Shown piece after piece: positions 1 through 64,000 of a stretch of DNA of 64,000 bases. The stretch spans positions 1 through 64,000 of IMG/VR virus record IMGVR_UViG_3300042887_001670. The stretch is one strand, 5' to 3'. Both the position numbers and the translations under genes were made by a program. Numbering within the stretch: position 1 is the stretch's first letter; each line of letters opens with the position of its first letter. Source of the stretch: a virus. The notes under the pieces were generated by a model that saw only the letters and a list, made by a program, of their open reading frames with translations, ran no database searches and was not told the DNA's origin.

Positions 1-849
1 TATATCAAAATACACAACCACGGTTTCGTGGGCCTCGTTGACCACATGGGTAGCGATGCTGCCATTGTGGAAGCAGCACGAGTGTCCTATCAGACCGGCA
101 CCAAGGCAACGCGAACTGACCGGGCGCTTATCCGCTATCTTATGCGCCATAAGCATACCAGCCCAATGGAAATGTGCGAAGTCAAGTTGCACATCCGCGC
201 TCCGATCTTCGTGCTGCGCCAATGGATCAGGCACCGCACTGCAAGCGTGAATGAAGAATCTGGCCGCTACAGCGAAATCCGCGAGATGTTTTTCTCCCCT
301 GAATCGGGCGACCTAGCGCCGCAGTCGCTAGACAACAAGCAAGGGCGGGAAGGCGAATTTTCGCCGCACAAGCAAAAAACTATTCGCAATGTCATTGAGG
401 CAAATAACGAATATTCGTTCGCGTCTTACAAGGCACTACTTGGCGAAGATTTGGCGCGGGAACTTGCCCGCATCACCTTGCCCTTGACGGCATACTCTTC
501 GCTTTACTGGAAGATCGACCTCCATAACCTTTTGCACTTCCTGACGCTCAGGACGGACAGCCACGCGCAAAAGGAGATTAGGGACTACGCAGATGCTATT
601 CTCAATATCATCCGGCCCTTGTTCCCTTATGCCGTAGAGGCGTGGGAGGACTACCAGCAACAAGCCAAGACGCTTTCACGCATGGACCTAGACTTGCTCG
701 CAGCCCTTATCCGGCGGTCAAATATCAAGACTCAGTGGGTTGACATGGTTGAAGAAGCGAGAGGCGAAAAAGCCTTGGCGGAGAAGTTCGGTATGAGCGG
801 GCGGGAGTTGCGGGACTTTGTTCTTTTGTTCGATCTGCCGGATTTCTAA
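1..849 (+). CDS. thyX: Flavin-dependent thymidylate synthase ThyX, 5' end missing
   Basis: ThyX makes dTMP from dUMP using FAD, NADPH and methylene-tetrahydrofolate. The signature RHRxxSxxxxSxRYSE is present (RHRTASVNEESGRYSE, about nt 229-276). The frame stays open to the first base of the window, and residues before the first in-window start (GTG at 28) read like the usual ThyX N-terminus (HGFV-LVDHMGSD), so the gene begins outside the window. It ends tail to tail with the terminase gene, with overlapping stop codons (847-849 and 846-848). It belongs with the dCMP deaminase, NrdA/B and dNMP kinase of this phage as dTTP supply. Confidence 0.95.
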   Translation, partial: YIKIHNHGFVGLVDHMGSDAAIVEAARVSYQTGTKATRTDRALIRYLMRHKHTSPMEMCEVKLHIRAPIFVLRQWIRHRTASVNEESGRYSEIREMFFSPESGDLAPQSLDNKQGREGEFSPHKQKTIRNVIEANNEYSFASYKALLGEDLARELARITLPLTAYSSLYWKIDLHNLLHFLTLRTDSHAQKEIRDYADAILNIIRPLFPYAVEAWEDYQQQAKTLSRMDLDLLAALIRRSNIKTQWVDMVEEARGEKALAEKFGMSGRELRDFVLLFDLPDF

Positions 850-2174
850 TAACCCCCCGCCATCTTAACGACGCCAGAACCTACCCGGCGCCGAATGATT
901 GGCAACAGGTTCATGACAGCATAGCCAAGGGCGTCAGGCAAGTGAGTGTATTTGCCTTGTGCGACCTTGGCGACGTTGCCGTTATCATCAAAGCCAAGGC
1001 TCTCCAAAGACGTAATCAGTTCCTTGCAGCGCGGATGGACAAACAGCCGGGGCTTACCGGCGGCTGATAGAAAGGCGCCGTTCACGATATTGATACGGTC
1101 ACTGACAAGAGGGTTCTTGCGCGGCATAACAAGTTTGAAACCCATACCTCGCAGGACGCTATGGTTCGTATTGCCGCCCGCAGAGGTATGCTGCTGATTG
1201 CCTGATGCGTCAGGGTAGATTGTAATATTCCTGCCTTTGAAGCGTTCCGAAAGAATGTCCGCATAGCGTTGGATGGTGGCGTTCGGCAATAATATTTCGT
1301 CAATAGCGCAGAAGCACTCTTCGCCCTCTCCATTCAGGAACTTAACCATAACGATGCCAGACATCGGAAAGCGGTTGAAGTCCAAGCCAAGGTGAAGGTT
1401 GCACCGTTTGTCATCGTCAATATGGGAAATGACATGCGTGCTGCGTTGGAAAGGCTGGTAGACCTTGCCGGTAGGCGACTCGAACGACGCCTCAAACTCG
1501 GTCCTGAACTCATAGGGGTTCATGCTTTGCCGTGCTTCTTCAATTTCTGAAGCGGGCACAATCCCGGCATCCACGGTCTTAATGGTATAACTAAACCAGT
1601 TTTTCTTGCCGGGGTCTAATCCATCGCAGTAGGCTTCGTAGAACCACTTGCTACCGGCGCTGACTTTAGGGGTGCCAAGGAACAAAGCGTCCCCTTGTTG
1701 GTCAGCCAAGGCAGGGCGAACAATTTTAGTCCACATCACTTCAGTAATGTCGGCGGCTTCGTCAAAAATAGCAAAAGAAATCGAAAGACCTCGCAGGCGG
1801 TCAGGCACTTCAGCACCAAAGAGACGGATCATAGTGCCTGTATTCTTCAAGACAATCGACATATCGCTGCGATTGATTTCAGAGATCATCTCAGGCGGGA
1901 TGCTATCCATCAACTCGCGCCACATGATCTGCTTGGCCATCTTCAAAGTTGGCGCGATATAAACCACAAGCCCTTTTGAAACCGCATTGGCGGCACGGTA
2001 AAGCTCGTGCTTACTAAGGAACGACTTGCCACTTCGCCGTCCTGCCACCACTACGCGATAACGGCATGGATGGAGGTAGACATGCGCCTGCCAGGGCATA
2101 AGGCCGAGGTTGCTAGTCGCCCGATCCGCTAAAACAGGATTGGGCTCCCACGTCAGTTTGTTAATCGCGTTCAT
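846..2174 (-). CDS. terL: Terminase large subunit
   Basis: This is the packaging motor ATPase and nuclease, 442 aa. Walker A is AGRRSGKS (residues 44-51) and Walker B is IFDE (136-139). In the C-terminal RNase H-like nuclease, acidic candidates are D265 (LGLDFN), the Asp of YPDASG (about 325) and the Asp of HLPDALGYA near the end. The start ATG overlaps the stop of the small-subunit gene (ATGA), so the two are translationally coupled. Length and motif order fit complete TerL proteins. The packaging type (cos or headful) cannot be told from the sequence alone. Confidence 0.95.
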   Translation of the reverse strand: MNAINKLTWEPNPVLADRATSNLGLMPWQAHVYLHPCRYRVVVAGRRSGKSFLSKHELYRAANAVSKGLVVYIAPTLKMAKQIMWRELMDSIPPEMISEINRSDMSIVLKNTGTMIRLFGAEVPDRLRGLSISFAIFDEAADITEVMWTKIVRPALADQQGDALFLGTPKVSAGSKWFYEAYCDGLDPGKKNWFSYTIKTVDAGIVPASEIEEARQSMNPYEFRTEFEASFESPTGKVYQPFQRSTHVISHIDDDKRCNLHLGLDFNRFPMSGIVMVKFLNGEGEECFCAIDEILLPNATIQRYADILSERFKGRNITIYPDASGNQQHTSAGGNTNHSVLRGMGFKLVMPRKNPLVSDRINIVNGAFLSAAGKPRLFVHPRCKELITSLESLGFDDNGNVAKVAQGKYTHLPDALGYAVMNLLPIIRRRVGSGVVKMAGGY

Positions 2175-2866
2175 TCGTCGCCTTCAGATACATCCTCGGA
2201 ATCAAGCACGGCACGCTTCTTCACGATCATCGGCATGATTTCTTCCTTGGGCTTCATGAGACGGCGCAAGTCATGGACGTTGCGTTCTTCCTCGTTGGCC
2301 TTGGAGACGGCGGTGACAAGCTGGCCAATCGACTTGGTAAGGCGGTTGAGTTCCACACGGACACTAGCAGGGTTTTCGCGAGTCTGTGCTTCCCCCTCCA
2401 AATGCTCAATTTCAGTCTCAAGCAGATTGGAAATGCGGTCGATAATGCTATCAAGGCGCTTTGACCGCTTGCGCGTCGTGGTCAAACGCTCCGCAATCTG
2501 TGCGGCTGAGGACAAAATCACTTCATCTTCACGGGCTTTGTTGCCTCGCAGAAGGGATAGCGCCTCTGGTGAGGGCCTTCCGGTTTCATCCATCCCCATG
2601 ACCATCATGGCACGGGCAGCGTCAGCTACGCGAGGCTCTAAATTTCGCGTCCAATTGTAACGCCGAATACGATTAGAGATGGCTTGTGACGTGACGCCTT
2701 TGGCTTCTGGCAGGCGGGCCAAATCGCTTAAAGCCCAGCCAATCCTGTAATAATGCTCAATAACATCCCAATTTGCACCAGACTTCCACTTGCGCGCCTT
2801 TTGCTTGCGCGGCACCTTCATATCGGGGCGAATAGGCGTCACTTTCTCGGCCTTGTCGCTTGACAT
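2171..2866 (-). CDS. terS: Probable terminase small subunit
   Basis: The 231-aa product has an N-terminal helix-turn-helix-like segment (about residues 30-75, including WALSDLARLPEAKGVTSQAI) and a charged helical C-terminal half (EIEHLEGEAQTRE, LNRLTKSIGQL) suited to oligomerisation. Together with its place directly upstream of and overlapping terL, this supports a DNA-recognising small terminase subunit. I do not recognise a specific family, so the call is mainly positional. A likely leftward promoter lies just upstream. Confidence 0.75.
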   Translation of the reverse strand: MSSDKAEKVTPIRPDMKVPRKQKARKWKSGANWDVIEHYYRIGWALSDLARLPEAKGVTSQAISNRIRRYNWTRNLEPRVADAARAMMVMGMDETGRPSPEALSLLRGNKAREDEVILSSAAQIAERLTTTRKRSKRLDSIIDRISNLLETEIEHLEGEAQTRENPASVRVELNRLTKSIGQLVTAVSKANEEERNVHDLRRLMKPKEEIMPMIVKKRAVLDSEDVSEGDE

Positions 2867-2901
2867 GATTAGATTCTTCCTAAAAAACGTTACTAACGTT
2901 G

Positions 2902-2931
2902 TTTATCCACTCGCTCCCATGTTAAAGTCAA
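2902..2931 (-). promoter_or_regulatory. Candidate promoter for the terminase genes
   Basis: On the minus strand TTGACT (2926-2931) is followed after 18 bp by GATAAA (2902-2907). Between it and the terS start lies AACGTT-ACT-AACGTT (2886-2900), two copies of a palindromic hexamer in an operator-like position. The -35 box matches a TTGAC(T) pattern seen in several intergenic regions of this window. Confidence 0.45.
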
Positions 2932-3001
2932 GGCTGCATTGACTTCTTGCCCGCCAAAGCGTTACCCCTGCAACCTTATATTGCTTTTCAGGATTTGCAT
3001 C

Positions 3002-4408
3002 ATGGCCGTCACTGACCTTGCACCGGAATACAGCGCCAACCAAGATGACTGGCAGATGATCCGGGATGTGTTGAAGGGTGCCAAGGCTATCCGAGAAGGC
3101 GGCCAGAAGTATCTACCCCAGCTTTCAGGCATGAGTTATGGGGAGTATGAAGCGTATAAGAAGCGGGCGCAGTTCTTCAACGCTTCTGCCCGCACGTTAA
3201 ATGGCCTCGTCGGTATGATCTTCCGCAAGGAACCAGAAATTATCTTAAACGGGGCTGAAGTGCTGCGCCCTCAGCTTGAAACCTGCACCGTTGATAACCA
3301 ACCGTTTACTGTTTTTGCTCGCGCCATTGTCCGTGAAATCCTAAGCATGGGTCGCGTAGGCGCATTGGTAGACGCGCCTACCAATGGAGGCACGCCCTAC
3401 TTCACCACTTACATGGCGGAGAATATTACCAATTGGCGCAACATGCGCGACGATAACGGGCGCCTTGTTGCTAACCAAATCGTGCTGAAAGAAGATTTCC
3501 TTGTAGATAGCCAAACTGGATTTGGCTCTGAGGAAGTGACCGTCTACCGAGAACTCTATCTTGACGAGACGGGTATCTACCGCCAGCGTCTTTGGCTCCC
3601 AGTCAAGAGCAAGGACAATGGCACTTCCTACCAGCCTGGAAGCGAAGTGTCTCCTATGCTGGCTGACAGTGGTTTCTTCCGAGGCGAGATGCCCTTCATT
3701 TGCTTCGGGCCTATGAAGACAGGCATGAAGGTGCAGCGCCCGCCTATCCTAGATATCGCTGAGTTGAACGTCCTGCACTTCCAGCGTAGCGCGCAGTTGG
3801 CCCATGGCCAGTTCTATACGGCCACGCCAACATATTGGGCGATTGCGCCTAACCTTGGCGATGAATTGCCTGAATACCGGGTTGGTCCTAATACCGTTTG
3901 GCTTGTGGATCAGCCTAACTCTTGCGGTATTTTGGAATACCGTGGCGAGGGCCTTAAATACCTTGAATCTGCTTGCACGCAACTTGAATCGCAAATGGCA
4001 AGCCTAGGCGCTCGCCTCGTGGTTGACCGCAAGAACACGGCGGGAGAATCCAATCAGGTTGCAGAGATGCGGGGCAAGGGGGAAACTTCCTTGCTTTATG
4101 AGATTGTAGACAGTGCAGAGAAAGGCCTGACAGAACTTTTGAAAATCTGGGTCCGGTGGAACGGTCGCAACCCTCAAGGCGTTGAAGTCAAGTTGAACCG
4201 TGACTTCGTTGATGCGGCACTGGAATACCGCACTTGGTTGCAGTTGGACAGGGCACATGCAGCGGGTAATATTGATGATGAGACGTATTATCGCGTGCTA
4301 TTTGAAGGCGAGGTGCTTCCGTCCACATATGGCCCGGCCCAGGTCAAGAAGATGATTGACATGGCGCCGCAGTTGCGGGCAGATATGGCGCAAGAAGCAC
4401 CCGCATAG
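3002..4408 (+). CDS. Portal protein (DUF4055-like)
   Basis: The 468-aa product resembles the DUF4055 class of phage portal proteins, which form the dodecameric DNA gate of the head. Supporting stretches are the N-terminal YLPQLSGMSYGEYEAYKKRA region and the central LHFQRSAQLAHGQFYTATPT region. I chose ATG 3002 because an AGGA lies upstream of it; the longer reading from 2939 starts in non-conserved sequence overlapping the divergent promoter. It is transcribed away from the terminase genes. Confidence 0.85.
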   Translation: MAVTDLAPEYSANQDDWQMIRDVLKGAKAIREGGQKYLPQLSGMSYGEYEAYKKRAQFFNASARTLNGLVGMIFRKEPEIILNGAEVLRPQLETCTVDNQPFTVFARAIVREILSMGRVGALVDAPTNGGTPYFTTYMAENITNWRNMRDDNGRLVANQIVLKEDFLVDSQTGFGSEEVTVYRELYLDETGIYRQRLWLPVKSKDNGTSYQPGSEVSPMLADSGFFRGEMPFICFGPMKTGMKVQRPPILDIAELNVLHFQRSAQLAHGQFYTATPTYWAIAPNLGDELPEYRVGPNTVWLVDQPNSCGILEYRGEGLKYLESACTQLESQMASLGARLVVDRKNTAGESNQVAEMRGKGETSLLYEIVDSAEKGLTELLKIWVRWNGRNPQGVEVKLNRDFVDAALEYRTWLQLDRAHAAGNIDDETYYRVLFEGEVLPSTYGPAQVKKMIDMAPQLRADMAQEAPA

Positions 4409-4441
4409 GGCGGTGCCGTTCGCTTTTAATTTTAGGTAATC

Positions 4442-5293
4442 ATGACACAGCCCAACTTCATGAAACTGGTCAACCCTGAAGTTGGCTTCCTTCCTATGAA
4501 CATCGAATACGCGGCGAGTCTTAATCTGCCTTTTGTGCAAAAAGGCGCACTTGCGGAGGTGAAAGGCGTTGTTGTCTGTGGCACAGCGCCGTCTTTGGTC
4601 AAGGCGTCTTCCCTGCGTGAGATTAAGCGGCTACAAGGTCTAGGCTATAAGATTTTTGCGGTTAAGCAGGCGATCCGCATCCTGCCGGAGTATGGCATCA
4701 TCCCTGATTTCTCTGTGGCGATGGACCCCGGAGAAAAGCAAATTAAGAAGACACCCCTTGATCCACGCGTCACATATTTCGTGGCAAGTTCCTGTCATCC
4801 AAGAATGTTTGATTATCTCATAAAGGGCGGCGCAAATGTGGTGCTTTTCCATTCTGCTTGCGGTGCTGCATCTGAAAATCTATGCGAAATGGAAATCTAT
4901 GAAAAATACTTTCCAGAAAATTGCAGCTACGAAAGTGTGGCTAGTGGCGGGTTTACCGTTGTAAACCGCGCTGTCGCTGTCGCTACTTGGATGGGTGCCA
5001 AGCGCATTTGCATTGCAGGGGCGCCTTTTGGCTGGCGTGAGGATGAGGACTACTACGCGCCTACGGTTACTGAGCCTGCGGGCAACGCCTCAGGCCCTAC
5101 GCTCGATGACCAAGCCCGAGTAGACGGCAAGCGGTGGTATTCCAAGGCAGACTTGCTACCCAGCGCCATGTCCCTTGCTCGTAAGGCTAAGGCCAGTCCA
5201 GGCAAGTTCGATTTTATCGGTGACAGCCTCGCGGCCTCTCTGGCCGCAAAGTCAGATGCTTTCCTAGAACGTGTTATTCCAAGCGGGAGTTAA
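4442..5293 (+). CDS. DUF115 / MptE-like protein (motility accessory factor family)
   Basis: The 283-aa protein resembles the DUF115 domain found in bacterial Maf flagellin-glycosylation factors and in MptE-like pterin pyrophosphokinases. Visible motifs are VVVCGTAPSL (nucleotide-binding glycine loop near residue 45), PDFSVAMDP and RICIAGAPFGW. It sits between portal and scaffold, is co-directional with both, and has no signal peptide. Family knowledge suggests a nucleotide-sugar or pterin-binding enzyme; a role in virion or surface glycosylation is inference from the other glycan genes here. Its stop overlaps the stop of the small convergent gene. Confidence 0.6.
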   Translation: MTQPNFMKLVNPEVGFLPMNIEYAASLNLPFVQKGALAEVKGVVVCGTAPSLVKASSLREIKRLQGLGYKIFAVKQAIRILPEYGIIPDFSVAMDPGEKQIKKTPLDPRVTYFVASSCHPRMFDYLIKGGANVVLFHSACGAASENLCEMEIYEKYFPENCSYESVASGGFTVVNRAVAVATWMGAKRICIAGAPFGWREDEDYYAPTVTEPAGNASGPTLDDQARVDGKRWYSKADLLPSAMSLARKAKASPGKFDFIGDSLAASLAAKSDAFLERVIPSGS

Positions 5294-5454
5294 CCCCGCT
5301 TTCTGGCCCGCTGAGCCTGCGCGATGTTGTCCACCGCGTTCGGATAAGGTCGGCCTGCCTTTTCAGCACGGCGCTTGGCTGCCGCTTTGTCTTGCGGGCT
5401 AAGCGCCGTGGATCGCTTGCGGGGGTTCTTCTTTTCCCAAAGTGGCTTGTCCAT
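5290..5454 (-). CDS. Small basic protein of 54 aa
   Basis: The ORF starts at ATG 5454 and encodes a Lys/Arg-rich peptide (begins MDKPLWEKKNPRKRS, ends AQAQRARKRG) with GRPYPNAVDNI in the middle, a pattern I associate with short conserved phage proteins of unknown role. Its ATG overlaps the stop of the upstream gene (ATGA), which supports translation. Strong positive charge suggests nucleic acid binding, as inference only. Confidence 0.6.
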   Translation of the reverse strand: MDKPLWEKKNPRKRSTALSPQDKAAAKRRAEKAGRPYPNAVDNIAQAQRARKRG

Positions 5455-5834
5455 CACTTCTTCCCCTTTTTATCAGCGGCTTCCATTTGCCGCACCAACT
5501 TACCAGACCACGCTTCACCAGCACGCCCGCCCCAAAGATTGATAGCGATTGCTCGCGCACTAGGGCCACCATCGGCTGGTTTAGCTTGCGGCGCATTGCC
5601 GTGCCGGTCAAAAAAGGCTTTCATACGTTTAGCCGTTTCGGGCGAAATATCCTTGCCTGCGGCCAATGTGGCAGCGCGGGCCACGCCAGAGCCAATGCCC
5701 TGCTTGCCTGCTTCTGCGGTAGTCAGGCCACCACGCCCATACTTACGGCGCTGTTCGAGCCCACGCTCAGCAGCGCTCTGCACGCCTTGCGGCGGTGTAA
5801 AATCAATTGTCTCATACTTCTTCGGCGGAGCCAT
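5454..5834 (-). CDS. Conserved small phage protein, function unknown
   Basis: The 126-aa product starts at ATG 5834, chosen for the GAGGGA ribosome site 6 nt upstream; an ATG at 5861 has none. The C-terminal half contains ARAIAINLWGGRAGEAW, resembling a short motif common in small phage virion-region proteins, followed by a basic tail. It is translationally coupled to the 54-aa gene and lies between divergent structural genes. Confidence 0.6.
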   Translation of the reverse strand: MAPPKKYETIDFTPPQGVQSAAERGLEQRRKYGRGGLTTAEAGKQGIGSGVARAATLAAGKDISPETAKRMKAFFDRHGNAPQAKPADGGPSARAIAINLWGGRAGEAWSGKLVRQMEAADKKGKK

Positions 5835-5867
5835 GGCTTTTCCCTCATAAGGGTGTTGCATTTACCA

Positions 5868-5896
5868 TATACAATGATCTAGGCACTAATAGTCAA
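5868..5896 (-). promoter_or_regulatory. Candidate promoter for the two small minus-strand genes
   Basis: TTGACT (5891-5896, minus strand) and TGTATA (5868-5873) are separated by 17 bp, about 35 bp before the start of the 126-aa gene. A short hairpin, GCGGC-TGA-GCCGC, lies at 5901-5913 on the scaffold-gene side. Confidence 0.4.
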
Positions 5897-5963
5897 CCGT
5901 GCGGCTGAGCCGCGCCCGTATATCGCATCGGTTAACTGCGATCTCCTGTGGAGAAAGTCTGTC

Positions 5964-6752
5964 ATGTTTATTCGCGCTCTTAAGAACCAAATGAATTATG
6001 ATGCAGAAGGCGGCGGCGGTAGCGCCCCTGATATCGCGGCCCTAGTTGCCGCAGAAGTGACAAAGGCCACTCAGGGCCTAAAAACTAAGAATGATGAGCT
6101 TCTGAACGAGGTCAAGGCCGAACGCGAAAGGCGCAAGGCATATGAGGCCCAAATTCAAAATATGGGCAGTCAAGAAGACATCAATAAGGCCCGCGATCTT
6201 ATGGAGCGTATGCAGGCCGATGCGGACCTTCGCATGATTGTAGAAGGTGGCAAGGCGGCGTTTGAGGACGTGCTTACCCGCCGCACCAAGTCTGTGGTTG
6301 GGGCTGAACGCGCCGCCAAGGAAGCCGCAGAGCGAGCAGCGCAGGAAGCCGCCGCACGGGCAGACGCCGCGCAAAACCGTTGGCGCTCTGAGCGGCTGAA
6401 TTTTGAAGTGACTTCCGCCGTCAGCAAGGCCAAGGCACTACCGGAGGCTGCCGAATATATCCGTATCAAGGCTGAACAGATGTTCCACCTTGACGACGAA
6501 ACAGGTAAGCCCACGCTACGAGAAGGCGTCGATGTGATCGACCGTAGCGGCAATCCCCATACGCTTGATACGTGGGTGGAGTCGCTACGCGATACCAACC
6601 CGTTCTTCTTCGGCATCCCTTCTGGCGGTGGCGCTGGCGGGGGCAATGGCCGAGGCGGCGACCGCGCTCCGGTTAGGATCAACGCCACTGACGCCAAGGC
6701 AATCAGCGGCAATCTTGAAGCGATTGCGTCTGGCAAGGCAGTGGTCGCGTAA
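5964..6752 (+). CDS. Capsid scaffolding protein
   Basis: The 262-aa protein has the composition of a head-assembly scaffold. It has a long Ala/Lys/Glu-rich coiled coil (about residues 30-140, with EAAERAAQEAAARADAAQ), a less charged middle, and a Gly-rich linker (GGGAGGGNGRGG, about 215-228) before a short C-terminal coat-binding-like segment. It lies directly upstream of the coat gene, where scaffolds normally are. The start ATG follows GTGGAGAAAG. I see no protease motif. Confidence 0.8.
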   Translation: MFIRALKNQMNYDAEGGGGSAPDIAALVAAEVTKATQGLKTKNDELLNEVKAERERRKAYEAQIQNMGSQEDINKARDLMERMQADADLRMIVEGGKAAFEDVLTRRTKSVVGAERAAKEAAERAAQEAAARADAAQNRWRSERLNFEVTSAVSKAKALPEAAEYIRIKAEQMFHLDDETGKPTLREGVDVIDRSGNPHTLDTWVESLRDTNPFFFGIPSGGGAGGGNGRGGDRAPVRINATDAKAISGNLEAIASGKAVVA

Positions 6753-6762
6753 GCAAAAACAG

Positions 6763-6793
6763 ATACCTACGGGGCCTAAAACCCCGTAGGTAT
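6763..6793 (+). terminator. 12-bp perfect hairpin after the scaffold gene
   Basis: ATACCTACGGGG (6763-6774) and CCCCGTAGGTAT (6782-6793) form an uninterrupted 12-bp stem with a 7-nt loop. There is no strong T tract, so it may be a partial terminator or a processing site that separates scaffold and coat expression. Confidence 0.55.
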
Positions 6794-6820
6794 TGACTTT
6801 GTAGTTTACTTTACCATAAG
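6793..6820 (+). promoter_or_regulatory. Candidate major capsid gene promoter
   Basis: TTGACT (6793-6798), 16 bp, CATAAG (6815-6820) begins at the end of the hairpin stem and leaves a roughly 140-nt leader before the coat gene. A dedicated promoter would explain high coat output relative to scaffold. No other gene fits in 6821-6958. Confidence 0.45.
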
Positions 6821-6958
6821 AAAAGAGCGTTTACATTTCTTGCCCTTGTGGGGTCGAAATTAATTCCCGCCTCCCTTGTGGGTTGTGCGCGGTTCGCGGA
6901 ATCCTTCGGGTTTCAACGGCGGGAGTGCCGGTAAACCCTATAAGCACAGGAGATTACT

Positions 6959-8095
6959 ATGCCCAATAGTTTGTCAAACCTCATTCCCCGGCTTCTCGCT
7001 CGTGGTCTTCTTGCTCTACGCGAGCAGGCGATCATGCCGCGCCTAGTCAACCTTGATTACTCGTCTGAAGGTGCGATGCGTGGCTCCACCATTGACATTC
7101 CGATCAGCAACACCTTTACCGCCACCGACGTTGCTCCGTCCATGACCCCCGCTTCGGCTCAGGACAGCACCCCCGGCCTCGTGCAGATCGCCCTTGACCA
7201 GTGGAAGGAAGTTCCCTTCTTCATCACTGACAAGCAGCGTATGGAAATCATGGAGAGCGAATCCTTCCTCCCCATGAACGTCTCCGAGACTGTTCGTGCC
7301 CTAGCCAACTCCATGGACGGCTATATCCACAGCCAGTATGTGGACGTGTATGGCTATGTTGGCGTAGCTGGCCAGACCCCTTTCAGCACCATCGCTGACG
7401 TGGTGAACGCTCGTGCGGCTCTAAACCGCCAGCTTTCTCCCATGGGCAACCGCCGCATGGTCCTGAACCCGGACGCCGAGGCTCAGCTACTTCAGATTCC
7501 GGCTATGTCCGACCTGGAAAAGACCGGCGATCAGGAAGTGAAGATCGAGGGTATGCTTGGCCGCAAGTTCGGCTTCGACTTCTTCCAGTCCACCAACGTC
7601 GTGACCCACGTCGCTGGCACCGCTGCAAGCATCACTGTGGCCTCCACCACTGCCGTTGGCGCTACCTCGCTGGATATCCTCGCCTCCGTGGCAGGCACCC
7701 TGCGCCGTGGCGACGTGTTCAGCATCGCTGGCAACACCCAGACCTACGTGGTGACTTCGGCCAACGCTACCTATACCAGCACCAAGACTGCTATCTCTAT
7801 CAGCCCTCCGCTGGTGGCGATTGCATCTAGCGGTTCTGACGTGGCCAAGCGCGCCTCGCATGTGGTCAACCTTGCCTTCCAGCGCGAAGCCTTTGCCTTC
7901 GTGAACCGTCCGCTGGCTGGTGTCGGTTCTGGCCCGGAACTCGGCTCCATCATCTCTCAGATGACCGATCCGGTGTCTGGCCTGACCATGCGTATGGAAG
8001 TGACCCGCCACAACAAGCAAGAGCGCTTTGCTGTGGACGTGCTTTACGGCGCCAAGGCAGTCCGTCCTGCCCTCGCCGTTCGCGTCGCTGGCTAA
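6959..8095 (+). CDS. Major capsid protein, P22 coat-like
   Basis: The 378-aa protein has the layout of the P22 gene 5 coat family: N-terminus MPNSLSNLIPRLLARGLLAL, then RLVNLDYSSEG, GSTIDIPI and KEVPFFITDKQ. A central beta-rich segment rich in Ala, Ser and Thr (about residues 215-285, TTAVGATSLDIL to STKTAISISPPL) is placed like the inserted domain of P22-type coats. ATG 6959 follows CACAGGAGATTACT, a strong ribosome site. It forms the icosahedral shell with the scaffold encoded upstream, and a strong terminator follows. Confidence 0.85.
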   Translation: MPNSLSNLIPRLLARGLLALREQAIMPRLVNLDYSSEGAMRGSTIDIPISNTFTATDVAPSMTPASAQDSTPGLVQIALDQWKEVPFFITDKQRMEIMESESFLPMNVSETVRALANSMDGYIHSQYVDVYGYVGVAGQTPFSTIADVVNARAALNRQLSPMGNRRMVLNPDAEAQLLQIPAMSDLEKTGDQEVKIEGMLGRKFGFDFFQSTNVVTHVAGTAASITVASTTAVGATSLDILASVAGTLRRGDVFSIAGNTQTYVVTSANATYTSTKTAISISPPLVAIASSGSDVAKRASHVVNLAFQREAFAFVNRPLAGVGSGPELGSIISQMTDPVSGLTMRMEVTRHNKQERFAVDVLYGAKAVRPALAVRVAG

Positions 8096-8116
8096 AGCCA
8101 AGCGGCCTAATACAAG

Positions 8117-8147
8117 AAAGCCGGGCAGAAATGCCCGGCTTTTTTTT
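8117..8147 (+). terminator. Rho-independent terminator of the coat gene
   Basis: An 11-bp stem (AAAGCCGGGCA, 8117-8127, with TGCCCGGCTTT, 8132-8142) has a GAAA tetraloop and runs into a T tract. It lies 3 bp from the 3' end of the convergent tRNA. Confidence 0.9.
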
Positions 8148-8149
8148 GT

Positions 8150-8236
8150 TGGTAGAGGCGGTGGGATTTGAACCCACAATGCCGTGAGGCCATCAGATTT
8201 TGAGTCTGACGCGTATGCCAGTTCCGCCAAGCCTCC
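8150..8236 (-). tRNA. tRNA-Leu (anticodon CAA)
   Basis: The 87-nt minus-strand RNA has an encoded CCA end, a TTCAAAT T-loop on a GTGGG/CCCAC stem, a long class II variable arm (GCC-TCAC-GGC) and an anticodon loop CTCAAAA in a TCAGA/TCTGA stem, which gives CAA (reads UUG). The acceptor stem has a G-U pair at position 1 and a U-C mismatch at position 7. The 5' end directly abuts the stop codon of the deaminase gene (8237), so they share a transcript. Confidence 0.88.
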
Positions 8237-8638
8237 TTAAAGGCATTCGTATCCCGTTTCGGTGGTATAGAACACCCGCTTTACCCCGAAGTCAGCAATG
8301 CACTTAGCGCAACCCATGCAGGGTTTAGCATTGCCCAAAATAAATTGCTCTCGTTTCGTGCTAGAATATTTGACCCGGCACACATACAGGTCTGCTTTTT
8401 TCAAGCTGTCTACGTCCACAACACGCAAAGCATTGAAAATGGCGTTTGTCTCTGCGTGCCAAAAAAGAGATTCAGGGTTTTTCCCGAATTTGGCTTGGAA
8501 CGGATGCGTCCGCATCTGGTTAGCACCGAACGATATAATCTCCTTGCCACGCACGATAGCTGCCGTCATACGCGAACTTTTAATCGGAGCTACGTCTACC
8601 GCAAGCACACGCAACGTATTAAAAATACTTTCGTGCAT
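8237..8638 (-). CDS. dCMP deaminase-like cytidine/deoxycytidylate deaminase
   Basis: The 133-aa protein has the zinc-site motifs of the cytidine/dCMP deaminase superfamily: HAE at residues 61-63 (FWHAETNAI) and PCxxC at 106-110 (KPCMGCAKC). The likely reaction is dCMP to dUMP, which feeds the phage ThyX. It is a little shorter than typical phage dCMP deaminases (150-190 aa). The gene lies between two tRNAs on the same strand, with its stop touching the tRNA-Leu. Confidence 0.85.
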   Translation of the reverse strand: MHESIFNTLRVLAVDVAPIKSSRMTAAIVRGKEIISFGANQMRTHPFQAKFGKNPESLFWHAETNAIFNALRVVDVDSLKKADLYVCRVKYSSTKREQFILGNAKPCMGCAKCIADFGVKRVFYTTETGYECL

Positions 8639-8658
8639 TTTTTTTGTGCCTTTAGTTT

Positions 8659-8735
8659 TGGTGTAAGCGGCAGGACTCGAACCTGCACCCAGCCTGTTAT
8701 GAGCAGGCCGCTCTATCCAATTAAGCTACGCTTAC
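8659..8735 (-). tRNA. tRNA with CAU anticodon (Met, or Ile2)
   Basis: The 77-nt tRNA has a perfect 7-bp acceptor stem (GTAAGCG/CGCTTAC), discriminator A, encoded CCA, a D-arm starting AGCTTAATTGGATAGAGC, T-loop TTCGAGT and anticodon loop CTCATAA. CAU can be elongator Met or, if lysidinylated, Ile for AUA; sequence alone does not settle this. Its first 4 nt overlap the stop end of the upstream CDS (8732-8735). Confidence 0.92.
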
Positions 8736-8965
8736 TCTTCATCGTCTTCGTCGTCGTCTTCATGCTCGCCGTTTAACACGGCCATCTTGGCTTGTTCAAA
8801 AGCAAACACAAGCTCCATGTTGCTGATACCCCCCGCAAAGCACATACCCGTGTCGCCGTTATTATCGAAAAAGACAATGGCGGCCTTGGCAACGCCAATC
8901 TCAGCAAGGCGCTCTGCCTGCGCCATCAACTGCGACCTAGCGACTTCCTGCTTCTTGCGGGGCAT
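8732..8965 (-). CDS. Hypothetical protein of 77 aa with acidic tail
   Basis: I recognise no family. The product begins with a basic MPRKKQEVAR segment, has a small alpha/beta-like middle (AAIVFFDNNGDTGMCFAGGI) and ends in almost only Asp and Glu. Ribosome site GAGAGGA precedes the ATG. Its stop codon lies inside the acceptor stem of the following tRNA. Confidence 0.7.
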   Translation of the reverse strand: MPRKKQEVARSQLMAQAERLAEIGVAKAAIVFFDNNGDTGMCFAGGISNMELVFAFEQAKMAVLNGEHEDDDEDDEE

Positions 8966-8976
8966 ATGTTATCCTC

Positions 8977-9618
8977 TCAGCGCGGCTTGTAGCCGCAGTC
9001 CCAAAGATAAGAGTCGATCTTATCCAGCGCATTCTTGGTGAATGCCTTGGCGTCAGAAAACTCATTTACAAACGACAGGTCAAATTGCATTTTATTCAAG
9101 TTGCCTTCGCTTCGCGGCTTCTTGGCAAAGACTTTCCTCCACCAAGGCATATTGGCTTGTGGGTCTACATCTGGCCGAGTGACCTTAACCATAAGGCCCG
9201 CCGAGAACATTTGCACCATATAATATTCGTTCTCAAACCGAATATCATCAATGACGACTGGAACGCCTGCGGCAATAGACGTGTGGATTTTGGAAGAAGC
9301 TACTTCCACCCAAAAGTCTTCACCCATGCAATCGCGCGCCCACTGCGTCCCTAGCGTCTGCATAGCGTAGCGCGGCGTGTGGCCTGAGAGCCAAGGCGAG
9401 GCTTCCCCCTTGGAAGAACCCTCAATGTGCCGAGTGATCCCTTCGTCGTTAAGGCCCTGATAAGCCAAAAGAGCCCTCAACATGGCCTTTAGGCCATCAG
9501 CCATCTTGATCCGTGTGAAGCCTCGCTCATAGATCAGCGCCTCTGCAAGCGTGCTTTTGCCTGCTTGCATGTAGGGGCTATAAAGACCGATAACCGGAAC
9601 TGGCTTAAACTTTTCCAT
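8977..9618 (-). CDS. Deoxynucleoside monophosphate kinase
   Basis: The 213-aa P-loop kinase resembles phage T4 gp1-type dNMP kinases, which phosphorylate dNMPs (including modified ones in some phages). The P-loop is QAGKST (residues 18-23), and VVIDDIRFENEY corresponds to the V-(I/S)-D-x-RFxNE motif of the family. It overlaps the upstream phosphoesterase gene by 14 nt and forms a nucleotide block with the dCMP deaminase. Confidence 0.88.
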   Translation of the reverse strand: MEKFKPVPVIGLYSPYMQAGKSTLAEALIYERGFTRIKMADGLKAMLRALLAYQGLNDEGITRHIEGSSKGEASPWLSGHTPRYAMQTLGTQWARDCMGEDFWVEVASSKIHTSIAAGVPVVIDDIRFENEYYMVQMFSAGLMVKVTRPDVDPQANMPWWRKVFAKKPRSEGNLNKMQFDLSFVNEFSDAKAFTKNALDKIDSYLWDCGYKPR

Positions 9619-10606
9619 AGTTTGCTCTCACCCTAACTCGTGGTTTATTTACAGCCACAGCGTCACCCCTAAACCAAGCAACGCCTGCGTCGTCTACTTC
9701 GACCAACTCAGGGGGTAATAGCACACCCCCACGCCATGTCAACACTGCAAACCCTGGCCGCGAATAGGAAGGCGCATCTTCAGCATATTCAAAAGCAGCA
9801 TGGCGCTTGTGGCTCAGGAAGCCGCATTCTACGCCCCACCGACGCCCCCTGTAATCCTCAATGGGTGTCACTGTCAGGGCATGGGTATGCCCTGTCACCA
9901 TGGTCACGCCAGCCACTACGGCGTTGTTGCGGGCAGCGCCTACGCCTTGGCGATGCTTGTGCTTGATAACCGTGTGCCCGCCAAGGATGTTTGCGTTGAC
10001 GTGTAGGGACCACGACATTTTCCAATTCGGGAAATGGTCATGGAGGCGAAAGCCGCTGATACCCTTATAGTCTGAAGCCGTCAGAGCCAACTTATAATCA
10101 AATCGTCGGCAGTGGTTCCCAACCGTATAGAACTTTGGCGTTCCTGGCAGCAAAAGCCCTTCGATATTAGCTAGGACTTCTTGACAGGCTTCGAGTTCTG
10201 ATTTCACATCAGGTTTGCGCTCCCATCCTAGAGGCGGATGGCGAGAAAGCCCGGCGCCGTCAAAGAGGTCGCCGTTCATCACAAAGAAGTCAGGCCGCAA
10301 GGCGGGCAAGAGGGTATAGAGGGCCGCTTCTGCGGCTGTCACCCCGTCCCCAGGCCACTTGTGGCGGTCGCTCACAATGACTGCGGTGCCGTCTTCAATA
10401 AAGTGGTTTTCCCGCAAAGGGTATGCGGTGTCTCGTTCAGTCAAGTCATCCGTGATAGTGGGAAGCACGTATCCTAAAGACTCAAGTCGGCTGCGCCTTG
10501 CGTGGACGTTGCGGATATGGATGCCGAGAGCTTTAGCCGTTTGGGTAGGAGAAAAACCATTTTCAACCCAAATGCGGGCGAAGTCTTCGGCTGACGTGAC
10601 TTGCAC
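9605..10606 (-). CDS. Calcineurin-like metallophosphoesterase with N-terminal HTH
   Basis: The 333-aa protein joins a helix-turn-helix-like N-terminus (residues 17-45, SPTQTAKALGIHIRNVHARR) to a metallophosphoesterase core. The metal motifs are all present: DxH at 80-82, NGDLFDG at 111-117, GNH at 163-165 and GHTH at 239-242. Substrate is unknown; relatives cleave nucleic acid or nucleotide phosphodiesters. Translation starts at GTG 10606, 7 nt after AGGGG. It lies between the endolysin and dNMP kinase genes. Confidence 0.85.
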   Translation of the reverse strand: MQVTSAEDFARIWVENGFSPTQTAKALGIHIRNVHARRSRLESLGYVLPTITDDLTERDTAYPLRENHFIEDGTAVIVSDRHKWPGDGVTAAEAALYTLLPALRPDFFVMNGDLFDGAGLSRHPPLGWERKPDVKSELEACQEVLANIEGLLLPGTPKFYTVGNHCRRFDYKLALTASDYKGISGFRLHDHFPNWKMSWSLHVNANILGGHTVIKHKHRQGVGAARNNAVVAGVTMVTGHTHALTVTPIEDYRGRRWGVECGFLSHKRHAAFEYAEDAPSYSRPGFAVLTWRGGVLLPPELVEVDDAGVAWFRGDAVAVNKPRVRVRANYGKV

Positions 10607-10621
10607 TCAAAAACCCCTGTT

Positions 10622-11098
10622 TTACTTCAACATCTCTGCCGCATCAAAAGGCAACGACGCTAATCGCTTCGCCCATCCGCGACCGTGATTAGGCCACGTA
10701 GGCATTTTGGTCATTGCGTCAACGCGCATAGCATGGAAGCGTTCTGCCACGCCACTAGAAAACGACGCAGCGATGGTTTTGGGGCCAACCATGCCATCAA
10801 CAGGCACATTCGCGGCCCCCTGAAGCCATCGAGAAGCAGCGCCCACCCCGTTGTTTACCGCTGCATCAAAGACAAGAAGGGCTAAATCTGGCGGCAGTGA
10901 AGAACATTTTACCTTGTCCCAATAATCAGTTTGGTAAATATCTTTAGCCTGAGCAAGCGTCAGATTAGCAATGTCGATATGCGGGTATGCCCGTTTGCTG
11001 ATGCCATACCGGGTCTCACCGCCACGGTCATTTACGTCGTTTACATACCCACCTTCGTGGCCGATCAGAATCTCAAAAGCCTTATCAAATGCTGTCAT
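10622..11098 (-). CDS. Endolysin, GH108-type muramidase
   Basis: The 158-aa protein matches the short lysozyme-like GH108 family, with catalytic Glu15 in HEGGYV, the following NDRGGETRYGIS, and a C-terminal peptidoglycan-binding-type half (VDGMVGPKTI, WAKRL). It cleaves glycan strands after holin action. There is no signal peptide, so release depends on the holins. The start overlaps the holin stop by 4 nt (ATGA). Confidence 0.92.
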   Translation of the reverse strand: MTAFDKAFEILIGHEGGYVNDVNDRGGETRYGISKRAYPHIDIANLTLAQAKDIYQTDYWDKVKCSSLPPDLALLVFDAAVNNGVGAASRWLQGAANVPVDGMVGPKTIAASFSSGVAERFHAMRVDAMTKMPTWPNHGRGWAKRLASLPFDAAEMLK

Positions 11099-11400
11099 GT
11101 GATTTTAAGAGACTTACCCTCGTTGTAGCGCGATAGCATGATATCAATAATCCGAGGACCGGAATATGACACGGCGATGATGACTGCGAAATTTGGGAAT
11201 CCGGTCAAAGCAAAATAGTCAGCGATGCCTTTACCAATAACGCCCATGGCAATAGCGAGAGGGACTTCCCAAAGTAGGTTCCAGCCGCTCGGCCTACGGG
11301 CTGAGGTAGCAAGGGCTAAAAGGCGGCCCAGGATACCCATGGCCCCCGCAACTGCACCATGCGTCGCCAAATCCCTTACTCCTAGATCATCAATAGGCAT
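11095..11400 (-). CDS. Holin
   Basis: The 101-aa membrane protein has hydrophobic segments near residues 17-33 (AGAMGILGRLLALATSA), 40-60 (LLWEVPLAIAMGVIGKGIAD) and 68-80, and a basic C-terminus, like phage holins of superfamily III. ATG 11400 is preferred because of an AGGAG 9 nt upstream; the upstream TTG at 11469 lacks a ribosome site. It is coupled to the endolysin gene. Confidence 0.8.
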   Translation of the reverse strand: MPIDDLGVRDLATHGAVAGAMGILGRLLALATSARRPSGWNLLWEVPLAIAMGVIGKGIADYFALTGFPNFAVIIAVSYSGPRIIDIMLSRYNEGKSLKIT

Positions 11401-11481
11401 GACGCTGCGCTCCTCGTTTGGCGACAAGCAAGGGATGCAGGTATAACCTAAAAGCGCAAGGTCGATCAATACACGCGAGGC

Positions 11482-11709
11482 TTATTGGTTTTTTCGGGCG
11501 TTGGCGTCATCGAACACGGCTCCAAACACGTAACTACCTATGACCGCGCCCGACAAGCCGATCAAGGCAAGGACTGTCTGGTGCGTCAAATTACTATCCG
11601 GGCTCCACACGGTCAACGCCGGGACGGCAAGGGCGCAATACGAAAGAGTGGCATGGATAATGCGGCGCCTACGCTTCCATTCCCCAGGCTTGGCAATCTC
11701 ATTACTCAT
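11482..11709 (-). CDS. Small two-helix membrane protein, second holin or antiholin candidate
   Basis: The 75-aa product has two hydrophobic segments (about 22-34 and 45-65, LALIGLSGAVIGSYVFGAVF) after a basic N-terminus (KRRRRI). Location between the spanins and the holin suggests a second holin or an antiholin. Start ATG 11709 lies 10 nt after AGGAG, and its first 8 bp overlap the o-spanin gene. Confidence 0.65.
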   Translation of the reverse strand: MSNEIAKPGEWKRRRRIIHATLSYCALAVPALTVWSPDSNLTHQTVLALIGLSGAVIGSYVFGAVFDDANARKNQ

Positions 11710-11959
11710 GAGCAAGAAGCTCCTTCACACGGGTGAGTTTATCACGGCATTCGGCAGCAACAGAGTTTAGTTCCAAAATCCAGTATGCGAGTTCGGTGTC
11801 AGACATGCGCTCAGAGGGTTTAGGGATATCAGGGCACGCTAGGAGGCTTTGAGGGATCGGCTGGCGTAGGAGAGCCTGTGGAGGCCCCGCGCAAGCCGTC
11901 AAGAGCAGCCCGCATAGCAGGAGAAGAAACACAGGAGACGGATTGTGGCGCACGGGCAA
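11702..11959 (-). CDS. Outer-membrane spanin lipoprotein (Rz1-like)
   Basis: The 85-aa protein has a lipoprotein signal: basic MPVRH, hydrophobic FLLLLCGLLL, then lipobox LTAC (Cys23 lipidated). The mature part is Pro-rich and short. The first 131 nt are nested out of frame in the i-spanin gene, the classical Rz/Rz1 layout. The pair fuses inner and outer membranes at lysis. Confidence 0.85.
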   Translation of the reverse strand: MPVRHNPSPVFLLLLCGLLLTACAGPPQALLRQPIPQSLLACPDIPKPSERMSDTELAYWILELNSVAAECRDKLTRVKELLAHE

Positions 11960-12203
11960 CCCCTTCTCGAATAACGGTCACAGCCTGTTGACGCTCTTGC
12001 TGTGTCTTATGATATGCTTCCAAAGTGATTTGGGACACTTCCTGCAATCGCGCTCTTTCTTGAGCGACTTGGACAGATAGTTCTGCGGCATACTCGCGTC
12101 GGATCGCGGGCTCATGGAGAAACTTGAGCCAAAGATACCCACCAGACACAAGACTGACCAACGCTACAGGCCGAGTTAAAAAAGAAGATACGAGACTGAG
12201 CAT
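11829..12203 (-). CDS. Inner-membrane spanin (Rz-like)
   Basis: The 124-aa protein starts at ATG 12203 (TGATG overlap with the fibre stop). It has one N-terminal membrane segment (RPVALVSLVSGGYLWLKFL), then a long periplasmic coiled coil (EYAAELSVQVAQERARLQEV) and a Pro-rich tail (SPTPADPSKPPSVP). Topology and overlap with the lipoprotein gene define it as the i-spanin. Confidence 0.85.
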   Translation of the reverse strand: MLSLVSSFLTRPVALVSLVSGGYLWLKFLHEPAIRREYAAELSVQVAQERARLQEVSQITLEAYHKTQQERQQAVTVIREGVARAPQSVSCVSSPAMRAALDGLRGASTGSPTPADPSKPPSVP

Positions 12204-13402
12204 CAGATGCCTATCGCGAACCAATTGAAACCATAAGAAGTTCCAGAGGGGCTATAAGCATTGAAAGCCGTTCTGGTAAATGTGCCAATTTTTAATGCGT
12301 TTAAGCTCTGCGCAGAATCTCCCCCGGTTATAGTAAGTTGAATATTATACGCGGCGGTAGGAAAAGCAGTTGCAAATGTTATAGTTACCGCGCCGCTTGA
12401 CGTTACCCCAGAGCCCCACTTCATGATGATGCCACTCGGCAGCGTCATACTTCCTGTGGAGGATGCGGTGGTCACGAAGTCAGAGGCCTTTATAACCTCG
12501 CTACCGTTGATAGACGGATTTACTTTGAAATCTGCCTTGCGGGAAGAACGTGTGACCTCGAACACATCGCCTAACGATACTCCCGCGTCACTAAATGCTC
12601 GCAAGGCGAAGTTGCTGCCCAAGTTGGAGCTTGATTCGGTAGCGTTGGTAAGAACAGCTTGGAAGCGCGTGGTAGTGCCAGTCGCCCAAGAGAAAATCCG
12701 TTCTGTGGCTGCACCACCAAAGACACCAGCAGTGCCAGAGACATACAGCGGGCCTGTCATAGTGTCGCCCGTTTTATCAACCGCACCCACGTTTGCGGCT
12801 GTAAGCGATGCCCAAGTAGGTGCAGAAGTAGACCCGTTCGTGCGGAGAACTTGCCCGCTCGTGCCATGGCTATTGTTAAATAGAGCAGCACCCGTTTCGT
12901 TAAATTCAAGTCGGCTAGAGCCGTTTGTGGCTAGCGCCACACGGTTCGCCCCTGGAAAGAATAGGCCGGTATCCCGATCCGTGACCGGGGACACGACCGT
13001 TGTGCTTTGAGAACCACCACCCGCAAAAGCAACATAGGTGGAGACATACATCACACCATCGCTGTCATACATGACAAAGCGAGAAGCTGACGGGGCAAAG
13101 AACAGATACTTTGTGCCAGAGGACCAACTGACAGCCGAAGTGCCCCCTGTGTTGTTGCGGACAATAAGCGTTCGACTTACGGTTGGCGTGGCCGCAGAGG
13201 TATAAGTCCCTTCGCCAATTTCAAAAAGCGAAGGGTTCGTACGACTGTCCACTGCTACGTAAGAAACGCGAGAGCCAGAAACCACCCCCGCTAAGGCGGG
13301 CGTCAGATACCCCGAGACTGCTGCCCCTAAATCGTAAGTCCCTGTGCCCGCAGTGTCCGTTGCGACAAGAACTCGATCACCAACATTAACAGGGACGCCC
13401 AT
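12203..13402 (-). CDS. Tail fibre protein with C-terminal gp53-like domain
   Basis: The 399-aa protein has a beta-rich Gly/Ser/Thr repeat body, the phrase TGDTMTGPLYVSG typical of phage fibres (about residues 212-224), and a C-terminal domain starting SGIIMKWGSG and ending FNWFAIGI, as in gp53-like fibre tips. It is expected to be a trimeric host-contact fibre. Its ATG overlaps the stop of the upstream tail gene. Confidence 0.8.
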   Translation of the reverse strand: MGVPVNVGDRVLVATDTAGTGTYDLGAAVSGYLTPALAGVVSGSRVSYVAVDSRTNPSLFEIGEGTYTSAATPTVSRTLIVRNNTGGTSAVSWSSGTKYLFFAPSASRFVMYDSDGVMYVSTYVAFAGGGSQSTTVVSPVTDRDTGLFFPGANRVALATNGSSRLEFNETGAALFNNSHGTSGQVLRTNGSTSAPTWASLTAANVGAVDKTGDTMTGPLYVSGTAGVFGGAATERIFSWATGTTTRFQAVLTNATESSSNLGSNFALRAFSDAGVSLGDVFEVTRSSRKADFKVNPSINGSEVIKASDFVTTASSTGSMTLPSGIIMKWGSGVTSSGAVTITFATAFPTAAYNIQLTITGGDSAQSLNALKIGTFTRTAFNAYSPSGTSYGFNWFAIGI

Positions 13403-14199
13403 TAGTTATCTTCCTCGATCTGAAAATCGGTTGTCCACAAATCTTCCAATTCTCGATTTACCACAGGCACGTCCGAAAATTGACCAAATAACCCTTCGCC
13501 AAGATAGTCTTCTTCACGAGCAAAAAATACTTGCCCGGTTGTCCCTACTTCGCTTGAAGCGGTAATGATACTTGAGGCTTCGCTTTCAGTCAAAATAGGG
13601 AAAGCAATCCGCTCTACGCGGTAAGGCAAACCTCGCGTGGCATAACGAACGCCGGTCAGCCCTGCCCTGCTTGAAAGGCCAGGATCACGGAAAGAGCGAG
13701 CATGGCCATAAGCGTAAGAGTCAGTAGTTACTAGGCCGTCGCCAACCCACAGTCTGCCAAGCTGCAAATAACTAATTTCTGAGGACAGTGGGGGCACGGG
13801 GCTTTCAAAAGTCAAACGCACATAGCGCGCTGTGATGCCTGTTGCAGACCGCCAACCCCACACACCCCAAGGGTTAAGAGTGAAACTAGGTTCATAATGG
13901 TTAAGGGCGTCTGTGCCACTTTGACTAGAGACGCTGGCCCTAATCGCGACTGCCGCGCCAGACGGGGGTAAAGCACCATCGCGGGGCGCTGCAAATGCGA
14001 TGACTTTGACCGCCCTACTGACGCCAAAATCAAGGTCTATGACAACATCTGCAAATTGTTTCCAATCGCCACTACGCCAATAGTTCTGCACCTGTGGCGT
14101 GAGCATACCGCGCGGCCCAAGCCCTGTGGCTTCGCTGGAAACAGTCAGCGAAGAACCACTTTGCTCCGCCCAATTTTTCCATGAGAGAACCGCGCCCAT
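13402..14199 (-). CDS. Tail-tip protein with discoidin-like beta-sandwich
   Basis: The 265-aa product starts at ATG 14199, where TAATG couples it to the upstream stop. Its middle part (AVKVIAFAAPRDG, AVAIRASVS, ARYVRLTFES) is arranged like F5/8C carbohydrate-binding sandwiches. Neighbours place it at the tail tip near the fibre. No enzyme motif is seen, and the domain assignment is by pattern only. Confidence 0.6.
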   Translation of the reverse strand: MGAVLSWKNWAEQSGSSLTVSSEATGLGPRGMLTPQVQNYWRSGDWKQFADVVIDLDFGVSRAVKVIAFAAPRDGALPPSGAAVAIRASVSSQSGTDALNHYEPSFTLNPWGVWGWRSATGITARYVRLTFESPVPPLSSEISYLQLGRLWVGDGLVTTDSYAYGHARSFRDPGLSSRAGLTGVRYATRGLPYRVERIAFPILTESEASSIITASSEVGTTGQVFFAREEDYLGEGLFGQFSDVPVVNRELEDLWTTDFQIEEDN

Positions 14200-15836
14200 T
14201 AACCCCACAACTCCAACTCAGCGTAGTCGCCTCTAGCAGAGATACCGCGCACAATAAAAGCCTTTCCGTTTGCCAACGTAGGGATGCCGGGCCACCTTAG
14301 CGTAACTGTCGTGCCTATTGGAATAGTCCACCAATTAAGGCCCCCCGCCCTAGGACCAACACGCGCGGACCATGTGCGGCGGGGCACTTTGTAGATTTCT
14401 AGCAAAGACTGCGCCAAAGTAGAGGCGGCAGTCTGGGACTCCAAAACCCCTGGTAATTCAGGACCATCAACCGCCAAGGGATACCTGGTTCTAACCGTAA
14501 TATCAGAAGCAACAGCGAAGCGGCGTTTCTTCCCATAATACTCTTGTATATGGGTAGAAGCTGCTGCGGCTATATCCCCGCCTTCCTGCGTCGTCTCAAT
14601 TTCTTGATACGACACCTTTACCCGCCACCAAGGGGGCGTAGAACCTGACGTTTCTTCTGGTGCGCTGATTTGCATATACGGCTCGATAGCGATAGTAGAA
14701 GTGGTGGCGACAGGAGCGTAGATTATGCTGCCTTCAAACTGACCAAGCGTATTAGCGCCCCACCATGCGGAACCAAGGCCTGCGGCCAGTTGGTTCATAG
14801 CATCTTCGACTGTGCCTTCCCGAACGATGATGCCTACCTCTTCTTGAGGCCATGCCGTAAACGAGGAAGCAGTCGCACTCGCCACACCGCCGATCACTCG
14901 CAAGATTTGCGCGGCGACGTGGCTGGCAGTAGAGACGTAACCTCCGTCTTTTTCTCCACGCACGTCCGAAGTTAAGAATACAGGGTCGTCGTGGAGTTTG
15001 ATAAATCCGCCGCCTTTATATGAAGCATATTTGCCATTTCCAGGGTTCTCCGCGACCAGGGAGGCGTATGAGCTTGCATCCGCGTGTAATATTAAATTGA
15101 GGCCGCCATCTCGCACCGCTACAATTTGTTGAACCGCTCCGTCATGTAGTTGATATATTCGATTTACGTCATCTATCAGAACGGGCTGCATATTTCGCAC
15201 AAAGCCAAAAATACGCGGCTTAGCCACGCCTTCGAGGCCTGTGCTTCCCTCTGTCCCGCCCGCCCCCGTGTAAAGGGTATTGGCAGTGGTCTGTAAGTCA
15301 GCAGCAGCCGAACGCAGCGGCATACGCAGGGTGTCAGTGCCCTCAAAGGCTTCTGAGGCGCGAAGGGAGGCGACCTCTACCCAAGTGGATCGTGGGGCGT
15401 GTGTGGGGCGCCTGTGGGGTGCCCTGGTTAGCTTGACCCGGCGCCCCGCCACCGCCCATTCGCCTGCAATGGTATCTAGCGCGCCATCCGTGTTCGAGAA
15501 ACGAAGTTCGCCTGATTCGATTTGAGCGCGCCTACCTTCTCCGGGGTAGACAGGGATGAAGCGTTCTACCGCAGGGGGTTCGAGCATACGGGGAGGATAG
15601 ACGGCGATGGTGCCCGTATCACCGGGTTCCTGCACCCAGCCACGGTCAGAGGCCACGATAGTAGGCGCTGTGGCGACTGAAGAACCTCGTGTGTCTATCG
15701 CTGCCATAGGGGCACCGGAGGGCATAAATAAAGGGGGTGGGCGAGGATCGCCAACGCCTTCAGGATCAGGGTTGATCTCGATAAGCCAAACAGATTCTTC
15801 AATCGCGGCGCTAGCCGCCGTAATAGTTACGCTCAT
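14199..15836 (-). CDS. Tail-tip / baseplate hub-like protein
   Basis: The 545-aa protein directly follows the tape measure, where siphophages encode distal tail and hub proteins. It is beta-rich with repeated short motifs (VAGRRVKLTRAPHR, TVTLRWPGIPTLANGKAFIVRG) resembling hub domains of long-tailed phages. There is no lysozyme or peptidase motif. The ATG overlaps the tape measure stop region by 4 nt (ATGA). Confidence 0.65.
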   Translation of the reverse strand: MSVTITAASAAIEESVWLIEINPDPEGVGDPRPPPLFMPSGAPMAAIDTRGSSVATAPTIVASDRGWVQEPGDTGTIAVYPPRMLEPPAVERFIPVYPGEGRRAQIESGELRFSNTDGALDTIAGEWAVAGRRVKLTRAPHRRPTHAPRSTWVEVASLRASEAFEGTDTLRMPLRSAAADLQTTANTLYTGAGGTEGSTGLEGVAKPRIFGFVRNMQPVLIDDVNRIYQLHDGAVQQIVAVRDGGLNLILHADASSYASLVAENPGNGKYASYKGGGFIKLHDDPVFLTSDVRGEKDGGYVSTASHVAAQILRVIGGVASATASSFTAWPQEEVGIIVREGTVEDAMNQLAAGLGSAWWGANTLGQFEGSIIYAPVATTSTIAIEPYMQISAPEETSGSTPPWWRVKVSYQEIETTQEGGDIAAAASTHIQEYYGKKRRFAVASDITVRTRYPLAVDGPELPGVLESQTAASTLAQSLLEIYKVPRRTWSARVGPRAGGLNWWTIPIGTTVTLRWPGIPTLANGKAFIVRGISARGDYAELELWG

Positions 15837-18800
15837 TGCGCCCTCAGACGAGCCGTGCGGAGTTCTTCACGAAGCCCTCCCACCTGTACTCGAAGTTCGG
15901 CAATGGCTTCAACTAGCCCTGTGCTTTCTTTGCCATCCGAATCCGCCGTAGCCTCACGGAGCGAGACAATCTCATCGCGGACTGCGCGCAATTCAGAGAC
16001 AACGGCTTGGTTATCAGAACCATTAACCTCAACGCCAAGGCGCCCATCAGAACCACGGCGCAAGGGCATAATAGCTTCAGGGCCAGCCTCACCGAAGAGA
16101 GCCATAGGCGCAAGCGTGGGGCTATTCACGTAGTCAGGGATGCCGCCGTTGGCGTAAGCCATGATCCGTCCGTGGCGGAATACATTGCCAAGGGCATTCT
16201 CTGTGCCACCGCCGCCCATGCCCCCGCCATTGCCTCCTCCGCCTTCGCCTGCGGATTGGCTACTTCCATCAAAACCTACATTTGAAATTTGATTGGCCTG
16301 TTCCACCGCAGCCTGAATAGCCTCTGCAATTGGCAGCAATTCAGCCAACTTACTATCAAACCGCTTGGTGTATTCCGCAGTTTCGGCAATCGCGGCGTTG
16401 GTGCGTAGGTTGGTCATTTCAGCGACCAAGGGCACGCTTGCCAAATCAGGAAGGCTCTGCTGCGACATAGGCGTTGTCGAAAGAGATTCTAGGCCCGAGA
16501 CAACACGGCCACGGATGTCGTGGAATCCGCCTGTAGAGGCATAGGCTTCGCGGGCTAGATTGAGGAGCGTGTCTGCCGATTGCGTGATGCGGTTGAGCGC
16601 ATCCACGTTGCCTGTTTGGGCCGCCGCCAAGTCGCGGTTAAATAGTTCTTGTGCGGCGCCCAAGCGCCCCATGGTAGTCGTGCCTGACAGTGGGCTGCTA
16701 GTGCGAAGCGAATCAAGATAATCGCGGATATTCTTATTAGAATCCTTCAGAATCTTAACTCGTTCTGCGGCCTGTGTCCTCTCAAGTTCAACAAGCAGTC
16801 GAGACTTTTCTTCCGCCGTGATCCCTAGCGCGTCAAGCGATGCGGTGAAGGATTCGATTTCCTTCTGGGTCTTATAAGCAAGCTCGATGCGCTGCGCCTC
16901 TTGGTCCATGCCTTCCGCCATGAGACGGCGCACGTGCATCTCAAGGGCTGTATCACGGATAGTCAGGCTACGTTGTTCTTCCAGCTTGGCGATTTGCTTG
17001 TCTCGTGCAGCCAAAAGTTCTTCTTCGCCAATGCCATACTCACGGGCTTTGGCGGTGGCTTGCGCGAAGGAGTCAATCAGCGCGTCCATCTGCTTCTTGA
17101 ACTCAGGCACGGGGTCCGCAGTCAGGCCCTTAATGGTGTCTTGTAGAGCGATAAAGCCGTCTACAAACTCTTGCAGCTTTTCAGGACCGGCAAAGGAACG
17201 GGTTGAAAGCGCCTTGTTCAGTTCTTCGTTGGCCGTAGCAGCAAACTTTAGAGAACCGAGAGCTTCGTTGAAACTTGCCGCTTCACCATAGCCGAGATTG
17301 CCCATGCCATACTTGTTGCCGCCCACAGCGCGGACGCCGGATACTGTGAGGCCACGTTGCTTTAGATAGGCGTTGATAGCAGGTATCTTAGCGTTTGCTT
17401 CCTCAAACTGAGCGCGGCCTTGCTCATTGTAGTATGTATCCGTCATGGCAAGTTGACCATCCTGCGACCGCAGGGCGTAACCAAAGCCACGGCTCGATTC
17501 CTTGGGGCCGAAGAGGCCGCCACCAGCGCCGCCTAGAACGCCACCAAGAAGCCCACCTGCCAATAGACCAAGAGGACCAAGGAAGCCACCAGCGGCGAGC
17601 AGAGTGCCGCCTAGCGCACCAAGTCCGCTCCCTACCATGCCACCTGTCTGGTTGCCGCCTAGCAAGGAGTTGGCGAACATACCAGCGCCAAAACCTGCAC
17701 CCGCACCGCCGAGAACACCACTGAGGGAGGTGGAACCAAAAGTGCCAAAAAAACCAGGGGTCCCCGCAGAAGACATTCCGCCGAAACCAGAAGCTATGCT
17801 CGGCTCCAACAACCCCGGTATCATAGTAGTGCTTGGCGCAGTACCGAACAGAGAAGCGTTAACGCTTGAAAATAGGCCACCAGAGCCAGTCAACCCCAAC
17901 GAACCAAAAATACCTTCCTTCGGGATAAGCGAAGACAAGCCTAACAGTTGCATGATGCCGCCACCGCCACCCGCCGCAGCCCCCGCTGCCGCAGCGCCAC
18001 CACCCCCCATGGCCGATAGCCCCAACCCTAAAGTCGGGAGCATGGTGCCAGAGAAGATCGAATTGATGATCGGGTTTACGATGCCAAGGCGTAGGATAGA
18101 TTGGACAATGGATGACATGACGCCACGGATGACGTTGCCAAAGTTAAGAGCGCGGATTTCACCCTTAGCAAAGGCTTCTGTAATGGCGTCGCCAACTTGT
18201 TCAAAGGCGCGAACGCCGATGTTGGCCATCTCTTTATAAGAGTTATCGAGTTGGTCGATTTCTTGACGACCACGGACGGCCTGACGGGTAAAGTTTTCAA
18301 GCTCTCGTAAATCTTCAGGGCTGGCACCACGATTTTGCTGCCGAACACGGAAAACCGCGAGTTCTTGCTCACGGATAGATAGAGATTCACCTAGGAGACT
18401 GCGTTCTTTTTCGAGTAGGGCAATTTCATCCTTCATACGAGGGAGGTCTTTGGCGGCGCTGACGTTTTTCTCAAGCGCTGCTTCATCCCGCAGAAGCGGG
18501 AGGATTTGCTTTTTGAGAGCGATACGTTCGGCGTCCGTCTTGGCGCCAAGGCGAATGGCTTCAGTCTCTGCCTTGAGTTGCAGTTCCGCATCTTCGCCCG
18601 CCGCCGTGCTTATGCGGTATGCGGCTGCGATCTTGCCTTGATCCGCAATTTGGGCGCGGAGGGTGGCAATGTATTTCTCAAGTGTATTTTCTGATTTGTC
18701 TCTAGCTTCTTTTACCTTCTCTTCTGAAATCCTTACTTCGTCAAGCCTCTTTGCTACATCCGGCAAAATATCGCGGAATTTATCATTGGTTCGCAACAAC

Positions 18801-21463
18801 TCAATGACTTTTTTGTTAGACATATCCGCAGTAATGCCGAACTTTTCGGTCATATCAATGTCGGATACGAGCTTCTTAGCTGCTCCCGCTATATTGGAAG
18901 TTGATTGTGTATTTAACATACTCTGTAAAGCAGTTTGCTGAACGTCCGCTAAAGAGCCTGTCGTCGCACGAGCGCCACCCTCCTGTTGACGGATGATGTC
19001 GATAGTAAATTGCACATAAACGCCGCTAGAGAATTTATTAGCAAATTCGGTAATTGACTGATCGAGTTCAGAGACTCGCTTTCGCGCAGATATCAGCGAA
19101 TCACTTGTAGCTTGGAATTTAGTATCAAGGGACGCCTCAACAAGTGCTTTCCTTATCTCCTCTATCGCGTCTGGGATTTCTTTGCCTTTGAAAGCCGCAT
19201 TCAGCATATTGACGGCATCCAACGCTGAAAGCGTGCCCTTTAAGAAATCATTTATAATAGGGTTTGCAGCGGCATACGCTTGCTGCTCAGCTTCTAGCGC
19301 AGATCGCGTAGCCATTGCAGCTTGCCGCTCTTTTTCTTTCGCAGAGTTCATAGCCTCCGCAAGTCGGGGATTTTGTAGTGCGGTTTCAATGTTTTGTTGT
19401 GTCGTCTCTATAGCGCGGATACGAGGGGTCAATCCTCGGCGCATAGCTGCCGCCGCGCGCTCCGCCGCAGCCAATTCGCGTTGCGCTGTAGACCTCTCTA
19501 TCTCCATACGTTGCTGTTCTGCTTTTGCGGCAGCGGCGACGGCGTCCCCTTCGGACAAGCCTAGCCGCTTATTCGCTTCAATACGCCGTTCAATAGCGGT
19601 TGAGGAAGCATCTAGCGTTTGCTTATTACGGAAAAGCACTTCATTAAATTCAGAAATAGAGTCATTTACTTTTGTGCCTGCTTTATTGAGTTCATTAGTT
19701 GAGTTTGTAAATTGGTTTAATACGCCCGTTAGACCTGAAAATTCTCGTGCCAACTTGCTTACTAGACCTGCCAGCGAAGTAAACAGATCAAGTAATCCAG
19801 TGTCTTTCAGAAAACGGATAAGTTCAATTATGCTTTTGATTACCAAAAGAATCACATCGCCAAGGGCTGCGAATGCAGCACCGATAGCCTCAGTCGCCCC
19901 GATTTCCCGTAGAGTCTTCATCGTCTCTGCGAGGGAGTTGGCGAAAGTTATAACGGCATTGTTAAGCCCACCTTCCCCAATAGCGTTAGAGAATAGGGTG
20001 AACTGTGTGCCCAAACGCCCAAACGACGCGGAAATGCTATTAGAAGTGCGTGAAAGAGCCTCGGAACCACCAGACATCAAATTGATTTGGCGTATGAACT
20101 CTGTGCCGTATCGCTTTACGTCAAGTGATCCTTCTTCGAACCGCTTATTCAGGTCTGCCTGTCTGCCATCGACTTTAGTAACGGCCTTGTCAAGCGCCGC
20201 CATAGCGATAGGGAGGCGGTCGCCCAACTGCAACCGCACTTCTTCCGCCATGAACTTGCCCTTGGACATTGACTGTTCCAAGGCTCGGATGACGCCCATA
20301 GTGTCAGCGGACGAGAGGCCGAAGTTTCGGGCCGCCTCAGACAACTGAGTAAACGATGTGCGGGTTTCGTCGCCGGTAAAACCTGCCCCCTTCATAGCCA
20401 GTGAAAGGCGGGCGAAAGAGTTGCCGACTTCACCAACAGAGAACCCGATACGGTCAGCTTCGTTGGTCAAAAACTGAAGATTACGTTGGAACTCGCCGCT
20501 AGTTGCAGATACCGTCCTGAGCGTATTTGTGAATTTCTCGTATTCCATAATAGACTGGACTATTTCTCGTGTGCCGAACGCAGCACCGAGAGCCGCGATA
20601 GCGGCGCCAGTGTTGAAAAGAATACGGCTGAAGCCGCCCAACGAAGCGTTGGCAGCACCGAAAGCGGCGGAGATTGTGCGCGCGTTATCGCTTATTCTGG
20701 GGAGTAGACCTCCAACTCGCGCAATATCCCCGCTCAATGCTTGCATCGCTCGGTTAAATTCACCTGTTGCTTTAGCCGCGCCGATGGAATTTAGGCCATG
20801 GGTCCGCAGCGCGGATTGGTATTTGTTTATTGCATTTGTCGCGCTAGCGCTAATACCAGAGAATTGATCTGGACTTAGTTGCCTAGATGCTCGTCCGGTG
20901 ATACCAGCAACGCGGGTCTGCGCTTGCTGCATAATCCGTTCAAAAGCAAGCACATCCGTGACTCGCTTTTTTTCAACCGCAGCTATTTCTTTTGCGTTTG
21001 CGATCCGTCGCTTTTCCTGCGCCTCTAGAGCCTTTAGGCTGTCCTTTACATTTGAAACAGAATTTTTCCAAGCAATGTTTGTCCTAGTAAGATCAAGGGT
21101 GCCCGCGTTGACTTTTTGGATAATTGCAAGATGCTTTAGATACGCGTTGCCGGTATCAGTGATTAGATTGCGCCGCTGAGATTCAGATACATTTGATTGG
21201 TTTATCATACGAATCATTTTTTCGTATTGGCGCGCGGCGGCGTCAATGCGCTTCTCCATTGCCGCTAGTGCGCTCTCAGACTTCTTAGCCCCTTTCGCAG
21301 TCTCGTCCTGCGCCTTACCTAGTCCGGTGGCCTTTCCGCCGATATTGCTTACAGACTTCTCTACCTTAGCCGCAGTCGCAGCAAGCGCGTCAAGCGCCTT
21401 TACTGCGGCGCTGACCGACTTGGTATCAACTTTGACTGTAAGATTAGCAACTGAATCCGACAA
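15833..21463 (-). CDS. Tape measure protein, 1,876 aa
   Basis: This is the longest gene. The N-terminus is coiled coil, followed by a conserved tape-measure domain (about residues 270-500, with VGEVGNSFARLSLAMKG and KFMAEEVRLQLGDRLP), more coiled coil, a hydrophobic Gly/Ala region (about 1150-1390), and a C-terminal part with LFGEAGPEAIMPLRRG. At roughly 1.5 A per residue the tail would be near 280 nm (rule of thumb). Translation begins at TTG 21463, just after a G-rich stretch and 3 nt from the chaperone stop. Confidence 0.93.
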   Translation of the reverse strand: MSDSVANLTVKVDTKSVSAAVKALDALAATAAKVEKSVSNIGGKATGLGKAQDETAKGAKKSESALAAMEKRIDAAARQYEKMIRMINQSNVSESQRRNLITDTGNAYLKHLAIIQKVNAGTLDLTRTNIAWKNSVSNVKDSLKALEAQEKRRIANAKEIAAVEKKRVTDVLAFERIMQQAQTRVAGITGRASRQLSPDQFSGISASATNAINKYQSALRTHGLNSIGAAKATGEFNRAMQALSGDIARVGGLLPRISDNARTISAAFGAANASLGGFSRILFNTGAAIAALGAAFGTREIVQSIMEYEKFTNTLRTVSATSGEFQRNLQFLTNEADRIGFSVGEVGNSFARLSLAMKGAGFTGDETRTSFTQLSEAARNFGLSSADTMGVIRALEQSMSKGKFMAEEVRLQLGDRLPIAMAALDKAVTKVDGRQADLNKRFEEGSLDVKRYGTEFIRQINLMSGGSEALSRTSNSISASFGRLGTQFTLFSNAIGEGGLNNAVITFANSLAETMKTLREIGATEAIGAAFAALGDVILLVIKSIIELIRFLKDTGLLDLFTSLAGLVSKLAREFSGLTGVLNQFTNSTNELNKAGTKVNDSISEFNEVLFRNKQTLDASSTAIERRIEANKRLGLSEGDAVAAAAKAEQQRMEIERSTAQRELAAAERAAAAMRRGLTPRIRAIETTQQNIETALQNPRLAEAMNSAKEKERQAAMATRSALEAEQQAYAAANPIINDFLKGTLSALDAVNMLNAAFKGKEIPDAIEEIRKALVEASLDTKFQATSDSLISARKRVSELDQSITEFANKFSSGVYVQFTIDIIRQQEGGARATTGSLADVQQTALQSMLNTQSTSNIAGAAKKLVSDIDMTEKFGITADMSNKKVIELLRTNDKFRDILPDVAKRLDEVRISEEKVKEARDKSENTLEKYIATLRAQIADQGKIAAAYRISTAAGEDAELQLKAETEAIRLGAKTDAERIALKKQILPLLRDEAALEKNVSAAKDLPRMKDEIALLEKERSLLGESLSIREQELAVFRVRQQNRGASPEDLRELENFTRQAVRGRQEIDQLDNSYKEMANIGVRAFEQVGDAITEAFAKGEIRALNFGNVIRGVMSSIVQSILRLGIVNPIINSIFSGTMLPTLGLGLSAMGGGGAAAAGAAAGGGGGIMQLLGLSSLIPKEGIFGSLGLTGSGGLFSSVNASLFGTAPSTTMIPGLLEPSIASGFGGMSSAGTPGFFGTFGSTSLSGVLGGAGAGFGAGMFANSLLGGNQTGGMVGSGLGALGGTLLAAGGFLGPLGLLAGGLLGGVLGGAGGGLFGPKESSRGFGYALRSQDGQLAMTDTYYNEQGRAQFEEANAKIPAINAYLKQRGLTVSGVRAVGGNKYGMGNLGYGEAASFNEALGSLKFAATANEELNKALSTRSFAGPEKLQEFVDGFIALQDTIKGLTADPVPEFKKQMDALIDSFAQATAKAREYGIGEEELLAARDKQIAKLEEQRSLTIRDTALEMHVRRLMAEGMDQEAQRIELAYKTQKEIESFTASLDALGITAEEKSRLLVELERTQAAERVKILKDSNKNIRDYLDSLRTSSPLSGTTTMGRLGAAQELFNRDLAAAQTGNVDALNRITQSADTLLNLAREAYASTGGFHDIRGRVVSGLESLSTTPMSQQSLPDLASVPLVAEMTNLRTNAAIAETAEYTKRFDSKLAELLPIAEAIQAAVEQANQISNVGFDGSSQSAGEGGGGNGGGMGGGGTENALGNVFRHGRIMAYANGGIPDYVNSPTLAPMALFGEAGPEAIMPLRRGSDGRLGVEVNGSDNQAVVSELRAVRDEIVSLREATADSDGKESTGLVEAIAELRVQVGGLREELRTARLRAQ

Positions 21464-21465
21464 CC

Positions 21466-21957
21466 CTACCCCCGTCTAGTCGATCTCTTTGGCGCAGGCA
21501 TCTGTTCAGATTTCTTTGACGCATCTTTAGCGGCCCTGGCGGCTTTGGCGAGGTCGGCTTGGGCTTCAAGAAATGCGGTGTCAATCACTTTTATAGCGCG
21601 TATCTCATGCGGAAGCAATACGCGGCCTGATAGGCGGATATAGGCGTCTATTTCTAAATAAGTGATGGGGTTTGACGAGAACCCATTTGACCCACGGGTT
21701 GATTGTAGGTCAACGAAACTCCCCCACGCAAAAGTAAATTCTTCTGGCATGGGTGGCAAGTCTAGCCGCGCCTCAATCTCAAGTTTCTGCTGCTTTGAGG
21801 CGCTGTCCGTTCTGCGACTAACCGCAGATAGGGCGCGAGTGAGGCTATCCGCCTCACTCGACCCGTCTTCTTTCTTCAGGTTAAGCGCGAAATAACGTTC
21901 CGCATGTTCTTTGAGAAAAGTTAAGCTATCTTCAAAGAAACGTGGCGCGGTCGTCAA
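21466..21957 (-). CDS. Tail assembly chaperone, downstream (T-like) frame
   Basis: This frame is most likely expressed as a +1 frameshift extension of the upstream chaperone: its residues from Glu (codon at 21933) onward directly follow the slip site, which would add about 155 residues (end SEQMPAPKRSTRRG). The only independent start nearby is TTG 21957. Position just before the tape measure and overlap with a G-like gene match lambda G/GT. The fusion binds the tape measure and recruits tail tube protein. Confidence 0.75.
   Translation of the reverse strand: MTTAPRFFEDSLTFLKEHAERYFALNLKKEDGSSEADSLTRALSAVSRRTDSASKQQKLEIEARLDLPPMPEEFTFAWGSFVDLQSTRGSNGFSSNPITYLEIDAYIRLSGRVLLPHEIRAIKVIDTAFLEAQADLAKAARAAKDASKKSEQMPAPKRSTRRG
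21932..21937 (-). promoter_or_regulatory. Putative +1 programmed frameshift site CUU-UGA
   Basis: The upstream chaperone frame ends ACG TTT CTT TGA. If the Leu tRNA on CTT slips forward to TTT, the next codon is GAA in the downstream frame, which is open for about 155 codons. CUU-UGA is the same slip-stop pair used by the E. coli RF2 gene prfB. No close SD-like stimulator is seen upstream. Confidence 0.6.
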
Positions 21958-22333
21958 GCGCCTCGCTGACCTGCTCCTTGATCCACGAGAAGCGAAGGTC
22001 CGAGTAGATCGTGCGCGCAGTCGTATCGTTCAACGGCGCGTCTAGTGGGCTGCCGTCAAGGCCTACCAGATACCAGTCCTTCGTGGCAGCAACAAGGGCC
22101 TCAGCACGCTCAGCCTCAAGCTCGTCAGCGGTCATGGTGACGCGACCACGCATCTTCAGACGCTTGTTGAGTGCTGCCTTCTGCACCTTCTGCACTTCGG
22201 GGCTGTCAAGGCTGACCACGGAAATGAAGGCTTCCTTACCCGCAGCGTCGCGCAAAGGCTGGCGCGTCTTTGGGTGTAGGATGGTAATAGGGACGGCGTT
22301 GGAAACATCGACGGCGAGGGCGTCTAGTGACAT
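21932..22333 (-). CDS. Tail assembly chaperone (G-like)
   Basis: The 133-aa product starts at ATG 22333 (AGGAGG 11 nt upstream). Its body, PITILHPKTRQPLRDAAGKEAF through KDWYLVGLDGSP, fits small siphophage tail-assembly chaperones. The gene lies between tail tube and tape measure genes, and its 3' end overlaps the next frame with a +1 slip site. Confidence 0.75.
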   Translation of the reverse strand: MSLDALAVDVSNAVPITILHPKTRQPLRDAAGKEAFISVVSLDSPEVQKVQKAALNKRLKMRGRVTMTADELEAERAEALVAATKDWYLVGLDGSPLDAPLNDTTARTIYSDLRFSWIKEQVSEALDDRATFL

Positions 22334-22419
22334 GAGAAGCGAGACCTCCTGGGTCTTTTCAAGGTGGGACCAAAAGTGTTTTGGCAAAGGAACAACGCCA
22401 AGTCAAGCGCAAACGTATT

Positions 22420-24837
22420 TTAAGTCGTAAGAGCGCGTAATTCACTGTCAGAGTAAAAGTAGTTTGAGAGCGTAGCTGAGCGCGCCCAGCCTATGGTGTG
22501 GTTGAAGTTGCCCCAAGGAGCGCTTAACACGGCTACGTCTGTCATAGCCGCATAGCCTGCGCGTGCAAAGGTAGAGGCGGTAAGTGCAGCCCCGTTTATT
22601 GAATATCGGGCACCTGCATAATTGATTGAGGCGCCTATTTTATTGGTGGTGAAAGCGGGGCGTAGTTGAGCGGTTAGACTAACGCCTGTGTCTCCTACCC
22701 CATTTATGATGTATGTAAAATTTTCAGTAAAGTATGATGTATTGCTAAAAGAGCCGCCTGATGTCCCAGCATATACTACGCCACTACCTTGCGAGTTGCT
22801 TGCAGACAAAAATTCAACCGAATACGTATATCCGTTGGGTGATTGGAACCAAGGTGCATTTGCACTTAGACTATAAGTTAAGCGGTCAGCAGCGCGAGTG
22901 ACTGTTGCTCCTGAAGTCTTGATCGGGCTGGTGATCGTGTTGCCTAGTTCTAGTTGTGGAAGACCGACGCGAAGCGTGAAGTCAGCCGCGCCGCTCGTTG
23001 TAATACGGATAAGGTTGCCAACAGATGTCGTAGTGCCGAGAACCCGTGTGAGAGTGACCCGCTGCGTTCTAAGCGCGGCATTAGTAGGGGTAAATACAGC
23101 GATAGAAGAACCGCTACTATCCGACATAATAATCCGCATTTGAGATATATTGGTAAGAGAACCCCCCACCAACTTAAAATAAGAGGATGTTGTCCAAGTT
23201 TCTCCTGTAGATGCAGTGGTTGTATAGCCACCCATCATGCTTATATCTATTGTAGCGGCGCCAGAAGTTGTGAATCGGTAGTCAATAAACTCTATACCAT
23301 CCTCTGTTCCTATAGAAACGATTGTTTTAAGGGTGACGTTACCGCCCACGCCCGTAGTTGACCATCCTGTGGATGGGTTAGTGCCAGGAGTGCCTGCGAC
23401 TGCACCGGCCATTGTATTGTTTCTGACTGAGTTTGTGCGAGAGGGTTCTAACGCCAAGCCCCGCAACGCCAAACCATTTGGGTCATAGTCTACCCGCGCA
23501 ACATCCGCACTCGCAACAGTCAAAACGCCTGAACTATTGAAATATGTAGCGTTGCTGGCGCGGCTGTAGGTCCATCCTGAAGGCACGCCAGTTAGAAAAC
23601 TAAAAGTCTGCGTCCTAGGGACTAAGTTGCTTGCTTGGATATAAATAGGCGCTGTGCCCTGTTGCGGATTTGCCGCAAGTGGTGTCAACGCCACAAATGG
23701 AAGTGAGACAGTAATCCCGCTATCCGAAGAAGTATCTACTTCCCCACCAGAATATTTTAGACGTGGAATGACGATGCTTATGAATTTTGTATCCGCGTCT
23801 AGGGCCTGTGTATTCTGCAATTGCAGTATAAGTTTGGATTCTGTCTCTTGAATAAACTTATCGAAAGCGGATGAACTTGAAAAAAGAACGCTAATCTGCC
23901 CCGTTACTTCTACAAATCGTCCGAAGAAGGTATTAGATACAGTTTCGGAACCTACCGTCTGCGGCGCCACCAAACTATTATTGATCGAGATTTCAGCGGC
24001 AGTAACCACGCCAAGGACGCTGTTGCCTTCAAAGAGCGTGCCATTTACAGCGGTGTAGGGGGTCGTTTGTGCCGCTTCGGTGTAGGTAGAGGCGACGCTT
24101 GTAGAAGAAAAAGAGGAAGCGTCTCGGCCTATGAGATTAAAAGAAAGAGTAGCAAGGCCAGAAGCGGGCACAGAGAACGTGACTTGATTGACTCGGACGC
24201 CTTTGAATTGTTGGTAGAGATTGCGGTCTGTCAACCAACGTTCGATAGTAAAGGAGCGGTATGTTCCGTCCAGAGAGGCTTTGCGCCCTACTTCATATAC
24301 GCGATTGACAGCCACACTTGAAGAAGTAGAGGTAAGGGTTCCTGGCTCCACTTCGATTGTCGAAGAAGAAACGCTGACTGCGGTAAGATAGACGCCTGTT
24401 ATACCTGCCACTGGTCCGTTTGGGGAGGTAAGGTAGAAAATCTCGCCTTCCCTGAAACCATTAGATATCAGGTTATATCCCGCAGTGGCACAAGTGATGC
24501 GGCTGTTCGCTGCATCAACACTCGCCGTAAACGCACTCGCAATAGGGGCTGCGGTCGCCCATGTTCCTCCTATGGCCGCTTCAAGCAGATCGTCCCAAGA
24601 CTGTTCTGAAATTTCGCCTAGAATGTCACCAGATACACTTTTATATCCGTGAAATAAATTTTGTCGCACACGAGATGAAAGCCGTGCGTCTGGTTGCCTG
24701 ATTTCTTTTTGTAGATTGACGTTCAGATTTATATCTCGGATACGCTTAAATGGCTGGCCTACAGGCGTAGAGCCAAAGACGCTTTCCGCGACATAGCCAT
24801 ATTCAGCAAGCGAGCCTGTTGCGATACTGCCGCTCAT
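22420..24837 (-). CDS. Tail tube paralogue fused to a C-terminal adhesin-like domain
   Basis: Of 805 aa, the first 400 are a second copy of the tail tube protein encoded at 25204-26406 (shared MSGSIA-GSL, IERWLTDRNLYQQF-GVR, QSWDD). The C-terminal 400 aa, starting near NLVPRTQTFSFLTGVPSGW, carry SRASNATYFNSSGVL, GLALEPSRTN and a beta-rich body found in phage spike and capsid fibre proteins. It probably enters the tube occasionally and displays a binding domain on the tail surface. It may instead be a tail-tip-specific tube subunit. Confidence 0.8.
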   Translation of the reverse strand: MSGSIATGSLAEYGYVAESVFGSTPVGQPFKRIRDINLNVNLQKEIRQPDARLSSRVRQNLFHGYKSVSGDILGEISEQSWDDLLEAAIGGTWATAAPIASAFTASVDAANSRITCATAGYNLISNGFREGEIFYLTSPNGPVAGITGVYLTAVSVSSSTIEVEPGTLTSTSSSVAVNRVYEVGRKASLDGTYRSFTIERWLTDRNLYQQFKGVRVNQVTFSVPASGLATLSFNLIGRDASSFSSTSVASTYTEAAQTTPYTAVNGTLFEGNSVLGVVTAAEISINNSLVAPQTVGSETVSNTFFGRFVEVTGQISVLFSSSSAFDKFIQETESKLILQLQNTQALDADTKFISIVIPRLKYSGGEVDTSSDSGITVSLPFVALTPLAANPQQGTAPIYIQASNLVPRTQTFSFLTGVPSGWTYSRASNATYFNSSGVLTVASADVARVDYDPNGLALRGLALEPSRTNSVRNNTMAGAVAGTPGTNPSTGWSTTGVGGNVTLKTIVSIGTEDGIEFIDYRFTTSGAATIDISMMGGYTTTASTGETWTTSSYFKLVGGSLTNISQMRIIMSDSSGSSIAVFTPTNAALRTQRVTLTRVLGTTTSVGNLIRITTSGAADFTLRVGLPQLELGNTITSPIKTSGATVTRAADRLTYSLSANAPWFQSPNGYTYSVEFLSASNSQGSGVVYAGTSGGSFSNTSYFTENFTYIINGVGDTGVSLTAQLRPAFTTNKIGASINYAGARYSINGAALTASTFARAGYAAMTDVAVLSAPWGNFNHTIGWARSATLSNYFYSDSELRALTT

Positions 24838-24869
24838 CGCCTCGCTTTTTCACCCCATCACTGAATAAG

Positions 24870-25148
24870 TTAAAACCAAAGCCTGCGTGGATTTTGCGGG
24901 GAGACTTCCGAAGCCGCAAATGCAGGGTTCATCTCGTTCTTCCAAGCCATGTTAACATGGTATCCCGGTAGAACAATAGGAAGGGCGTCTTCACTCTCTT
25001 GGTCGATTAGAGTGCCGATGTCGTCAATAGCGTCGGCTTCATTTGGGCAAGGAGTGCCCTCGTAAAATTGAAAACCTGCGTCGAGGCATGTTTGAAGAAA
25101 AGCATCTCTATCGTCAAAGCGATGGAAAGAGTAGATATATTTACTCAT
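24870..25148 (-). CDS. Hypothetical protein of 92 aa between the two tube genes
   Basis: No family is recognised. The sequence is acidic with several aromatic residues (YIYSFHRFDDRDAFLQTCLDAG, LPGYHVNMAWKNEMNPA). It follows the major tube gene after a long hairpin and precedes the adhesin-like tube gene. It may be a small tail or chaperone component. Confidence 0.65.
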   Translation of the reverse strand: MSKYIYSFHRFDDRDAFLQTCLDAGFQFYEGTPCPNEADAIDDIGTLIDQESEDALPIVLPGYHVNMAWKNEMNPAFAASEVSPQNPRRLWF

Positions 25149-25161
25149 GTGACTAGCGCCT

Positions 25162-25191
25162 CAATGGCAAAGGGTTGCCCCTTTGCCATTG
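25162..25191 (-). terminator. 13-bp hairpin after the major tail tube gene
   Basis: CAATGGCAAAGGG (25162-25174) pairs perfectly with CCCTTTGCCATTG (25179-25191) around a 4-nt loop, starting 13 nt past the tube stop. It lacks a T tract; it could attenuate or stabilise the upstream transcript so that the major tube outnumbers the later genes. Confidence 0.6.
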
Positions 25192-25203
25192 ACGCAATCC
25201 ACA

Positions 25204-26406
25204 TTAGGCAGCATTGCCGCGCTGGATAGAGATAGACGAAGTGCCCTGCACAACGTTGGCCGCAAGCGGCTTCAACGCCACGAAAGGCATGGTCACGGTG
25301 ATGCCTGTGTCGGGGCTGTCATCCACATCGCCACCGCTATATTTGATACGGGGCAGAACGAGGGTCACAAACTCAGTTGTGCTGTCGAGCAAATCCTTAT
25401 TCTGAAGCCGCAGAATAAGTGTTGATTCCGTCTCGTTCACGAACTTGTTGTGCATGTCTGCATTGGTGAACAAAACGGTGATTGTGCCGCTTACGTCAGC
25501 AAATCGACCAAAAAGAAGGTCAGGCGTCACGCTGGTGCCGACGACTTGAGGCCCCGCCATGTTGTTGTTGACGGTCAACTCAGCAGCGGTGACAAGGCCA
25601 AGAACAACGCCACCTTCATAAATCTCGCCGTTGACAGCAGCAAAAGGAGTGGTCTGCGGTGAAGCGGTATAGGTAGAGGCCGCAGAAGTAGAGGAGAACC
25701 CTGTGCCGTCTTGCCCGATAACGCTGAACGTCACCGTAACTAGGCCAGAAGCCGGGATGGAAATGGTCATCTGGTTCATACGGACGCCACGGAACTGCTG
25801 GTATAGGTTTCGGTCGGTCAACCAACGCTCAATGGTGAAAGAACGGTAGGTGTTGCCGATGGCAACCTTGCGGCCTGCAACCGAGATAGTAGCAGAAGCG
25901 GTAGCCGTGGTCCCGATAGTGCCGGGCTCAACCTCGATGGTGGACACGCCGACGCTCAGTGCGGTGAAGAAGCGATCAGTCAGACCCGCCACTGCGGGGG
26001 TTGCAGTGATTGCGAAAACGTCGCCAACGCGAACTCCAAGCGTCGGAAAGTTGGCCGAGCCCACCGTAATACGGTTGGTGGCAGAGTTGGAAGCGACGCT
26101 GGAGAAAGGAGCCGAAGCGCCGGTTGCCCAAGTGCCGCCCATGATGGCCTGGATGAAGTCATCCCAAGACTGCTGCGAAAGCTCACCAGTAATGTCGCCA
26201 GTGACGGAGCGATACCCGTGGCGCACGTCTTGGCGCTGACGGTCAGAGCGACGCTCCTCCGACTGATATGCTTCCTTCTGAAGGTTGACAGAAAAAGACA
26301 CATCGCGGATTCGCTGAAAAGCAGAACTGACCGGGGTAGTGCCGAAAGTTACTTCAGCAATGTACCCGAGTTCAGTAAGTGAACCCACTGCAATTGAACC
26401 GCTCAT
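25204..26406 (-). CDS. Major tail tube protein
   Basis: The 400-aa protein matches the Phage_tube_2 type of tail tube subunit (N-term MSGSIAVGSLTELGYIAEV, central SFTIERWLTDRNLYQQFRG, later AAELTVNNNMAGPQ). It polymerises around the tape measure. A strong ribosome site (AGGAGAACAAT) precedes ATG 26406, with its own promoter and a leader hairpin. A paralogue lies downstream. Confidence 0.85.
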   Translation of the reverse strand: MSGSIAVGSLTELGYIAEVTFGTTPVSSAFQRIRDVSFSVNLQKEAYQSEERRSDRQRQDVRHGYRSVTGDITGELSQQSWDDFIQAIMGGTWATGASAPFSSVASNSATNRITVGSANFPTLGVRVGDVFAITATPAVAGLTDRFFTALSVGVSTIEVEPGTIGTTATASATISVAGRKVAIGNTYRSFTIERWLTDRNLYQQFRGVRMNQMTISIPASGLVTVTFSVIGQDGTGFSSTSAASTYTASPQTTPFAAVNGEIYEGGVVLGLVTAAELTVNNNMAGPQVVGTSVTPDLLFGRFADVSGTITVLFTNADMHNKFVNETESTLILRLQNKDLLDSTTEFVTLVLPRIKYSGGDVDDSPDTGITVTMPFVALKPLAANVVQGTSSISIQRGNAA

Positions 26407-26428
26407 ATTGTTCTCCTGAGAACTTAGG

Positions 26429-26449
26429 GCGGCAAAAATGCGTTGCCGC
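26429..26449 (-). promoter_or_regulatory. Leader hairpin of the tail tube mRNA
   Basis: GCGGCAA (26429-26435) and TTGCCGC (26443-26449) form a 7-bp stem just before the AGGAG ribosome site, in a leader rich in A and T. It may protect the mRNA or tune initiation. Confidence 0.35.
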
Positions 26450-26470
26450 TAAAAAATATATACCTTTCCA

Positions 26471-26500
26471 CGTATAATTGAATGGTTCCTAGCAAGTCAA
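26471..26500 (-). promoter_or_regulatory. Candidate tail tube promoter
   Basis: TTGACT (26495-26500) and TATACG (26471-26476) are 18 bp apart on the minus strand, 64 bp before the tube start, in an AT-rich gap. Confidence 0.45.
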
Positions 26501-26507
26501 TGCGTGC

Positions 26508-26918
26508 TTAAGTGGGGACGTAGGAGAACCAAGGAACAGTCAGTCGGATACGCCAGAACGGGCCTTCTCGGTCATTCGACGCCATGCTCGGCGTGGCTTC
26601 GATGTTGACTGAAATTGAGTCGCTTGTCAGGACAAGGCCGCGATAGAAATGCGCCCTGATCCTCTCCGCCAAGTCAGAAGCCGGATTGGGGCCTTGGTCT
26701 TGGGGTGCATAAACATCAACCTGATAGACGCCGCTTTCGAAATCCATGGCGCTCCTGTGGTTGGCGGCGGGGCGCGTCGGCGCTGGTAAGAAGTTTACCC
26801 GCAAATGGATTTCCGTAGTCTTGGGCGTAAAAGATACGTTCTCCCACGCCACACTAGGAAGCGAAGAAAGGCTGTTGAGACGCGCGTTCAGGGCGTTACG
26901 GATTGACTTCAAACTCAT
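26508..26918 (-). CDS. Tail terminator-like protein
   Basis: The 136-aa protein has the small alpha/beta layout of tail terminators (lambda gpU-like): MSLKSIRNALNARLNSL helix, HLRVNFLPAPTRP strand, YQVDVYAPQDQGP, and PFWRIRLTVPW at the end. Between the connectors and the tube gene, it is expected to cap the tube and join it to the head. Confidence 0.7.
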   Translation of the reverse strand: MSLKSIRNALNARLNSLSSLPSVAWENVSFTPKTTEIHLRVNFLPAPTRPAANHRSAMDFESGVYQVDVYAPQDQGPNPASDLAERIRAHFYRGLVLTSDSISVNIEATPSMASNDREGPFWRIRLTVPWFSYVPT

Positions 26919-27400
26919 CGAACTGTCCTAGCCACGCGGGCCGCATTGGAGACGAGAGAAGGCCACGCCTTGGCATTAACGCGCATCATGCCATACGGGG
27001 CTTGGAAAGAGAACCCAGAGGGTAGAGTTTTGACTCGGCGTTCGTTGTCAAACTCATACCCACCAAATTCCAATTTACCAATATATCCAACCGTATTAAC
27101 AAGGTAGAGCGTGGTATGAACACGAGGGGAATAGATCGCATAAGTAGCAGCCGCGTCCCGAGAAGTCGCTTCGCCTGTTGGGTCTAAGCGGTAGGCATTA
27201 GAATTTAGATTGGTATCAAACCCAGCAACCCACCCGCCTCTTGCCCGCCCTACACTGTTGGGGTCGTGCATACCAAAGGGAAGGTCAATCGGCGTGGCTT
27301 TGATGATGTTCGTGGCGAGTTTAGTCGCAGCGCCAGAAACCGTCTTAGCAAGTCGGCGTTCCGTCCTTTGGGCGAAATTAGCAACTTGCTGTGCGAACAT
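26915..27400 (-). CDS. Tail completion / neck protein (HK97 gp10-like position)
   Basis: The 161-aa protein has a helical N-terminus (FAQRTERRLAKTVSGAATKLATNI) followed by TPIDLPFG and a beta part, as in HK97 gp10-type neck proteins. It overlaps both neighbours by a few bases. Family match is by pattern and location. Confidence 0.65.
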   Translation of the reverse strand: MFAQQVANFAQRTERRLAKTVSGAATKLATNIIKATPIDLPFGMHDPNSVGRARGGWVAGFDTNLNSNAYRLDPTGEATSRDAAATYAIYSPRVHTTLYLVNTVGYIGKLEFGGYEFDNERRVKTLPSGFSFQAPYGMMRVNAKAWPSLVSNAARVARTVR

Positions 27401-27777
27401 TATTTTTGAGCCAAAAGTCGATACATGACAACTGTGCCACTTTCCGGTATCGCCTGCACTCGTGTAATCTTATACGGCTCAGTAGTTGACACAGGGGAGC
27501 CGATTGTCATCCCTGGCTTTGGTGCGAACGCCGCGCCACTGGCAGTTAAATAAATTTCGACTTCAGAGGTTTCAGCAAACTCGGGGTCATCAAAACGACT
27601 ATCACGCGAAAAAGATTTTCCGCGTAAATCTTGTGTCGCCGTGCTTGCAGTGACCGACCCCGTTGAGGGGTTGAATACCTGATCGCCTTGTCTCGATACT
27701 CGGAAAACGTCGCCGTATTTCTGAAGTAGGCGAAGACCTGTTCCGTCGCGAAGCCGTTCAAAAATACTAGCGCTCAT
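27400..27777 (-). CDS. Head-tail stopper-like protein
   Basis: The 125-aa product starts at ATG 27777 inside the upstream stop (ATGA). Its beta-rich pattern (GDVFRVSRQGDQ, KPGMTIGSPVSTTEPYKITRV) fits head closure proteins, which sit under the portal and hold the DNA. Assignment relies on gene order. Confidence 0.6.
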   Translation of the reverse strand: MSASIFERLRDGTGLRLLQKYGDVFRVSRQGDQVFNPSTGSVTASTATQDLRGKSFSRDSRFDDPEFAETSEVEIYLTASGAAFAPKPGMTIGSPVSTTEPYKITRVQAIPESGTVVMYRLLAQK

Positions 27778-28265
27778 GTCCTGACGATCTGTGGGAAACC
27801 AAGGGGTTGGCAAATAGGCTTTAGGATGAACTCGATGTCTCGAAATAGGGGCAAAGACCTCGCCCTAGAATCATACTTCACACGAATTGGCCCGATCTGT
27901 TCTTCGAGAACGGAATCGCTGCGCGTCAAATCAGGGATAAGATTCTCCCCATTACGTGACCGAAGTGCTAAAGCGCACACCGCATCTTTCAATTCTTTTG
28001 GAATCTCGCTTTCATCAACTGTCCAGCCATCGCGGCGAACAGCATATGCGCGGGGCCAAGAAAGGGCCTGATTTTCTGTCTTCTTGAGCCCGACCCAGCG
28101 TTCGTAATATGCGCCTTCGACATAGCGCATAGCCTTCATAATATCCGCATCCGCTGATACCGGAGGAGCGAGGCCATAGAGACGTGCATAAGCCGCAACG
28201 TCCGCGCCAAGAACGTATGTCTGAGAATTGGTTTTACCCGAACCATCTTCAAGAATAAGAGCCAT
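27774..28265 (-). CDS. Head-tail adaptor (annotated elsewhere as DnaT-like ssDNA-binding)
   Basis: The 163-aa product has the recurring pattern MALILEDGSGKTNSQTYVL, AYARLYG, ALSWPRAYAV and IPKELKDAVCALALR. This phage family is often labelled DnaT-like but sits in connector operons, so an adaptor role is more likely. ATG 28265 has GGTGGAAG before it; GTG 28274 is the alternative. Confidence 0.75.
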   Translation of the reverse strand: MALILEDGSGKTNSQTYVLGADVAAYARLYGLAPPVSADADIMKAMRYVEGAYYERWVGLKKTENQALSWPRAYAVRRDGWTVDESEIPKELKDAVCALALRSRNGENLIPDLTRSDSVLEEQIGPIRVKYDSRARSLPLFRDIEFILKPICQPLGFPQIVRT

Positions 28266-28297
28266 AACTTCCACCCCATCCGAAGGTTCGGGTTATA

Positions 28298-29041
28298 TCA
28301 ATTTCCACCAGACTTTACAAAGGCATCTCGTTCGTCAAGCCAAACAGCATCCGCTTCAGGTGAAATGGTGTTGCCCATCCAAGGGCCACCTAGCGTATAG
28401 TGGGCAATCTTTGCCGTCTGGATATCGTATCCCGGCTCACCGATAAGCGCGTTCCACTCTTGTGGTAGCGCGCCGATGTGCTTGTCTGGGTCTTTAATCC
28501 AGTCAAACCGATGTAAATCCCGCCCAGGCACCGAATTGATATGTGCAAGGTTCAAGCAATCATTTGCAAAATGATTGCAGTTGAATGCCATGACTGAGGA
28601 CCAATTCTTGAAACTGTAGCTAGTCTGGATTTGACCATCCATCTTTAGCAGAGTGGATGGATTATACTGGTGCTTGACGCACATCACTGCATACTTGCTT
28701 TCTAGCAAGTCAAACAGTTTTGCAATATCGTCTAAGAACAGGACATCGCAATCGACAAAGATGGCCCATCCTGCATAGCCATATTTTGCTCTATGCAGGA
28801 TTGGAGTCAAAAACCGGCTGATCGCGAACTCTGTTGCCTGCGGGGCTTCTGAAATCACGTCCCACAGTTTGCCTTCTCGCGTTTCAGTCTGACGCCAAAT
28901 CATCCCTTGATCGCGTAAGTCGTTAATTTTGAGAGGGACAACGCTGATGGGCACAGAGGCCCGCCGCTTCAAACTGAACTCTGCTACTTTATACGCTTCG
29001 ACTTCTCGGCTATCGAAGCCCATATAGATGGTCGGCACCAT
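28298..29041 (-). CDS. Glycosyltransferase (GT-A, DxD type)
   Basis: The 247-aa cytosolic protein has IYMGFDSREVEAY at the N-terminus and a DxD metal/sugar-nucleotide motif, FVDCDVLFLDD (D97, D99), as in GT8-like transferases. Sugar and acceptor cannot be told. The start overlaps the FkbM stop (TGATG), so the three-gene cassette is one translation unit. It lies between virion genes and regulators. Confidence 0.75.
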   Translation of the reverse strand: MVPTIYMGFDSREVEAYKVAEFSLKRRASVPISVVPLKINDLRDQGMIWRQTETREGKLWDVISEAPQATEFAISRFLTPILHRAKYGYAGWAIFVDCDVLFLDDIAKLFDLLESKYAVMCVKHQYNPSTLLKMDGQIQTSYSFKNWSSVMAFNCNHFANDCLNLAHINSVPGRDLHRFDWIKDPDKHIGALPQEWNALIGEPGYDIQTAKIAHYTLGGPWMGNTISPEADAVWLDERDAFVKSGGN

Positions 29042-29745
29042 CAATCCCACCCAAGAATAAAATCGTCAACGACGCGCTGCTTAACCGTGGCGCCCCAAGA
29101 CAAAAGCAATTCGAGTGCCGCATACTGCTTCCACTCAAAAATATCCCACGGCTTTTGCTCGATACAAATAATAGGTTTGCACCGCCGGATCATGCCTTCA
29201 GCACCAAGAACGATGGGATATTCATACCCCTCTACGTCCATCTTGATCGCGCTTACAAAAGGATGGTTCTCTGCATCGAGCGTAGTTAAAGGCACGGTGT
29301 AGTTGATGGACGACGCCTCTCGCTTTGCGGTATCTTCCGAGGCGACATGAGTGCCCGATGTAACTTCGGGGCGATACTCCATGACCACTTCGCCAATTGC
29401 ATTGCCGAGAGCCACACGCCGTAGCTCGACATTGGGCGTAGGCTTCTCTGGATGCTCAATGGTATTGAGCATAAAGCACCGCTGGTTAATCTCGATAGGC
29501 TCGTAGGCCACAACGCGGTCAAAAGCACGGGCGAAGTGCATAGACCACATACCGACATTGCCACCTACGTCCAGCACTAGGTTGCGTCGGTTCGAAGGCG
29601 TGTGGTTGAGCATGGCGACTAAGGTATGAAGCTGGTAACTCCCCTCGCCTTTGCTATTCTGCTTAGCAGCGCCTTCAAGGAAAGGCAAAAGGTGTTCCTC
29701 TGTGGCGGGAAGCCAAATTCCCGCCACCTTCTTGATATCTGTCAT
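29041..29745 (-). CDS. FkbM-family SAM methyltransferase
   Basis: The 234-aa protein contains the SAM motif VLDVGGNVGMWS (57-68) and the FkbM signature IKMDVEGYEYPIVLGA. FkbM enzymes methylate hydroxyl groups, often on sugars. Between two glycosyltransferases, the likely target is a glycan hydroxyl (inference). Confidence 0.82.
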   Translation of the reverse strand: MTDIKKVAGIWLPATEEHLLPFLEGAAKQNSKGEGSYQLHTLVAMLNHTPSNRRNLVLDVGGNVGMWSMHFARAFDRVVAYEPIEINQRCFMLNTIEHPEKPTPNVELRRVALGNAIGEVVMEYRPEVTSGTHVASEDTAKREASSINYTVPLTTLDAENHPFVSAIKMDVEGYEYPIVLGAEGMIRRCKPIICIEQKPWDIFEWKQYAALELLLSWGATVKQRVVDDFILGWD

Positions 29746-30530
29746 TAGGCTTGCACCACCACATCAGAGTTGTATGAAGCACCCGCCTGCTTGCGTGCGC
29801 CCTTCAAATGATCCACATATCCCCGCCAATCAGAATTGACGATGGGATGGCTTGTGTTGAACGAGAGGTCATCCCCAAGATTGACAGCCCGCACCATGCC
29901 GTCCTTCACTCCGCCTGCCACGAGCGTATCGAACACATGGCAGTCTGTCCAAGCAGGCAAGCGGAAAACTTGGTCCTCGACGTAGACCTGCCAGAAGATG
30001 CGCAGCATCGCCACAACATTGGCGTTGTTGACGCGGAACATAAGAATGCCCGCTTCTGTGTGGTTATTGTTGCGCGGGAAGTGCCCGATATGCGCCCAAG
30101 TCGGGAACTTATCAACCAAAAACGCGTCCGTAAGAGGCTTCTTGAATACCGTGTCGCCATCAAACCAAACCAGAACTTCTGGCTGATCCCCTAAATCTAG
30201 CGCGCTGAAGATGCGGATAGTTGCTGCAATTGCAGCGGGCTTATGGGAAAACTTCACCGCGTCAAAACGGTAGTCGTAGGTGCGCCCAAAACGCCCATGG
30301 ACTACGGGAGAGTTGTGCCGCGCCTTGAACTCAGTGAGGCTGGCCGCTTCTTCGTCCAGAGCGAAGAACTTCACAAGCGGCGTATCAACCGTATCATGAA
30401 GCAGAGCGGTGTCACTGAACACCCAAAGCTCAGAATCGGTCAGTGGGTTGGCGAGGTATGACTCAATCATATTTCGCCCGTATGCCTCGTAGCCTTCCTG
30501 GCTAAAAGACGTAATCGCTAGATACTTCAT
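29745..30530 (-). CDS. Second glycosyltransferase-like protein
   Basis: The 261-aa protein has WFDGDTVFKKPL (D124, D126), a DxD motif in a GT-A-like fold, plus a W-A-H-I-G-H-F segment after it and TEAGILMF. It differs from the other transferase in sequence, so the two probably add different sugars. It is first in the cassette; its ATG lies 15 nt after a small upstream gene. Confidence 0.7.
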   Translation of the reverse strand: MKYLAITSFSQEGYEAYGRNMIESYLANPLTDSELWVFSDTALLHDTVDTPLVKFFALDEEAASLTEFKARHNSPVVHGRFGRTYDYRFDAVKFSHKPAAIAATIRIFSALDLGDQPEVLVWFDGDTVFKKPLTDAFLVDKFPTWAHIGHFPRNNNHTEAGILMFRVNNANVVAMLRIFWQVYVEDQVFRLPAWTDCHVFDTLVAGGVKDGMVRAVNLGDDLSFNTSHPIVNSDWRGYVDHLKGARKQAGASYNSDVVVQA

Positions 30531-30545
30531 AGTGCGCCTCTGATT

Positions 30546-30746
30546 TTAGATCGGTTCGTCGGACTGCGGTGCGGGGACGGGATAGACTTCAGGCTCTGGC
30601 TCAGGCTTGGGCTTCGCCTTTGACTTTGGCATTGCCTTGACGCTGGACCGCACATGCCCCACAAGGTCGCGCAAAGCCATATGCCGGGCTGCTTCTTCGC
30701 ACAGCGTATTTAACGCCGTAGCGCCAACAATTACTCGATTGCTCAT
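30546..30746 (-). CDS. Hypothetical 66-aa protein, Pro/Lys-rich tail
   Basis: No family is recognised. A short helical N-terminus (LNTLCEEAARHMALRDLVGHV) leads to an alternating Lys-Pro-Glu tail (KSKAKPKPEPEPEVYP). The ATG overlaps the upstream stop. Confidence 0.6.
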   Translation of the reverse strand: MSNRVIVGATALNTLCEEAARHMALRDLVGHVRSSVKAMPKSKAKPKPEPEPEVYPVPAPQSDEPI

Positions 30747-31177
30747 AGAACCCCATCACTGATTGACTTCGGCTTTCGACCGGGCTTGCTTTTGACCTTT
30801 ACCGTTTGGCTGCCGCCAATGACAGGCACTTCCCGCGTTTCAATTTCGGCTTCCTCCGATGCCTCTACGGGATCAGAGATAGCGGTTGTGAACTCGCTCT
30901 CTTTGGGGTCGTAGGTCGTAACCGCAAAACCCGAACGTGCCTCAAAGGCACGCTGCGGGTCCGCGTATGCCGGAGACGAAGGGTTGTGCTTGCGAGCTTC
31001 TTCGATACGCTCTTGCTGCCGTTCGAGCGCCACCATAGCGTCTGGGGCTGAGCCTCCTCGCATGGAGACAAGTTGCCATCCTGACCAAGCACTGAGGTTA
31101 TCAGCATACTTGGTCTGATTGACAATCTTTGTTCGACCTGTCGCCTTATGGCGTAACTTCACTGTCGGCAGTTGCAT
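30743..31177 (-). CDS. Hypothetical 144-aa protein
   Basis: The N-terminus (PTVKLRHKATGRTKIVNQTKYADNL) looks like a small beta domain seen in short phage proteins; the rest is Glu-rich, ending in a Lys-rich SKPGRKPKS segment. Gene order places it between the connector/glycan genes and the regulators. No function is proposed. Confidence 0.65.
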   Translation of the reverse strand: MQLPTVKLRHKATGRTKIVNQTKYADNLSAWSGWQLVSMRGGSAPDAMVALERQQERIEEARKHNPSSPAYADPQRAFEARSGFAVTTYDPKESEFTTAISDPVEASEEAEIETREVPVIGGSQTVKVKSKPGRKPKSISDGVL

Positions 31178-31185
31178 GTCACCCT

Positions 31186-31404
31186 CTATCCATAAATCTT
31201 CTTGTCAATAGGCTTGGGAATCCAAACCTGCATCACAACCCGATTGGGTTCGTGGCGGTGCATCATGTAGATGCGATTGGCTACAGCCATATCATATGCT
31301 TGTCCAACCGTCATAGGGGACATGGGGTATGTTTTCCAGAGAAGCGGGCGCACTTCACGGCTTCGCTCACCGATGTCGATCCAAGTGTTTAAGGCTAGGG
31401 TCAT
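31186..31404 (-). CDS. Hypothetical 72-aa protein
   Basis: Start ATG 31404 overlaps the stop of the upstream zinc-finger gene. The sequence has TWIDIGERSREVRPLLWKTYPMSP and VVMQVWIPKP; no family is recognised. Confidence 0.6.
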   Translation of the reverse strand: MTLALNTWIDIGERSREVRPLLWKTYPMSPMTVGQAYDMAVANRIYMMHRHEPNRVVMQVWIPKPIDKKIYG

Positions 31405-31712
31405 GTTCCGTATTCTCCGATAACAGATGCGCTTGTAGACTGCTTGAGCCGGCACTTATCGCAGATTCGATTGTGCGCCCCATCACTATCAAAGACTTGA
31501 GAACACGACAAGCAGTTCTTTGGGGTTTTTGGTTTTATCTCCAAAGAAAAAGCGTCCATCTCCCATTTTATTTGGACGTGCGTCACGTCCCTGCCAAGCG
31601 CCTGAGCGATTTCAGGGATCGTGAAACCCGCACGTTTCCAGTCACGCGCTTGGCGTAAATCTCGCTCCGTCCAATATCCTATATCGGGAGGAGGTTTATT
31701 ATGCCGCGCCAT
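31401..31712 (-). CDS. HTH plus zinc-ribbon regulator-like protein
   Basis: The 103-aa protein has an N-terminal helix-turn-helix (WTERDLRQARDWKRAGFTIP, then EIAQALGRDVTHVQIKWEM) and a C-terminal four-Cys zinc site (CLSC and CDKC, about residues 67-86). This suggests a DNA-binding regulator, possibly of late genes. It is coupled to the 72-aa gene. Confidence 0.65.
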   Translation of the reverse strand: MARHNKPPPDIGYWTERDLRQARDWKRAGFTIPEIAQALGRDVTHVQIKWEMDAFSLEIKPKTPKNCLSCSQVFDSDGAHNRICDKCRLKQSTSASVIGEYGT

Positions 31713-31738
31713 TACTCACTTGGCACAGCATACCGCTG

Positions 31739-32554
31739 TCAATCCGCGTCATAGGCACCATAATAGGGTAAAGGTCGCACAAAAAGCATAGCGTCGCTTC
31801 TATGCTCGCTTTGCTTTTTCATGTCAATATCAAAATCACTTTCACTGTCAAATGCTTCCACCCATGCTTGGCACAGACGGCTACGAACAATGTCCTTGCT
31901 ATTAAATCGGCAAACCTCCGCGCCAATCTGATGGCGCTTTGCCAAATCAACTACGTAGGTTAGGCCAGAGTCGCGGATATCGCTCTGCTGTGGGTCGCCC
32001 GAGACGATAACCTTACAATCGCCAAGGCGCGTGACAAAAAGACGCAACTGTTCCTTGGTGCAGTTCTGCGCTTCGTCAAGCAGAACGATAGCGCCGCCGT
32101 CGAAAGTGCGGCCCCGCATGAACTGGAAAGGGGCGAACTCAATGGTCCCCTTACGGAGCCATTCTTGTGCGCGCACTTTGCCGACTAGCTTTTCAATCAC
32201 ATCTATAATGGGGATTGCCCATGGCGTAAACTTCATATTGAGGTCGCCAGGGAGGAAGCCAATATTCTCGCTGCGGTCAGAAGAAATCATGGGTCGAGCG
32301 ACGATAAACTTCCTGCATCGCTCTGCCAGTATCTCTTGCACGGCATAATGCGTAGCGAGGTATGTCTTGCCTGCGCCTGCGGGGCCTAGTGCAAATACTT
32401 GCTGGTATTTCTGAATTGCTGAGAGATACTTAGATTGTGCCGGGTTTTTTGGAGAAAGAGGAGCAAGACTAAACTCAGGCGTTTGGGCTTTTGGGGTTTT
32501 TGTGGCTTTGCGGGTCTGGCGCTTCTGAGATTTGGTCAGACGGATTGCGGCCAC
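31739..32554 (-). CDS. phoH: PhoH-like P-loop ATPase
   Basis: The 271-aa protein is a typical phage PhoH: basic N-terminus, Walker A GPAGAGKT (57-64), ARPMI segment, Walker B LLDEAQN (D160, E161) and SGDPQQSD. PhoH proteins are proposed RNA-linked ATPases; their phage role is unresolved. A 141-bp gap with a terminator separates it from the next gene upstream. Confidence 0.9.
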   Translation of the reverse strand: MAAIRLTKSQKRQTRKATKTPKAQTPEFSLAPLSPKNPAQSKYLSAIQKYQQVFALGPAGAGKTYLATHYAVQEILAERCRKFIVARPMISSDRSENIGFLPGDLNMKFTPWAIPIIDVIEKLVGKVRAQEWLRKGTIEFAPFQFMRGRTFDGGAIVLLDEAQNCTKEQLRLFVTRLGDCKVIVSGDPQQSDIRDSGLTYVVDLAKRHQIGAEVCRFNSKDIVRSRLCQAWVEAFDSESDFDIDMKKQSEHRSDAMLFVRPLPYYGAYDAD

Positions 32555-32656
32555 TGAAGTCTCCTATGCAAGTTTAGCCACTAAAAAGTAGAAAGGTCGG
32601 CGGCACTAAGCAATGCCTTGACTTATCTTTCTCGGTTAAACGAGTATCCTCGGCCT

Positions 32657-32690
32657 TAAAAAAAATGCCGCCACTTTTTTGTGGCGGCAT
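32657..32690 (-). terminator. Rho-independent terminator after the GapR-like gene
   Basis: ATGCCGCCAC (32665-32674) and GTGGCGGCAT (32681-32690) form a 10-bp stem with a TTTTTT loop, followed on the minus strand by eight Ts. It ends the replication operon before phoH. Confidence 0.88.
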
Positions 32691-32695
32691 ATTTT

Positions 32696-32947
32696 TCAGT
32701 ACATCCCGAGCGCCTTTAGATAGGCGTCCCGAATTGCCTCGCGCTCCTCTCGGTCATCCCTATCTTCCGCGCGCATCTTGATAACTTCACGGATAACCTT
32801 GGGGTCAAAACCCGCCCCCTTAGCCTCCGCCATGATATCCTTGATAGCGCTTTGGATATCCTTCTTTTCTTCATTAAGGCGTTCGACACGCTCAATGATG
32901 GAGAGAAGTCGGTCGGAGGCGATAGAGTTGTGGCCTGCTTCAGACAT
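32696..32947 (-). CDS. GapR-like nucleoid protein (DUF2312/UPF0335)
   Basis: The 83-aa protein matches GapR/DUF2312 throughout: LSIIERVERLNEEKKDIQ, DIMAEAKGAGFDPKVIREV, then a dimeric coiled-coil end (IRDAYLKALGMY). In Caulobacter GapR binds overtwisted DNA ahead of polymerases and helps topoisomerases. A phage copy could support replication or compete with host GapR (inference). It points to an alphaproteobacterial host. Confidence 0.88.
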   Translation of the reverse strand: MSEAGHNSIASDRLLSIIERVERLNEEKKDIQSAIKDIMAEAKGAGFDPKVIREVIKMRAEDRDDREEREAIRDAYLKALGMY

Positions 32948-32952
32948 AGTTC

Positions 32953-33369
32953 TTAGTCCTCGTGGTTGATGGTTGTTGCGTTGTTCGCCAACATGGCGAT
33001 ACGATTCTCAATAAACGCAAAAATCTTTGGCGCTCGTGTCGGCAATTCAGCTAGTCCTGTGCCAAGACCGTCCGTAGGCACTACTACCGTCTTCCCTATC
33101 ATCATAAACGAGTATGCGATAGTGAGTGGAAAACGGATGGCATCCTCGACAAACTCGAAATCTTCATCCTTAAAATAAGACGCTTTTTGCGTATCTGGTG
33201 CCCACTTAGTAGGCACTCCAAAACTATTCGGGTGGCCCCGCGTGGTGCTTGCTTGCCCACCATAACCTTGGCGCCGCATATTATCGCCAAAAAGAAAAAT
33301 TGTATTTGGAAATTTTTCAAGCACATCTTGCTTAGAGATGTGTTTCTTGTAGATAAGCGTTCCAGTCAT
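32953..33369 (-). CDS. Conserved phage protein with GYGGQA motif
   Basis: The 138-aa product has IFLFGDNMRRQGYGGQA, RGHPNSFGVPTKWAP and VVVPTDGLGTGLA, hallmarks of a small conserved family of unknown function that resembles macro-type nucleotide-binding folds. ADP-ribose or NAD binding is a guess. The start overlaps the polymerase stop (ATGA). Confidence 0.65.
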   Translation of the reverse strand: MTGTLIYKKHISKQDVLEKFPNTIFLFGDNMRRQGYGGQASTTRGHPNSFGVPTKWAPDTQKASYFKDEDFEFVEDAIRFPLTIAYSFMMIGKTVVVPTDGLGTGLAELPTRAPKIFAFIENRIAMLANNATTINHED

Positions 33370-35828
33370 TTTCTATACCTTTTACCAGACCAGCCTTCGG
33401 CTTTGACGGGCAGCCCTGCCGCCCAATCCGGCGTAGCGGCTACCAACGCTTCATACTCTGCCACGTTTCCGTAGCCCTCGTCAACCTCAGAAACCACTTC
33501 GTCATGAACTGTCAACAACACAGGGTAGTTGTGTTCCTCAAGTCGGAACATCGAGGATATCATGAGGTCGCGGGAGACAGCCTGCACCACGTTCTCGGTA
33601 AAGGTGCCAGGGCTTATAGTGGTGCGTTCCCATTTACGGGTAAGAGCGTTAACCGCGCTAATCTCTACGCCATTCTTCATCTCGCCCCAAGGTGTTTTTA
33701 CCTTGCAGACGCGGGCTTCTGGGTAGTTGAGCGCACGGCCTGATGGTAAAAGCAGGCGCAGATTGCCATCGCGCATCCTGAACTTCATGTTCCGCAGTGT
33801 GACCACGCTGTTTGGGTTGCTGATTGCGCGCATCGCGGCGCGTTCCAAGGCATACCAAAGGCGTGGAATCTTAGAATAGGTTTCGCGATACAGAGTAACG
33901 ACGCGCTTGTATTCTTCCTCTGGCAAAAAAATCTGGTCCTTGGCGCAAGTCAAAGCGAACTTAGGGGCACCCATGGCGTAGCCCAGACCCAATATACAAT
34001 TATGAACAATTAAGGGTCCGCGATCCGTGTGTATCATGAACCTGTTGCGCGGCCCCGCATTTACAAGATCGTAGACGGGCTTCAAGGTCTTGGATTCTAC
34101 GTTGCAGTTCCCCGACACTCCGCCTATTGTTGACGTTATCTTTACGGGAGACAAACCGCAAATTTCCGGGGAGATAGCCGAGATTGTTGTCAGCCCTATC
34201 AAGCTCAAACTCAGGGACATCCCAGTTTTCAAGACTGAGCAGATACTTGAGGAATTCCCTTCGGTCTTTGATCCAAGGCTCGTAGACACGCAAACCCCGT
34301 CCACCATAGTGCGCGTATCCTGAATCATTGGGATTGCAGCACCTGTTGATGATCGCAGATATCCGGTTAAGCAGCCGCGTCCTATGGTCATCATCGGGGC
34401 AAATATCCGCATAACCCCAAAAATTCTTTCGCGTAGTTCCGCTTTTAGTGTTGGCGCACAGCGCGCATCGCGTGCTGGTGAAATTTCTATACGAGTTATT
34501 TGGCACGGAGTATTCTCCGGGGCTGCAATCGCACTGGACAATAAGGCCCGCGGTCCCTCCCCTGACTCCAATAAAATATCCGGTGACGGTAAGTTTCCCG
34601 CTGCGGTGGCCAATGCTAGGGATAGGGAATCTCTGTCTTGCGCCAGAAACCCGGCGTCCAACCAACTCGTCCCGCACAACACTCGATGATCCGGAGTCAA
34701 CCAAATCCCGCACAAAGGCAACACGCTTTGCGTGCAATTCGACAAGACTCCCAGATGCTCTACCCATTCTTCACCGTCCCAAACTTTCATATCAAAAGTG
34801 ATTTGTTCTATCGGGACAAGCCCGTGGTCCGTATATACCAGAGTCCCTTCGGCAATGCACGCCTTTCCTAGTTGCCTCTCTTTAGGGTTGTCCTTTTTAT
34901 TAAGAGGTTTTTTATAAACCACGCTCGCAAAGTTACAGTAAATATCATCGCCATTCGCAAATTGGTCAACAAGGTCTTGCTGCCCCGCCAACCACGCCAG
35001 AACACGGGCCTCGATAGCTGCGAAGTCTGCTGCGTAAAGCACCTTCCCTTTTGCGGCCATGACAAGGCTGCGGATTACGTCAGCAGCTACGGTCTGCACC
35101 GGGCCAAAGCACATCTCAATAAGGTCGATATCCCCTTTCTTAATATAGGGGATAGCCTCTTCAGGTTCTTTGAGAATTTCAGGGCGGGGCAAGTTCTGCA
35201 ACTGAACCCCTTTGCCCGAGAAGCGTCCTGTGGACGCCCCGTGATAGAGCAAGTTGCCGTGGATGCGGCCTTCGCTATCAGCCATGTTGAGGATGGCTTG
35301 TAGCTTTTTTGTGGAGGACTTGGCGCCGATCTGGCGTATCTCTAGGACTTCGCGCACCTGTGGCGGCAGCGACGTATCTTTGAGCGCGTTAACGATGCCT
35401 TGCTTATCAAGACTCGTGAAGTGGCTGCCTTGCATGGCGAACCACTGGATCATCTTGTCGCGTTGGTTGATCGTCGTGACAAGACCATTCGTGATCTTGG
35501 CAAGACGTTCGTTCAGCCTGCCCCCCGCCTTCTCTACCAACTCTAGGGCCATGCGCGTGGTTTCAAGGTCTACGCTTATGCCCCTGTCATTGATGATTTG
35601 GTCAAGCAGATAGACTTGCCGCTCCGATGGTGAAAGGGGGTAAAGCCTTGTCTCAGCTAGGCGTTCAGCCTCCACGTCTGTGCGGCAATATTGATATAGT
35701 TTCTCAAGGCGCGCGAGGTATTCGATACGCTGCTTTTCACGCGTTGCCTCTGTCTTGCCAGTGATCTCAAAATCGTCCCACCAACGGACGTGGGCGAAGT
35801 CGTCGTCGTCTTCGTCTATGTCACTCAT
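33366..35828 (-). CDS. polA: DNA polymerase family A, C-terminal part, with intein
   Basis: Of 820 codons, 533 are polymerase. Residues 47-56 (QYCRTDVEAE) hold only the Exo III motif of a 3'-5' exonuclease. Then come motif A (AADFAAIEAR, about 266-275), motif B (RQLGKA-CILGLGYAMG) and motif C (LLTVHDEV). Exo I and II are encoded 0.76 kb away at 36587-37036, separated by a methyltransferase gene. The intein (residues 324-610) interrupts motif B, so splicing is needed for activity. Start ATG 35828 follows AAGGCACGAGC. Confidence 0.92.
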   Translation of the reverse strand: MSDIDEDDDDFAHVRWWDDFEITGKTEATREKQRIEYLARLEKLYQYCRTDVEAERLAETRLYPLSPSERQVYLLDQIINDRGISVDLETTRMALELVEKAGGRLNERLAKITNGLVTTINQRDKMIQWFAMQGSHFTSLDKQGIVNALKDTSLPPQVREVLEIRQIGAKSSTKKLQAILNMADSEGRIHGNLLYHGASTGRFSGKGVQLQNLPRPEILKEPEEAIPYIKKGDIDLIEMCFGPVQTVAADVIRSLVMAAKGKVLYAADFAAIEARVLAWLAGQQDLVDQFANGDDIYCNFASVVYKKPLNKKDNPKERQLGKACIAEGTLVYTDHGLVPIEQITFDMKVWDGEEWVEHLGVLSNCTQSVLPLCGIWLTPDHRVLCGTSWLDAGFLAQDRDSLSLALATAAGNLPSPDILLESGEGPRALLSSAIAAPENTPCQITRIEISPARDARCAPTLKAELRERIFGVMRIFAPMMTIGRGCLTGYLRSSTGAAIPMIQDTRTMVDGVCVSTSLGSKTEGNSSSICSVLKTGMSLSLSLIGLTTISAISPEICGLSPVKITSTIGGVSGNCNVESKTLKPVYDLVNAGPRNRFMIHTDRGPLIVHNCILGLGYAMGAPKFALTCAKDQIFLPEEEYKRVVTLYRETYSKIPRLWYALERAAMRAISNPNSVVTLRNMKFRMRDGNLRLLLPSGRALNYPEARVCKVKTPWGEMKNGVEISAVNALTRKWERTTISPGTFTENVVQAVSRDLMISSMFRLEEHNYPVLLTVHDEVVSEVDEGYGNVAEYEALVAATPDWAAGLPVKAEGWSGKRYRK
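33999..34859 (-). mobile_element. Intein inserted in polymerase motif B
   Basis: Residues 324-610 of the polymerase frame (287 aa) are an intein. N-terminal block A starts at Cys324 (CIAEGTLVYTDHGLVPIEQI), block B is LTPDHRV (T378-H381), and the C-terminal blocks are PVYDLVNAGPRNRFMIHT then VHN (His609, Asn610) before Cys611 (+1). All splicing residues are present. The region between blocks B and F is Ser-rich, without an in-frame endonuclease, and overlaps the HNH gene in another frame. Confidence 0.92.
34000..34767 (-). CDS. HNH homing endonuclease encoded out of frame within the intein
   Basis: The 255-aa ORF runs in a different frame from the polymerase. It has a Cys zinc site (CDC at 79-81, CALC at 101-104), an HNH core (NRCCNPNDSGYAHYGGRGL, 141-159; ELDRADNNLGYLPGNLRF, 188-205) and a basic helical end, like phage HNH homing enzymes. 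Conserved residues 52-216 lie over polymerase codons about 405-570, where the intein frame is also open. ATG 34767 has only a weak GGTGAAG before it. Confidence 0.82.
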   Translation of the reverse strand: MGRASGSLVELHAKRVAFVRDLVDSGSSSVVRDELVGRRVSGARQRFPIPSIGHRSGKLTVTGYFIGVRGGTAGLIVQCDCSPGEYSVPNNSYRNFTSTRCALCANTKSGTTRKNFWGYADICPDDDHRTRLLNRISAIINRCCNPNDSGYAHYGGRGLRVYEPWIKDRREFLKYLLSLENWDVPEFELDRADNNLGYLPGNLRFVSRKDNVNNRRSVGELQRRIQDLEARLRSCKCGAAQQVHDTHGSRTLNCS

Positions 35829-35837
35829 GCTCGTGCC

Positions 35838-36590
35838 TTAATACAGCGAAAAAGGCCCTGCTTCAAACGCTTTCTCAATCCGATCTTTTGCGATGGCAAA
35901 ATATTTGTCGTCAAGTTCGATACCGATGAACTTGCGGCCAAGGTTCATCGCCGCGACGCCGGTTGTGCCGCTGCCCATGGTGAAGTCGAGAACGGTTTCG
36001 TTGGGGTTGGTGTAGGTCTTGATAAGGTATTCCATGAGAGCGACGGGTTTTTGGGTGGGGTGCCCACAATTTTTGTCCATCCCAAAAGTCAGAATTGTTT
36101 TAGGGTATGAGTGGGTCCGTATGACTTGTAATTTCTGCTTAGTAGTTGCCCCTCCCATTAACTCTGTCCTGCTCGACTCTACGCTGGAACCTTTTTGTGG
36201 TTTAGATTTCAACGTCATCTGAGGGTCATATGTAGGCGCGTTGCTATAAAATACACTTATACTCTCATTTTGCGCCATTGGTCTTTTTTTTGCTACAAGA
36301 TGCCCCCGGGCAGTTACTTTATCCCACACCCAATCATACTTATACATTTTTATGTTACTGACACGCATGTGGGAAGAAAAAGGTTCCCCACCAAATAATA
36401 CGACAGCACCGTTCTTCTTCGTGATGCGCTTCAACTGTGCCCACATCGGTTCAAACGGGATAACAGAATCCCATGAACACGCGGTCGTGCCATAAGGCGG
36501 GTCGGTCAAAACCATATCCACCGAACCATCCGGGATTTCCTTCATACGCTCAAGGCAGTCGCCCTTGAGCAGCGTCAGCACGTCCTTCAT
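35838..36590 (-). CDS. DNA methyltransferase (beta-class, DPPY)
   Basis: The 250-aa product starts at ATG 36590 in an ATGA overlap with the exonuclease fragment. DPPYG (30-34) precedes the SAM motif DFTMGSGTTGVA near the C-terminus, so motif order IV to I is the beta class, acting on N6-adenine or N4-cytosine. There is no partner restriction gene; it may protect phage DNA. It lies exactly between the two parts of the DNA polymerase. Confidence 0.88.
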   Translation of the reverse strand: MKDVLTLLKGDCLERMKEIPDGSVDMVLTDPPYGTTACSWDSVIPFEPMWAQLKRITKKNGAVVLFGGEPFSSHMRVSNIKMYKYDWVWDKVTARGHLVAKKRPMAQNESISVFYSNAPTYDPQMTLKSKPQKGSSVESSRTELMGGATTKQKLQVIRTHSYPKTILTFGMDKNCGHPTQKPVALMEYLIKTYTNPNETVLDFTMGSGTTGVAAMNLGRKFIGIELDDKYFAIAKDRIEKAFEAGPFSLY

Positions 36591-37036
36591 ACTTTCTTCC
36601 CTTTCCTCGGCTTCGTCATTTTCAACATATGCCTGCTGCCTTCCATGTCCTTTTGGATCGGCAGGCTTAGTGCCTCGCCAAGCCCTTCCAATGACCGTGG
36701 AAGGGCCATGGCTGCCGCCATGGCGGCTGTGCAGAACCATTGCTCCAACGCCACAGGGGCGCAGCCATAGTGCGCTACGGCGATGTTCTTAGTAATCAGC
36801 CGTTCGAACTGCGCATTGTGCGCAAAAATCGGAAAACCCTGCCTGATATGCTTGTTCAAATCCATGGGCCACGGAAGATCAGGCGTCCATATCTGGACAG
36901 GTTCTGCGTTACGGCTATACCCCATGCACAGGATATCGGTGCTGGGGTGTTCAGCGTAGCGGTAGATGCCCACCAATTTGAGATTGGCGGTGGATTTAGT
37001 TTCGTAGTCAATGTGGTAAATGGGTGTATCTTGCAT
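36587..37036 (-). CDS. DNA polymerase exonuclease fragment (Exo I and II)
   Basis: The 149-aa protein resembles the N-terminus of phage family A polymerases: Exo I IDYETKS (residues 9-15), YRYAEHPSTDILCMGYS, Exo II IFAHNAQFER, and SLEGLGEALSLPIQKD. It ends MLKMTKPRKGKKV, just where intact relatives continue to Exo III, here in the polymerase gene. A terminator lies immediately upstream, and no clear ribosome site precedes the ATG. Confidence 0.85.
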   Translation of the reverse strand: MQDTPIYHIDYETKSTANLKLVGIYRYAEHPSTDILCMGYSRNAEPVQIWTPDLPWPMDLNKHIRQGFPIFAHNAQFERLITKNIAVAHYGCAPVALEQWFCTAAMAAAMALPRSLEGLGEALSLPIQKDMEGSRHMLKMTKPRKGKKV

Positions 37037-37038
37037 TG

Positions 37039-37069
37039 GAAAAAAGAAGGGGCATTTCTGCCCCTTCTT
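37039..37069 (-). terminator. Terminator between the SSB-like and exonuclease genes
   Basis: A 10-bp stem (AGAAGGGGCA, 37045-37054, with TGCCCCTTCT, 37059-37068) and a GAAA loop on the minus strand is followed by a run of T, 9 nt after the upstream stop. It would lower transcription of the polymerase genes relative to the SSB-like gene. Confidence 0.85.
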
Positions 37070-37077
37070 CTCCTGCC

Positions 37078-37650
37078 TTAGAACAAGTCCTTGGCATCGC
37101 CTTCGCTGATATTGCTGCCAGCAACATCATCGAAGTCGTTATCAGCGCTGCGCCCGCCGCCAGTTGCGATACGCTCGCCATCGTCAATGAACTGAACATT
37201 GTTCAGTCCAAACGACACGCCCTTGTTGCCGCTGTTGTCATACCCGAAAGCATTGACGCTCGCGCGCACGAAGCAGCCAGGGTAGAGGCGATCTTCGTCG
37301 GTGATGACAGGGAACTTGCCTTCGACCTTCTTGCGGTCCACTACCTTGGGCTGCTTCTTGCTGCTTACGGTGATGAAGATGCAATCGTCGTCAAAGCCAG
37401 CGGTGCCTTCCTTGTCGGAACCAGGACGGAAAGGCGAACGCACATTCTTTGGCGGCTTTTCACCAAACTTGGCCTTAGCGGCAGCGCCCGCCGCCTTCTT
37501 CAGATTCTGAAACTCGGCGGTTTCCTGCGCGGCCTTGTCGAACACAAGAACACAGGAAAACTTCGGCGTGTTGCCATTGAACCCACGAGGCTCAAACAGA
37601 GCGGGAAAAGCAAGTCGGGCCTTGGGGGTAACTACGTTCGTCTCGCTCAT
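37078..37650 (-). CDS. Single-stranded DNA-binding protein (DUF2815)
   Basis: The 190-aa product starts at ATG 37650 (MSETNVVTP). It matches DUF2815 SSBs: PKARLAFPALFEPRGFNG, FSCVLVF, LYPGCFVRASVNAFGYDN and a final acidic tail (DFDDVAG, EGDAKDLF) that recruits partners in SSBs. It coats ssDNA in replication and recombination. Confidence 0.82.
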   Translation of the reverse strand: MSETNVVTPKARLAFPALFEPRGFNGNTPKFSCVLVFDKAAQETAEFQNLKKAAGAAAKAKFGEKPPKNVRSPFRPGSDKEGTAGFDDDCIFITVSSKKQPKVVDRKKVEGKFPVITDEDRLYPGCFVRASVNAFGYDNSGNKGVSFGLNNVQFIDDGERIATGGGRSADNDFDDVAGSNISEGDAKDLF

Positions 37651-37741
37651 CTGAGCGTTCTCCTTGGAGCCGGGTTGGCGTGCATTTTGCCCCTTGTGCG
37701 CGCACACCATTGCCCAGCCACGATGTTAAAGAGGGGCAAAA

Positions 37742-38968
37742 TTATTCGTAGTTGCGGAAGCCGTCATGGTCCAACGCCAACGTGTCATCAAACTCTCCGC
37801 CGATCTGGACCACAACTGCGGGCCGTTTGTCGGATAGCGATGCGATGGTGTTGCCTGAAGATACTGCCACAATGACCTCTGCCAGTCTATCCTTAATCGC
37901 CTTCTTCTTACCAAGTTTTTCCTCGGCTTGCGCGGGCGAGATTAGCTTGCGCGTGAAGATATCGTCATCCTCAAGACCCATGCTATTCAGGAGGTCAATG
38001 GCATCATCTTCGCTTTGCCACTTGCGCTGCGCCCGCTTGGCTACGAGCTTGTAGCCGGGGACAACGCCACCCTGTTCCAACTTACGCTGCGCGTATGCTT
38101 GGACAGAGTTGATCCACCCCTTGAATACATCGGCCTTGGCGAGAATCTGGCCGATCTGTTCTTCGCTCAGGCCCTCGGGCTCAGGGGGCAAAAAACCATC
38201 GTCAAACTCCGCTTGTGCCAGTGCTACCGCCTGTTCGTGTAGGCGAGGGCACTTAGGCTGCGCCAAGCAGAACCGGCAATGGTCGCCCGCGTTAAGGGCA
38301 GCATCGGCCTCCTGCGTCTTGTGTGCTGCGGCGAGAAGGTCATCCGCGAACTCGATGCGAAGTGAGTAGGCGTCTGTCTCGAAAGACCTGATATGCCCAT
38401 CAGCATGGCGGTAGCGGGGCTGCACGATGACCATACGGATATGGCGCGGGAAGATGCCTTCCTGTGCCTCCAAAGCCAGCATGGCGCCCAAGGCATAGTA
38501 AGAAAGCTGAGGAGAGTTCTGCACCTTCACAGGCACACCAGCGCCATACTTCAGGTCCATTACGGTCAGGCGCTTCTCACGTTCATTCCAGATGACCGCA
38601 TCCGCTGTGCCAAACATAGGCACAGGCGGATTAAGGGCCTCTAGCGTGAACCGTTGTTCGATGAACAGTTTGTTGCCTTTGGCTTCGGCCAGCACCGCGT
38701 CAACATAGACCTGCACCGCCTCAGCCATATCTTCCGTGACTTCAAAGCCCTCAATCTCCTGCTCTAAGAAGTCAGAAGCAGGCTTGCCTTGGCGCAAGCA
38801 CATCTCCGCCAACTCGTGTGCTGCGGTGCCTTCGCGTGCATATTCAGAAGAGATATTTGGCATCCCCTCAGATAGATTGACAGAGCCAGGGCAGGCGATC
38901 CACCGAGAAGCGGAACTCGCGCCCAAAGAAGCATGGGCACGATCAGCATGGACAGGCAGGTTAGACAT
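37742..38968 (-). CDS. DUF2800 Cas4/RecB-type nuclease
   Basis: The 408-aa protein has a PD-(D/E)XK site (GTADAV with D123, DLK with D138 and K140, Q154) and four cysteines (C26, C231, C234, C240) placed like the Fe-S clamp of Cas4/AddB nucleases. It is probably an exonuclease used in recombination or DNA processing, paired with the SSB-like gene downstream. Confidence 0.82.
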   Translation of the reverse strand: MSNLPVHADRAHASLGASSASRWIACPGSVNLSEGMPNISSEYAREGTAAHELAEMCLRQGKPASDFLEQEIEGFEVTEDMAEAVQVYVDAVLAEAKGNKLFIEQRFTLEALNPPVPMFGTADAVIWNEREKRLTVMDLKYGAGVPVKVQNSPQLSYYALGAMLALEAQEGIFPRHIRMVIVQPRYRHADGHIRSFETDAYSLRIEFADDLLAAAHKTQEADAALNAGDHCRFCLAQPKCPRLHEQAVALAQAEFDDGFLPPEPEGLSEEQIGQILAKADVFKGWINSVQAYAQRKLEQGGVVPGYKLVAKRAQRKWQSEDDAIDLLNSMGLEDDDIFTRKLISPAQAEEKLGKKKAIKDRLAEVIVAVSSGNTIASLSDKRPAVVVQIGGEFDDTLALDHDGFRNYE

Positions 38969-39482
38969 TGATTATGGCCCGTGTGATAGCGCGATAGTAT
39001 TTCATGCACGCTTGGGCATCAAAGTCGGATACTCGCGCCATTTGTGTGTTGTCCGCAATCTCCTTACGAGTTGCGTCAGGACCGATTTCAGAGAGTCGCG
39101 CAGAAAGTAGATCGCGGCAATACTTGCGGCCTTGCTCTACGTTTTTAGCAAACCATTCGTCGGGGAACATCGGAAAATCACGTTCTTCCACATTAAACGT
39201 ATCGCTGTGGTAGGCGTCCATTTCCTGACAGTCTGCCGCTTCTTCCACAATCTCGATCTGTTGCGGCTCTACAACGGCCACGGATACTACCGTAGAAGCG
39301 TCAGTCTTGCGCGGCCTGCCGCGTGGGCGCTTCTCACCTGTAGAGGCAACAGTGGTCGTATTCTCCACCGTATCCTCTTCTAGGCTCACGCCCGCAAGAA
39401 GGTGGATAGCGTCGTTAGAAATCCTGTGGATGCCTTTGATCGCCGTCTCGGCAATCAGGGCAATCGCTTCGTTGCGGTCCAT
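38961..39482 (-). CDS. Hypothetical 173-aa protein with AT-hook
   Basis: The protein contains an AT-hook-like RPRGRPRKTD (about residues 52-61), after which a Val-rich linker leads to a helical C-terminus (FDAQACMKYYRAITRAIINV). Minor-groove DNA binding is likely. It overlaps the DUF2800 gene by 8 nt. Confidence 0.65.
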   Translation of the reverse strand: MDRNEAIALIAETAIKGIHRISNDAIHLLAGVSLEEDTVENTTTVASTGEKRPRGRPRKTDASTVVSVAVVEPQQIEIVEEAADCQEMDAYHSDTFNVEERDFPMFPDEWFAKNVEQGRKYCRDLLSARLSEIGPDATRKEIADNTQMARVSDFDAQACMKYYRAITRAIINV

Positions 39483-39492
39483 CTTATACCCC

Positions 39493-40902
39493 TTAGAGCA
39501 TGATTTCGCTGATTTGCTTTGACTTGCGTATGATAACGCGAGTCAAATCTTCATCAATCGAGCCAGCCAATACCACGTATCTGGCAAGCACGCTAGAACT
39601 TTCTTGGCCAATTCGGTGCGCCCGCGCCGCTGCTTGGACGTTCTCGGCAGGGGTCCACGACGGTTCCATAATCAAAACATTATCGCTTGCCGTCAGCGTA
39701 ATGGCAGAGTTAGTAGCCGTGATCTGCCCAATAAAGACACGGATATCCGGTTTGCCTTGAAAGTCATCAATCGCCTTTTGTCGAGTATTCCGTGCGGTGT
39801 CCCCTGTAATCACGACAGGGGAAAAGGCTTTGAGCTTTTCCGCTACTTGTGAGATAACTTCTCGATGGTAGCAGAACAAGATAATCTTCTTCGCGCCATT
39901 CTCCAATTCTTCTTTGATGAAATCACTTGTCGGCTCTACTTTTGCAAGCCCGACAGCGCGGCGCAAGGATGCAAGCGCTTGCTTATCCGCATTACGAAGA
40001 ATATCGTCTGATAAGGTGCCGTCTTTGTTATGGTGGTTTGCAGCCGCTGCGGCCAGGACGGCTTTGACTTCTGAGATAGCTTGCGTTTTCTCAAGCGCCA
40101 TCACTTCCTTGAGCGCGGACTTGGGCGGCTCAAGAACAATCGTGCCCCATTGGAGTGCGGGCAACTGCGTCAACACATCTTCTTTCTTACGTCTGATGAA
40201 GAAACCATCAATACGTTGGCGCAATTCGCCTGTATTTTTGTTGCCTTTAATACGCTCAACTGTCCGCATACCAAAATGCAGTATGTCCAAAACGCAAAAG
40301 TATTTTACGAATTGAGCATAGGTCATACGCCCGTCTGGCGTTTGTAGCCGCTCGGAGGCTAGTGCGCGTAGGTGCGTGTAGATTTCTGAAGCGTTGTTTG
40401 GCAGCGGAGTGCCAGTTAGAATCCATGTGCGTTTGGTGGCGGCTAGAATGCCGCCTTGGCCGTTAAGCCTTTCGCCATAGACTGCTTTCGTGCGTAGGGC
40501 TGTTCGGTTCTTAAGTGCGTGCGCTTCGTCAATGATAAGAAGATCAAACCCCATATCAAGGATTTTAGCGCGTAGTGTAGGATTGGCGAGCATATCGTAG
40601 CTGACAATAACCACATCTGCTTCAAGTGGAATGTCAGACTTGATATTTTTAATCACGAAAGTTGTTCGTGGAATTATCTGCCAATTCAGCATTTCGCGCT
40701 GCCAGTTGATCCGCGCCACGGCAGGACAAACGACTAGAATGCGGCGCAGATTAAGGGCATCCGCCGCCCTGATCGCCTGCGCCGTTTTACCAAGCCCCAT
40801 GTCGTCAAAAAGACCGGCATTGGAGTTGTCGGTCTTTTTGGCAACAAGGAAGTTGACGCCTTCAATCTGGTAGGGGAGAAGGCCGTCTTGCCAGTTAGGC
40901 AT
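39493..40902 (-). CDS. SNF2-like SF2 helicase/translocase
   Basis: The 469-aa protein has Walker A DMGLGKT (34-40), DEAH (125-128), LTGTPLPN, and motif VI ARAHRIGQ near residue 430. This SWI2/SNF2-type arrangement is common in phages and may remodel replication or recombination structures. Its start overlaps the RuvC-like gene by 8 nt. Confidence 0.9.
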   Translation of the reverse strand: MPNWQDGLLPYQIEGVNFLVAKKTDNSNAGLFDDMGLGKTAQAIRAADALNLRRILVVCPAVARINWQREMLNWQIIPRTTFVIKNIKSDIPLEADVVIVSYDMLANPTLRAKILDMGFDLLIIDEAHALKNRTALRTKAVYGERLNGQGGILAATKRTWILTGTPLPNNASEIYTHLRALASERLQTPDGRMTYAQFVKYFCVLDILHFGMRTVERIKGNKNTGELRQRIDGFFIRRKKEDVLTQLPALQWGTIVLEPPKSALKEVMALEKTQAISEVKAVLAAAAANHHNKDGTLSDDILRNADKQALASLRRAVGLAKVEPTSDFIKEELENGAKKIILFCYHREVISQVAEKLKAFSPVVITGDTARNTRQKAIDDFQGKPDIRVFIGQITATNSAITLTASDNVLIMEPSWTPAENVQAAARAHRIGQESSSVLARYVVLAGSIDEDLTRVIIRKSKQISEIML

Positions 40903-41377
40903 TGCTCAACCCATAATAGGCCAACAACGCACTCTCCGCCCTACCATCGTCCTTTACGCGCTTAAACAAATCTACCTTGTCAGGGAACAACGCCATCGCC
41001 TTCAAGCGCGCTCCTCCCTTGTCAGCAGGAATGTTCATGCGCCGCTTCCACGTTGCAGGGTGGACGAGCGTAGTAGGGATTTGAAGTGCCGCCAAGACCC
41101 CTTCGATCTGTCCAAGATTGCGCCCAAAAGAGAAAGCGCCGACAGCGCCTTCTCCTGGTCGAACGCCGACACTTTCAAGGAATGCCTTCTGCGGTGCCAT
41201 GTTTTTTATCATAGCCGCGAGTGCCGCAGGGGGCACGCTCCTGCGCTTCTTACCGTTAACGACGACTTCGATAGTCGGCATGTCCTCGATAGCAAGAACT
41301 TTACCGTTTTGGTCAAGCAGGGCCAAAGCCCCGCTTAGACCTGGGTCGATGCCAAGGATCAAAATACGTCGCCCCAC
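40895..41377 (-). CDS. RuvC-like Holliday junction resolvase
   Basis: The 160-aa protein has the RNase H-like acidic sites ILGIDPGLSGA (D11), FLES (E68) and DDGRAESALLA (about 143-153). It should resolve four-way junctions before packaging. Translation starts at GTG 41377, 19 nt inside the nrdB end. Confidence 0.87.
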   Translation of the reverse strand: MGRRILILGIDPGLSGALALLDQNGKVLAIEDMPTIEVVVNGKKRRSVPPAALAAMIKNMAPQKAFLESVGVRPGEGAVGAFSFGRNLGQIEGVLAALQIPTTLVHPATWKRRMNIPADKGGARLKAMALFPDKVDLFKRVKDDGRAESALLAYYGLSNA

Positions 41378-42315
41378 TCACCCTTGGTCGCCGCCTTGCT
41401 ATACTCAGTGGCGCGGTTCTCGAAAAAGTTGGTATGCTCTGGTGCGTTCAGCAACTCATCGAGCCAAGGTAGGGGGTTGTCCTTGACCTTGTAGATTGGC
41501 ACCATACGCAACTGAAGCAAGCGCCTATCTGCGATGAAGCGGATATACTGCTTGATTTCATCGGCAGTCATGCCATGCACGGGGCCTAGAGCAAACGCCA
41601 AATCAATGAACGCATCTTCATGCTCTACGATAGTCTTGCAGATTTCGTAGATTTCAGCCTTGAGCGAGTCGTCAAAAAGACTTGGATTTTCCGCGCAATA
41701 GGTATGGAAAAGCCGGATGATATTCTCACAGTGCAACGTCTCGTCTCGAACAGACCACGCAATGATCTGCCCCATGCCTTTCATCTTACCAAAGCGAGGG
41801 AAGTTAAGGAGCATGGCAAAAGAAGCAAAAAGTTGTAGCCCTTCAGTAAAGGCACCGAAGGCTGCGAGCGTTTTAGCTACCTCTCGTGGATTGTCCGTCG
41901 AGAAGCTGCTGAAGTAGTCATACTTGTCGCGCATCTCCTTGATCTGCATGAAAGTGGTGTATTCACTCTCAGGCATTCCGACCGTATCGAGAAGATGCGA
42001 GTAAGAAGCGACATGGACTGTTTCGCTAGTCGCAAAAGCGGACAGCATCATGACCACTTCGGTTGGCTTGAAGATAGGCAGATAGTTGTGGACATAGTTT
42101 TCCGCCACGGACGCATCAGCTTGCGTGAAGAAGCGAAAAATCTGTGTCAGTAGGTTCTTCTCAGAAGGCTCTAGGCGCTTCTGCCAATCACGCACATCGT
42201 CTGCCAGGGGCACTTCCTCTGGAAGCCAGTGGATGCGCTGCTGCTGAAGCCACGCATCATATGCCCAAGGATAGCGGAAAGGCTTGTAGCCGATGGACGG
42301 AGTGGTGAGAGACAT
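41359..42315 (-). CDS. nrdB: Ribonucleotide reductase small subunit (class Ia-type)
   Basis: The 318-aa protein has the ferritin-like diiron ligands (ADASVAENY, ETVHVASYSH, TEGLQLFASF, RDETLHCENI) and a radical-Tyr candidate in ASYSHLL. It pairs with NrdA encoded at 50276-52051 on the same strand but 8 kb away, with the fibre operon in between. It reduces NDPs to dNDPs. Confidence 0.93.
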   Translation of the reverse strand: MSLTTPSIGYKPFRYPWAYDAWLQQQRIHWLPEEVPLADDVRDWQKRLEPSEKNLLTQIFRFFTQADASVAENYVHNYLPIFKPTEVVMMLSAFATSETVHVASYSHLLDTVGMPESEYTTFMQIKEMRDKYDYFSSFSTDNPREVAKTLAAFGAFTEGLQLFASFAMLLNFPRFGKMKGMGQIIAWSVRDETLHCENIIRLFHTYCAENPSLFDDSLKAEIYEICKTIVEHEDAFIDLAFALGPVHGMTADEIKQYIRFIADRRLLQLRMVPIYKVKDNPLPWLDELLNAPEHTNFFENRATEYSKAATKGEWGDVF

Positions 42316-42354
42316 GGCGTTCCCTTTCCAGGCTTAGTGGTTCGCAGGACGCGC

Positions 42355-42383
42355 AACTTACTCCCCCTTGACGGCGCTGGCAA
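42355..42383 (-). promoter_or_regulatory. Candidate nrdB promoter
   Basis: TTGCCA (42378-42383) and TAAGTT (42355-42360) are 17 bp apart on the minus strand. The -35 region overlaps the rightward promoter candidate, so the two divergent operons may compete. Confidence 0.4.
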
Positions 42384-42398
42384 GTGCTTTCCTATTGT
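42368..42398 (+). promoter_or_regulatory. Candidate promoter of the fibre operon
   Basis: TTGACG (42368-42373), a 19-bp spacer and TATTGT (42393-42398) precede the fibre gene by 65 bp. The spacer is longer than ideal. Confidence 0.35.
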
Positions 42399-42463
42399 GT
42401 TTGAGCGACGCTGTATGGTAGGGAACAGGATAGGCCCTGCTGCTGATTTCCAAGGGACATCTG

Positions 42464-45400
42464 ATGCCAATCACCATTTCGCTCTACAACCATACTGTTG
42501 CGCGTTTTGCTTCGGGTGCCAACGCCGCCAGCGACACATATAAGTTTAAGCTGCTGACTGCTGCAACGTTTGATGCGGCTCATACGACTTTGGCTCAGAC
42601 AGGTGGGACCCAATCAGGTTCTTCTACTGGATATCCTGCCGGTGGCGCCACGCTGACTGGTGTTTCCATCGTGGTGGTTGCCCTTAATGCGGCCCGCTTT
42701 GATGCTGATGACGTGAGTTTAACGGCGACGGGTGGTTCAATTACTGCCAGTTACGGTATTCTCTATAATGACACTGACACAGATGATCCTCCGGTCGCAT
42801 TTGTGGATTTTGGTGGGTCGCAAACCGCCGCCAATGGCAGCCCTTTCAACGTGGTCTGGAACGGCTCGGGTATTGTCACCTGGGTCACAGATGATACGTC
42901 TCTCTATACGCTTCCTGCTGCGACCGCCAATAACCTTGGTGGCGTGCGCGGCGGCGCCAACCTAACTCTCAGCCAAGATGGTGTTCTTAGCCTCAGCAGC
43001 ACCAACGTCATTTCTGCCCTTGGCTTGACGCCCGTTAATTCGGCAGGGGCTGCTGCGGCGGCCCCGGTGCAGTCCGTGGCTGGTCGAACTAATGCGGTGG
43101 TGTTGGGTGCGGGCGATATTACCTCTGGAATCTTTGACGCCGCGCGTCTGCCTTTAGCTACAGGTAGCACAGCGGGGGCTGTCATCGGTGGTTCAAACTT
43201 AAGTCTCGCTGGCAACGGCACGCTCAGCCTTAGCAGCACCAATGTCATCAACGCACTTGGCTTGACGCCTGTTGATTCGGCAGGGGCCGCTGCGGCTGCG
43301 GCTGCTGCACTAAATTCATCCTTGCGCCTCTACGTGACGACCACAGGTAGCGACAGCAATGCGGGCACATCCCCTGCGTTGCCCAAGCGCACTATCAAGG
43401 CTGCCGTGGAATCCGCTGCTGCGGGCACAACAGTTTTTGTTGAATCAGGCAATTACGTCGAACAAAACCCGATCAATTTCCCTGCGCGTGTCTCTCTTGT
43501 TGGAGATAACCTGCGTCGCGTGGATGTTCGCCCAACCAACCCTACTCTTGATATTTATCATTTGCAGTCGGGTTGCTATGTCTATGGCGTCACCTTTCGC
43601 GACCACGCCGCGCCCGCATACGCTTGCGCCTTCCCTTGCGCCACGGCACGCGCTACGGTTAATGGCAGCGGCGTCATCACAGGCCTGACACTGCTTTACA
43701 GCCCGTCTGGATACTCGTCTGCGCCTGAGGTATGGATTGAGCCTCCGTTCAACGGGGGCACGCAGGCGACCGCGACGGCGAATATGTCAGGTGGCCTGAT
43801 TACAAGTTTCACGATAGTCGAAGGCGGCTCTGGGTATGATGCGACTGACCGCCCTTGTGTCTCGATTAAGCACCCGTCCCCGCCTTCCATCACAAGTTCG
43901 CCTTATGTACAGAACTGCTCGTCCATCACCGGGCCGTTTGACACGACAGGTGTGGCCTTTGCCTCTAACCTAATCGTGCCGCCATATGATGAAAATAACG
44001 TAGCAGGCACAGGGCGTATTATTGATCCTCGCGGTGCCGGTGGCGGCATCCGTGTGGATGGTCAGGTGGTGGCAAGCGGTAGCCCACTAAACAGTTTCGT
44101 GGCAGACGCCTTTACCCAAATCAACCAAGGTGGCCCTGGCCATCTAATTCTAAACAAAGGATACGCGCAGTTCGTTTCCTGCTTCACCACATTCTCGCAT
44201 ACGGGTTACGAAGCACGCGCAGGCGGTTTCGCCAACGTCTCAAATAGCGTGCTTGACTTCGGCACTTACGGTTTGCGTGCGCGGGGTTATTACCCTGTGG
44301 CCCAAGTAAGCGGCACGGCGGATGCTACCCTCCGCAGCACGGTTGCTGGCTTTACGGTCACGAATGGCGGTAGTAACTACACCAGCCCGCCCACGGTTGC
44401 GGTCTCTGGCAACGCTACGGCAGTCGCAGTTATTGAGAATGGCGCCGTGGTTGCCGTGAACGTCACGTTTGCTGGTAGTGGATATACAAGCGCGCCTAGT
44501 GTCTCGTTCTCAGGTGGCAACGGTTCTGATGCTGCGGCTACGGCACAATTGGCGAGTTCGGGAAGCATTACGGTAGCCGGGTTATCCCGTCGCCCTGATG
44601 TGGGCACCACGGTTGCCAAGATCGGTGGTAACTTCTATTCGATCACGGGCGCATCGCCTCTTGTTGGTGGTAAAAGCACGCTATCCATCTACCCTGGCAT
44701 CCCATCTGTTGACGCGGGTAACGCGGTTGATGTCCATGACGTTTCGTTGATTACATCCGGCTCGCTTGTCACAGAATATGTGGGGAGCGGTGTCACCTAC
44801 AACGCGCTTCCCAAGTTTGGCGGCATCCCCAATCCAACCAATGCTATTTCAACCACGGCACCTGGGCGCATCTACTATGCGATGCTGACGGAGACGGGCA
44901 ATTTCTCTATCGGCCCGTTCTTCTCAGTGGAACAGTCTACAGGCACGGTCACAATCAATAGCGATCAGTTCAATTTGGCAGGCCTTTCATCTATCGGGCC
45001 TTTCAAACGCAATGGTGTCGCAGTTGGCGTGCAATTGCAAGAACTGTCAAATAACGCCACGCTTCTAGCCAGCACAGGCCAGAATGACGGCAATACAGCG
45101 CCAACACAATTTGCCGTCAAGACTTATGTAGATGGCCGCACGCTTGATAATCTGGCTGACGTGGTAGCAACAAGTCCCTCGGCTGGGCAGGTCTTAGCGT
45201 GGAGCAACGCCAATCAGCGATGGGAGCCTAAGAGCCTTGTCGTAGCAGATGTGTCGGGCGCTGTGCCTGACACGCGCAGCGTCTCCACGGGGACGGGCCT
45301 GAGCGGGGGTGGCGCTCTGTCCGCTGACCGCACTCTAGCACTTGCCAATACCGCCGTTACGGCGGGGGCTTATGGCACTGCTTCTGGGGTCGCGACGTTC

Positions 45401-47020
45401 ACCGTTGACGCGCAGGGGCGCTTGACCAATGCTTCTACCCTAAGCATCACTCCTGCGGGTATCGGCGCTGTGCCTGATACGCGCAGCGTCTCAACGGGGA
45501 CGGGCCTAAGCGGTGGTGGCGCTCTCTCCGCTGACCGCACTCTAGCACTTGCTAATACCGCCGTTACGGCGGGGGCTTATGGCACTGCATCTGGGGTCGC
45601 GACATTCACCGTTGACGCGCAGGGGCGCTTGACCAATGCTTCTACCCTAAGCATCACTCCTGCGGGTATCGGCGCTGTGCCTGATACGCGTAGCGTTTCT
45701 ACGGGGACGGGGCTGAGCGGGGGTGGCGCTCTGTCCGCTGACCGCACTCTAGCACTTGCTGATACCGCCGTTACGGCGGGGGCTTATGGCACTGCATCTG
45801 GGGTCGCGACGTTCACCGTTGACGCGCAGGGGCGCTTGACCAATGCTTCTACTGTAACCATCACCCCTGCGGGTATCGGCGCTGTGCCTGATACGCGTAG
45901 CGTTTCTACGGGGACGGGGCTGAGCGGGGGTGGCGCTCTGTCCGCTGACCGCACTCTAGCCCTTGCTAATACCGCCGTTACGGCGGGAGCTTATGGCACT
46001 GCATCTGGGGTCGCGACGTTCACCGTTGACGCGCAGGGCCGCTTGACCAATGCTTCTACCCTAAGCATCACTCCTGCGGGTATCGGCGCTGTGCCTGATA
46101 CGCGCAGCGTCTCCACGGGGACGGGCCTGAGCGGGGGTGGCGCTCTGTCCGCTGACCGCACTCTAGCACTTGCTGATACCGCCGTTGCGGCGGGGACTTA
46201 TGGCACCGCGTCTGGCGTAGCAACGTTCACCGTTGACGCGCAGGGCCGCTTGACCAATGCTTCTACCACCGCCATCTCCATCACCGCAGCAGCCGTGAGC
46301 GGGCTTGCGACTTCCGCCACCACCGACACCACGAACGCCGGTAACATCACCAGCGGTACGCTGGTGGCGGCCAATGGCGGCACCGGACAGACGAGTTATA
46401 CGGTGGGCGATCTGCTCTATGCCTCGGACAGCACTACTCTCGCGAAACTGGCAGGCGTGGCGACGGGCAACGCACTCATTTCCGGCGGTGTCGGCACAGC
46501 GCCGAGCTTCGGCAAGATCGGGCTGGCCACGCATGTGAGCGGGACGCTGGCTGTGGCGAACGGCGGGACCGGTGGCACAGATGCTTCGACGGCTCGGACC
46601 AACCTAGGTCTTGGCACTGCCGCCACTAAGGCTGGGCCAACTGGCGACATTGTTGGCACGACGGACACCCAGACACTCAGCGCCAAAACGCTCACCAACC
46701 CGACCGTGACAAACTACACGGAGACGGTGGCGACTTCGACCGGCAGCACGACCATTGACCTCACCAACGGCACGTTGTTCAAAATCACGACGAACGGGGC
46801 CGTGACCATCACGCTGCCGTCCAGTGTGGCGGGGAAGAGCTTTGTGGTGATTGTGGCCTATGGTGGTGTGCATACGGTCACTTGGGCTGGTGGATCGACG
46901 CTGAAATGGGCAGGCGGCACGACGCCGACCGCCACAAGCGTCAACGCGAAGTTTGATATTTTCACGTTCTTCTGCGATGGCACCAACACGTATGGCAGCA
47001 TCTTCGGACAGAACTTCTGA
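42464..47020 (+). CDS. Large tail fibre/spike with beta-helix and tandem repeats
   Basis: The 1,518-aa protein starts with a small fibre domain (SLYNHTVARFASGANAAS) and two near-identical Ser/Ala repeats. A parallel beta-helix region follows (about residues 285-700, LYVTTTGSDSNAGTSPALPK to SGSITVAG), then five 69-aa repeats (about 933-1277) and a C-terminal tip (NGAVTITLPSSVAGKSFVVIV). It is likely the main receptor-binding fibre. It opens a seven-gene plus-strand operon. Confidence 0.85.
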   Translation: MPITISLYNHTVARFASGANAASDTYKFKLLTAATFDAAHTTLAQTGGTQSGSSTGYPAGGATLTGVSIVVVALNAARFDADDVSLTATGGSITASYGILYNDTDTDDPPVAFVDFGGSQTAANGSPFNVVWNGSGIVTWVTDDTSLYTLPAATANNLGGVRGGANLTLSQDGVLSLSSTNVISALGLTPVNSAGAAAAAPVQSVAGRTNAVVLGAGDITSGIFDAARLPLATGSTAGAVIGGSNLSLAGNGTLSLSSTNVINALGLTPVDSAGAAAAAAAALNSSLRLYVTTTGSDSNAGTSPALPKRTIKAAVESAAAGTTVFVESGNYVEQNPINFPARVSLVGDNLRRVDVRPTNPTLDIYHLQSGCYVYGVTFRDHAAPAYACAFPCATARATVNGSGVITGLTLLYSPSGYSSAPEVWIEPPFNGGTQATATANMSGGLITSFTIVEGGSGYDATDRPCVSIKHPSPPSITSSPYVQNCSSITGPFDTTGVAFASNLIVPPYDENNVAGTGRIIDPRGAGGGIRVDGQVVASGSPLNSFVADAFTQINQGGPGHLILNKGYAQFVSCFTTFSHTGYEARAGGFANVSNSVLDFGTYGLRARGYYPVAQVSGTADATLRSTVAGFTVTNGGSNYTSPPTVAVSGNATAVAVIENGAVVAVNVTFAGSGYTSAPSVSFSGGNGSDAAATAQLASSGSITVAGLSRRPDVGTTVAKIGGNFYSITGASPLVGGKSTLSIYPGIPSVDAGNAVDVHDVSLITSGSLVTEYVGSGVTYNALPKFGGIPNPTNAISTTAPGRIYYAMLTETGNFSIGPFFSVEQSTGTVTINSDQFNLAGLSSIGPFKRNGVAVGVQLQELSNNATLLASTGQNDGNTAPTQFAVKTYVDGRTLDNLADVVATSPSAGQVLAWSNANQRWEPKSLVVADVSGAVPDTRSVSTGTGLSGGGALSADRTLALANTAVTAGAYGTASGVATFTVDAQGRLTNASTLSITPAGIGAVPDTRSVSTGTGLSGGGALSADRTLALANTAVTAGAYGTASGVATFTVDAQGRLTNASTLSITPAGIGAVPDTRSVSTGTGLSGGGALSADRTLALADTAVTAGAYGTASGVATFTVDAQGRLTNASTVTITPAGIGAVPDTRSVSTGTGLSGGGALSADRTLALANTAVTAGAYGTASGVATFTVDAQGRLTNASTLSITPAGIGAVPDTRSVSTGTGLSGGGALSADRTLALADTAVAAGTYGTASGVATFTVDAQGRLTNASTTAISITAAAVSGLATSATTDTTNAGNITSGTLVAANGGTGQTSYTVGDLLYASDSTTLAKLAGVATGNALISGGVGTAPSFGKIGLATHVSGTLAVANGGTGGTDASTARTNLGLGTAATKAGPTGDIVGTTDTQTLSAKTLTNPTVTNYTETVATSTGSTTIDLTNGTLFKITTNGAVTITLPSSVAGKSFVVIVAYGGVHTVTWAGGSTLKWAGGTTPTATSVNAKFDIFTFFCDGTNTYGSIFGQNF
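45260..46294 (+). repeat. Five 207-bp tandem repeats inside the fibre gene
   Basis: Units start at 45260, 45467, 45674, 45881 and 46088, exactly 207 bp (69 codons) apart, each beginning GCTGTGCCTGA and encoding VPDTRSVSTGTGLSGGGALS. DNA identity is very high, with scattered silent changes; the last unit diverges at its end. Recent in-frame duplication is the simplest reading. Confidence 0.95.
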
Positions 47021-47907
47021 TGTTTACCTTAGCGGGAAAGAGCGCACGGAGTGCTTCCGGGCCGTTCGCGCTTTTCGGCGGAGGAAATACTACCGTTAAT
47101 GTCGCCGTGACAGACAAATACACCTACAGCGGCGATACAGTATCAGCGGGAACTAATCTTGGGACAGCGCGCCGATCCCTCGCTGCTGCGGGTAACAGCA
47201 CACAGGGTATTTTTGGCGGAGGATATGACACCGCTGTTACCGCCGTGACTGACAAATACACCTACAGTGGTGATACGCGAGTGGCAGGAACTGCTCTCGG
47301 AACAGCGCGCCGAAACCTCGCTGCTGCGGGCAACAGCACACAGGGTGTTTTCGGCGGAGGAGGTACACCCTTTCTTACCGCCGTGACTGACAAATACACC
47401 TACAGCAGTGATACGCGAGTGGCAGGAACCGCTCTTGGAACAGCGCGCGAAGCCCTTGCTGCTGCGGGTAACAGCACACAGGGGATTTTCGGCGGTGGAA
47501 TCGCCGCCGCTGTTACCGCCGTGACTGACAAATACACCTACAGCGGTGATACGCGAGTGGCAGGAACTGCTCTCGGAACAGCGCGCTACTTTCTTGCTGC
47601 TGCGGGTAACAGCACACAGGGTGTTTTCGGCGGAGGAGGAGGTGCACCCTCTTTTACCGCCGTGACTGACAAATACACCTACAGCAGTGATACGCGAGTG
47701 GCAGGAACCGCTCTTGGAACAGCGCGCGAAGCCCTTGCTGCTGCGGGTAACAGCACACAGGGGATTTTCGGCGGTGGAAACGCCGCCGCTGTTACCGCCG
47801 TGACAGACAAATACACCTACAGCGGCGATACACGAGTGGCGGGAACTAACCTCGGAACAGCGCGCAACCTCCTTGCTGCCTCGTCCTCATCTCCGGGTGG
47901 CTTTTGA
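47020..47907 (+). CDS. Kelch-like repeat protein, likely six-bladed propeller
   Basis: The 295-aa protein consists of six units of 45-47 aa (FGGG, then TAVTDKYTYSGDT, GTALGTAR, LAAAGNSTQG). Each has the GG and aromatic/Gly pattern of Kelch blades, suggesting a beta-propeller. Units 3-4 and 5-6 form an alternating super-repeat. It is coupled to the fibre gene (TGATG), so it is probably a virion adhesin. Confidence 0.72.
   Translation: MFTLAGKSARSASGPFALFGGGNTTVNVAVTDKYTYSGDTVSAGTNLGTARRSLAAAGNSTQGIFGGGYDTAVTAVTDKYTYSGDTRVAGTALGTARRNLAAAGNSTQGVFGGGGTPFLTAVTDKYTYSSDTRVAGTALGTAREALAAAGNSTQGIFGGGIAAAVTAVTDKYTYSGDTRVAGTALGTARYFLAAAGNSTQGVFGGGGGAPSFTAVTDKYTYSSDTRVAGTALGTAREALAAAGNSTQGIFGGGNAAAVTAVTDKYTYSGDTRVAGTNLGTARNLLAASSSSPGGF
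47074..47880 (+). repeat. Tandem repeats of about 140 bp in the Kelch-like gene
   Basis: Six near-identical units (for example GTGACTGACAAATACACCTA recurs) vary only in a short insert after FGGG and in two or three residues around LGTAR. This could change the binding surface. Confidence 0.85.
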
Positions 47908-48536
47908 TGCACGCGAAAACCAATCGCAATAACCACGACTTTCAAATCTTGCACTTTCTTGCGGGTTCCTGCCACACGGCTGACGGTGCATACGCATTGC
48001 TCTGCGACCTACGCGATGACCGTGCGGACGCGCTCAAACAGGCCACAGCCGCGCACCTTCGGGAACGTGCCAAGATACTCCGTGCCGAGCGCCGGATGGC
48101 CTCGGACGATGAGGCTGAGCGTCTGGAAGGACAGGCCGATTTGGCGGAGGTCGAAGGCTACGCCGAGACGTTGTCCAAGAACCTCGCAGGCGCAGAGGCA
48201 GAGTTGGCCTTCATCCAGCAGTGCATCGCACGCCTCCAACCGCTGCGCCGCTACGCGCACCTACCCGATGCCGAGGCGCACGAAGCCTGTCAGCGCGAGG
48301 AATGGCGATTGGAACTTATCGACCGGGCGCAGAATCTCCTGCTGACATCTGGCACAATACCGCACGACCACCTCGCCACGATGCGCCAGCATCCTGATTT
48401 TGCCACGCATATCCTGCCCGCCATTCACCAAACCAAGGCGTTGATGGCTGAGGGCACTTCCGATACTTTGCTGACCGCGCTGCGCCCGCTGGAAACGCTA
48501 TTGTTGGAGACTACACCCCCATGTTTGCTCGAATAG
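47907..48536 (+). CDS. Hypothetical helical 209-aa protein
   Basis: ATG 47907 overlaps the propeller stop (TGATG). The protein is mostly helical, with a coiled coil near residues 40-105 (HLRERAKILRAERRMASDD). Location suggests a fibre chaperone or small tail component. No family is recognised. Confidence 0.6.
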   Translation: MHAKTNRNNHDFQILHFLAGSCHTADGAYALLCDLRDDRADALKQATAAHLRERAKILRAERRMASDDEAERLEGQADLAEVEGYAETLSKNLAGAEAELAFIQQCIARLQPLRRYAHLPDAEAHEACQREEWRLELIDRAQNLLLTSGTIPHDHLATMRQHPDFATHILPAIHQTKALMAEGTSDTLLTALRPLETLLLETTPPCLLE

Positions 48537-49027
48537 AAAACGGTGTCGCCGTGGCCTACCCGGTCGAGCCGCGCGCTGAACAGCCTAACACGTCGTTCCC
48601 GTGGGATTGGCCCGGTGGCGTAGTGAATGGCGTTCAGTATGCCAGGGTACGCCCAGTCGATGTGCCGGTTGCGTCCGTGGCGCAACGGGCGGTAGAGGTG
48701 AGCCCAGCGCTGATTGATGGCGTCTGGACTCAGATGTGGATGCTCGTTGACCTGACGTTGGAGGAACAGACAGCGCAACTGGAAAATTGGCGTCGGAGCT
48801 TGTCGGTAAGTCCGCTTCAGATTCGCCGCGCGTTGCGTCAGACGGGCCTGTTTGAGGCCGTGTCCGCCTTTGTCGCCTCTGCTGACGATGACGTACAAGA
48901 TGCGTGGGAGTATGCCACGCAGATCGACCGCAACAACCCTTTGATCGTTGCGGCCGCTCAGGCGCTCAGTGTGACTGACGCGCAGGTGGATGATCTGTTC
49001 CGCAAGGCCTCGGAGATTCGTACATGA
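48521..49027 (+). CDS. Tail fibre assembly-like protein
   Basis: The 168-aa product begins MFARIENGVAVAYPV, as in fibre-linked phage proteins, and has a C-terminal helical part (LSVSPLQIRRALRQTGLFEAV) seen in DUF4376-type tail proteins. It overlaps the previous gene by 16 nt. A fibre assembly or attachment role is inferred from context. Confidence 0.6.
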   Translation: MFARIENGVAVAYPVEPRAEQPNTSFPWDWPGGVVNGVQYARVRPVDVPVASVAQRAVEVSPALIDGVWTQMWMLVDLTLEEQTAQLENWRRSLSVSPLQIRRALRQTGLFEAVSAFVASADDDVQDAWEYATQIDRNNPLIVAAAQALSVTDAQVDDLFRKASEIRT

Positions 49028-49545
49028 GCCTGCCTCCTAACCTTGGTGCGCTTTGGTCTGGCACCCGTGATCTACACCATGCTTGTGAAGCGCACGCGGT
49101 AGGGCAGCGTATGCTTGCAGGTCAAGTCTCTCCGCAAGAATGGGCAGATTGGCTTGCTGCCTTTCACGTTATCCACCTTGTCATCGACAAGACGCTACCT
49201 TCTCACTATACGCGCGCACCACTTTTGCTTGAGGATTTTACCCATCTGCCGCCTCCGCATATGCCCTCGGCTGCGTGTGCTTTTGCGGCTGACCTTAGCA
49301 CACCTTCCGATATTCTTGGCGCTTGCTACGTGCTACACGCCGCCCATCGCCGTGGGGGGCGGGCAAAAGCGCAAATCATGCGCAGTGCCGGTTTGTCTAC
49401 GCGACACATTGAATATGAACGTGAAGGCGAAGTAGAAACTTTTATCCGCACCTTGCGCGACAGGGCAGACCTTATCTCTCCTGCCCGTGCAGCTTTTGCA
49501 GCGATGTTAGCCACGATGGACGAGATACAGGCAAGACATGGTTGA
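49024..49545 (+). CDS. Heme oxygenase-like protein
   Basis: The 173-aa all-helical protein has two segments like heme oxygenases: TRDLHHACEAHA (H18/H19 aligned with the proximal His) followed by GQVSPQEWADWLAAFHVIH, and LGACYVLHAAHRRGGRAKAQ, resembling the LG-YVLEGS-LGG part. It is shorter than usual (about 200 aa). It could cleave heme or only use the fold. The setting in a fibre operon is unexpected. ATGA overlap with the upstream gene. Confidence 0.55.
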   Translation: MSLPPNLGALWSGTRDLHHACEAHAVGQRMLAGQVSPQEWADWLAAFHVIHLVIDKTLPSHYTRAPLLLEDFTHLPPPHMPSAACAFAADLSTPSDILGACYVLHAAHRRGGRAKAQIMRSAGLSTRHIEYEREGEVETFIRTLRDRADLISPARAAFAAMLATMDEIQARHG

Positions 49546-49738
49546 ACTCGCACTCCCCGCTGCTGGTGTTTTTGTGTCAGGCCGAGTGCCTGACATAATT
49601 ACCATGTCAGTTGCGGATGTGCCGCCATTTCGCACATATTATGTAGAGAGCAACCCACGTATCTATGTCTTGCCTTCATCAATACGGAAATACTATGTCC
49701 CGCTGTCCTCGCGGAAATACCCTATTCTACCTGAGTAG
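49538..49738 (+). CDS. Hypothetical 66-aa protein
   Basis: The ATG overlaps the heme-oxygenase-like gene. The product is rich in Pro, Tyr and Val with near-repeats (RTYYVESNPRIYVLPSSIRK and KYYVPLSSRKYPILPE), suggesting a short structural beta element of the fibre. No family is recognised. Confidence 0.55.
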   Translation: MVELALPAAGVFVSGRVPDIITMSVADVPPFRTYYVESNPRIYVLPSSIRKYYVPLSSRKYPILPE

Positions 49739-49812
49739 CAGCCTTATTGCTTCGCACCCTCGGGAGAGGGTATAAAACTGTATTCGACATTTGCGTTTGC
49801 GGAGCAAAAGCC

Positions 49813-50115
49813 GTGACAGAAATTATCAAGCTCAAGGAGCAGCATCCTCAAGACGACTTGGATCACGCATTTAACTTTGCGGAATGGTTCAGCGTTGGCG
49901 ACACTCTCTCATCTTGCGCCGTATCGACCTCACAAGGCATCACGCTCGGCGTGTCTTCCAAAGCACCAACCATTTCAGGAAATGAAGTAGTGCTTTGGCT
50001 GACAGGTGGTACGCCGGGTGAAGAATACTTTGTCCAAGTTACCGCTCAGACAAGCCAAGGCCGCAGAAAGACGGTGGATGGGTCTATTACGATAATAGAC
50101 CCTACCTCACCTTAA
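49813..50115 (+). CDS. Fibre-tail adaptor protein
   Basis: The 100-aa product starts at GTG 49813 (GGAG 8 nt upstream). It matches phage fibre-tail adaptors: KLKEQHPQDDLDHAFNFAEW, GDTLSSCAVSTS, VVLWLTGGTPGEEYFVQVTA. It joins a fibre to the tail. It converges with the next gene; stop codons overlap. Confidence 0.75.
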   Translation: MTEIIKLKEQHPQDDLDHAFNFAEWFSVGDTLSSCAVSTSQGITLGVSSKAPTISGNEVVLWLTGGTPGEEYFVQVTAQTSQGRRKTVDGSITIIDPTSP

Positions 50116-50279
50116 TCGACGGACCCGTTCTCCCCGCCAGCGTCTTCCTTCCCGCTTTCATACGCCTCCATGACCTTGCCATGAACAAACATGGCAACCT
50201 CTAAGCGCGTCTCATTGCTGAGATTGGGGAAATACTCTTTCAGATCGAAGTAGATATCGGTCTGGGTAGGGACTCTCAT
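50112..50279 (-). CDS. Small hypothetical protein coupled to nrdA
   Basis: The 55-aa product starts at ATG 50279, in an ATGA overlap with nrdA and 7 nt after GAGG. The helical, acidic sequence (YFDLKEYFPNLSNETRLEVAM) has no recognised family. Confidence 0.6.
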   Translation of the reverse strand: MRVPTQTDIYFDLKEYFPNLSNETRLEVAMFVHGKVMEAYESGKEDAGGENGSVD

Positions 50280-52051
50280 TGACATACCTCGCATGTTTCG
50301 CCGTCATTGGCGTTCTTGGCAGGGATTTTTTCGCTTACAACTTCAGCGCGTTGCACCGAAAGAGATCGGCAATAGTATAGCCCCTTGAGGCCAGATTTCC
50401 ATGCCCGCATGTGCGCTTCGTGAAGTTCCTTCTTCGTGGTATCCGCAGGAAAGAACAGGTTCACAGACTGGCCTTGGTCGATAAACGGTTGACGGTCTGC
50501 GGCGAGGCGGATGATGAAGTTCTGGTCAAGTTCAATAGCAGTCTTGAACGTCGCCTTCTCCCAATCGGTCAAGAACTCAAGGTGCTGGACACTGCCCTTG
50601 TTTGCCACGATGCTGTCCCAAGTGTCCTTTGTATTCTTACCATACTTGTTAAGAACCGCAGACAGGTAGGTATTTCGGACAGGGAAAGAACCAGAAAGGG
50701 TCTTTTGCGTGAACACGTTTGCGGGCCATGGCTCGATACAGGGCGAGACTCCGCCACAAATGATTGAGATGGACGCTGTGGGGGCGATTGATGTCTTGTT
50801 CGAGAACCGCTTGTGGAAGCCTGCTTCCTCAGCGTCAGGGCAAGGTCCGCGCTCGTCTGCAAGCACCCTGTCCGCTGCTTCAACGCGGTCTTGGATATGC
50901 TTGAAAATCTTCTTGTTCCAGGCAATCGCAGAAGGCGACTCGAAGGGCACGCCTTGGCTTTGTAGGAAGGAGTGGAAGCCCATGACGCCTAGGCCCACAG
51001 AACGCTCCTGCGTGGCGCTGTAGATGGCTGCAGCCATGCTTGGTGGCGCACGGTCGATGAAGTCCTGTAGGACGTTATCAAGGAAGCGCATAACATCCTC
51101 GATGAACTTCGGTGTGTCCTTCCAACTCATGTAGGTATCGAGGTTGAGGGAGGACAGGCAACATACTGCCGTTCGCATCTCCCCGTGATGGTCGCGGCCT
51201 GTAAATAATACCACCTCGTTGCAAAGGTTTGACGTGCTAACAAACAAGTCTAACTTCTTATGATGCTCTGGGATATGCTTATTCACAGTATCAACAAACA
51301 GAAAATAAGGCTCGCCCGTCTCAATGCGTGCTGTCAACAGCCTGACCCAAAGCGCGCGTGCGTCAAGCGTTTTGAGGACAGCGCCATTTTTGGGGCTAAC
51401 AAGGTTCCACGTCTCGCCTTTCTCTACAGCGTGCATGAAGGAGTCAGGGATGACGACCGCGTGGTGTAGATTGAGGGACTTGCGGTTAGTATCCCCGCCA
51501 GTAGGGCGGCGCATTTCGATAAATTCTTCGATCTCAGGGTGGCTCACGTCTAGGTAGACAGCCGCAGAACCACGACGCAGGCTGCCTTGGCTTACCGCTA
51601 GGGTCTGGCTGTCCATGACCTTGAGGAAGGGCATGATGCCGCTGCTCTCGCCACGTGCGCCAATGCTTTCACCCACGGCGCGCACGTTGCCCCAATAAGT
51701 GCCGATGCCGCCGCCGCCAGACGCCAGCCACACGTTCTCATTCCAAGTGCCAACGATGCCTTCGAGATTGTCTTCAACCTCATTTAGAAAACAACTAACT
51801 GGGAGCCCGCGCGTAGTGCCCCCGTTGGCTAGGACAGGCGTGGCAGGCATGAACCAAAGCAGGCTCATATATTGATATAGACGCTCAGCGTGCGCCTTAT
51901 CATCGGCGTATGTACAAGCAACGCGGGCGAATAGGTCTTGATAGCTTTCGCCGGGGAGAAGGTAGCGATCCTTTAGGGTTTGCTTACTGAAGTCCGTCAG
52001 GAAAACGTCACGGCTACGGTCAACGGCAATAGAAAAACGCTTGGCGCTCAT
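50276..52051 (-). CDS. nrdA: Ribonucleotide reductase large subunit
   Basis: The 591-aa protein has NLCNEV (active-site Cys), CCLSSLNLDTYMSW, SNKTSIAPTASISIICGG and the C-terminal shuttle CEVCQ (C587, C590). It lacks the N-terminal ATP-cone, so overall activity control by dATP is probably absent. It works with NrdB (41359-42315). Confidence 0.95.
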   Translation of the reverse strand: MSAKRFSIAVDRSRDVFLTDFSKQTLKDRYLLPGESYQDLFARVACTYADDKAHAERLYQYMSLLWFMPATPVLANGGTTRGLPVSCFLNEVEDNLEGIVGTWNENVWLASGGGGIGTYWGNVRAVGESIGARGESSGIMPFLKVMDSQTLAVSQGSLRRGSAAVYLDVSHPEIEEFIEMRRPTGGDTNRKSLNLHHAVVIPDSFMHAVEKGETWNLVSPKNGAVLKTLDARALWVRLLTARIETGEPYFLFVDTVNKHIPEHHKKLDLFVSTSNLCNEVVLFTGRDHHGEMRTAVCCLSSLNLDTYMSWKDTPKFIEDVMRFLDNVLQDFIDRAPPSMAAAIYSATQERSVGLGVMGFHSFLQSQGVPFESPSAIAWNKKIFKHIQDRVEAADRVLADERGPCPDAEEAGFHKRFSNKTSIAPTASISIICGGVSPCIEPWPANVFTQKTLSGSFPVRNTYLSAVLNKYGKNTKDTWDSIVANKGSVQHLEFLTDWEKATFKTAIELDQNFIIRLAADRQPFIDQGQSVNLFFPADTTKKELHEAHMRAWKSGLKGLYYCRSLSVQRAEVVSEKIPAKNANDGETCEVCQ

Positions 52052-52129
52052 GGCATTTCCTGCTCAGGACATATTTAAGGGAACCCCCACCTTAACGCGG
52101 CTAAGGGTTTTTAGGAAAGGTCTTGACTT

Positions 52130-52411
52130 TTAGTTTTCGTCGTAAAGGCTACTTGCTTCGCCCTTCTTGATTTCAGCCACGTAGTTTTCGGCACTTCCTG
52201 CCAGTGTAATGACAAGGGCCGTAAAAGCACGCTTTGTATCGTCGCTGAGGTTTTCCACACTGTTGTGGATATTCTCGATCAGTTCAGCCGTGTACTTGAG
52301 GCCGTGAATGAAGCCGCACGCAAAAACGGAGCTACCTTCTGCGGCTAGTTCAGCACCTAGAGCCATTCTATCAATGGTGCCGAGTTTGGAGAGAATCGGA
52401 TGGTCTTCCAT
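52130..52411 (-). CDS. Hypothetical 93-aa helical protein
   Basis: The sequence is mainly helical (DRMALGAELAAEGSSVFACG, ENLSDDTKRAFTALVITLA). ATG 52411 overlaps the kdsA stop (TAATG). No family is recognised; the position between kdsA and nrdA says little. Confidence 0.62.
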   Translation of the reverse strand: MEDHPILSKLGTIDRMALGAELAAEGSSVFACGFIHGLKYTAELIENIHNSVENLSDDTKRAFTALVITLAGSAENYVAEIKKGEASSLYDEN

Positions 52412-53262
52412 TAGTAGGCTCCTGTGTATTTGGCACTCTTAACAAGATCGTCTATGGCCGTCAAGCGACGCATGAGGCCGTGCATCCTATACAAGGGCAC
52501 CATGTTAGGCCCGTCAGATAGTGCCTTGTCGGGGTCTGGGTGAGTTTCAATGAACACCCCCGCCACGCGCACAGCCACCGCAGCGCGGGCCAAAGGCTCT
52601 ACGAATTGCCTCTGGCCGCTGCTAGCCCCGCCTGCCCCGCCAGGAAGCTGGACAGAGTGTGTCGCGTCAAAGATAATAGGGTAGCCTGTCTGCTTCATGA
52701 TAGGTAGTGAGCGCATATCAACGACAAGATTGTTATAGCCGAATGTTGTTCCGCGCTCAGCTAGTAAGATTTTGCTATTCCCAGCTACGGTGAGCTTTTC
52801 TGCGACGTTTGCCATGTCGTTTGGGGCGAGGAACTGCCCTTTCTTGACCATAACAGGTAGCCACGTCTTGGCTGCTGCCACAAGAAGGTCTGTCTGCCGA
52901 CAGAGGAAGGCAGGGATTTGTAGTGCGTCCACAACGCCTTCCAAGGCATAACAATGTTCGCGTTCGTGAACATCTGTGATGACAGGCAGCCTGAAAGTCT
53001 CTCTGATTTCTTGGAAGATGGGGATCGCAGCCTTGAGGCCGATGCCCCGCGCGCCAAAGCTCGAAGTCCGGTTAGCCTTATCGAAGCTGGCCTTAAACAC
53101 GAGGTCCACATCGAGGCGCTTGGCAGACTCCGCAAGGGACTGCGCAATCTCTAGTGCCTGCTCCCTGCTCTCAATCTGGCAGGGGCCTGCAATAAAGGAC
53201 AGCGGCAGCGCATTGGAGAAGGAGGCACGGCCAATCTCTACGGTATTCTGGCGCGGGAGCAT
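52411..53262 (-). CDS. kdsA: KdsA, Kdo-8-phosphate synthase
   Basis: The 283-aa enzyme condenses PEP and arabinose-5-phosphate to Kdo-8-phosphate. All family motifs are visible: FIAGPCQIES (C28), KASFDKANRTS (57-67), QIPAFLCRQTDLL, GTTFGYNNLVVDMRSL, FDATHSVQLPGG and ETHPDPD. The Cys in AGPC is the mark of metal-dependent KdsA, whereas E. coli KdsA has Asn. Length is normal. Its ATG follows the helicase stop after 2 nt. KdsD is encoded at 63340-63960. Confidence 0.93.
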   Translation of the reverse strand: MLPRQNTVEIGRASFSNALPLSFIAGPCQIESREQALEIAQSLAESAKRLDVDLVFKASFDKANRTSSFGARGIGLKAAIPIFQEIRETFRLPVITDVHEREHCYALEGVVDALQIPAFLCRQTDLLVAAAKTWLPVMVKKGQFLAPNDMANVAEKLTVAGNSKILLAERGTTFGYNNLVVDMRSLPIMKQTGYPIIFDATHSVQLPGGAGGASSGQRQFVEPLARAAVAVRVAGVFIETHPDPDKALSDGPNMVPLYRMHGLMRRLTAIDDLVKSAKYTGAY

Positions 53263-53264
53263 GG

Positions 53265-54800
53265 CTAAATCCTGATATGGAGGGTATCAGAAGCACGACT
53301 TACGGCCACATAGCAAGCCGCTTGCTTATCTTCGTGGTCCCTAATCGTCTCAAGGTTGGGCCAATCCACGAAAACATGCTTGTAGGTAGAACCTTGGGCT
53401 TTGTGCGCCGTGCTGGCATGTTCGTAGAGAAGAACGGCGAACTTGCTACGAAAACCAAAATAATCTCTTGCCCATGCAAGCCCTCGCAGGGATGACCAAG
53501 AGCCTTTGGCTGGCGTAAAGGTCTGCTCGTCGGTCATGAAATCGAGCGAGTATGTGAGGTATTTTGGGTTTTTTAGTGCAGCTTCATAAAGCCAATCATA
53601 CTGCTCTGGCTTGAAGAACTTGCGGGCCTGCGCCTCGGTAATCGAGAGACGCTTGTTATCTTCGATGCCTCCGCGCGCAAAGCGCTTTTCTAGTTCGCGG
53701 TCGAGCTTAGCGAGTTGGTCCGCAAACTTACGGACATTGCCAAGTGCGTCTTCCAACGCTGGCTTCAAGTGGTTGACGTACATATCAAACGTCAAACCTT
53801 TTGCATCAAAGGTAAGGTTAGTCTCAGGGTTGAAAAGAGAAAGATCGTAGTAAGGTATCGTCTTCTCAGAGAACGGGTGGCGTTCTTCGGCCATGAAGCC
53901 GACATGCTTTACTATAAGTTGGCTGTTGTTGTCTGCGACTTTAATGTTGGAATACTTGCCACTCGTAGCTCCGCGCGCCCAGATAAAGAACGGGGCCTCA
54001 GTCAAGATAAGATTTTCTTCAGGCATGAAGTCGTGAACGTCAGCGCCGTAGATGGCGCGGCGCTTCATCCTATTTAACTCGCTCACGCGTTTGTTGGTAT
54101 AGGCCACAGCGACGGCATCTTGCGCGGATACGAACGCCTGCTCGAACTTGTCGCTCGAATGGTATGCAAAGACGCTTTGGTTATCTATGGCATCTAGGTC
54201 GATCTGGCCTGTTGTGCGGACGGATTTACTGACAGCCACGATACCTTGACTGCCGCTTCGCATGACTTCAGCTAACTTGAAGCGCACAGGTATCTTCTCC
54301 ACCGCATCCACGATGGACGTGCCTTTTACAGGGCGCAACTGTGCAAAGTCGCCTGTCAGGATAGCTTGCGCTTGCGCCGCTTCAACCGCGCGTTTGATGG
54401 CGCGCATGTCTGCGACATCAACCATTGAGACTTCATCGAGGACCAGAATGCTACCAGATTCCAAGGTATCTCCGCCGCCTCTTTTCCACTGCGCTTGGCC
54501 TTCTTCATCTGGGTCATCTGTGGTTGAGGGTGCTTTACCAATCAGGGCAGAAACTGTGGTGGCCGCAACAGAGATGCCATAGCGGGCAAGAGACTTCACC
54601 AGCACGGACTTGGCTTTGTGCGTCGGACAAGCGACTAGGACAGGGCGCTTGGTGCTTTCCAGGGCCTTGATAACGTGGGAGATAGTGAAGGTCTTGCCGC
54701 TGCCCGCAGGGCCAAGAAGGAGCGCAAAAGAATGCTCCTTCTTGGTGGCAAACTCAATCAAGCCATCGGCGGCTTGGCTCTGAAGGGTATTCAGTGTCAT
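53265..54800 (-). CDS. Dda/RecD-like SF1B helicase
   Basis: The 511-aa protein has Walker A GPAGSGKT (30-37), LDEVSMVD (D122, E123), GDFAQLRPV and, near the C-terminus, EHASTAHKAQGSTYKHVFVD and YVAVSRA, which are SF1B motifs. T4 Dda-type helicases act at origins and in recombination. It overlaps the dCTP deaminase gene by 47 nt. Confidence 0.9.
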   Translation of the reverse strand: MTLNTLQSQAADGLIEFATKKEHSFALLLGPAGSGKTFTISHVIKALESTKRPVLVACPTHKAKSVLVKSLARYGISVAATTVSALIGKAPSTTDDPDEEGQAQWKRGGGDTLESGSILVLDEVSMVDVADMRAIKRAVEAAQAQAILTGDFAQLRPVKGTSIVDAVEKIPVRFKLAEVMRSGSQGIVAVSKSVRTTGQIDLDAIDNQSVFAYHSSDKFEQAFVSAQDAVAVAYTNKRVSELNRMKRRAIYGADVHDFMPEENLILTEAPFFIWARGATSGKYSNIKVADNNSQLIVKHVGFMAEERHPFSEKTIPYYDLSLFNPETNLTFDAKGLTFDMYVNHLKPALEDALGNVRKFADQLAKLDRELEKRFARGGIEDNKRLSITEAQARKFFKPEQYDWLYEAALKNPKYLTYSLDFMTDEQTFTPAKGSWSSLRGLAWARDYFGFRSKFAVLLYEHASTAHKAQGSTYKHVFVDWPNLETIRDHEDKQAACYVAVSRASDTLHIRI

Positions 54801-55269
54801 GGTTTACCTTTTCGTATGCTTCTGCGAGTTTCGCAGGAGTGGGTTCGTCAGCTTGGTCTTGGTATCGGCCATTATAGCCTTGAGTGGGGTTGACGACAAG
54901 GTGGAAAACCACTTGGGCTATAGGTTGTCCTGCGAGTAGGTGGATAGGCTGATAACCTTGGTTCTTGAGTTCCAAGGTCAGGTATCCGCGCCACCCCGGT
55001 TCGATCACGCCGACCCCGACGAACAAACCAAGACGGGCCAGAGATGACTTGTCGTGTAGAAAACCAACGAGGTCGGCAGGCACAGCAAAGTGTTCGTAGG
55101 TGCTAGCGAGACGAAATTGACCGGGGTAGAGGTCTAGGGGTTGCTTGATTCGGATGTCATATCCGGCAGGGCCAGCGCCAAAAGTCATACCTGTTTCGGG
55201 ATGATGGGTGCGTGGGTTGGCCGGGCAAAATATGGACCGGGCGAGGATTTCTGAGCCGGTAATAACCAT
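54754..55269 (-). CDS. dcd: dCTP deaminase / dUTPase family
   Basis: The 171-aa protein shows GPAGYDIRI, HDKSSLARLGL, VIEPGWRGYLTLELKN and GQPIAQVVF. The SSLARLG and TLEL segments favour dCTP deaminase over plain dUTPase; a bifunctional enzyme is possible. Product dUTP/dUMP feeds ThyX. Ribosome site GGGAG precedes ATG 55269. Confidence 0.85.
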   Translation of the reverse strand: MVITGSEILARSIFCPANPRTHHPETGMTFGAGPAGYDIRIKQPLDLYPGQFRLASTYEHFAVPADLVGFLHDKSSLARLGLFVGVGVIEPGWRGYLTLELKNQGYQPIHLLAGQPIAQVVFHLVVNPTQGYNGRYQDQADEPTPAKLAEAYEKVNHDTEYPSEPSRRWLD

Positions 55270-55284
55270 TTGTTTTTTCTCCCT

Positions 55285-55770
55285 TTACGGTAGGAGGATA
55301 GAGCAAGCCACATCTGCGGCTTCATTCAGGCTATCCACCCAAAAGCCAACTGCACTTACGACCATGGCGTGCTTGGCAATAGAGTTGCGGCTCCTGTCCT
55401 TGGAAATTGCAAGGATCGGCACTTGAAGCGCGAAGCCAAAACCAATCTCCATGATAGTGCCGAGCGAAGGGGGCGCACCTTCGTCCTGTTCAAGAAGGTT
55501 GGCGATAATGAGGTCCGCAGTGCGGCAGTCATTAAAGTCACGGCTTAAAATGGCTTTGCTTGTGGCCAGCGGTGAATAGAAAGGGTAGGCGCTGGTGGTA
55601 AGAGGGCCTTCGTGCTTTAGAGCGCCCTTGCCACGCAGGGGGCTGTAGCCTCGGATAGCGCCGTTGCTGCTGCTTTGAAGCAGATGATCGAGGTCCATGC
55701 GCCAGTTTTGCGCTTCGTCATAAGTGCTGCCGCCAATAGGGCCTGCTAGATAGACTTTCTTGTGCATCAT
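55285..55770 (-). CDS. Nucleoside 2-deoxyribosyltransferase-like protein
   Basis: The 161-aa protein starts KKVYLAGPIGG, has RDFNDCRTADLIIANL and APPSLGTIMEIGFGFAL: the pattern of nucleoside 2-deoxyribosyltransferases and related dNMP glycosidases (catalytic Glu in TIMEIG). It may cleave or swap bases of host deoxynucleotides. AGGAG lies 5 nt before ATG 55770; a second ATG follows at once. Confidence 0.72.
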   Translation of the reverse strand: MMHKKVYLAGPIGGSTYDEAQNWRMDLDHLLQSSSNGAIRGYSPLRGKGALKHEGPLTTSAYPFYSPLATSKAILSRDFNDCRTADLIIANLLEQDEGAPPSLGTIMEIGFGFALQVPILAISKDRSRNSIAKHAMVVSAVGFWVDSLNEAADVACSILLP

Positions 55771-55845
55771 TTTGCTCCTTTATAGGGCTGATTACTGCTC
55801 GGTGGTTTTTGAGCGGATAGGGTGGGGGTTATACACCCCTATATC

Positions 55846-56142
55846 TTAAGCCTCTTGCGTCAGTAACGTCAAAGGATCATAAACCGATACCCTTCCCGCG
55901 AGTATGGCTGCGCGGCAAGCGTTGTAGCCTCGTGTGCAGTAAAGCGCGGGGAGAAGCGACGGATTTTGTTCAATTTTAGCTTCTGGCACCACGAACAACC
56001 CAGCCCCCTCCGCCTCCGCCACCGCGAGGGCGCGACGGATAACTGCCTCTGCGATTTGCTCATCCGTGGCGCCGTTCAAGCTATCAACGGCCTCGCGATA
56101 CGCCCGCGCCGCCGCCTCCACCATGCGTTCAGAGAGGGTCAT
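55846..56142 (-). CDS. Hypothetical 98-aa protein
   Basis: Start ATG 56142 is within the stop of the upstream small zinc-ribbon gene (ATGA). The N-terminal MTLSERMVEAAARAYREAVD is a helix common in short phage proteins. It is the last gene of a tightly overlapping set of six small genes. Confidence 0.6.
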   Translation of the reverse strand: MTLSERMVEAAARAYREAVDSLNGATDEQIAEAVIRRALAVAEAEGAGLFVVPEAKIEQNPSLLPALYCTRGYNACRAAILAGRVSVYDPLTLLTQEA

Positions 56143-56291
56143 GGGGGGGCCTTGGGTTGGTGCGCAAGTTCGTTCAACAGCGCCTTCATGCAATCATCGG
56201 ACGACAAGCAAAAACGTTCACCGGGCTTTTCCGTTTTGCGCAAGCCACGAACCCCGTTGCAAATTGGGCAAATGCGGGCGATGGGGGTCAT
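56139..56291 (-). CDS. 50-aa zinc-ribbon-like protein
   Basis: This short ORF has CPIC (residues 9-12) and C31/C38 in RFCLSSDDC, a four-Cys zinc site, with a basic linker GLRKTEKPGE. Overlaps on both sides are ATGA junctions, which argues strongly that it is translated. Confidence 0.65.
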   Translation of the reverse strand: MTPIARICPICNGVRGLRKTEKPGERFCLSSDDCMKALLNELAHQPKAPP

Positions 56292-56533
56292 GTCCCCTCC
56301 TTCAGCGCGCGGATGGCGGCGGCGATGGCTTTAGCCTCCCCGGAACCGGGCGCTTTTGTTCCGATACCGCCGACGAACCATTCATGTGTTTCCGCCACCC
56401 CCGCGCACCGCTCCCGCTCGGCCTTCGCGATCAACGGCGCGACGGCGGCGAGGACTTGGCGTAGGTCGCCTTCGCCATCAACCCACGCCCTCATGGCCGT
56501 CCCCAGCAGTTCCCCCGACACCTCAACCTTCAT
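56288..56533 (-). CDS. Hypothetical 81-aa protein
   Basis: The helical Ala/Glu-rich sequence (LAAVAPLIAKAERERCAGVA) has a start overlapping the next gene by 11 nt. This AERERC-GVAE pattern is common in small phage proteins of unknown role. Confidence 0.6.
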   Translation of the reverse strand: MKVEVSGELLGTAMRAWVDGEGDLRQVLAAVAPLIAKAERERCAGVAETHEWFVGGIGTKAPGSGEAKAIAAAIRALKEGT

Positions 56534-56945
56534 AGCCCGGCTCCTTCGCGAGTGCTGCGCGGGCGACGGTCAGCATGTCGGCAAGGGTGCGCTCGGCCAA
56601 CACTTCGCCGTCCCGCGCGCCACCATCGACACGGACGCGGATCGACGTTTCGTTGGGGTCCAAGTCCAGTGCGTCGCAAATATCAGGGATGACGGCGACA
56701 AGCGGGCTCAACGCCCCCCGCAACCGCTCCACCTCCGCCCGCAGCGCGGCGACCTCGGCGGGGGTGGCAACGGGGGCGAGGTAGCGATAGCCATATCGGT
56801 AAGCCGCCTCGGGCGTCACCCAATCGTCCTCACCCCATTCCCACTCTTGGCGATCAGCGATCCAAAGGACAGGGTTGTGCTCTGTAAGCCAATGCCATCC
56901 ATCCACATCGCGTAGTTCCTCGCGCGGCTCACAACGCGCGCTCAT
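56523..56945 (-). CDS. Hypothetical 140-aa coiled-coil protein
   Basis: The N-terminus is Trp-rich (DGWHWLTEHNPVLWIADRQE), then a short coiled coil (EVAALRAEVERLRGALSPL, about 63-81) and a helical end. No family is recognised. Confidence 0.6.
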   Translation of the reverse strand: MSARCEPREELRDVDGWHWLTEHNPVLWIADRQEWEWGEDDWVTPEAAYRYGYRYLAPVATPAEVAALRAEVERLRGALSPLVAVIPDICDALDLDPNETSIRVRVDGGARDGEVLAERTLADMLTVARAALAKEPGYEG

Positions 56946-57244
56946 GCCTGCGGCTCCGTGGCTGCGGCGAGCATGGCGCGGATGCCGTCAATAGCTTGGT
57001 CAAAGTCCTTGAGAAAATTGGTGTTCCACGATTGGCCATCACGCGCGGCGCACAAGACTAGCAACGCGATTTGCAACACCACTTTGTCGCCCACCGCGTA
57101 GCCAGCAGCGGCGAGGGCGGCCAAAATCACATCGGCATTGCGGTTCCGGCCCACATCATCGTGAGCGCTGTGCATCAGCAAGTTGTCTGCTATCACATCC
57201 CGCGCGCTGACCATTTTGCCAAGGTCGGGAATATGGTCGCTCAT
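56942..57244 (-). CDS. Hypothetical 100-aa protein
   Basis: The sequence begins MSDHIPDLGKMVSARDVIAD with helices after it. ATGA overlaps join it to both neighbours. No function can be assigned. Confidence 0.6.
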   Translation of the reverse strand: MSDHIPDLGKMVSARDVIADNLLMHSAHDDVGRNRNADVILAALAAAGYAVGDKVVLQIALLVLCAARDGQSWNTNFLKDFDQAIDGIRAMLAAATEPQA

Positions 57245-57579
57245 GCCCCATCCCCCTTCACCAGCGGGAGTCGGACGGTGCCGAGGCGACGCCAGCCGTC
57301 CATTAGTAATCCCGATGCAAACCCACTTGAGGGGTCAGCAAGACAGCGCCCACCTCGCGCGGTCCCAAACAATGCCACCTCCACCACCCCCGCAGGCACG
57401 GGATCGGCAGGGAGGGCGTCGAGGGCGGCGAGTGCGTTAAATAGCGACTGTGTGTCGTGTAGGGTTGCGCCATACCCATCCAACTCAGGACGAGACGCGC
57501 ACCAGATACGCACTCTCGTAGCCACGGCCTCTAGTGCTTGCAAGCGGGCCAAGCTCTTACTTTTCGTAGTTTCAGTCAT
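57241..57579 (-). CDS. Hypothetical 112-aa protein
   Basis: The N-terminus (SKSLARLQALEAVATRVRIW) is helical and the C-terminal half beta-like. First gene of the leftward small-gene set, directly across a 91-bp gap from the rightward primase operon. Confidence 0.6.
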   Translation of the reverse strand: MTETTKSKSLARLQALEAVATRVRIWCASRPELDGYGATLHDTQSLFNALAALDALPADPVPAGVVEVALFGTARGGRCLADPSSGFASGLLMDGWRRLGTVRLPLVKGDGA

Positions 57580-57602
57580 TTAGGGGTTCCTTTCTTCTCC
57601 CT

Positions 57603-57631
57603 TGACCGACAAGGGCAAGGCGTGGCATAGC
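57603..57631 (+). promoter_or_regulatory. Candidate promoter of the primase operon
   Basis: TTGACC (57603-57608), 17 bp, CATAGC (57626-57631) lies 40 bp before the first rightward gene. The -35 box is part of CCCTTG-ACCGA-CAAGGG, an inverted repeat that could bind a regulator. Confidence 0.4.
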
Positions 57632-57670
57632 CTACCACGCTCCTCAACGCAAGCGGGAAAGTTGTTGTAA

Positions 57671-58114
57671 ATGCAGATCAACATGGGGGAGCCTTATTGG
57701 CTCTTTGACCGTTCGCAGGTCCGACGCCTTGAAGCCGATGCTCTCTACGTAGGCGACTTTGCGGTGCGCAGCAGCAAGGGCATTTGGTCCTCTATCCCTG
57801 TGGCCGTGTTCTATACCCCGAAGCCCCGTGAGGGCTACACCAACCACTACTTTGGCGTCTACAAGTCCCAAGCGAGGCTTGATATGCCAACTTGGATGAT
57901 CTGCGACGCAACTTCAGTTGCGACTCACCTTTGGCACGGATTGGAGATGAAGGGCGAAGTTATCTTCTCTCGCTGGCGCCATGACTTTAGGTGTTTCTCC
58001 TTCGGTGGCCCTTACGTCGATGGTGGGGCTGACTATACGCGGGTTGTAGGGCTTACCAACCTCGCGAAAAACGTTTCACTGCGCCTCGTAGACGGTATTT
58101 TTAAGGTAATCTGA
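57671..58114 (+). CDS. Conserved hypothetical protein upstream of the primase
   Basis: The 147-aa protein is beta-rich with several Trp and Tyr residues (EPYWLFDRSQVRRLEADALY, FRCFSFGGPYVDGGAD). No family is recognised. It is coupled to the primase-helicase (TGATG), so a replication role is possible. Confidence 0.65.
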   Translation: MQINMGEPYWLFDRSQVRRLEADALYVGDFAVRSSKGIWSSIPVAVFYTPKPREGYTNHYFGVYKSQARLDMPTWMICDATSVATHLWHGLEMKGEVIFSRWRHDFRCFSFGGPYVDGGADYTRVVGLTNLAKNVSLRLVDGIFKVI

Positions 58115-61100
58115 TGCACTTCATCTTCGCGTGCGACCACCCACAACGTAAGACGTTCACGATGAGTGGGTCTTTCAAACCCATTCAGAAGCCCGCAAAG
58201 GCCAATACATATTGGATTTCTGACGTAGTTAGTGGAGTAGACAGCCTTGAAAGCCTGTCTGCTGCTATCAAGGGGCGTTTGAAGCACCCAAAGGGTGAGA
58301 GGTTTGCAGTCATGCGTGGGGTTTGGCACCCCCTGGCGGAGATGTGTGCTTTGGAGGAGCAGCGTAAGGCACATATCACGGAGATGGGAAAACAGGGCAA
58401 GCCCGTTCCTGCTTCGCAGATGGTGCCCTTTGTGCGGAAAGGCGAAAAGCATCCGCATTTCCTACGCCGTAAGGGCATCGTGCAGGACTTGCCGGTAAAT
58501 TGGGTTTGTTTTGATTTCGATGGCCTTCAGATTGAAGGCATGGGCGACTTTGACGTGGCCAACCCGGTGCCGTGGGCGCAAAAGGCAATCGGGGTGGAGC
58601 TTGGCCCTGATTTTGCTTGCGCTGATTACGTGCTGCAACTTTCTTCCTCAGCGGGCCTAAAGCCTGGAATCTCAGCGCATTGTTGGTTTTGGCTGGAACA
58701 GCCGATGGATGGAGCGGCGTGGCGGGCATGGTATTCACGCAGGACGCGCGAATTGGGCCGCAAGCCTCGCATTGATAAGACCCTCTTTGAGCGTGAGCGT
58801 ATTCACTATATCGCCACGCCAAAGTTCGACGGTGGCACAGTAGACCCTGTGGCCGAAGCGGGGCAGGACAGGTATATCTTGGTTGAGAATTTTGATAACC
58901 AAGTCTACCTCAAAGACGTAGAAGGGCTTCATACGGAGGCGCAAGCTGAACGTGAGGAGGTCACGGTTGATTTCTCCGATGAAAGTGAGCGCGCACAGGA
59001 GGCTTTTAACCGTCCCGGTGTGATCGGCGCCTTCAATCGGTGCTTCTCCATATCGGACTGCATCAATCGCTTTCTATATGACCATTACCGCATAGACACG
59101 CGCGATGGCCGCGTGACGTGGCTCAAGAGTGATAGTGGGGCTGCTGGTGGGTGCCGCATCGTGGCTGGCAACACGCGGATGTTCTCGACGCACAATGGTG
59201 ACCCGCTTGAAGGCTATGTGGGCACTGCCTTCGACCACATCCAAGCCGTGCTGTTTGATAACGATTATACGTCTGCCGCAGAGTGGGCGCGCACTCTGCC
59301 TGAAGTGGCGGCAGAGATGGAGCGCGTGGAAATGGGGGTGTTTGATGACGAAGCCCCTTTGGAGAGCTTCAAAGCTGACGTAGCCTTAGCCACGCCTGGC
59401 GGCGCTGAGAGCGTTAAGGTCGAGACACCAGAAGATGTGATGGCGGAATATCCGATGCCGAAGAAGTGGCACGGACAGGCAGCCTCCTACCGCCTCGCGG
59501 AAGGTGTGTGGTGGTATGGCTATGAGAAGGCGGAGGAGGAAGACGAGGAAGGCTCGAAGAAGAAAAAGAAGAAGGGCGGTGGGCCTTTCGTCAGTCTTTG
59601 GACACCTATTACCTTTGTCCGCGAATTTGTCTCGGCCAATAGCGGTGAGATTACAACTGAATATAAGCTGCGCGATAAGTGGGGCAAACCCGTCTCGGTG
59701 ATGATCGAGAAGGGCAGGGTCGTTTCCGCGCCAACCGACGTGCTTGCTCGGCTTCACTCCCTTGGTTGGTTGTTCGAGATTAACGCGGATAAGGCATTCC
59801 TGCACTATATGCGCGTGAAGTCCCCTGACGTGGTTTATTCATCCCTTGATAACAGAGGGTGGGACAAGCGAGGGGTGGCGTTCGCCGTTCCTAGTGGGGC
59901 CATCTTTGGTGCCTCTGACGCCATTCTCAGGCCTGACCTCGTGGTGGGGGAGAAGGTGTCTCGCGGCGGCAGCCTTGAAGGATGGCGCGGCGTTATAGAC
60001 GGCGTGTTGGACTTGGAAGGCTGCGCGCATTGGGCTTTGGCCGTGGCTGCGGGCTTTGCGGGGCCGTTGGTTGGGTTGCTCAATTTGCCGACGAGTGGTT
60101 TGGCTTTGTGCGGTGAAACCTCCAAGGGCAAGACGACCGCATTGAAATTGGCGGTTTCCGCTTGGACCTCGCCAGACCCACAGGCTAACCGCGATGGTGG
60201 CTTGCTTGTGAGCCTGCGAGGCACATCGAACTCTGTGGATGTGTTGGCTGAGAACGCCAACCATACGATCTTGGCCTTGGACGAGACGGCCATGATGCAG
60301 GCGAAGGACTTGGAGAGCCTTGTGTTCTCCGTGACCTCTGGTGCGGGCAAGGCGCGCATGAACATCACAGGGCAAGGGCTGCGCAAGTCGTCGGTGTGGC
60401 AGACGTTCGTTCTGATCTCAGGCGAACAGGGCCTTGCTCAGCGGTTCGAGGATGCCACAGGCAAGAAGATGGCCAAAGGCGCTGCGGCCCGGCTGCTGGA
60501 CGTGGACGTGGACGCTCTTGACGTTGTGGTGACGGACGTAGAGGCGTTGCGGCGCCTTGAAGCAGGGGTTCTTGAGAACTTTGGTTGGGCGGGGCCTGCC
60601 TTTGTGGAGGGATTGGTCAAGGGTGGCTTCGTTGATCGCGTCGGGGAGTTGCAGGCTCGCCTAGGCCAGCATGAGTTGAGGCTTGGTGAGAACAGGACGG
60701 GGTTGGTGTCCCGCGTGGCGCGCGTGGCGGCGCTGCTGGCCCTGGCTGCGGAGTTGGCTGAAGAGTTTGGCATCTTGTCGGTGGGAAGTGCAGAGCGGAT
60801 TTCTAGCGCCATTCTCGCCGTATGGGGTGCTTTTGAGGAGAGCGCTGCGGCGAACTCGGAAGAAGCGATTGTGGATGACGTGCGGCAGTGGATTGCCAAG
60901 CGCCTCAACATGTCGATCTTCGCCGTAGATGACACGTCACGCCACAGCGTTGAAGCGGATGGATGGCATGATGGAGAACTGGTTTATCTCCTTGCGGATA
61001 GGATCACTCAGCCGAGCAAAGGCGCAAACAGGCAAGCGAATGTGGTGAAGGCGCTTAGCGCGGTGGGTGTGTTGCAGCGCCAAAAGAAAGCGCAGGCGTC

Positions 61101-61215
61101 TTCCTCGTATATTCCAGGGCGCGGTGACAACATCGCCCACTACAGGATAAGCGCCAAAGCCCTCGGTATCATGCTCGATCCCGAGTTTGAGATAGAGCCC
61201 TCCGCTGCGGAATAA
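58114..61215 (+). CDS. Primase-helicase with DUF927 ATPase
   Basis: The 1,033-aa protein has an N-terminal primase-polymerase-like half (VCFDFDGLQIEG, KPGISAHCWFW, RIDKTLFERERIHYIATP), a Lys-rich linker (SKKKKKKGGG, about residue 486), and a DUF927 helicase-type ATPase with Walker A GETSKGKT (667-674) and Walker B LDETAM (D723, E724). It likely loads and unwinds at the origin immediately downstream. A start at 58114 (AAGGT, TGATG) is preferred over ATG 58162. Confidence 0.82.
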   Translation: MHFIFACDHPQRKTFTMSGSFKPIQKPAKANTYWISDVVSGVDSLESLSAAIKGRLKHPKGERFAVMRGVWHPLAEMCALEEQRKAHITEMGKQGKPVPASQMVPFVRKGEKHPHFLRRKGIVQDLPVNWVCFDFDGLQIEGMGDFDVANPVPWAQKAIGVELGPDFACADYVLQLSSSAGLKPGISAHCWFWLEQPMDGAAWRAWYSRRTRELGRKPRIDKTLFERERIHYIATPKFDGGTVDPVAEAGQDRYILVENFDNQVYLKDVEGLHTEAQAEREEVTVDFSDESERAQEAFNRPGVIGAFNRCFSISDCINRFLYDHYRIDTRDGRVTWLKSDSGAAGGCRIVAGNTRMFSTHNGDPLEGYVGTAFDHIQAVLFDNDYTSAAEWARTLPEVAAEMERVEMGVFDDEAPLESFKADVALATPGGAESVKVETPEDVMAEYPMPKKWHGQAASYRLAEGVWWYGYEKAEEEDEEGSKKKKKKGGGPFVSLWTPITFVREFVSANSGEITTEYKLRDKWGKPVSVMIEKGRVVSAPTDVLARLHSLGWLFEINADKAFLHYMRVKSPDVVYSSLDNRGWDKRGVAFAVPSGAIFGASDAILRPDLVVGEKVSRGGSLEGWRGVIDGVLDLEGCAHWALAVAAGFAGPLVGLLNLPTSGLALCGETSKGKTTALKLAVSAWTSPDPQANRDGGLLVSLRGTSNSVDVLAENANHTILALDETAMMQAKDLESLVFSVTSGAGKARMNITGQGLRKSSVWQTFVLISGEQGLAQRFEDATGKKMAKGAAARLLDVDVDALDVVVTDVEALRRLEAGVLENFGWAGPAFVEGLVKGGFVDRVGELQARLGQHELRLGENRTGLVSRVARVAALLALAAELAEEFGILSVGSAERISSAILAVWGAFEESAAANSEEAIVDDVRQWIAKRLNMSIFAVDDTSRHSVEADGWHDGELVYLLADRITQPSKGANRQANVVKALSAVGVLQRQKKAQASSSYIPGRGDNIAHYRISAKALGIMLDPEFEIEPSAAE

Positions 61216-61228
61216 ATCAGAAAAATAC

Positions 61229-61262
61229 CCCCCGAATTAATTTAATTCGGGGGATTTTTTTT
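61229..61262 (+). terminator. Terminator of the primase-helicase gene
   Basis: CCCCCGAATT (61229-61238) and AATTCGGGGG (61244-61253) form a 10-bp stem with a 5-nt loop, then eight Ts. Confidence 0.9.
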
Positions 61263-61284
61263 GACCGAGCGCCGAGACAGCGCC

Positions 61285-61625
61285 GTTTTTGGATGGTTCT
61301 GGATGGATTGGATGGTTCTGGATGGAAAATTGGATGGTTTGCATCGCCATAAGTCCTTGATAAACCTCATTTTGGATGGTTTGGATGGTTTGGGTGGTCA
61401 CTTTATACAGTCTGGCTCAGAGAGGGGGAAAATAAATAGGATAAATATTTTTGGATTATTTATCTCTCCATCTTTCTTTCTTTTCAAAAAGATATAAAAC
61501 AACCATCCAAACCATCCAAACCATCCAAACCCCCTTTTTCCCAAAGGTTTTTCAAGGGGTTATGAAATTGGATGGTTTGCCATTTTCCGCAACCCTAACC
61601 ATCCAATCCATCCAATCCATCCAAG
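61285..61625 (+). repeat. Iteron array, putative replication origin
   Basis: The longest gene-free stretch (about 400 bp). GGATGG within TTGGATGGT is repeated forward at 61291, 61301, 61310, 61320, 61332, 61374, 61383 and 61570 (variant at 61392), and reversed (CCATCC) at 61503, 61512, 61521, 61599, 61608 and 61617, mostly 9-10 bp apart. An AT-rich patch (61430-61500) lies between the blocks. Short ORFs here only translate the repeats. Confidence 0.7.
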
Positions 61626-61663
61626 GCTTGAAATCCCCCTACGGCGCCGTCCATACCAAGTGC

Positions 61664-62272
61664 ATGAGCATTTTGATCTTCGATACCGAGACTTCCGGCC
61701 TGATAGACAGGCGCTTTGAAGCCGAAGACCCTGAGCAGCCTGACGTGGTGCAGTTGGCCGCGTTGCTCTGCGGCGATGACGGTGAGGTTCTCTCCACCGT
61801 CTCGTGCTTAGTGCGCCCCGACCTCAAGGCCATCCAGCCGGGTGCTGCTAAGGTGCATGGCATCACGCAGGCGAAGGCTAACGCGCACGGCTTGGAGGCG
61901 CCTGCGGTGCTGGGGGCGTTCGGGGCGATGGTGGACCGCGCTGACGTGTTGGTTGCCCACAACCTCGCCTTTGACGCTCTCGTGCTTCGGACTGCTTGGC
62001 ACCGCGCCTTTGGCGCCGACTTCCGGGAACGCCTCTATGGCAAGCGGGCGTTCTGCACGATGAAGGCTATGACCCCTGTATGCAAAATCCTCTCAGGACG
62101 CTCCAAGCATAAGACGGACTACAAGTGGCCTAAGCTCAGCGAGTGCATCGACTTCTTGTTTGCTGAGCGCCTAGAGGGGGCGCATGATGCCCTTGTGGAC
62201 GCGAGGGCGTGTGGCCGGATATACTTTGAACTGCAACGCAGGAAGGGTCTTGCGGACAATCAGGAGGGCTAA
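61664..62272 (+). CDS. DnaQ-like 3'-5' exonuclease (DEDDh)
   Basis: The 202-aa protein has Exo I FDTETSGL (D7, E9), AHNLAFDALVL and the DEDDh end HDALVDARACGRIYFEL. ATG 61664 is the first start before the conserved domain; upstream codons are translated repeats. It may proofread in trans for the split polymerase or trim DNA (inference). Confidence 0.85.
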   Translation: MSILIFDTETSGLIDRRFEAEDPEQPDVVQLAALLCGDDGEVLSTVSCLVRPDLKAIQPGAAKVHGITQAKANAHGLEAPAVLGAFGAMVDRADVLVAHNLAFDALVLRTAWHRAFGADFRERLYGKRAFCTMKAMTPVCKILSGRSKHKTDYKWPKLSECIDFLFAERLEGAHDALVDARACGRIYFELQRRKGLADNQEG

Positions 62273-62275
62273 GTC

Positions 62276-62446
62276 ATGCCGCTGAAGCAGGGTTATGGCA
62301 AGAAGACCATCTCGGAGAACATCGCCAAGGAAGTGCGCTCCGGGCGCGAGACGAAGCAAGCCGTCGCTATCGCCTACTCCGTGGCCAACAAGGCTCGCAA
62401 GAAGGCGGGCAAGCCTCCTCTGAAGCAGAAGGGCGGCAAGGAGTAA
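62276..62446 (+). CDS. Small basic 56-aa protein
   Basis: ATG 62276 follows GGAGGGCTAAGTC. The peptide is Lys-rich with a helical middle ([20 protein letters not shown]), of a type common in phages ([14 protein letters not shown]). Nucleic acid binding is likely. Confidence 0.7.
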
Positions 62447-62456
62447 GCACAAGGCC

Positions 62457-62488
62457 AGAACGGCTCTGGCGACGCTCAGGGCCGTTCT
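62457..62488 (+). terminator. Hairpin after the 56-aa gene
   Basis: AGAACGGCTCTG (62457-62468) pairs with CAGGGCCGTTCT (62477-62488), 12 bp with one T-G wobble, followed by a short T run. A weak terminator is likely. Confidence 0.55.
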
Positions 62489-62497
62489 ACTTTGGGG

Positions 62498-62526
62498 TTG
62501 ACACATCTCAGCCGCCGGGGTACCTA
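62498..62526 (+). promoter_or_regulatory. Candidate promoter of the mazG-kdsD operon
   Basis: A perfect TTGACA (62498-62503) and a weak TACCTA (62521-62526) are 17 bp apart, 43 bp before the next gene. Confidence 0.4.
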
Positions 62527-62568
62527 GAGCCTTCTAGCCTTCTCAACGCATGGATTTTAGGAAAGCAC

Positions 62569-62952
62569 ATGCAAACTCAGTCCGCAGTAAGCGACAACCT
62601 TTACAATACGAACGGCCTGCCCCCTTTCACTCCGCCATCCACGACTGCCGAAGCTCGTGAGCGCATCGCCCAACTGAATGTGGCGATCATGAGCATTCAG
62701 GATCAGGTTGAATACCGTGAGATGACGCAGAGCCTGGACCCGGAGTGGTTCAAGAAGGCTACAACGTCGAAGCGGTTTAAGACGCTAGAAGTGCAGCGTC
62801 TCCAAGCCTGGATTGACGAAAGCGCACGCGGAAATGGACCGACGCTGAACGACGCCATCGTTTCTCTTTTGAAGGGCGAATATGCGCCTGACGATTGGGA
62901 CGGCATCGTGCAGGACGCACAACGCTCTATGGAAAATGGAACCAATGACTAA
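62569..62952 (+). CDS. Hypothetical 127-aa protein
   Basis: The helical sequence (AEARERIAQLNVAIMSIQDQ, TLEVQRLQAWIDES) shows no recognised family. It overlaps the MazG-like gene by 8 nt. Confidence 0.65.
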   Translation: MQTQSAVSDNLYNTNGLPPFTPPSTTAEARERIAQLNVAIMSIQDQVEYREMTQSLDPEWFKKATTSKRFKTLEVQRLQAWIDESARGNGPTLNDAIVSLLKGEYAPDDWDGIVQDAQRSMENGTND

Positions 62953-63340
62953 GCACTGTATGATCCCTGCATACTACGAGATTGCGTATTCCGCTGACCT
63001 TCTGACTGACGCTTGCCATCTCGCCTCAAAACAGGCGGGATGGTGGGACGGGGTTGACCCCCGCGACCCCTACGTGACAGCGACGAAGCTGATGCTCGCC
63101 GTCAGCGAGTTGGCTGAGGCTATGGAAGGGGCTCGCAAGGGCCTGAAAGATGACAAGCTGCCTGACTGCGAAATGCTTGAAGTCGAGTTGGCAGATTGCG
63201 TCATCCGCGTTTTTGATTTGGCGGGCGCCTTGGGTTTTAGGAACTTTGGCAGCACGCTTTCGCGTAAAATGCAGTATAACGCTTCTCGCGCCGACCATAA
63301 GCCAGAGAATCGCGCAGCCGAAGGAGGGAAGAAGTTCTGA
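62945..63340 (+). CDS. MazG-like nucleotide pyrophosphohydrolase
   Basis: The 131-aa product has the MazG-type acidic helices SELAEAMEGARKG and EMLEVELADCVIRVFDLAG, which bind Mg. It may hydrolyse (d)NTPs or lower ppGpp-like signals, as proposed for phage MazG. ATG 62945 overlaps the previous stop; the conserved domain begins after residue 10. Confidence 0.8.
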   Translation: MTKHCMIPAYYEIAYSADLLTDACHLASKQAGWWDGVDPRDPYVTATKLMLAVSELAEAMEGARKGLKDDKLPDCEMLEVELADCVIRVFDLAGALGFRNFGSTLSRKMQYNASRADHKPENRAAEGGKKF

Positions 63341-63960
63341 TGGACGACGAAGAAGAACGCATTGTCGCTCAAGACAATTTGCTGTCGCAATCTCGGTCGC
63401 TTGTAGCGATGGCAGATTTGGTTGATGATCGGTTTACTGGTGTCGTTGAAGAGATTGATTGCGCGTGGAACTCCCATTGCCCAATTATTTTTTCTGGCGT
63501 TGGTAAGTCAGGGCTTGTAGGGCGATATCTCGCGTCGTGCTTCAACGCCATTGGCGTCCCTAGCGCATTCCTACACCCTACTGACGCAGTTCACGGAGAC
63601 ATGGGTATCCTACAAGGGGCTGGTGTTCTCATTGCGCTTTCCGTTTCTGGGGAGACGAAAGAGCTTGAGCCAATTCTCAACCGGGTTATCTACCTAGATA
63701 CACCTGCGTATCTCATTACAGCTGGTGGGGATGAATGCACGCTTGCGCTAAATGTGCAGAACGTGCTGCCGCTCGCTCGGCTACCCGAGATTGATCCTTC
63801 AGGTATGGTGCCTCTGAAGGCATCTCTGATGCAGATGGCGTTAGGCAATGCGCTTGTAGTGGCGGTGGCTGAAAGGATCGGTTTCAACAAAAATAAGCTA
63901 GCCGTGCTGCACCCTGGTGGCTCTATAGGCGAGAAGTTGCAAGAGGAAGGCGCCGGTTAG
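63340..63960 (+). CDS. kdsD: KdsD-like arabinose-5-phosphate isomerase, SIS domain only
   Basis: The 206-aa protein converts ribulose-5-phosphate to arabinose-5-phosphate by family match: IFSGVGKSGLVGR (51-63), FLHPTDAVHGDMGI, SVSGETKEL and LHPGGSIGEKL. It lacks the CBS domains of E. coli KdsD, like single-domain forms. The product is the substrate of phage KdsA. It is coupled to mazG (TGATG) and ends in a terminator. Confidence 0.88.
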   Translation: MDDEEERIVAQDNLLSQSRSLVAMADLVDDRFTGVVEEIDCAWNSHCPIIFSGVGKSGLVGRYLASCFNAIGVPSAFLHPTDAVHGDMGILQGAGVLIALSVSGETKELEPILNRVIYLDTPAYLITAGGDECTLALNVQNVLPLARLPEIDPSGMVPLKASLMQMALGNALVVAVAERIGFNKNKLAVLHPGGSIGEKLQEEGAG

Positions 63961-63973
63961 GCGCCTTTTTTTT
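63947..63973 (+). terminator. Terminator after kdsD
   Basis: AAGGCGCC (63947-63954), a GGTTA loop and GGCGCCTT (63960-63967) overlap the stop codon and lead into eight Ts. Confidence 0.88.
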
Positions 63974-64000
63974 GTTTCCGAAATCCACGGGTAGGTTCAA

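Follow-up and report, generated by a model that had tools for sequence, protein, structure and literature searches.

The SaPI/PICI type of replication origin is already known, and several other described systems bear comparison with it. In phage P4 the primase-helicase alpha binds the origin through a C-terminal domain, and the ori/crr sites contain short iterons; the classical iteron plasmid origin pairs a RepA-type initiator with a one-sided array of direct iterons of ~17-22 bp. In SaPIbov1 the Rep protein is a DUF927-type helicase, and SaPI origins are described as a number of short repeats immediately 3' of rep (PMC7581432). The full SaPI/PICI layout, seen in SaPIbov1 and in EcCICFT073 of E. 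coli, is an initiator helicase followed by two sets of short iterons that flank an AT-rich region (PMC6092414 Fig. 2; P4 alpha with its cognate ori is named in that paper too); a 2018 paper described this layout as known from no other replicon. The Cch protein of SCCmec contains DUF927, and Cch2, of the D5/Primase_Cterm kind, binds through its C-terminal domain short direct repeats behind cch2, the putative origin so bound having three 5-nt iterons (PMC7581432). Further afield, the crenarchaeal plasmid pRN1 cannot replicate without the sequence immediately 3' of its replication-protein gene, and its origin is a stem-loop in which the authors found no iterons (PMC4234260).

Here we describe an inverted iteron array in a tailed phage. 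The DNA analyzed, hereafter the window, is a stretch of 64,000 nucleotides from a virus record of 64,126 bp, almost the whole length of which it covers. The array is very probably the origin at which the DUF927 primase-helicase encoded just upstream starts replication, and would work like the SaPI/PICI origins. What is new is the occurrence of such a putative origin in a tailed phage, its spread behind many phage and prophage primase-helicase genes, and the concerted switching of its repeats.

An inverted iteron array behind a primase-helicase gene

An initial annotation had claimed at least 14 copies of GGATGG/CCATCC, spaced 9-10 bp, and our count agrees: 14 exact hexamers lie within 61291-61622, together with one degenerate copy, GGGTGG, at 61392. 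Under a Markov-1 model the 449-bp gap holds on average 0.7 copies and at most 5 (5000 draws), against the 14 observed; a chance origin of the array is excluded. The hexamer occurs 59 times across the whole window (31 expected), and the most-repeated 7-mer per 450-bp stretch reaches 14 copies in the array gap and no more than 6 elsewhere. The best repeat unit is a 9-mer, TTGGATGGT/A, so the motif exceeds the bare hexamer. Two overlapping GGATGG copies at 60957-60966, in the 3' part of rep, coincide with codons for the conserved stretch VEADGWHDG and are probably there by chance.

The first iteron lies ~75 bp 3' of the rep stop codon, and the order from there is five forward, three forward, an AT-rich core, three reverse, one forward and three reverse (Table 1), with hexamers at 61291-61337 and 61374-61397 (forward), 61503-61526 (reverse), 61570-61575 (forward) and 61599-61622 (reverse). 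Inside the blocks the spacing is 9-12 bp, mostly 9-10 bp, a distance at which neighboring copies would lie on roughly the same side of the helix. The arrangement around an AT-rich patch stands as first described, forward copies lying mainly to the left and reverse copies to the right of the AT-richest 100 bp of the contig. Ranked by AT content, the top five 100-bp stretches begin at 61401-61441, and the core is also AT-rich in the two relatives discussed below, L005 (73%) and L004 (75%).

Table 1. Coordinates of the array, its neighbors, and stretches that hold alternating purine-pyrimidine tracts at other loci.
Feature	Position	Strand	Detail
rep, DUF927 primase-helicase, 1033 aa, proposed initiator	58114..61215	+	Pfam, PHROG, phmmer
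Codons of Rep residues 916-1033, putative C-terminal DNA-binding (winged-helix-like) domain	60859..61212	+	sequence alignment
Two-way terminator hairpin between rep and array	61229..61253	+	hairpin kept with changed letters in L005, L004
Left outer block, five forward iterons	61289..61338	+	GGATGG at 61291, 61301, 61310, 61320, 61332
Left inner triple, forward	61372..61398	+	two TTGGATGGT, one TTGGGTGGT
AT-rich core, proposed DNA unwinding element	61399..61500	.	71% AT, 102 bp
Right inner triple, reverse iterons	61501..61528	-	place conserved in L005, L004
Single forward iteron right of core	61568..61576	+	retained in all three relatives
Right outer triple, reverse iterons	61597..61624	-	repeat positions
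DnaQ-like exonuclease gene 3' of array	61664..62272	+	Pfam RNase_T E=8e-13
Stretch with alternating tract, L049	89-191		
Stretch with alternating tract, L052	3148-3256		
Stretch with alternating tract, L057	14313-14439		
Stretch with alternating tract, L061	2782-2884		
Stretch with alternating tract, L064	3740-3840		
Stretch with alternating tract, L075	4617-4721		
Stretch with alternating tract, L079	6867-6969		

The neighbors are those originally named, a primase-helicase gene that ends at 61215 and a DnaQ-like exonuclease (RNase_T) gene that follows; the two-way terminator hairpin between rep and the array (Table 1) is an addition to the initial annotation. DUF927 is the sole Pfam domain of Rep above cut-off (E=2e-33), the PHROG label is DNA primase/helicase, and the nearest solved relatives by phmmer are the SaPI protein 8tch and the SCC 'active helicase' 5dgk. 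The C-terminus of Rep aligns with the C-termini of other DUF927 phage helicases. A winged-helix fold is plausible for it; AlphaFold models are of low confidence (mean pLDDT 57 alone, 45 with two relatives). The exonuclease gene probably starts at the ATG at 61664, conserved in L005 and L004, rather than at the mechanical ORF start at 61451. An Rfam search gave sub-threshold matches only, spanning the terminator, and GC skew, a check suggested with the initial annotation, gave no usable signal.

Tape measure, tail fiber and minor tail genes are present in the virus record. Elsewhere in the window, 33369-47017 and 50276-52048 encode a DNA polymerase, a RecJ/exonuclease-like protein, an SNF2-like helicase, both ribonucleotide reductase subunits and a 1518-aa tail-fiber-like protein, and phage genes for tRNA-Leu (caa) and tRNA-Met (cat) lie at 8150-8735.

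Similar arrays behind other primase-helicase genes

Viral and bacterial genome contigs were scanned, blind to the encoded proteins, for two TTGGNNGG units, a gap of 61-121 bp and two inverted units, the middle letters being left free; by our estimate this two-sided pattern should match by chance well below once per collection. The scan returned 37 loci (20 + 17), although several occur in both collections, so independent cases are fewer than counted; named hosts are mostly Alphaproteobacteria. Of the 36 loci that do not belong to the window's family, 29 have near the array a member of one D5-type primase-helicase protein cluster, with D5_N, Pox_D5, DUF5906, PriCT_2 or Prim-Pol domains. In 27 of these 29 the end of the primase-helicase gene is 5-155 bp away from the matched stretch; the distance is larger in L032 (237 bp) and L080 (944 bp). 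No D5-type gene was found within the slice at L066, L068, L071 or L072, which may be chance matches or cut off.

All four matched units carry one and the same middle dinucleotide in 32 of 38 arrays, window included, an agreement between arms that is trivial in L055, L062/L081, L063, L065/L077, L067 and L068 because these are near-perfect palindromes. The dinucleotides found are AA, GA, AT, AC, GC, TG, GG, CT and TT. Most of the palindromic loci still adjoin primase genes, on the 3' side; at all but L068 of those just named, inverted TTGGNNGG pairs lie 5-20 bp 3' of D5/Prim-Pol-type genes, and these palindromes may be a hairpin-type origin or terminators. Among arrays of the GGAAGG/GGGAGG type, mostly in sphingomonad prophages, there are cores without strong AT-richness that hold Z-DNA-prone alternating purine-pyrimidine tracts of 19-33 bp (Table 1), lengths never reached in 300 shuffles each; such a core may represent an unwinding element of a different type. 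Two other scans were set aside: a one-sided TTGGNNGG scan gave mostly unrelated repeats but yielded L032, and from it the two-sided pattern, and the inspected matches of a literal CCATCCAANCCATCCAANCCATCCAA scan were unrelated tandem repeats.

Loci were also chosen by D5-type protein alone, from Sphingomonadales, Hyphomicrobiales and the wider class. In 60% of the 90 loci with enough flank, a set that contains pattern-selected loci too, the 450 bp 3' of the stop codon hold five or more copies of some 7-mer; the same is true of 0% of control stretches inside the gene and 2% of those further downstream (Wilcoxon p=7e-14). Counted from the list, the purely protein-selected part gives 39/74, with controls at 0/74 and 2/74. 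Near relatives have GGAAGG or GGGAGG as their unit, and other loci CCCTCGC, AACTGTC, CCCTACA and more. A separate iteron class is seen in Hyphomicrobiales, where D5-type primase genes are followed by 5-13 CCCTCGC-like repeats (L132-L140, L146, L148, L149).

Among named DUF927 phages, four have an iteron of their own (phiAH14b GGGGAAC, FP_Epona GGTGAAA, THSA-485A GGTAACC and P12620-1 GAACCAA), present in 10-11 copies and both orientations in the gap directly 3' of the helicase gene. AC844P2 has only a weak array behind its helicase gene, and none was found there in U10 and Rollin, two of the seven named phages. Taken with the other comparative tests, the recurrence of this layout after the primase-helicase genes of numerous unrelated phages and prophages supports the earlier reading of the window's array as a candidate iteron origin.

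These neighborhoods also bear on the likeliest alternative, that the array is an operator through which a regulator, possibly Rep, controls the exonuclease operon, with replication beginning elsewhere. The array does lie directly upstream of the exonuclease gene, a terminator parts it from rep, and iterons can serve both roles. However, what recurs from locus to locus is the primase-helicase gene ending at the array, whereas the opposite neighbor differs between loci; no sigma-70-like promoter was found in 61150-61750, and fifteen copies flanking an AT-rich core are many for an operator. We consider this explanation improbable.

Concerted repeat change in close relatives

Three relatives of Rep were found among 2.9 million viral contigs, with the array region reached in two, and two further profile scans returned the same contigs only. 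The Rep of L005 is 94% identical to that of the window and its repeat unit is GGACGG, as in TTGGACGGT; the Rep of L004 is 78% identical and its unit is GGGCGG, as in TTGGGCGGT. Counted as a 7-mer, the repeat is present 14 times in the window's array and 13 times in that of each relative, at matching offsets from the rep stop codon, and all three arrays share the order triple-forward, core, triple-reverse, single-forward, reverse. The left inner triple, for instance, has its matching place in both, written with GGACGG and GGGCGG, respectively. The main copies have been altered together across the three, and the flanking GG and TT letters are unchanged. A survey of relatives had been suggested as a check on the initial annotation, absence of the repeat from close relatives with the same replication genes counting as refutation. 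Taken at face value that is the outcome, the literal GGATGG being lost in both L005 and L004, but the array is intact, its copies rewritten together, and the origin reading is supported.

The protein has changed in parallel. Between the window and L005, 24% of the last 83 residues of Rep differ, against 4% elsewhere (Fisher p=3e-9, for a boundary picked after the alignment was seen), so the C-terminus has diverged about six times as far as the remaining protein. Synonymous change is also raised in this region, which points to recombination as well as selection; the C-terminus and the array may thus have been exchanged as a recombined block, and the coupling between them would still hold. To judge from these alignments, the relatives apparently rewrote all of their repeats in step with the protein domain reading them.

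Joint change of this kind is difficult to reconcile with a DNA-structure element, whether two-tetrad G-quadruplexes built from the GG pairs or a cruciform, in place of protein-binding sites. In the TTGGNNGG loci a variable middle dinucleotide stands between invariant GG pairs, the inner arms of the window's array (37 nt) show 89% complementarity, and a cruciform could be preserved by concerted change. Yet free loop letters would be expected to drift copy by copy, the arms are interrupted and the copies directly repeated, and the units of related arrays (AACTGTC, GACGTGC, CGGATAG) lack two GG pairs, making this explanation highly unlikely. Equally so is a partition (centromere-like) or packaging site, where repeat arrays of similar size are also known, since the fixed neighbor across phages is a primase-helicase rather than a partition or terminase gene, the repeat changes along with the helicase C-terminus, and terminase, near some prophage arrays, is absent from the window's neighborhood.

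A possible residue-to-base rule

If the C-terminal domain reads the repeat, particular residues may track particular bases. In D5-type proteins, a Lys or His stands just before a conserved Ser of the C-terminal domain in 14/15 proteins with N3=G arrays, and a basic residue holds this place in 0/13 with AA arrays (Fisher p=7e-7). A one-residue rule was written down before a second protein-selected set was looked at, and that set mostly agreed with it. A strict form of the rule was rejected, L120 and L121 (GA arrays with Gln) being exceptions, and L055 (AC) and L151 (AG) have the basic residue without N3=G. A tree built without the rule columns shows no more than about five changes at N3, and phylogenetic pairing gives four supported independent pairs, 2-3 of them concordant and 0 discordant. 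In the DUF927 trio of the window, L005 and L004, the residue before an SS pair is S, T and K for AT, AC and GC arrays, and the change from T to C in the array goes with Arg in place of Gln994. The residue-to-base rule is suggestive, a lead only, since it is not significant with phylogeny considered. A broader version, in which DUF927/MCM-like and D5/SF3 initiators would both read TTGG-N3N4-GG through equivalent sites of a C-terminal winged helix, origin identity being switched by a change of the dinucleotide in every copy along with one or two reader residues, is tentative and on balance rather doubtful.

Proposed mechanism and implications

By analogy with the SaPI/PICI and SCC literature, we infer that Rep binds the array, melts it, is loaded in both directions and starts replication there. 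The C-terminal domain of Rep would bind the TTGGATGGT iterons, and the two opposed iteron sets would load two Rep rings; the AT-rich core would melt and the helicases move apart, outward, with the fused primase part of Rep starting synthesis.

The best reading of the comparisons is that each phage has its own repeat, switched along with the domain that reads it. In the ICP1-PLE system, an origin-directed nuclease reads the iterons of the initiator, and iteron changes escape the nuclease (PMC8263062); selection by origin-directed nucleases is a possible driver of repeat switching. Concerted rewriting of the repeats with Rep still 94% identical offers a natural experiment on joint change of initiator and origin specificity, and the recurring layout suggests a simple origin-finding rule for unannotated phage genomes, namely to look just behind the DUF927 or D5-type gene. 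A literature search, in which few subscription journals were covered, returned no description of such an origin in such tailed phages.

Comparison with known systems

The classical iteron plasmid origin does not fit this locus, where the proposed initiator is a DUF927 helicase and 9-mer units lie on both sides of the core. With pRN1 the window shares the place of the putative origin, just downstream of the replication-protein gene, the difference being that plasmid's stem-loop, in which no iterons were found. P4 alpha is, as far as known, of a different helicase type from Rep, and iteron sequence and site arrangement differ as well. The Cch2 site of SCCmec has three iterons, against 15 copies in the window, which form two opposed sets with an AT-rich core between them; its 5-nt iterons, with the short repeats of SaPIs, count against the initial remark that iterons this short are unusual (PMC7581432).

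The closest likeness is to SaPI/PICI origins. The proposed initiator helicase is of the SaPI Rep/Cch (DUF927) kind, the array lies directly 3' of rep, as it also does in L005, L004 and the four named DUF927 phages, and in the window two iteron sets flank an AT-rich region. As a mobile element, a PICI, that is, a small helper-dependent satellite without virion genes, was rejected on the tail and polymerase genes of the virus record. The host replicon here is not a satellite island but a tailed phage that itself encodes DNA polymerase, ribonucleotide reductase and tail proteins, the window's iteron sequence differs, a primase part is fused at the N-terminus of Rep, and the window's family switches its repeats in concert between close relatives.
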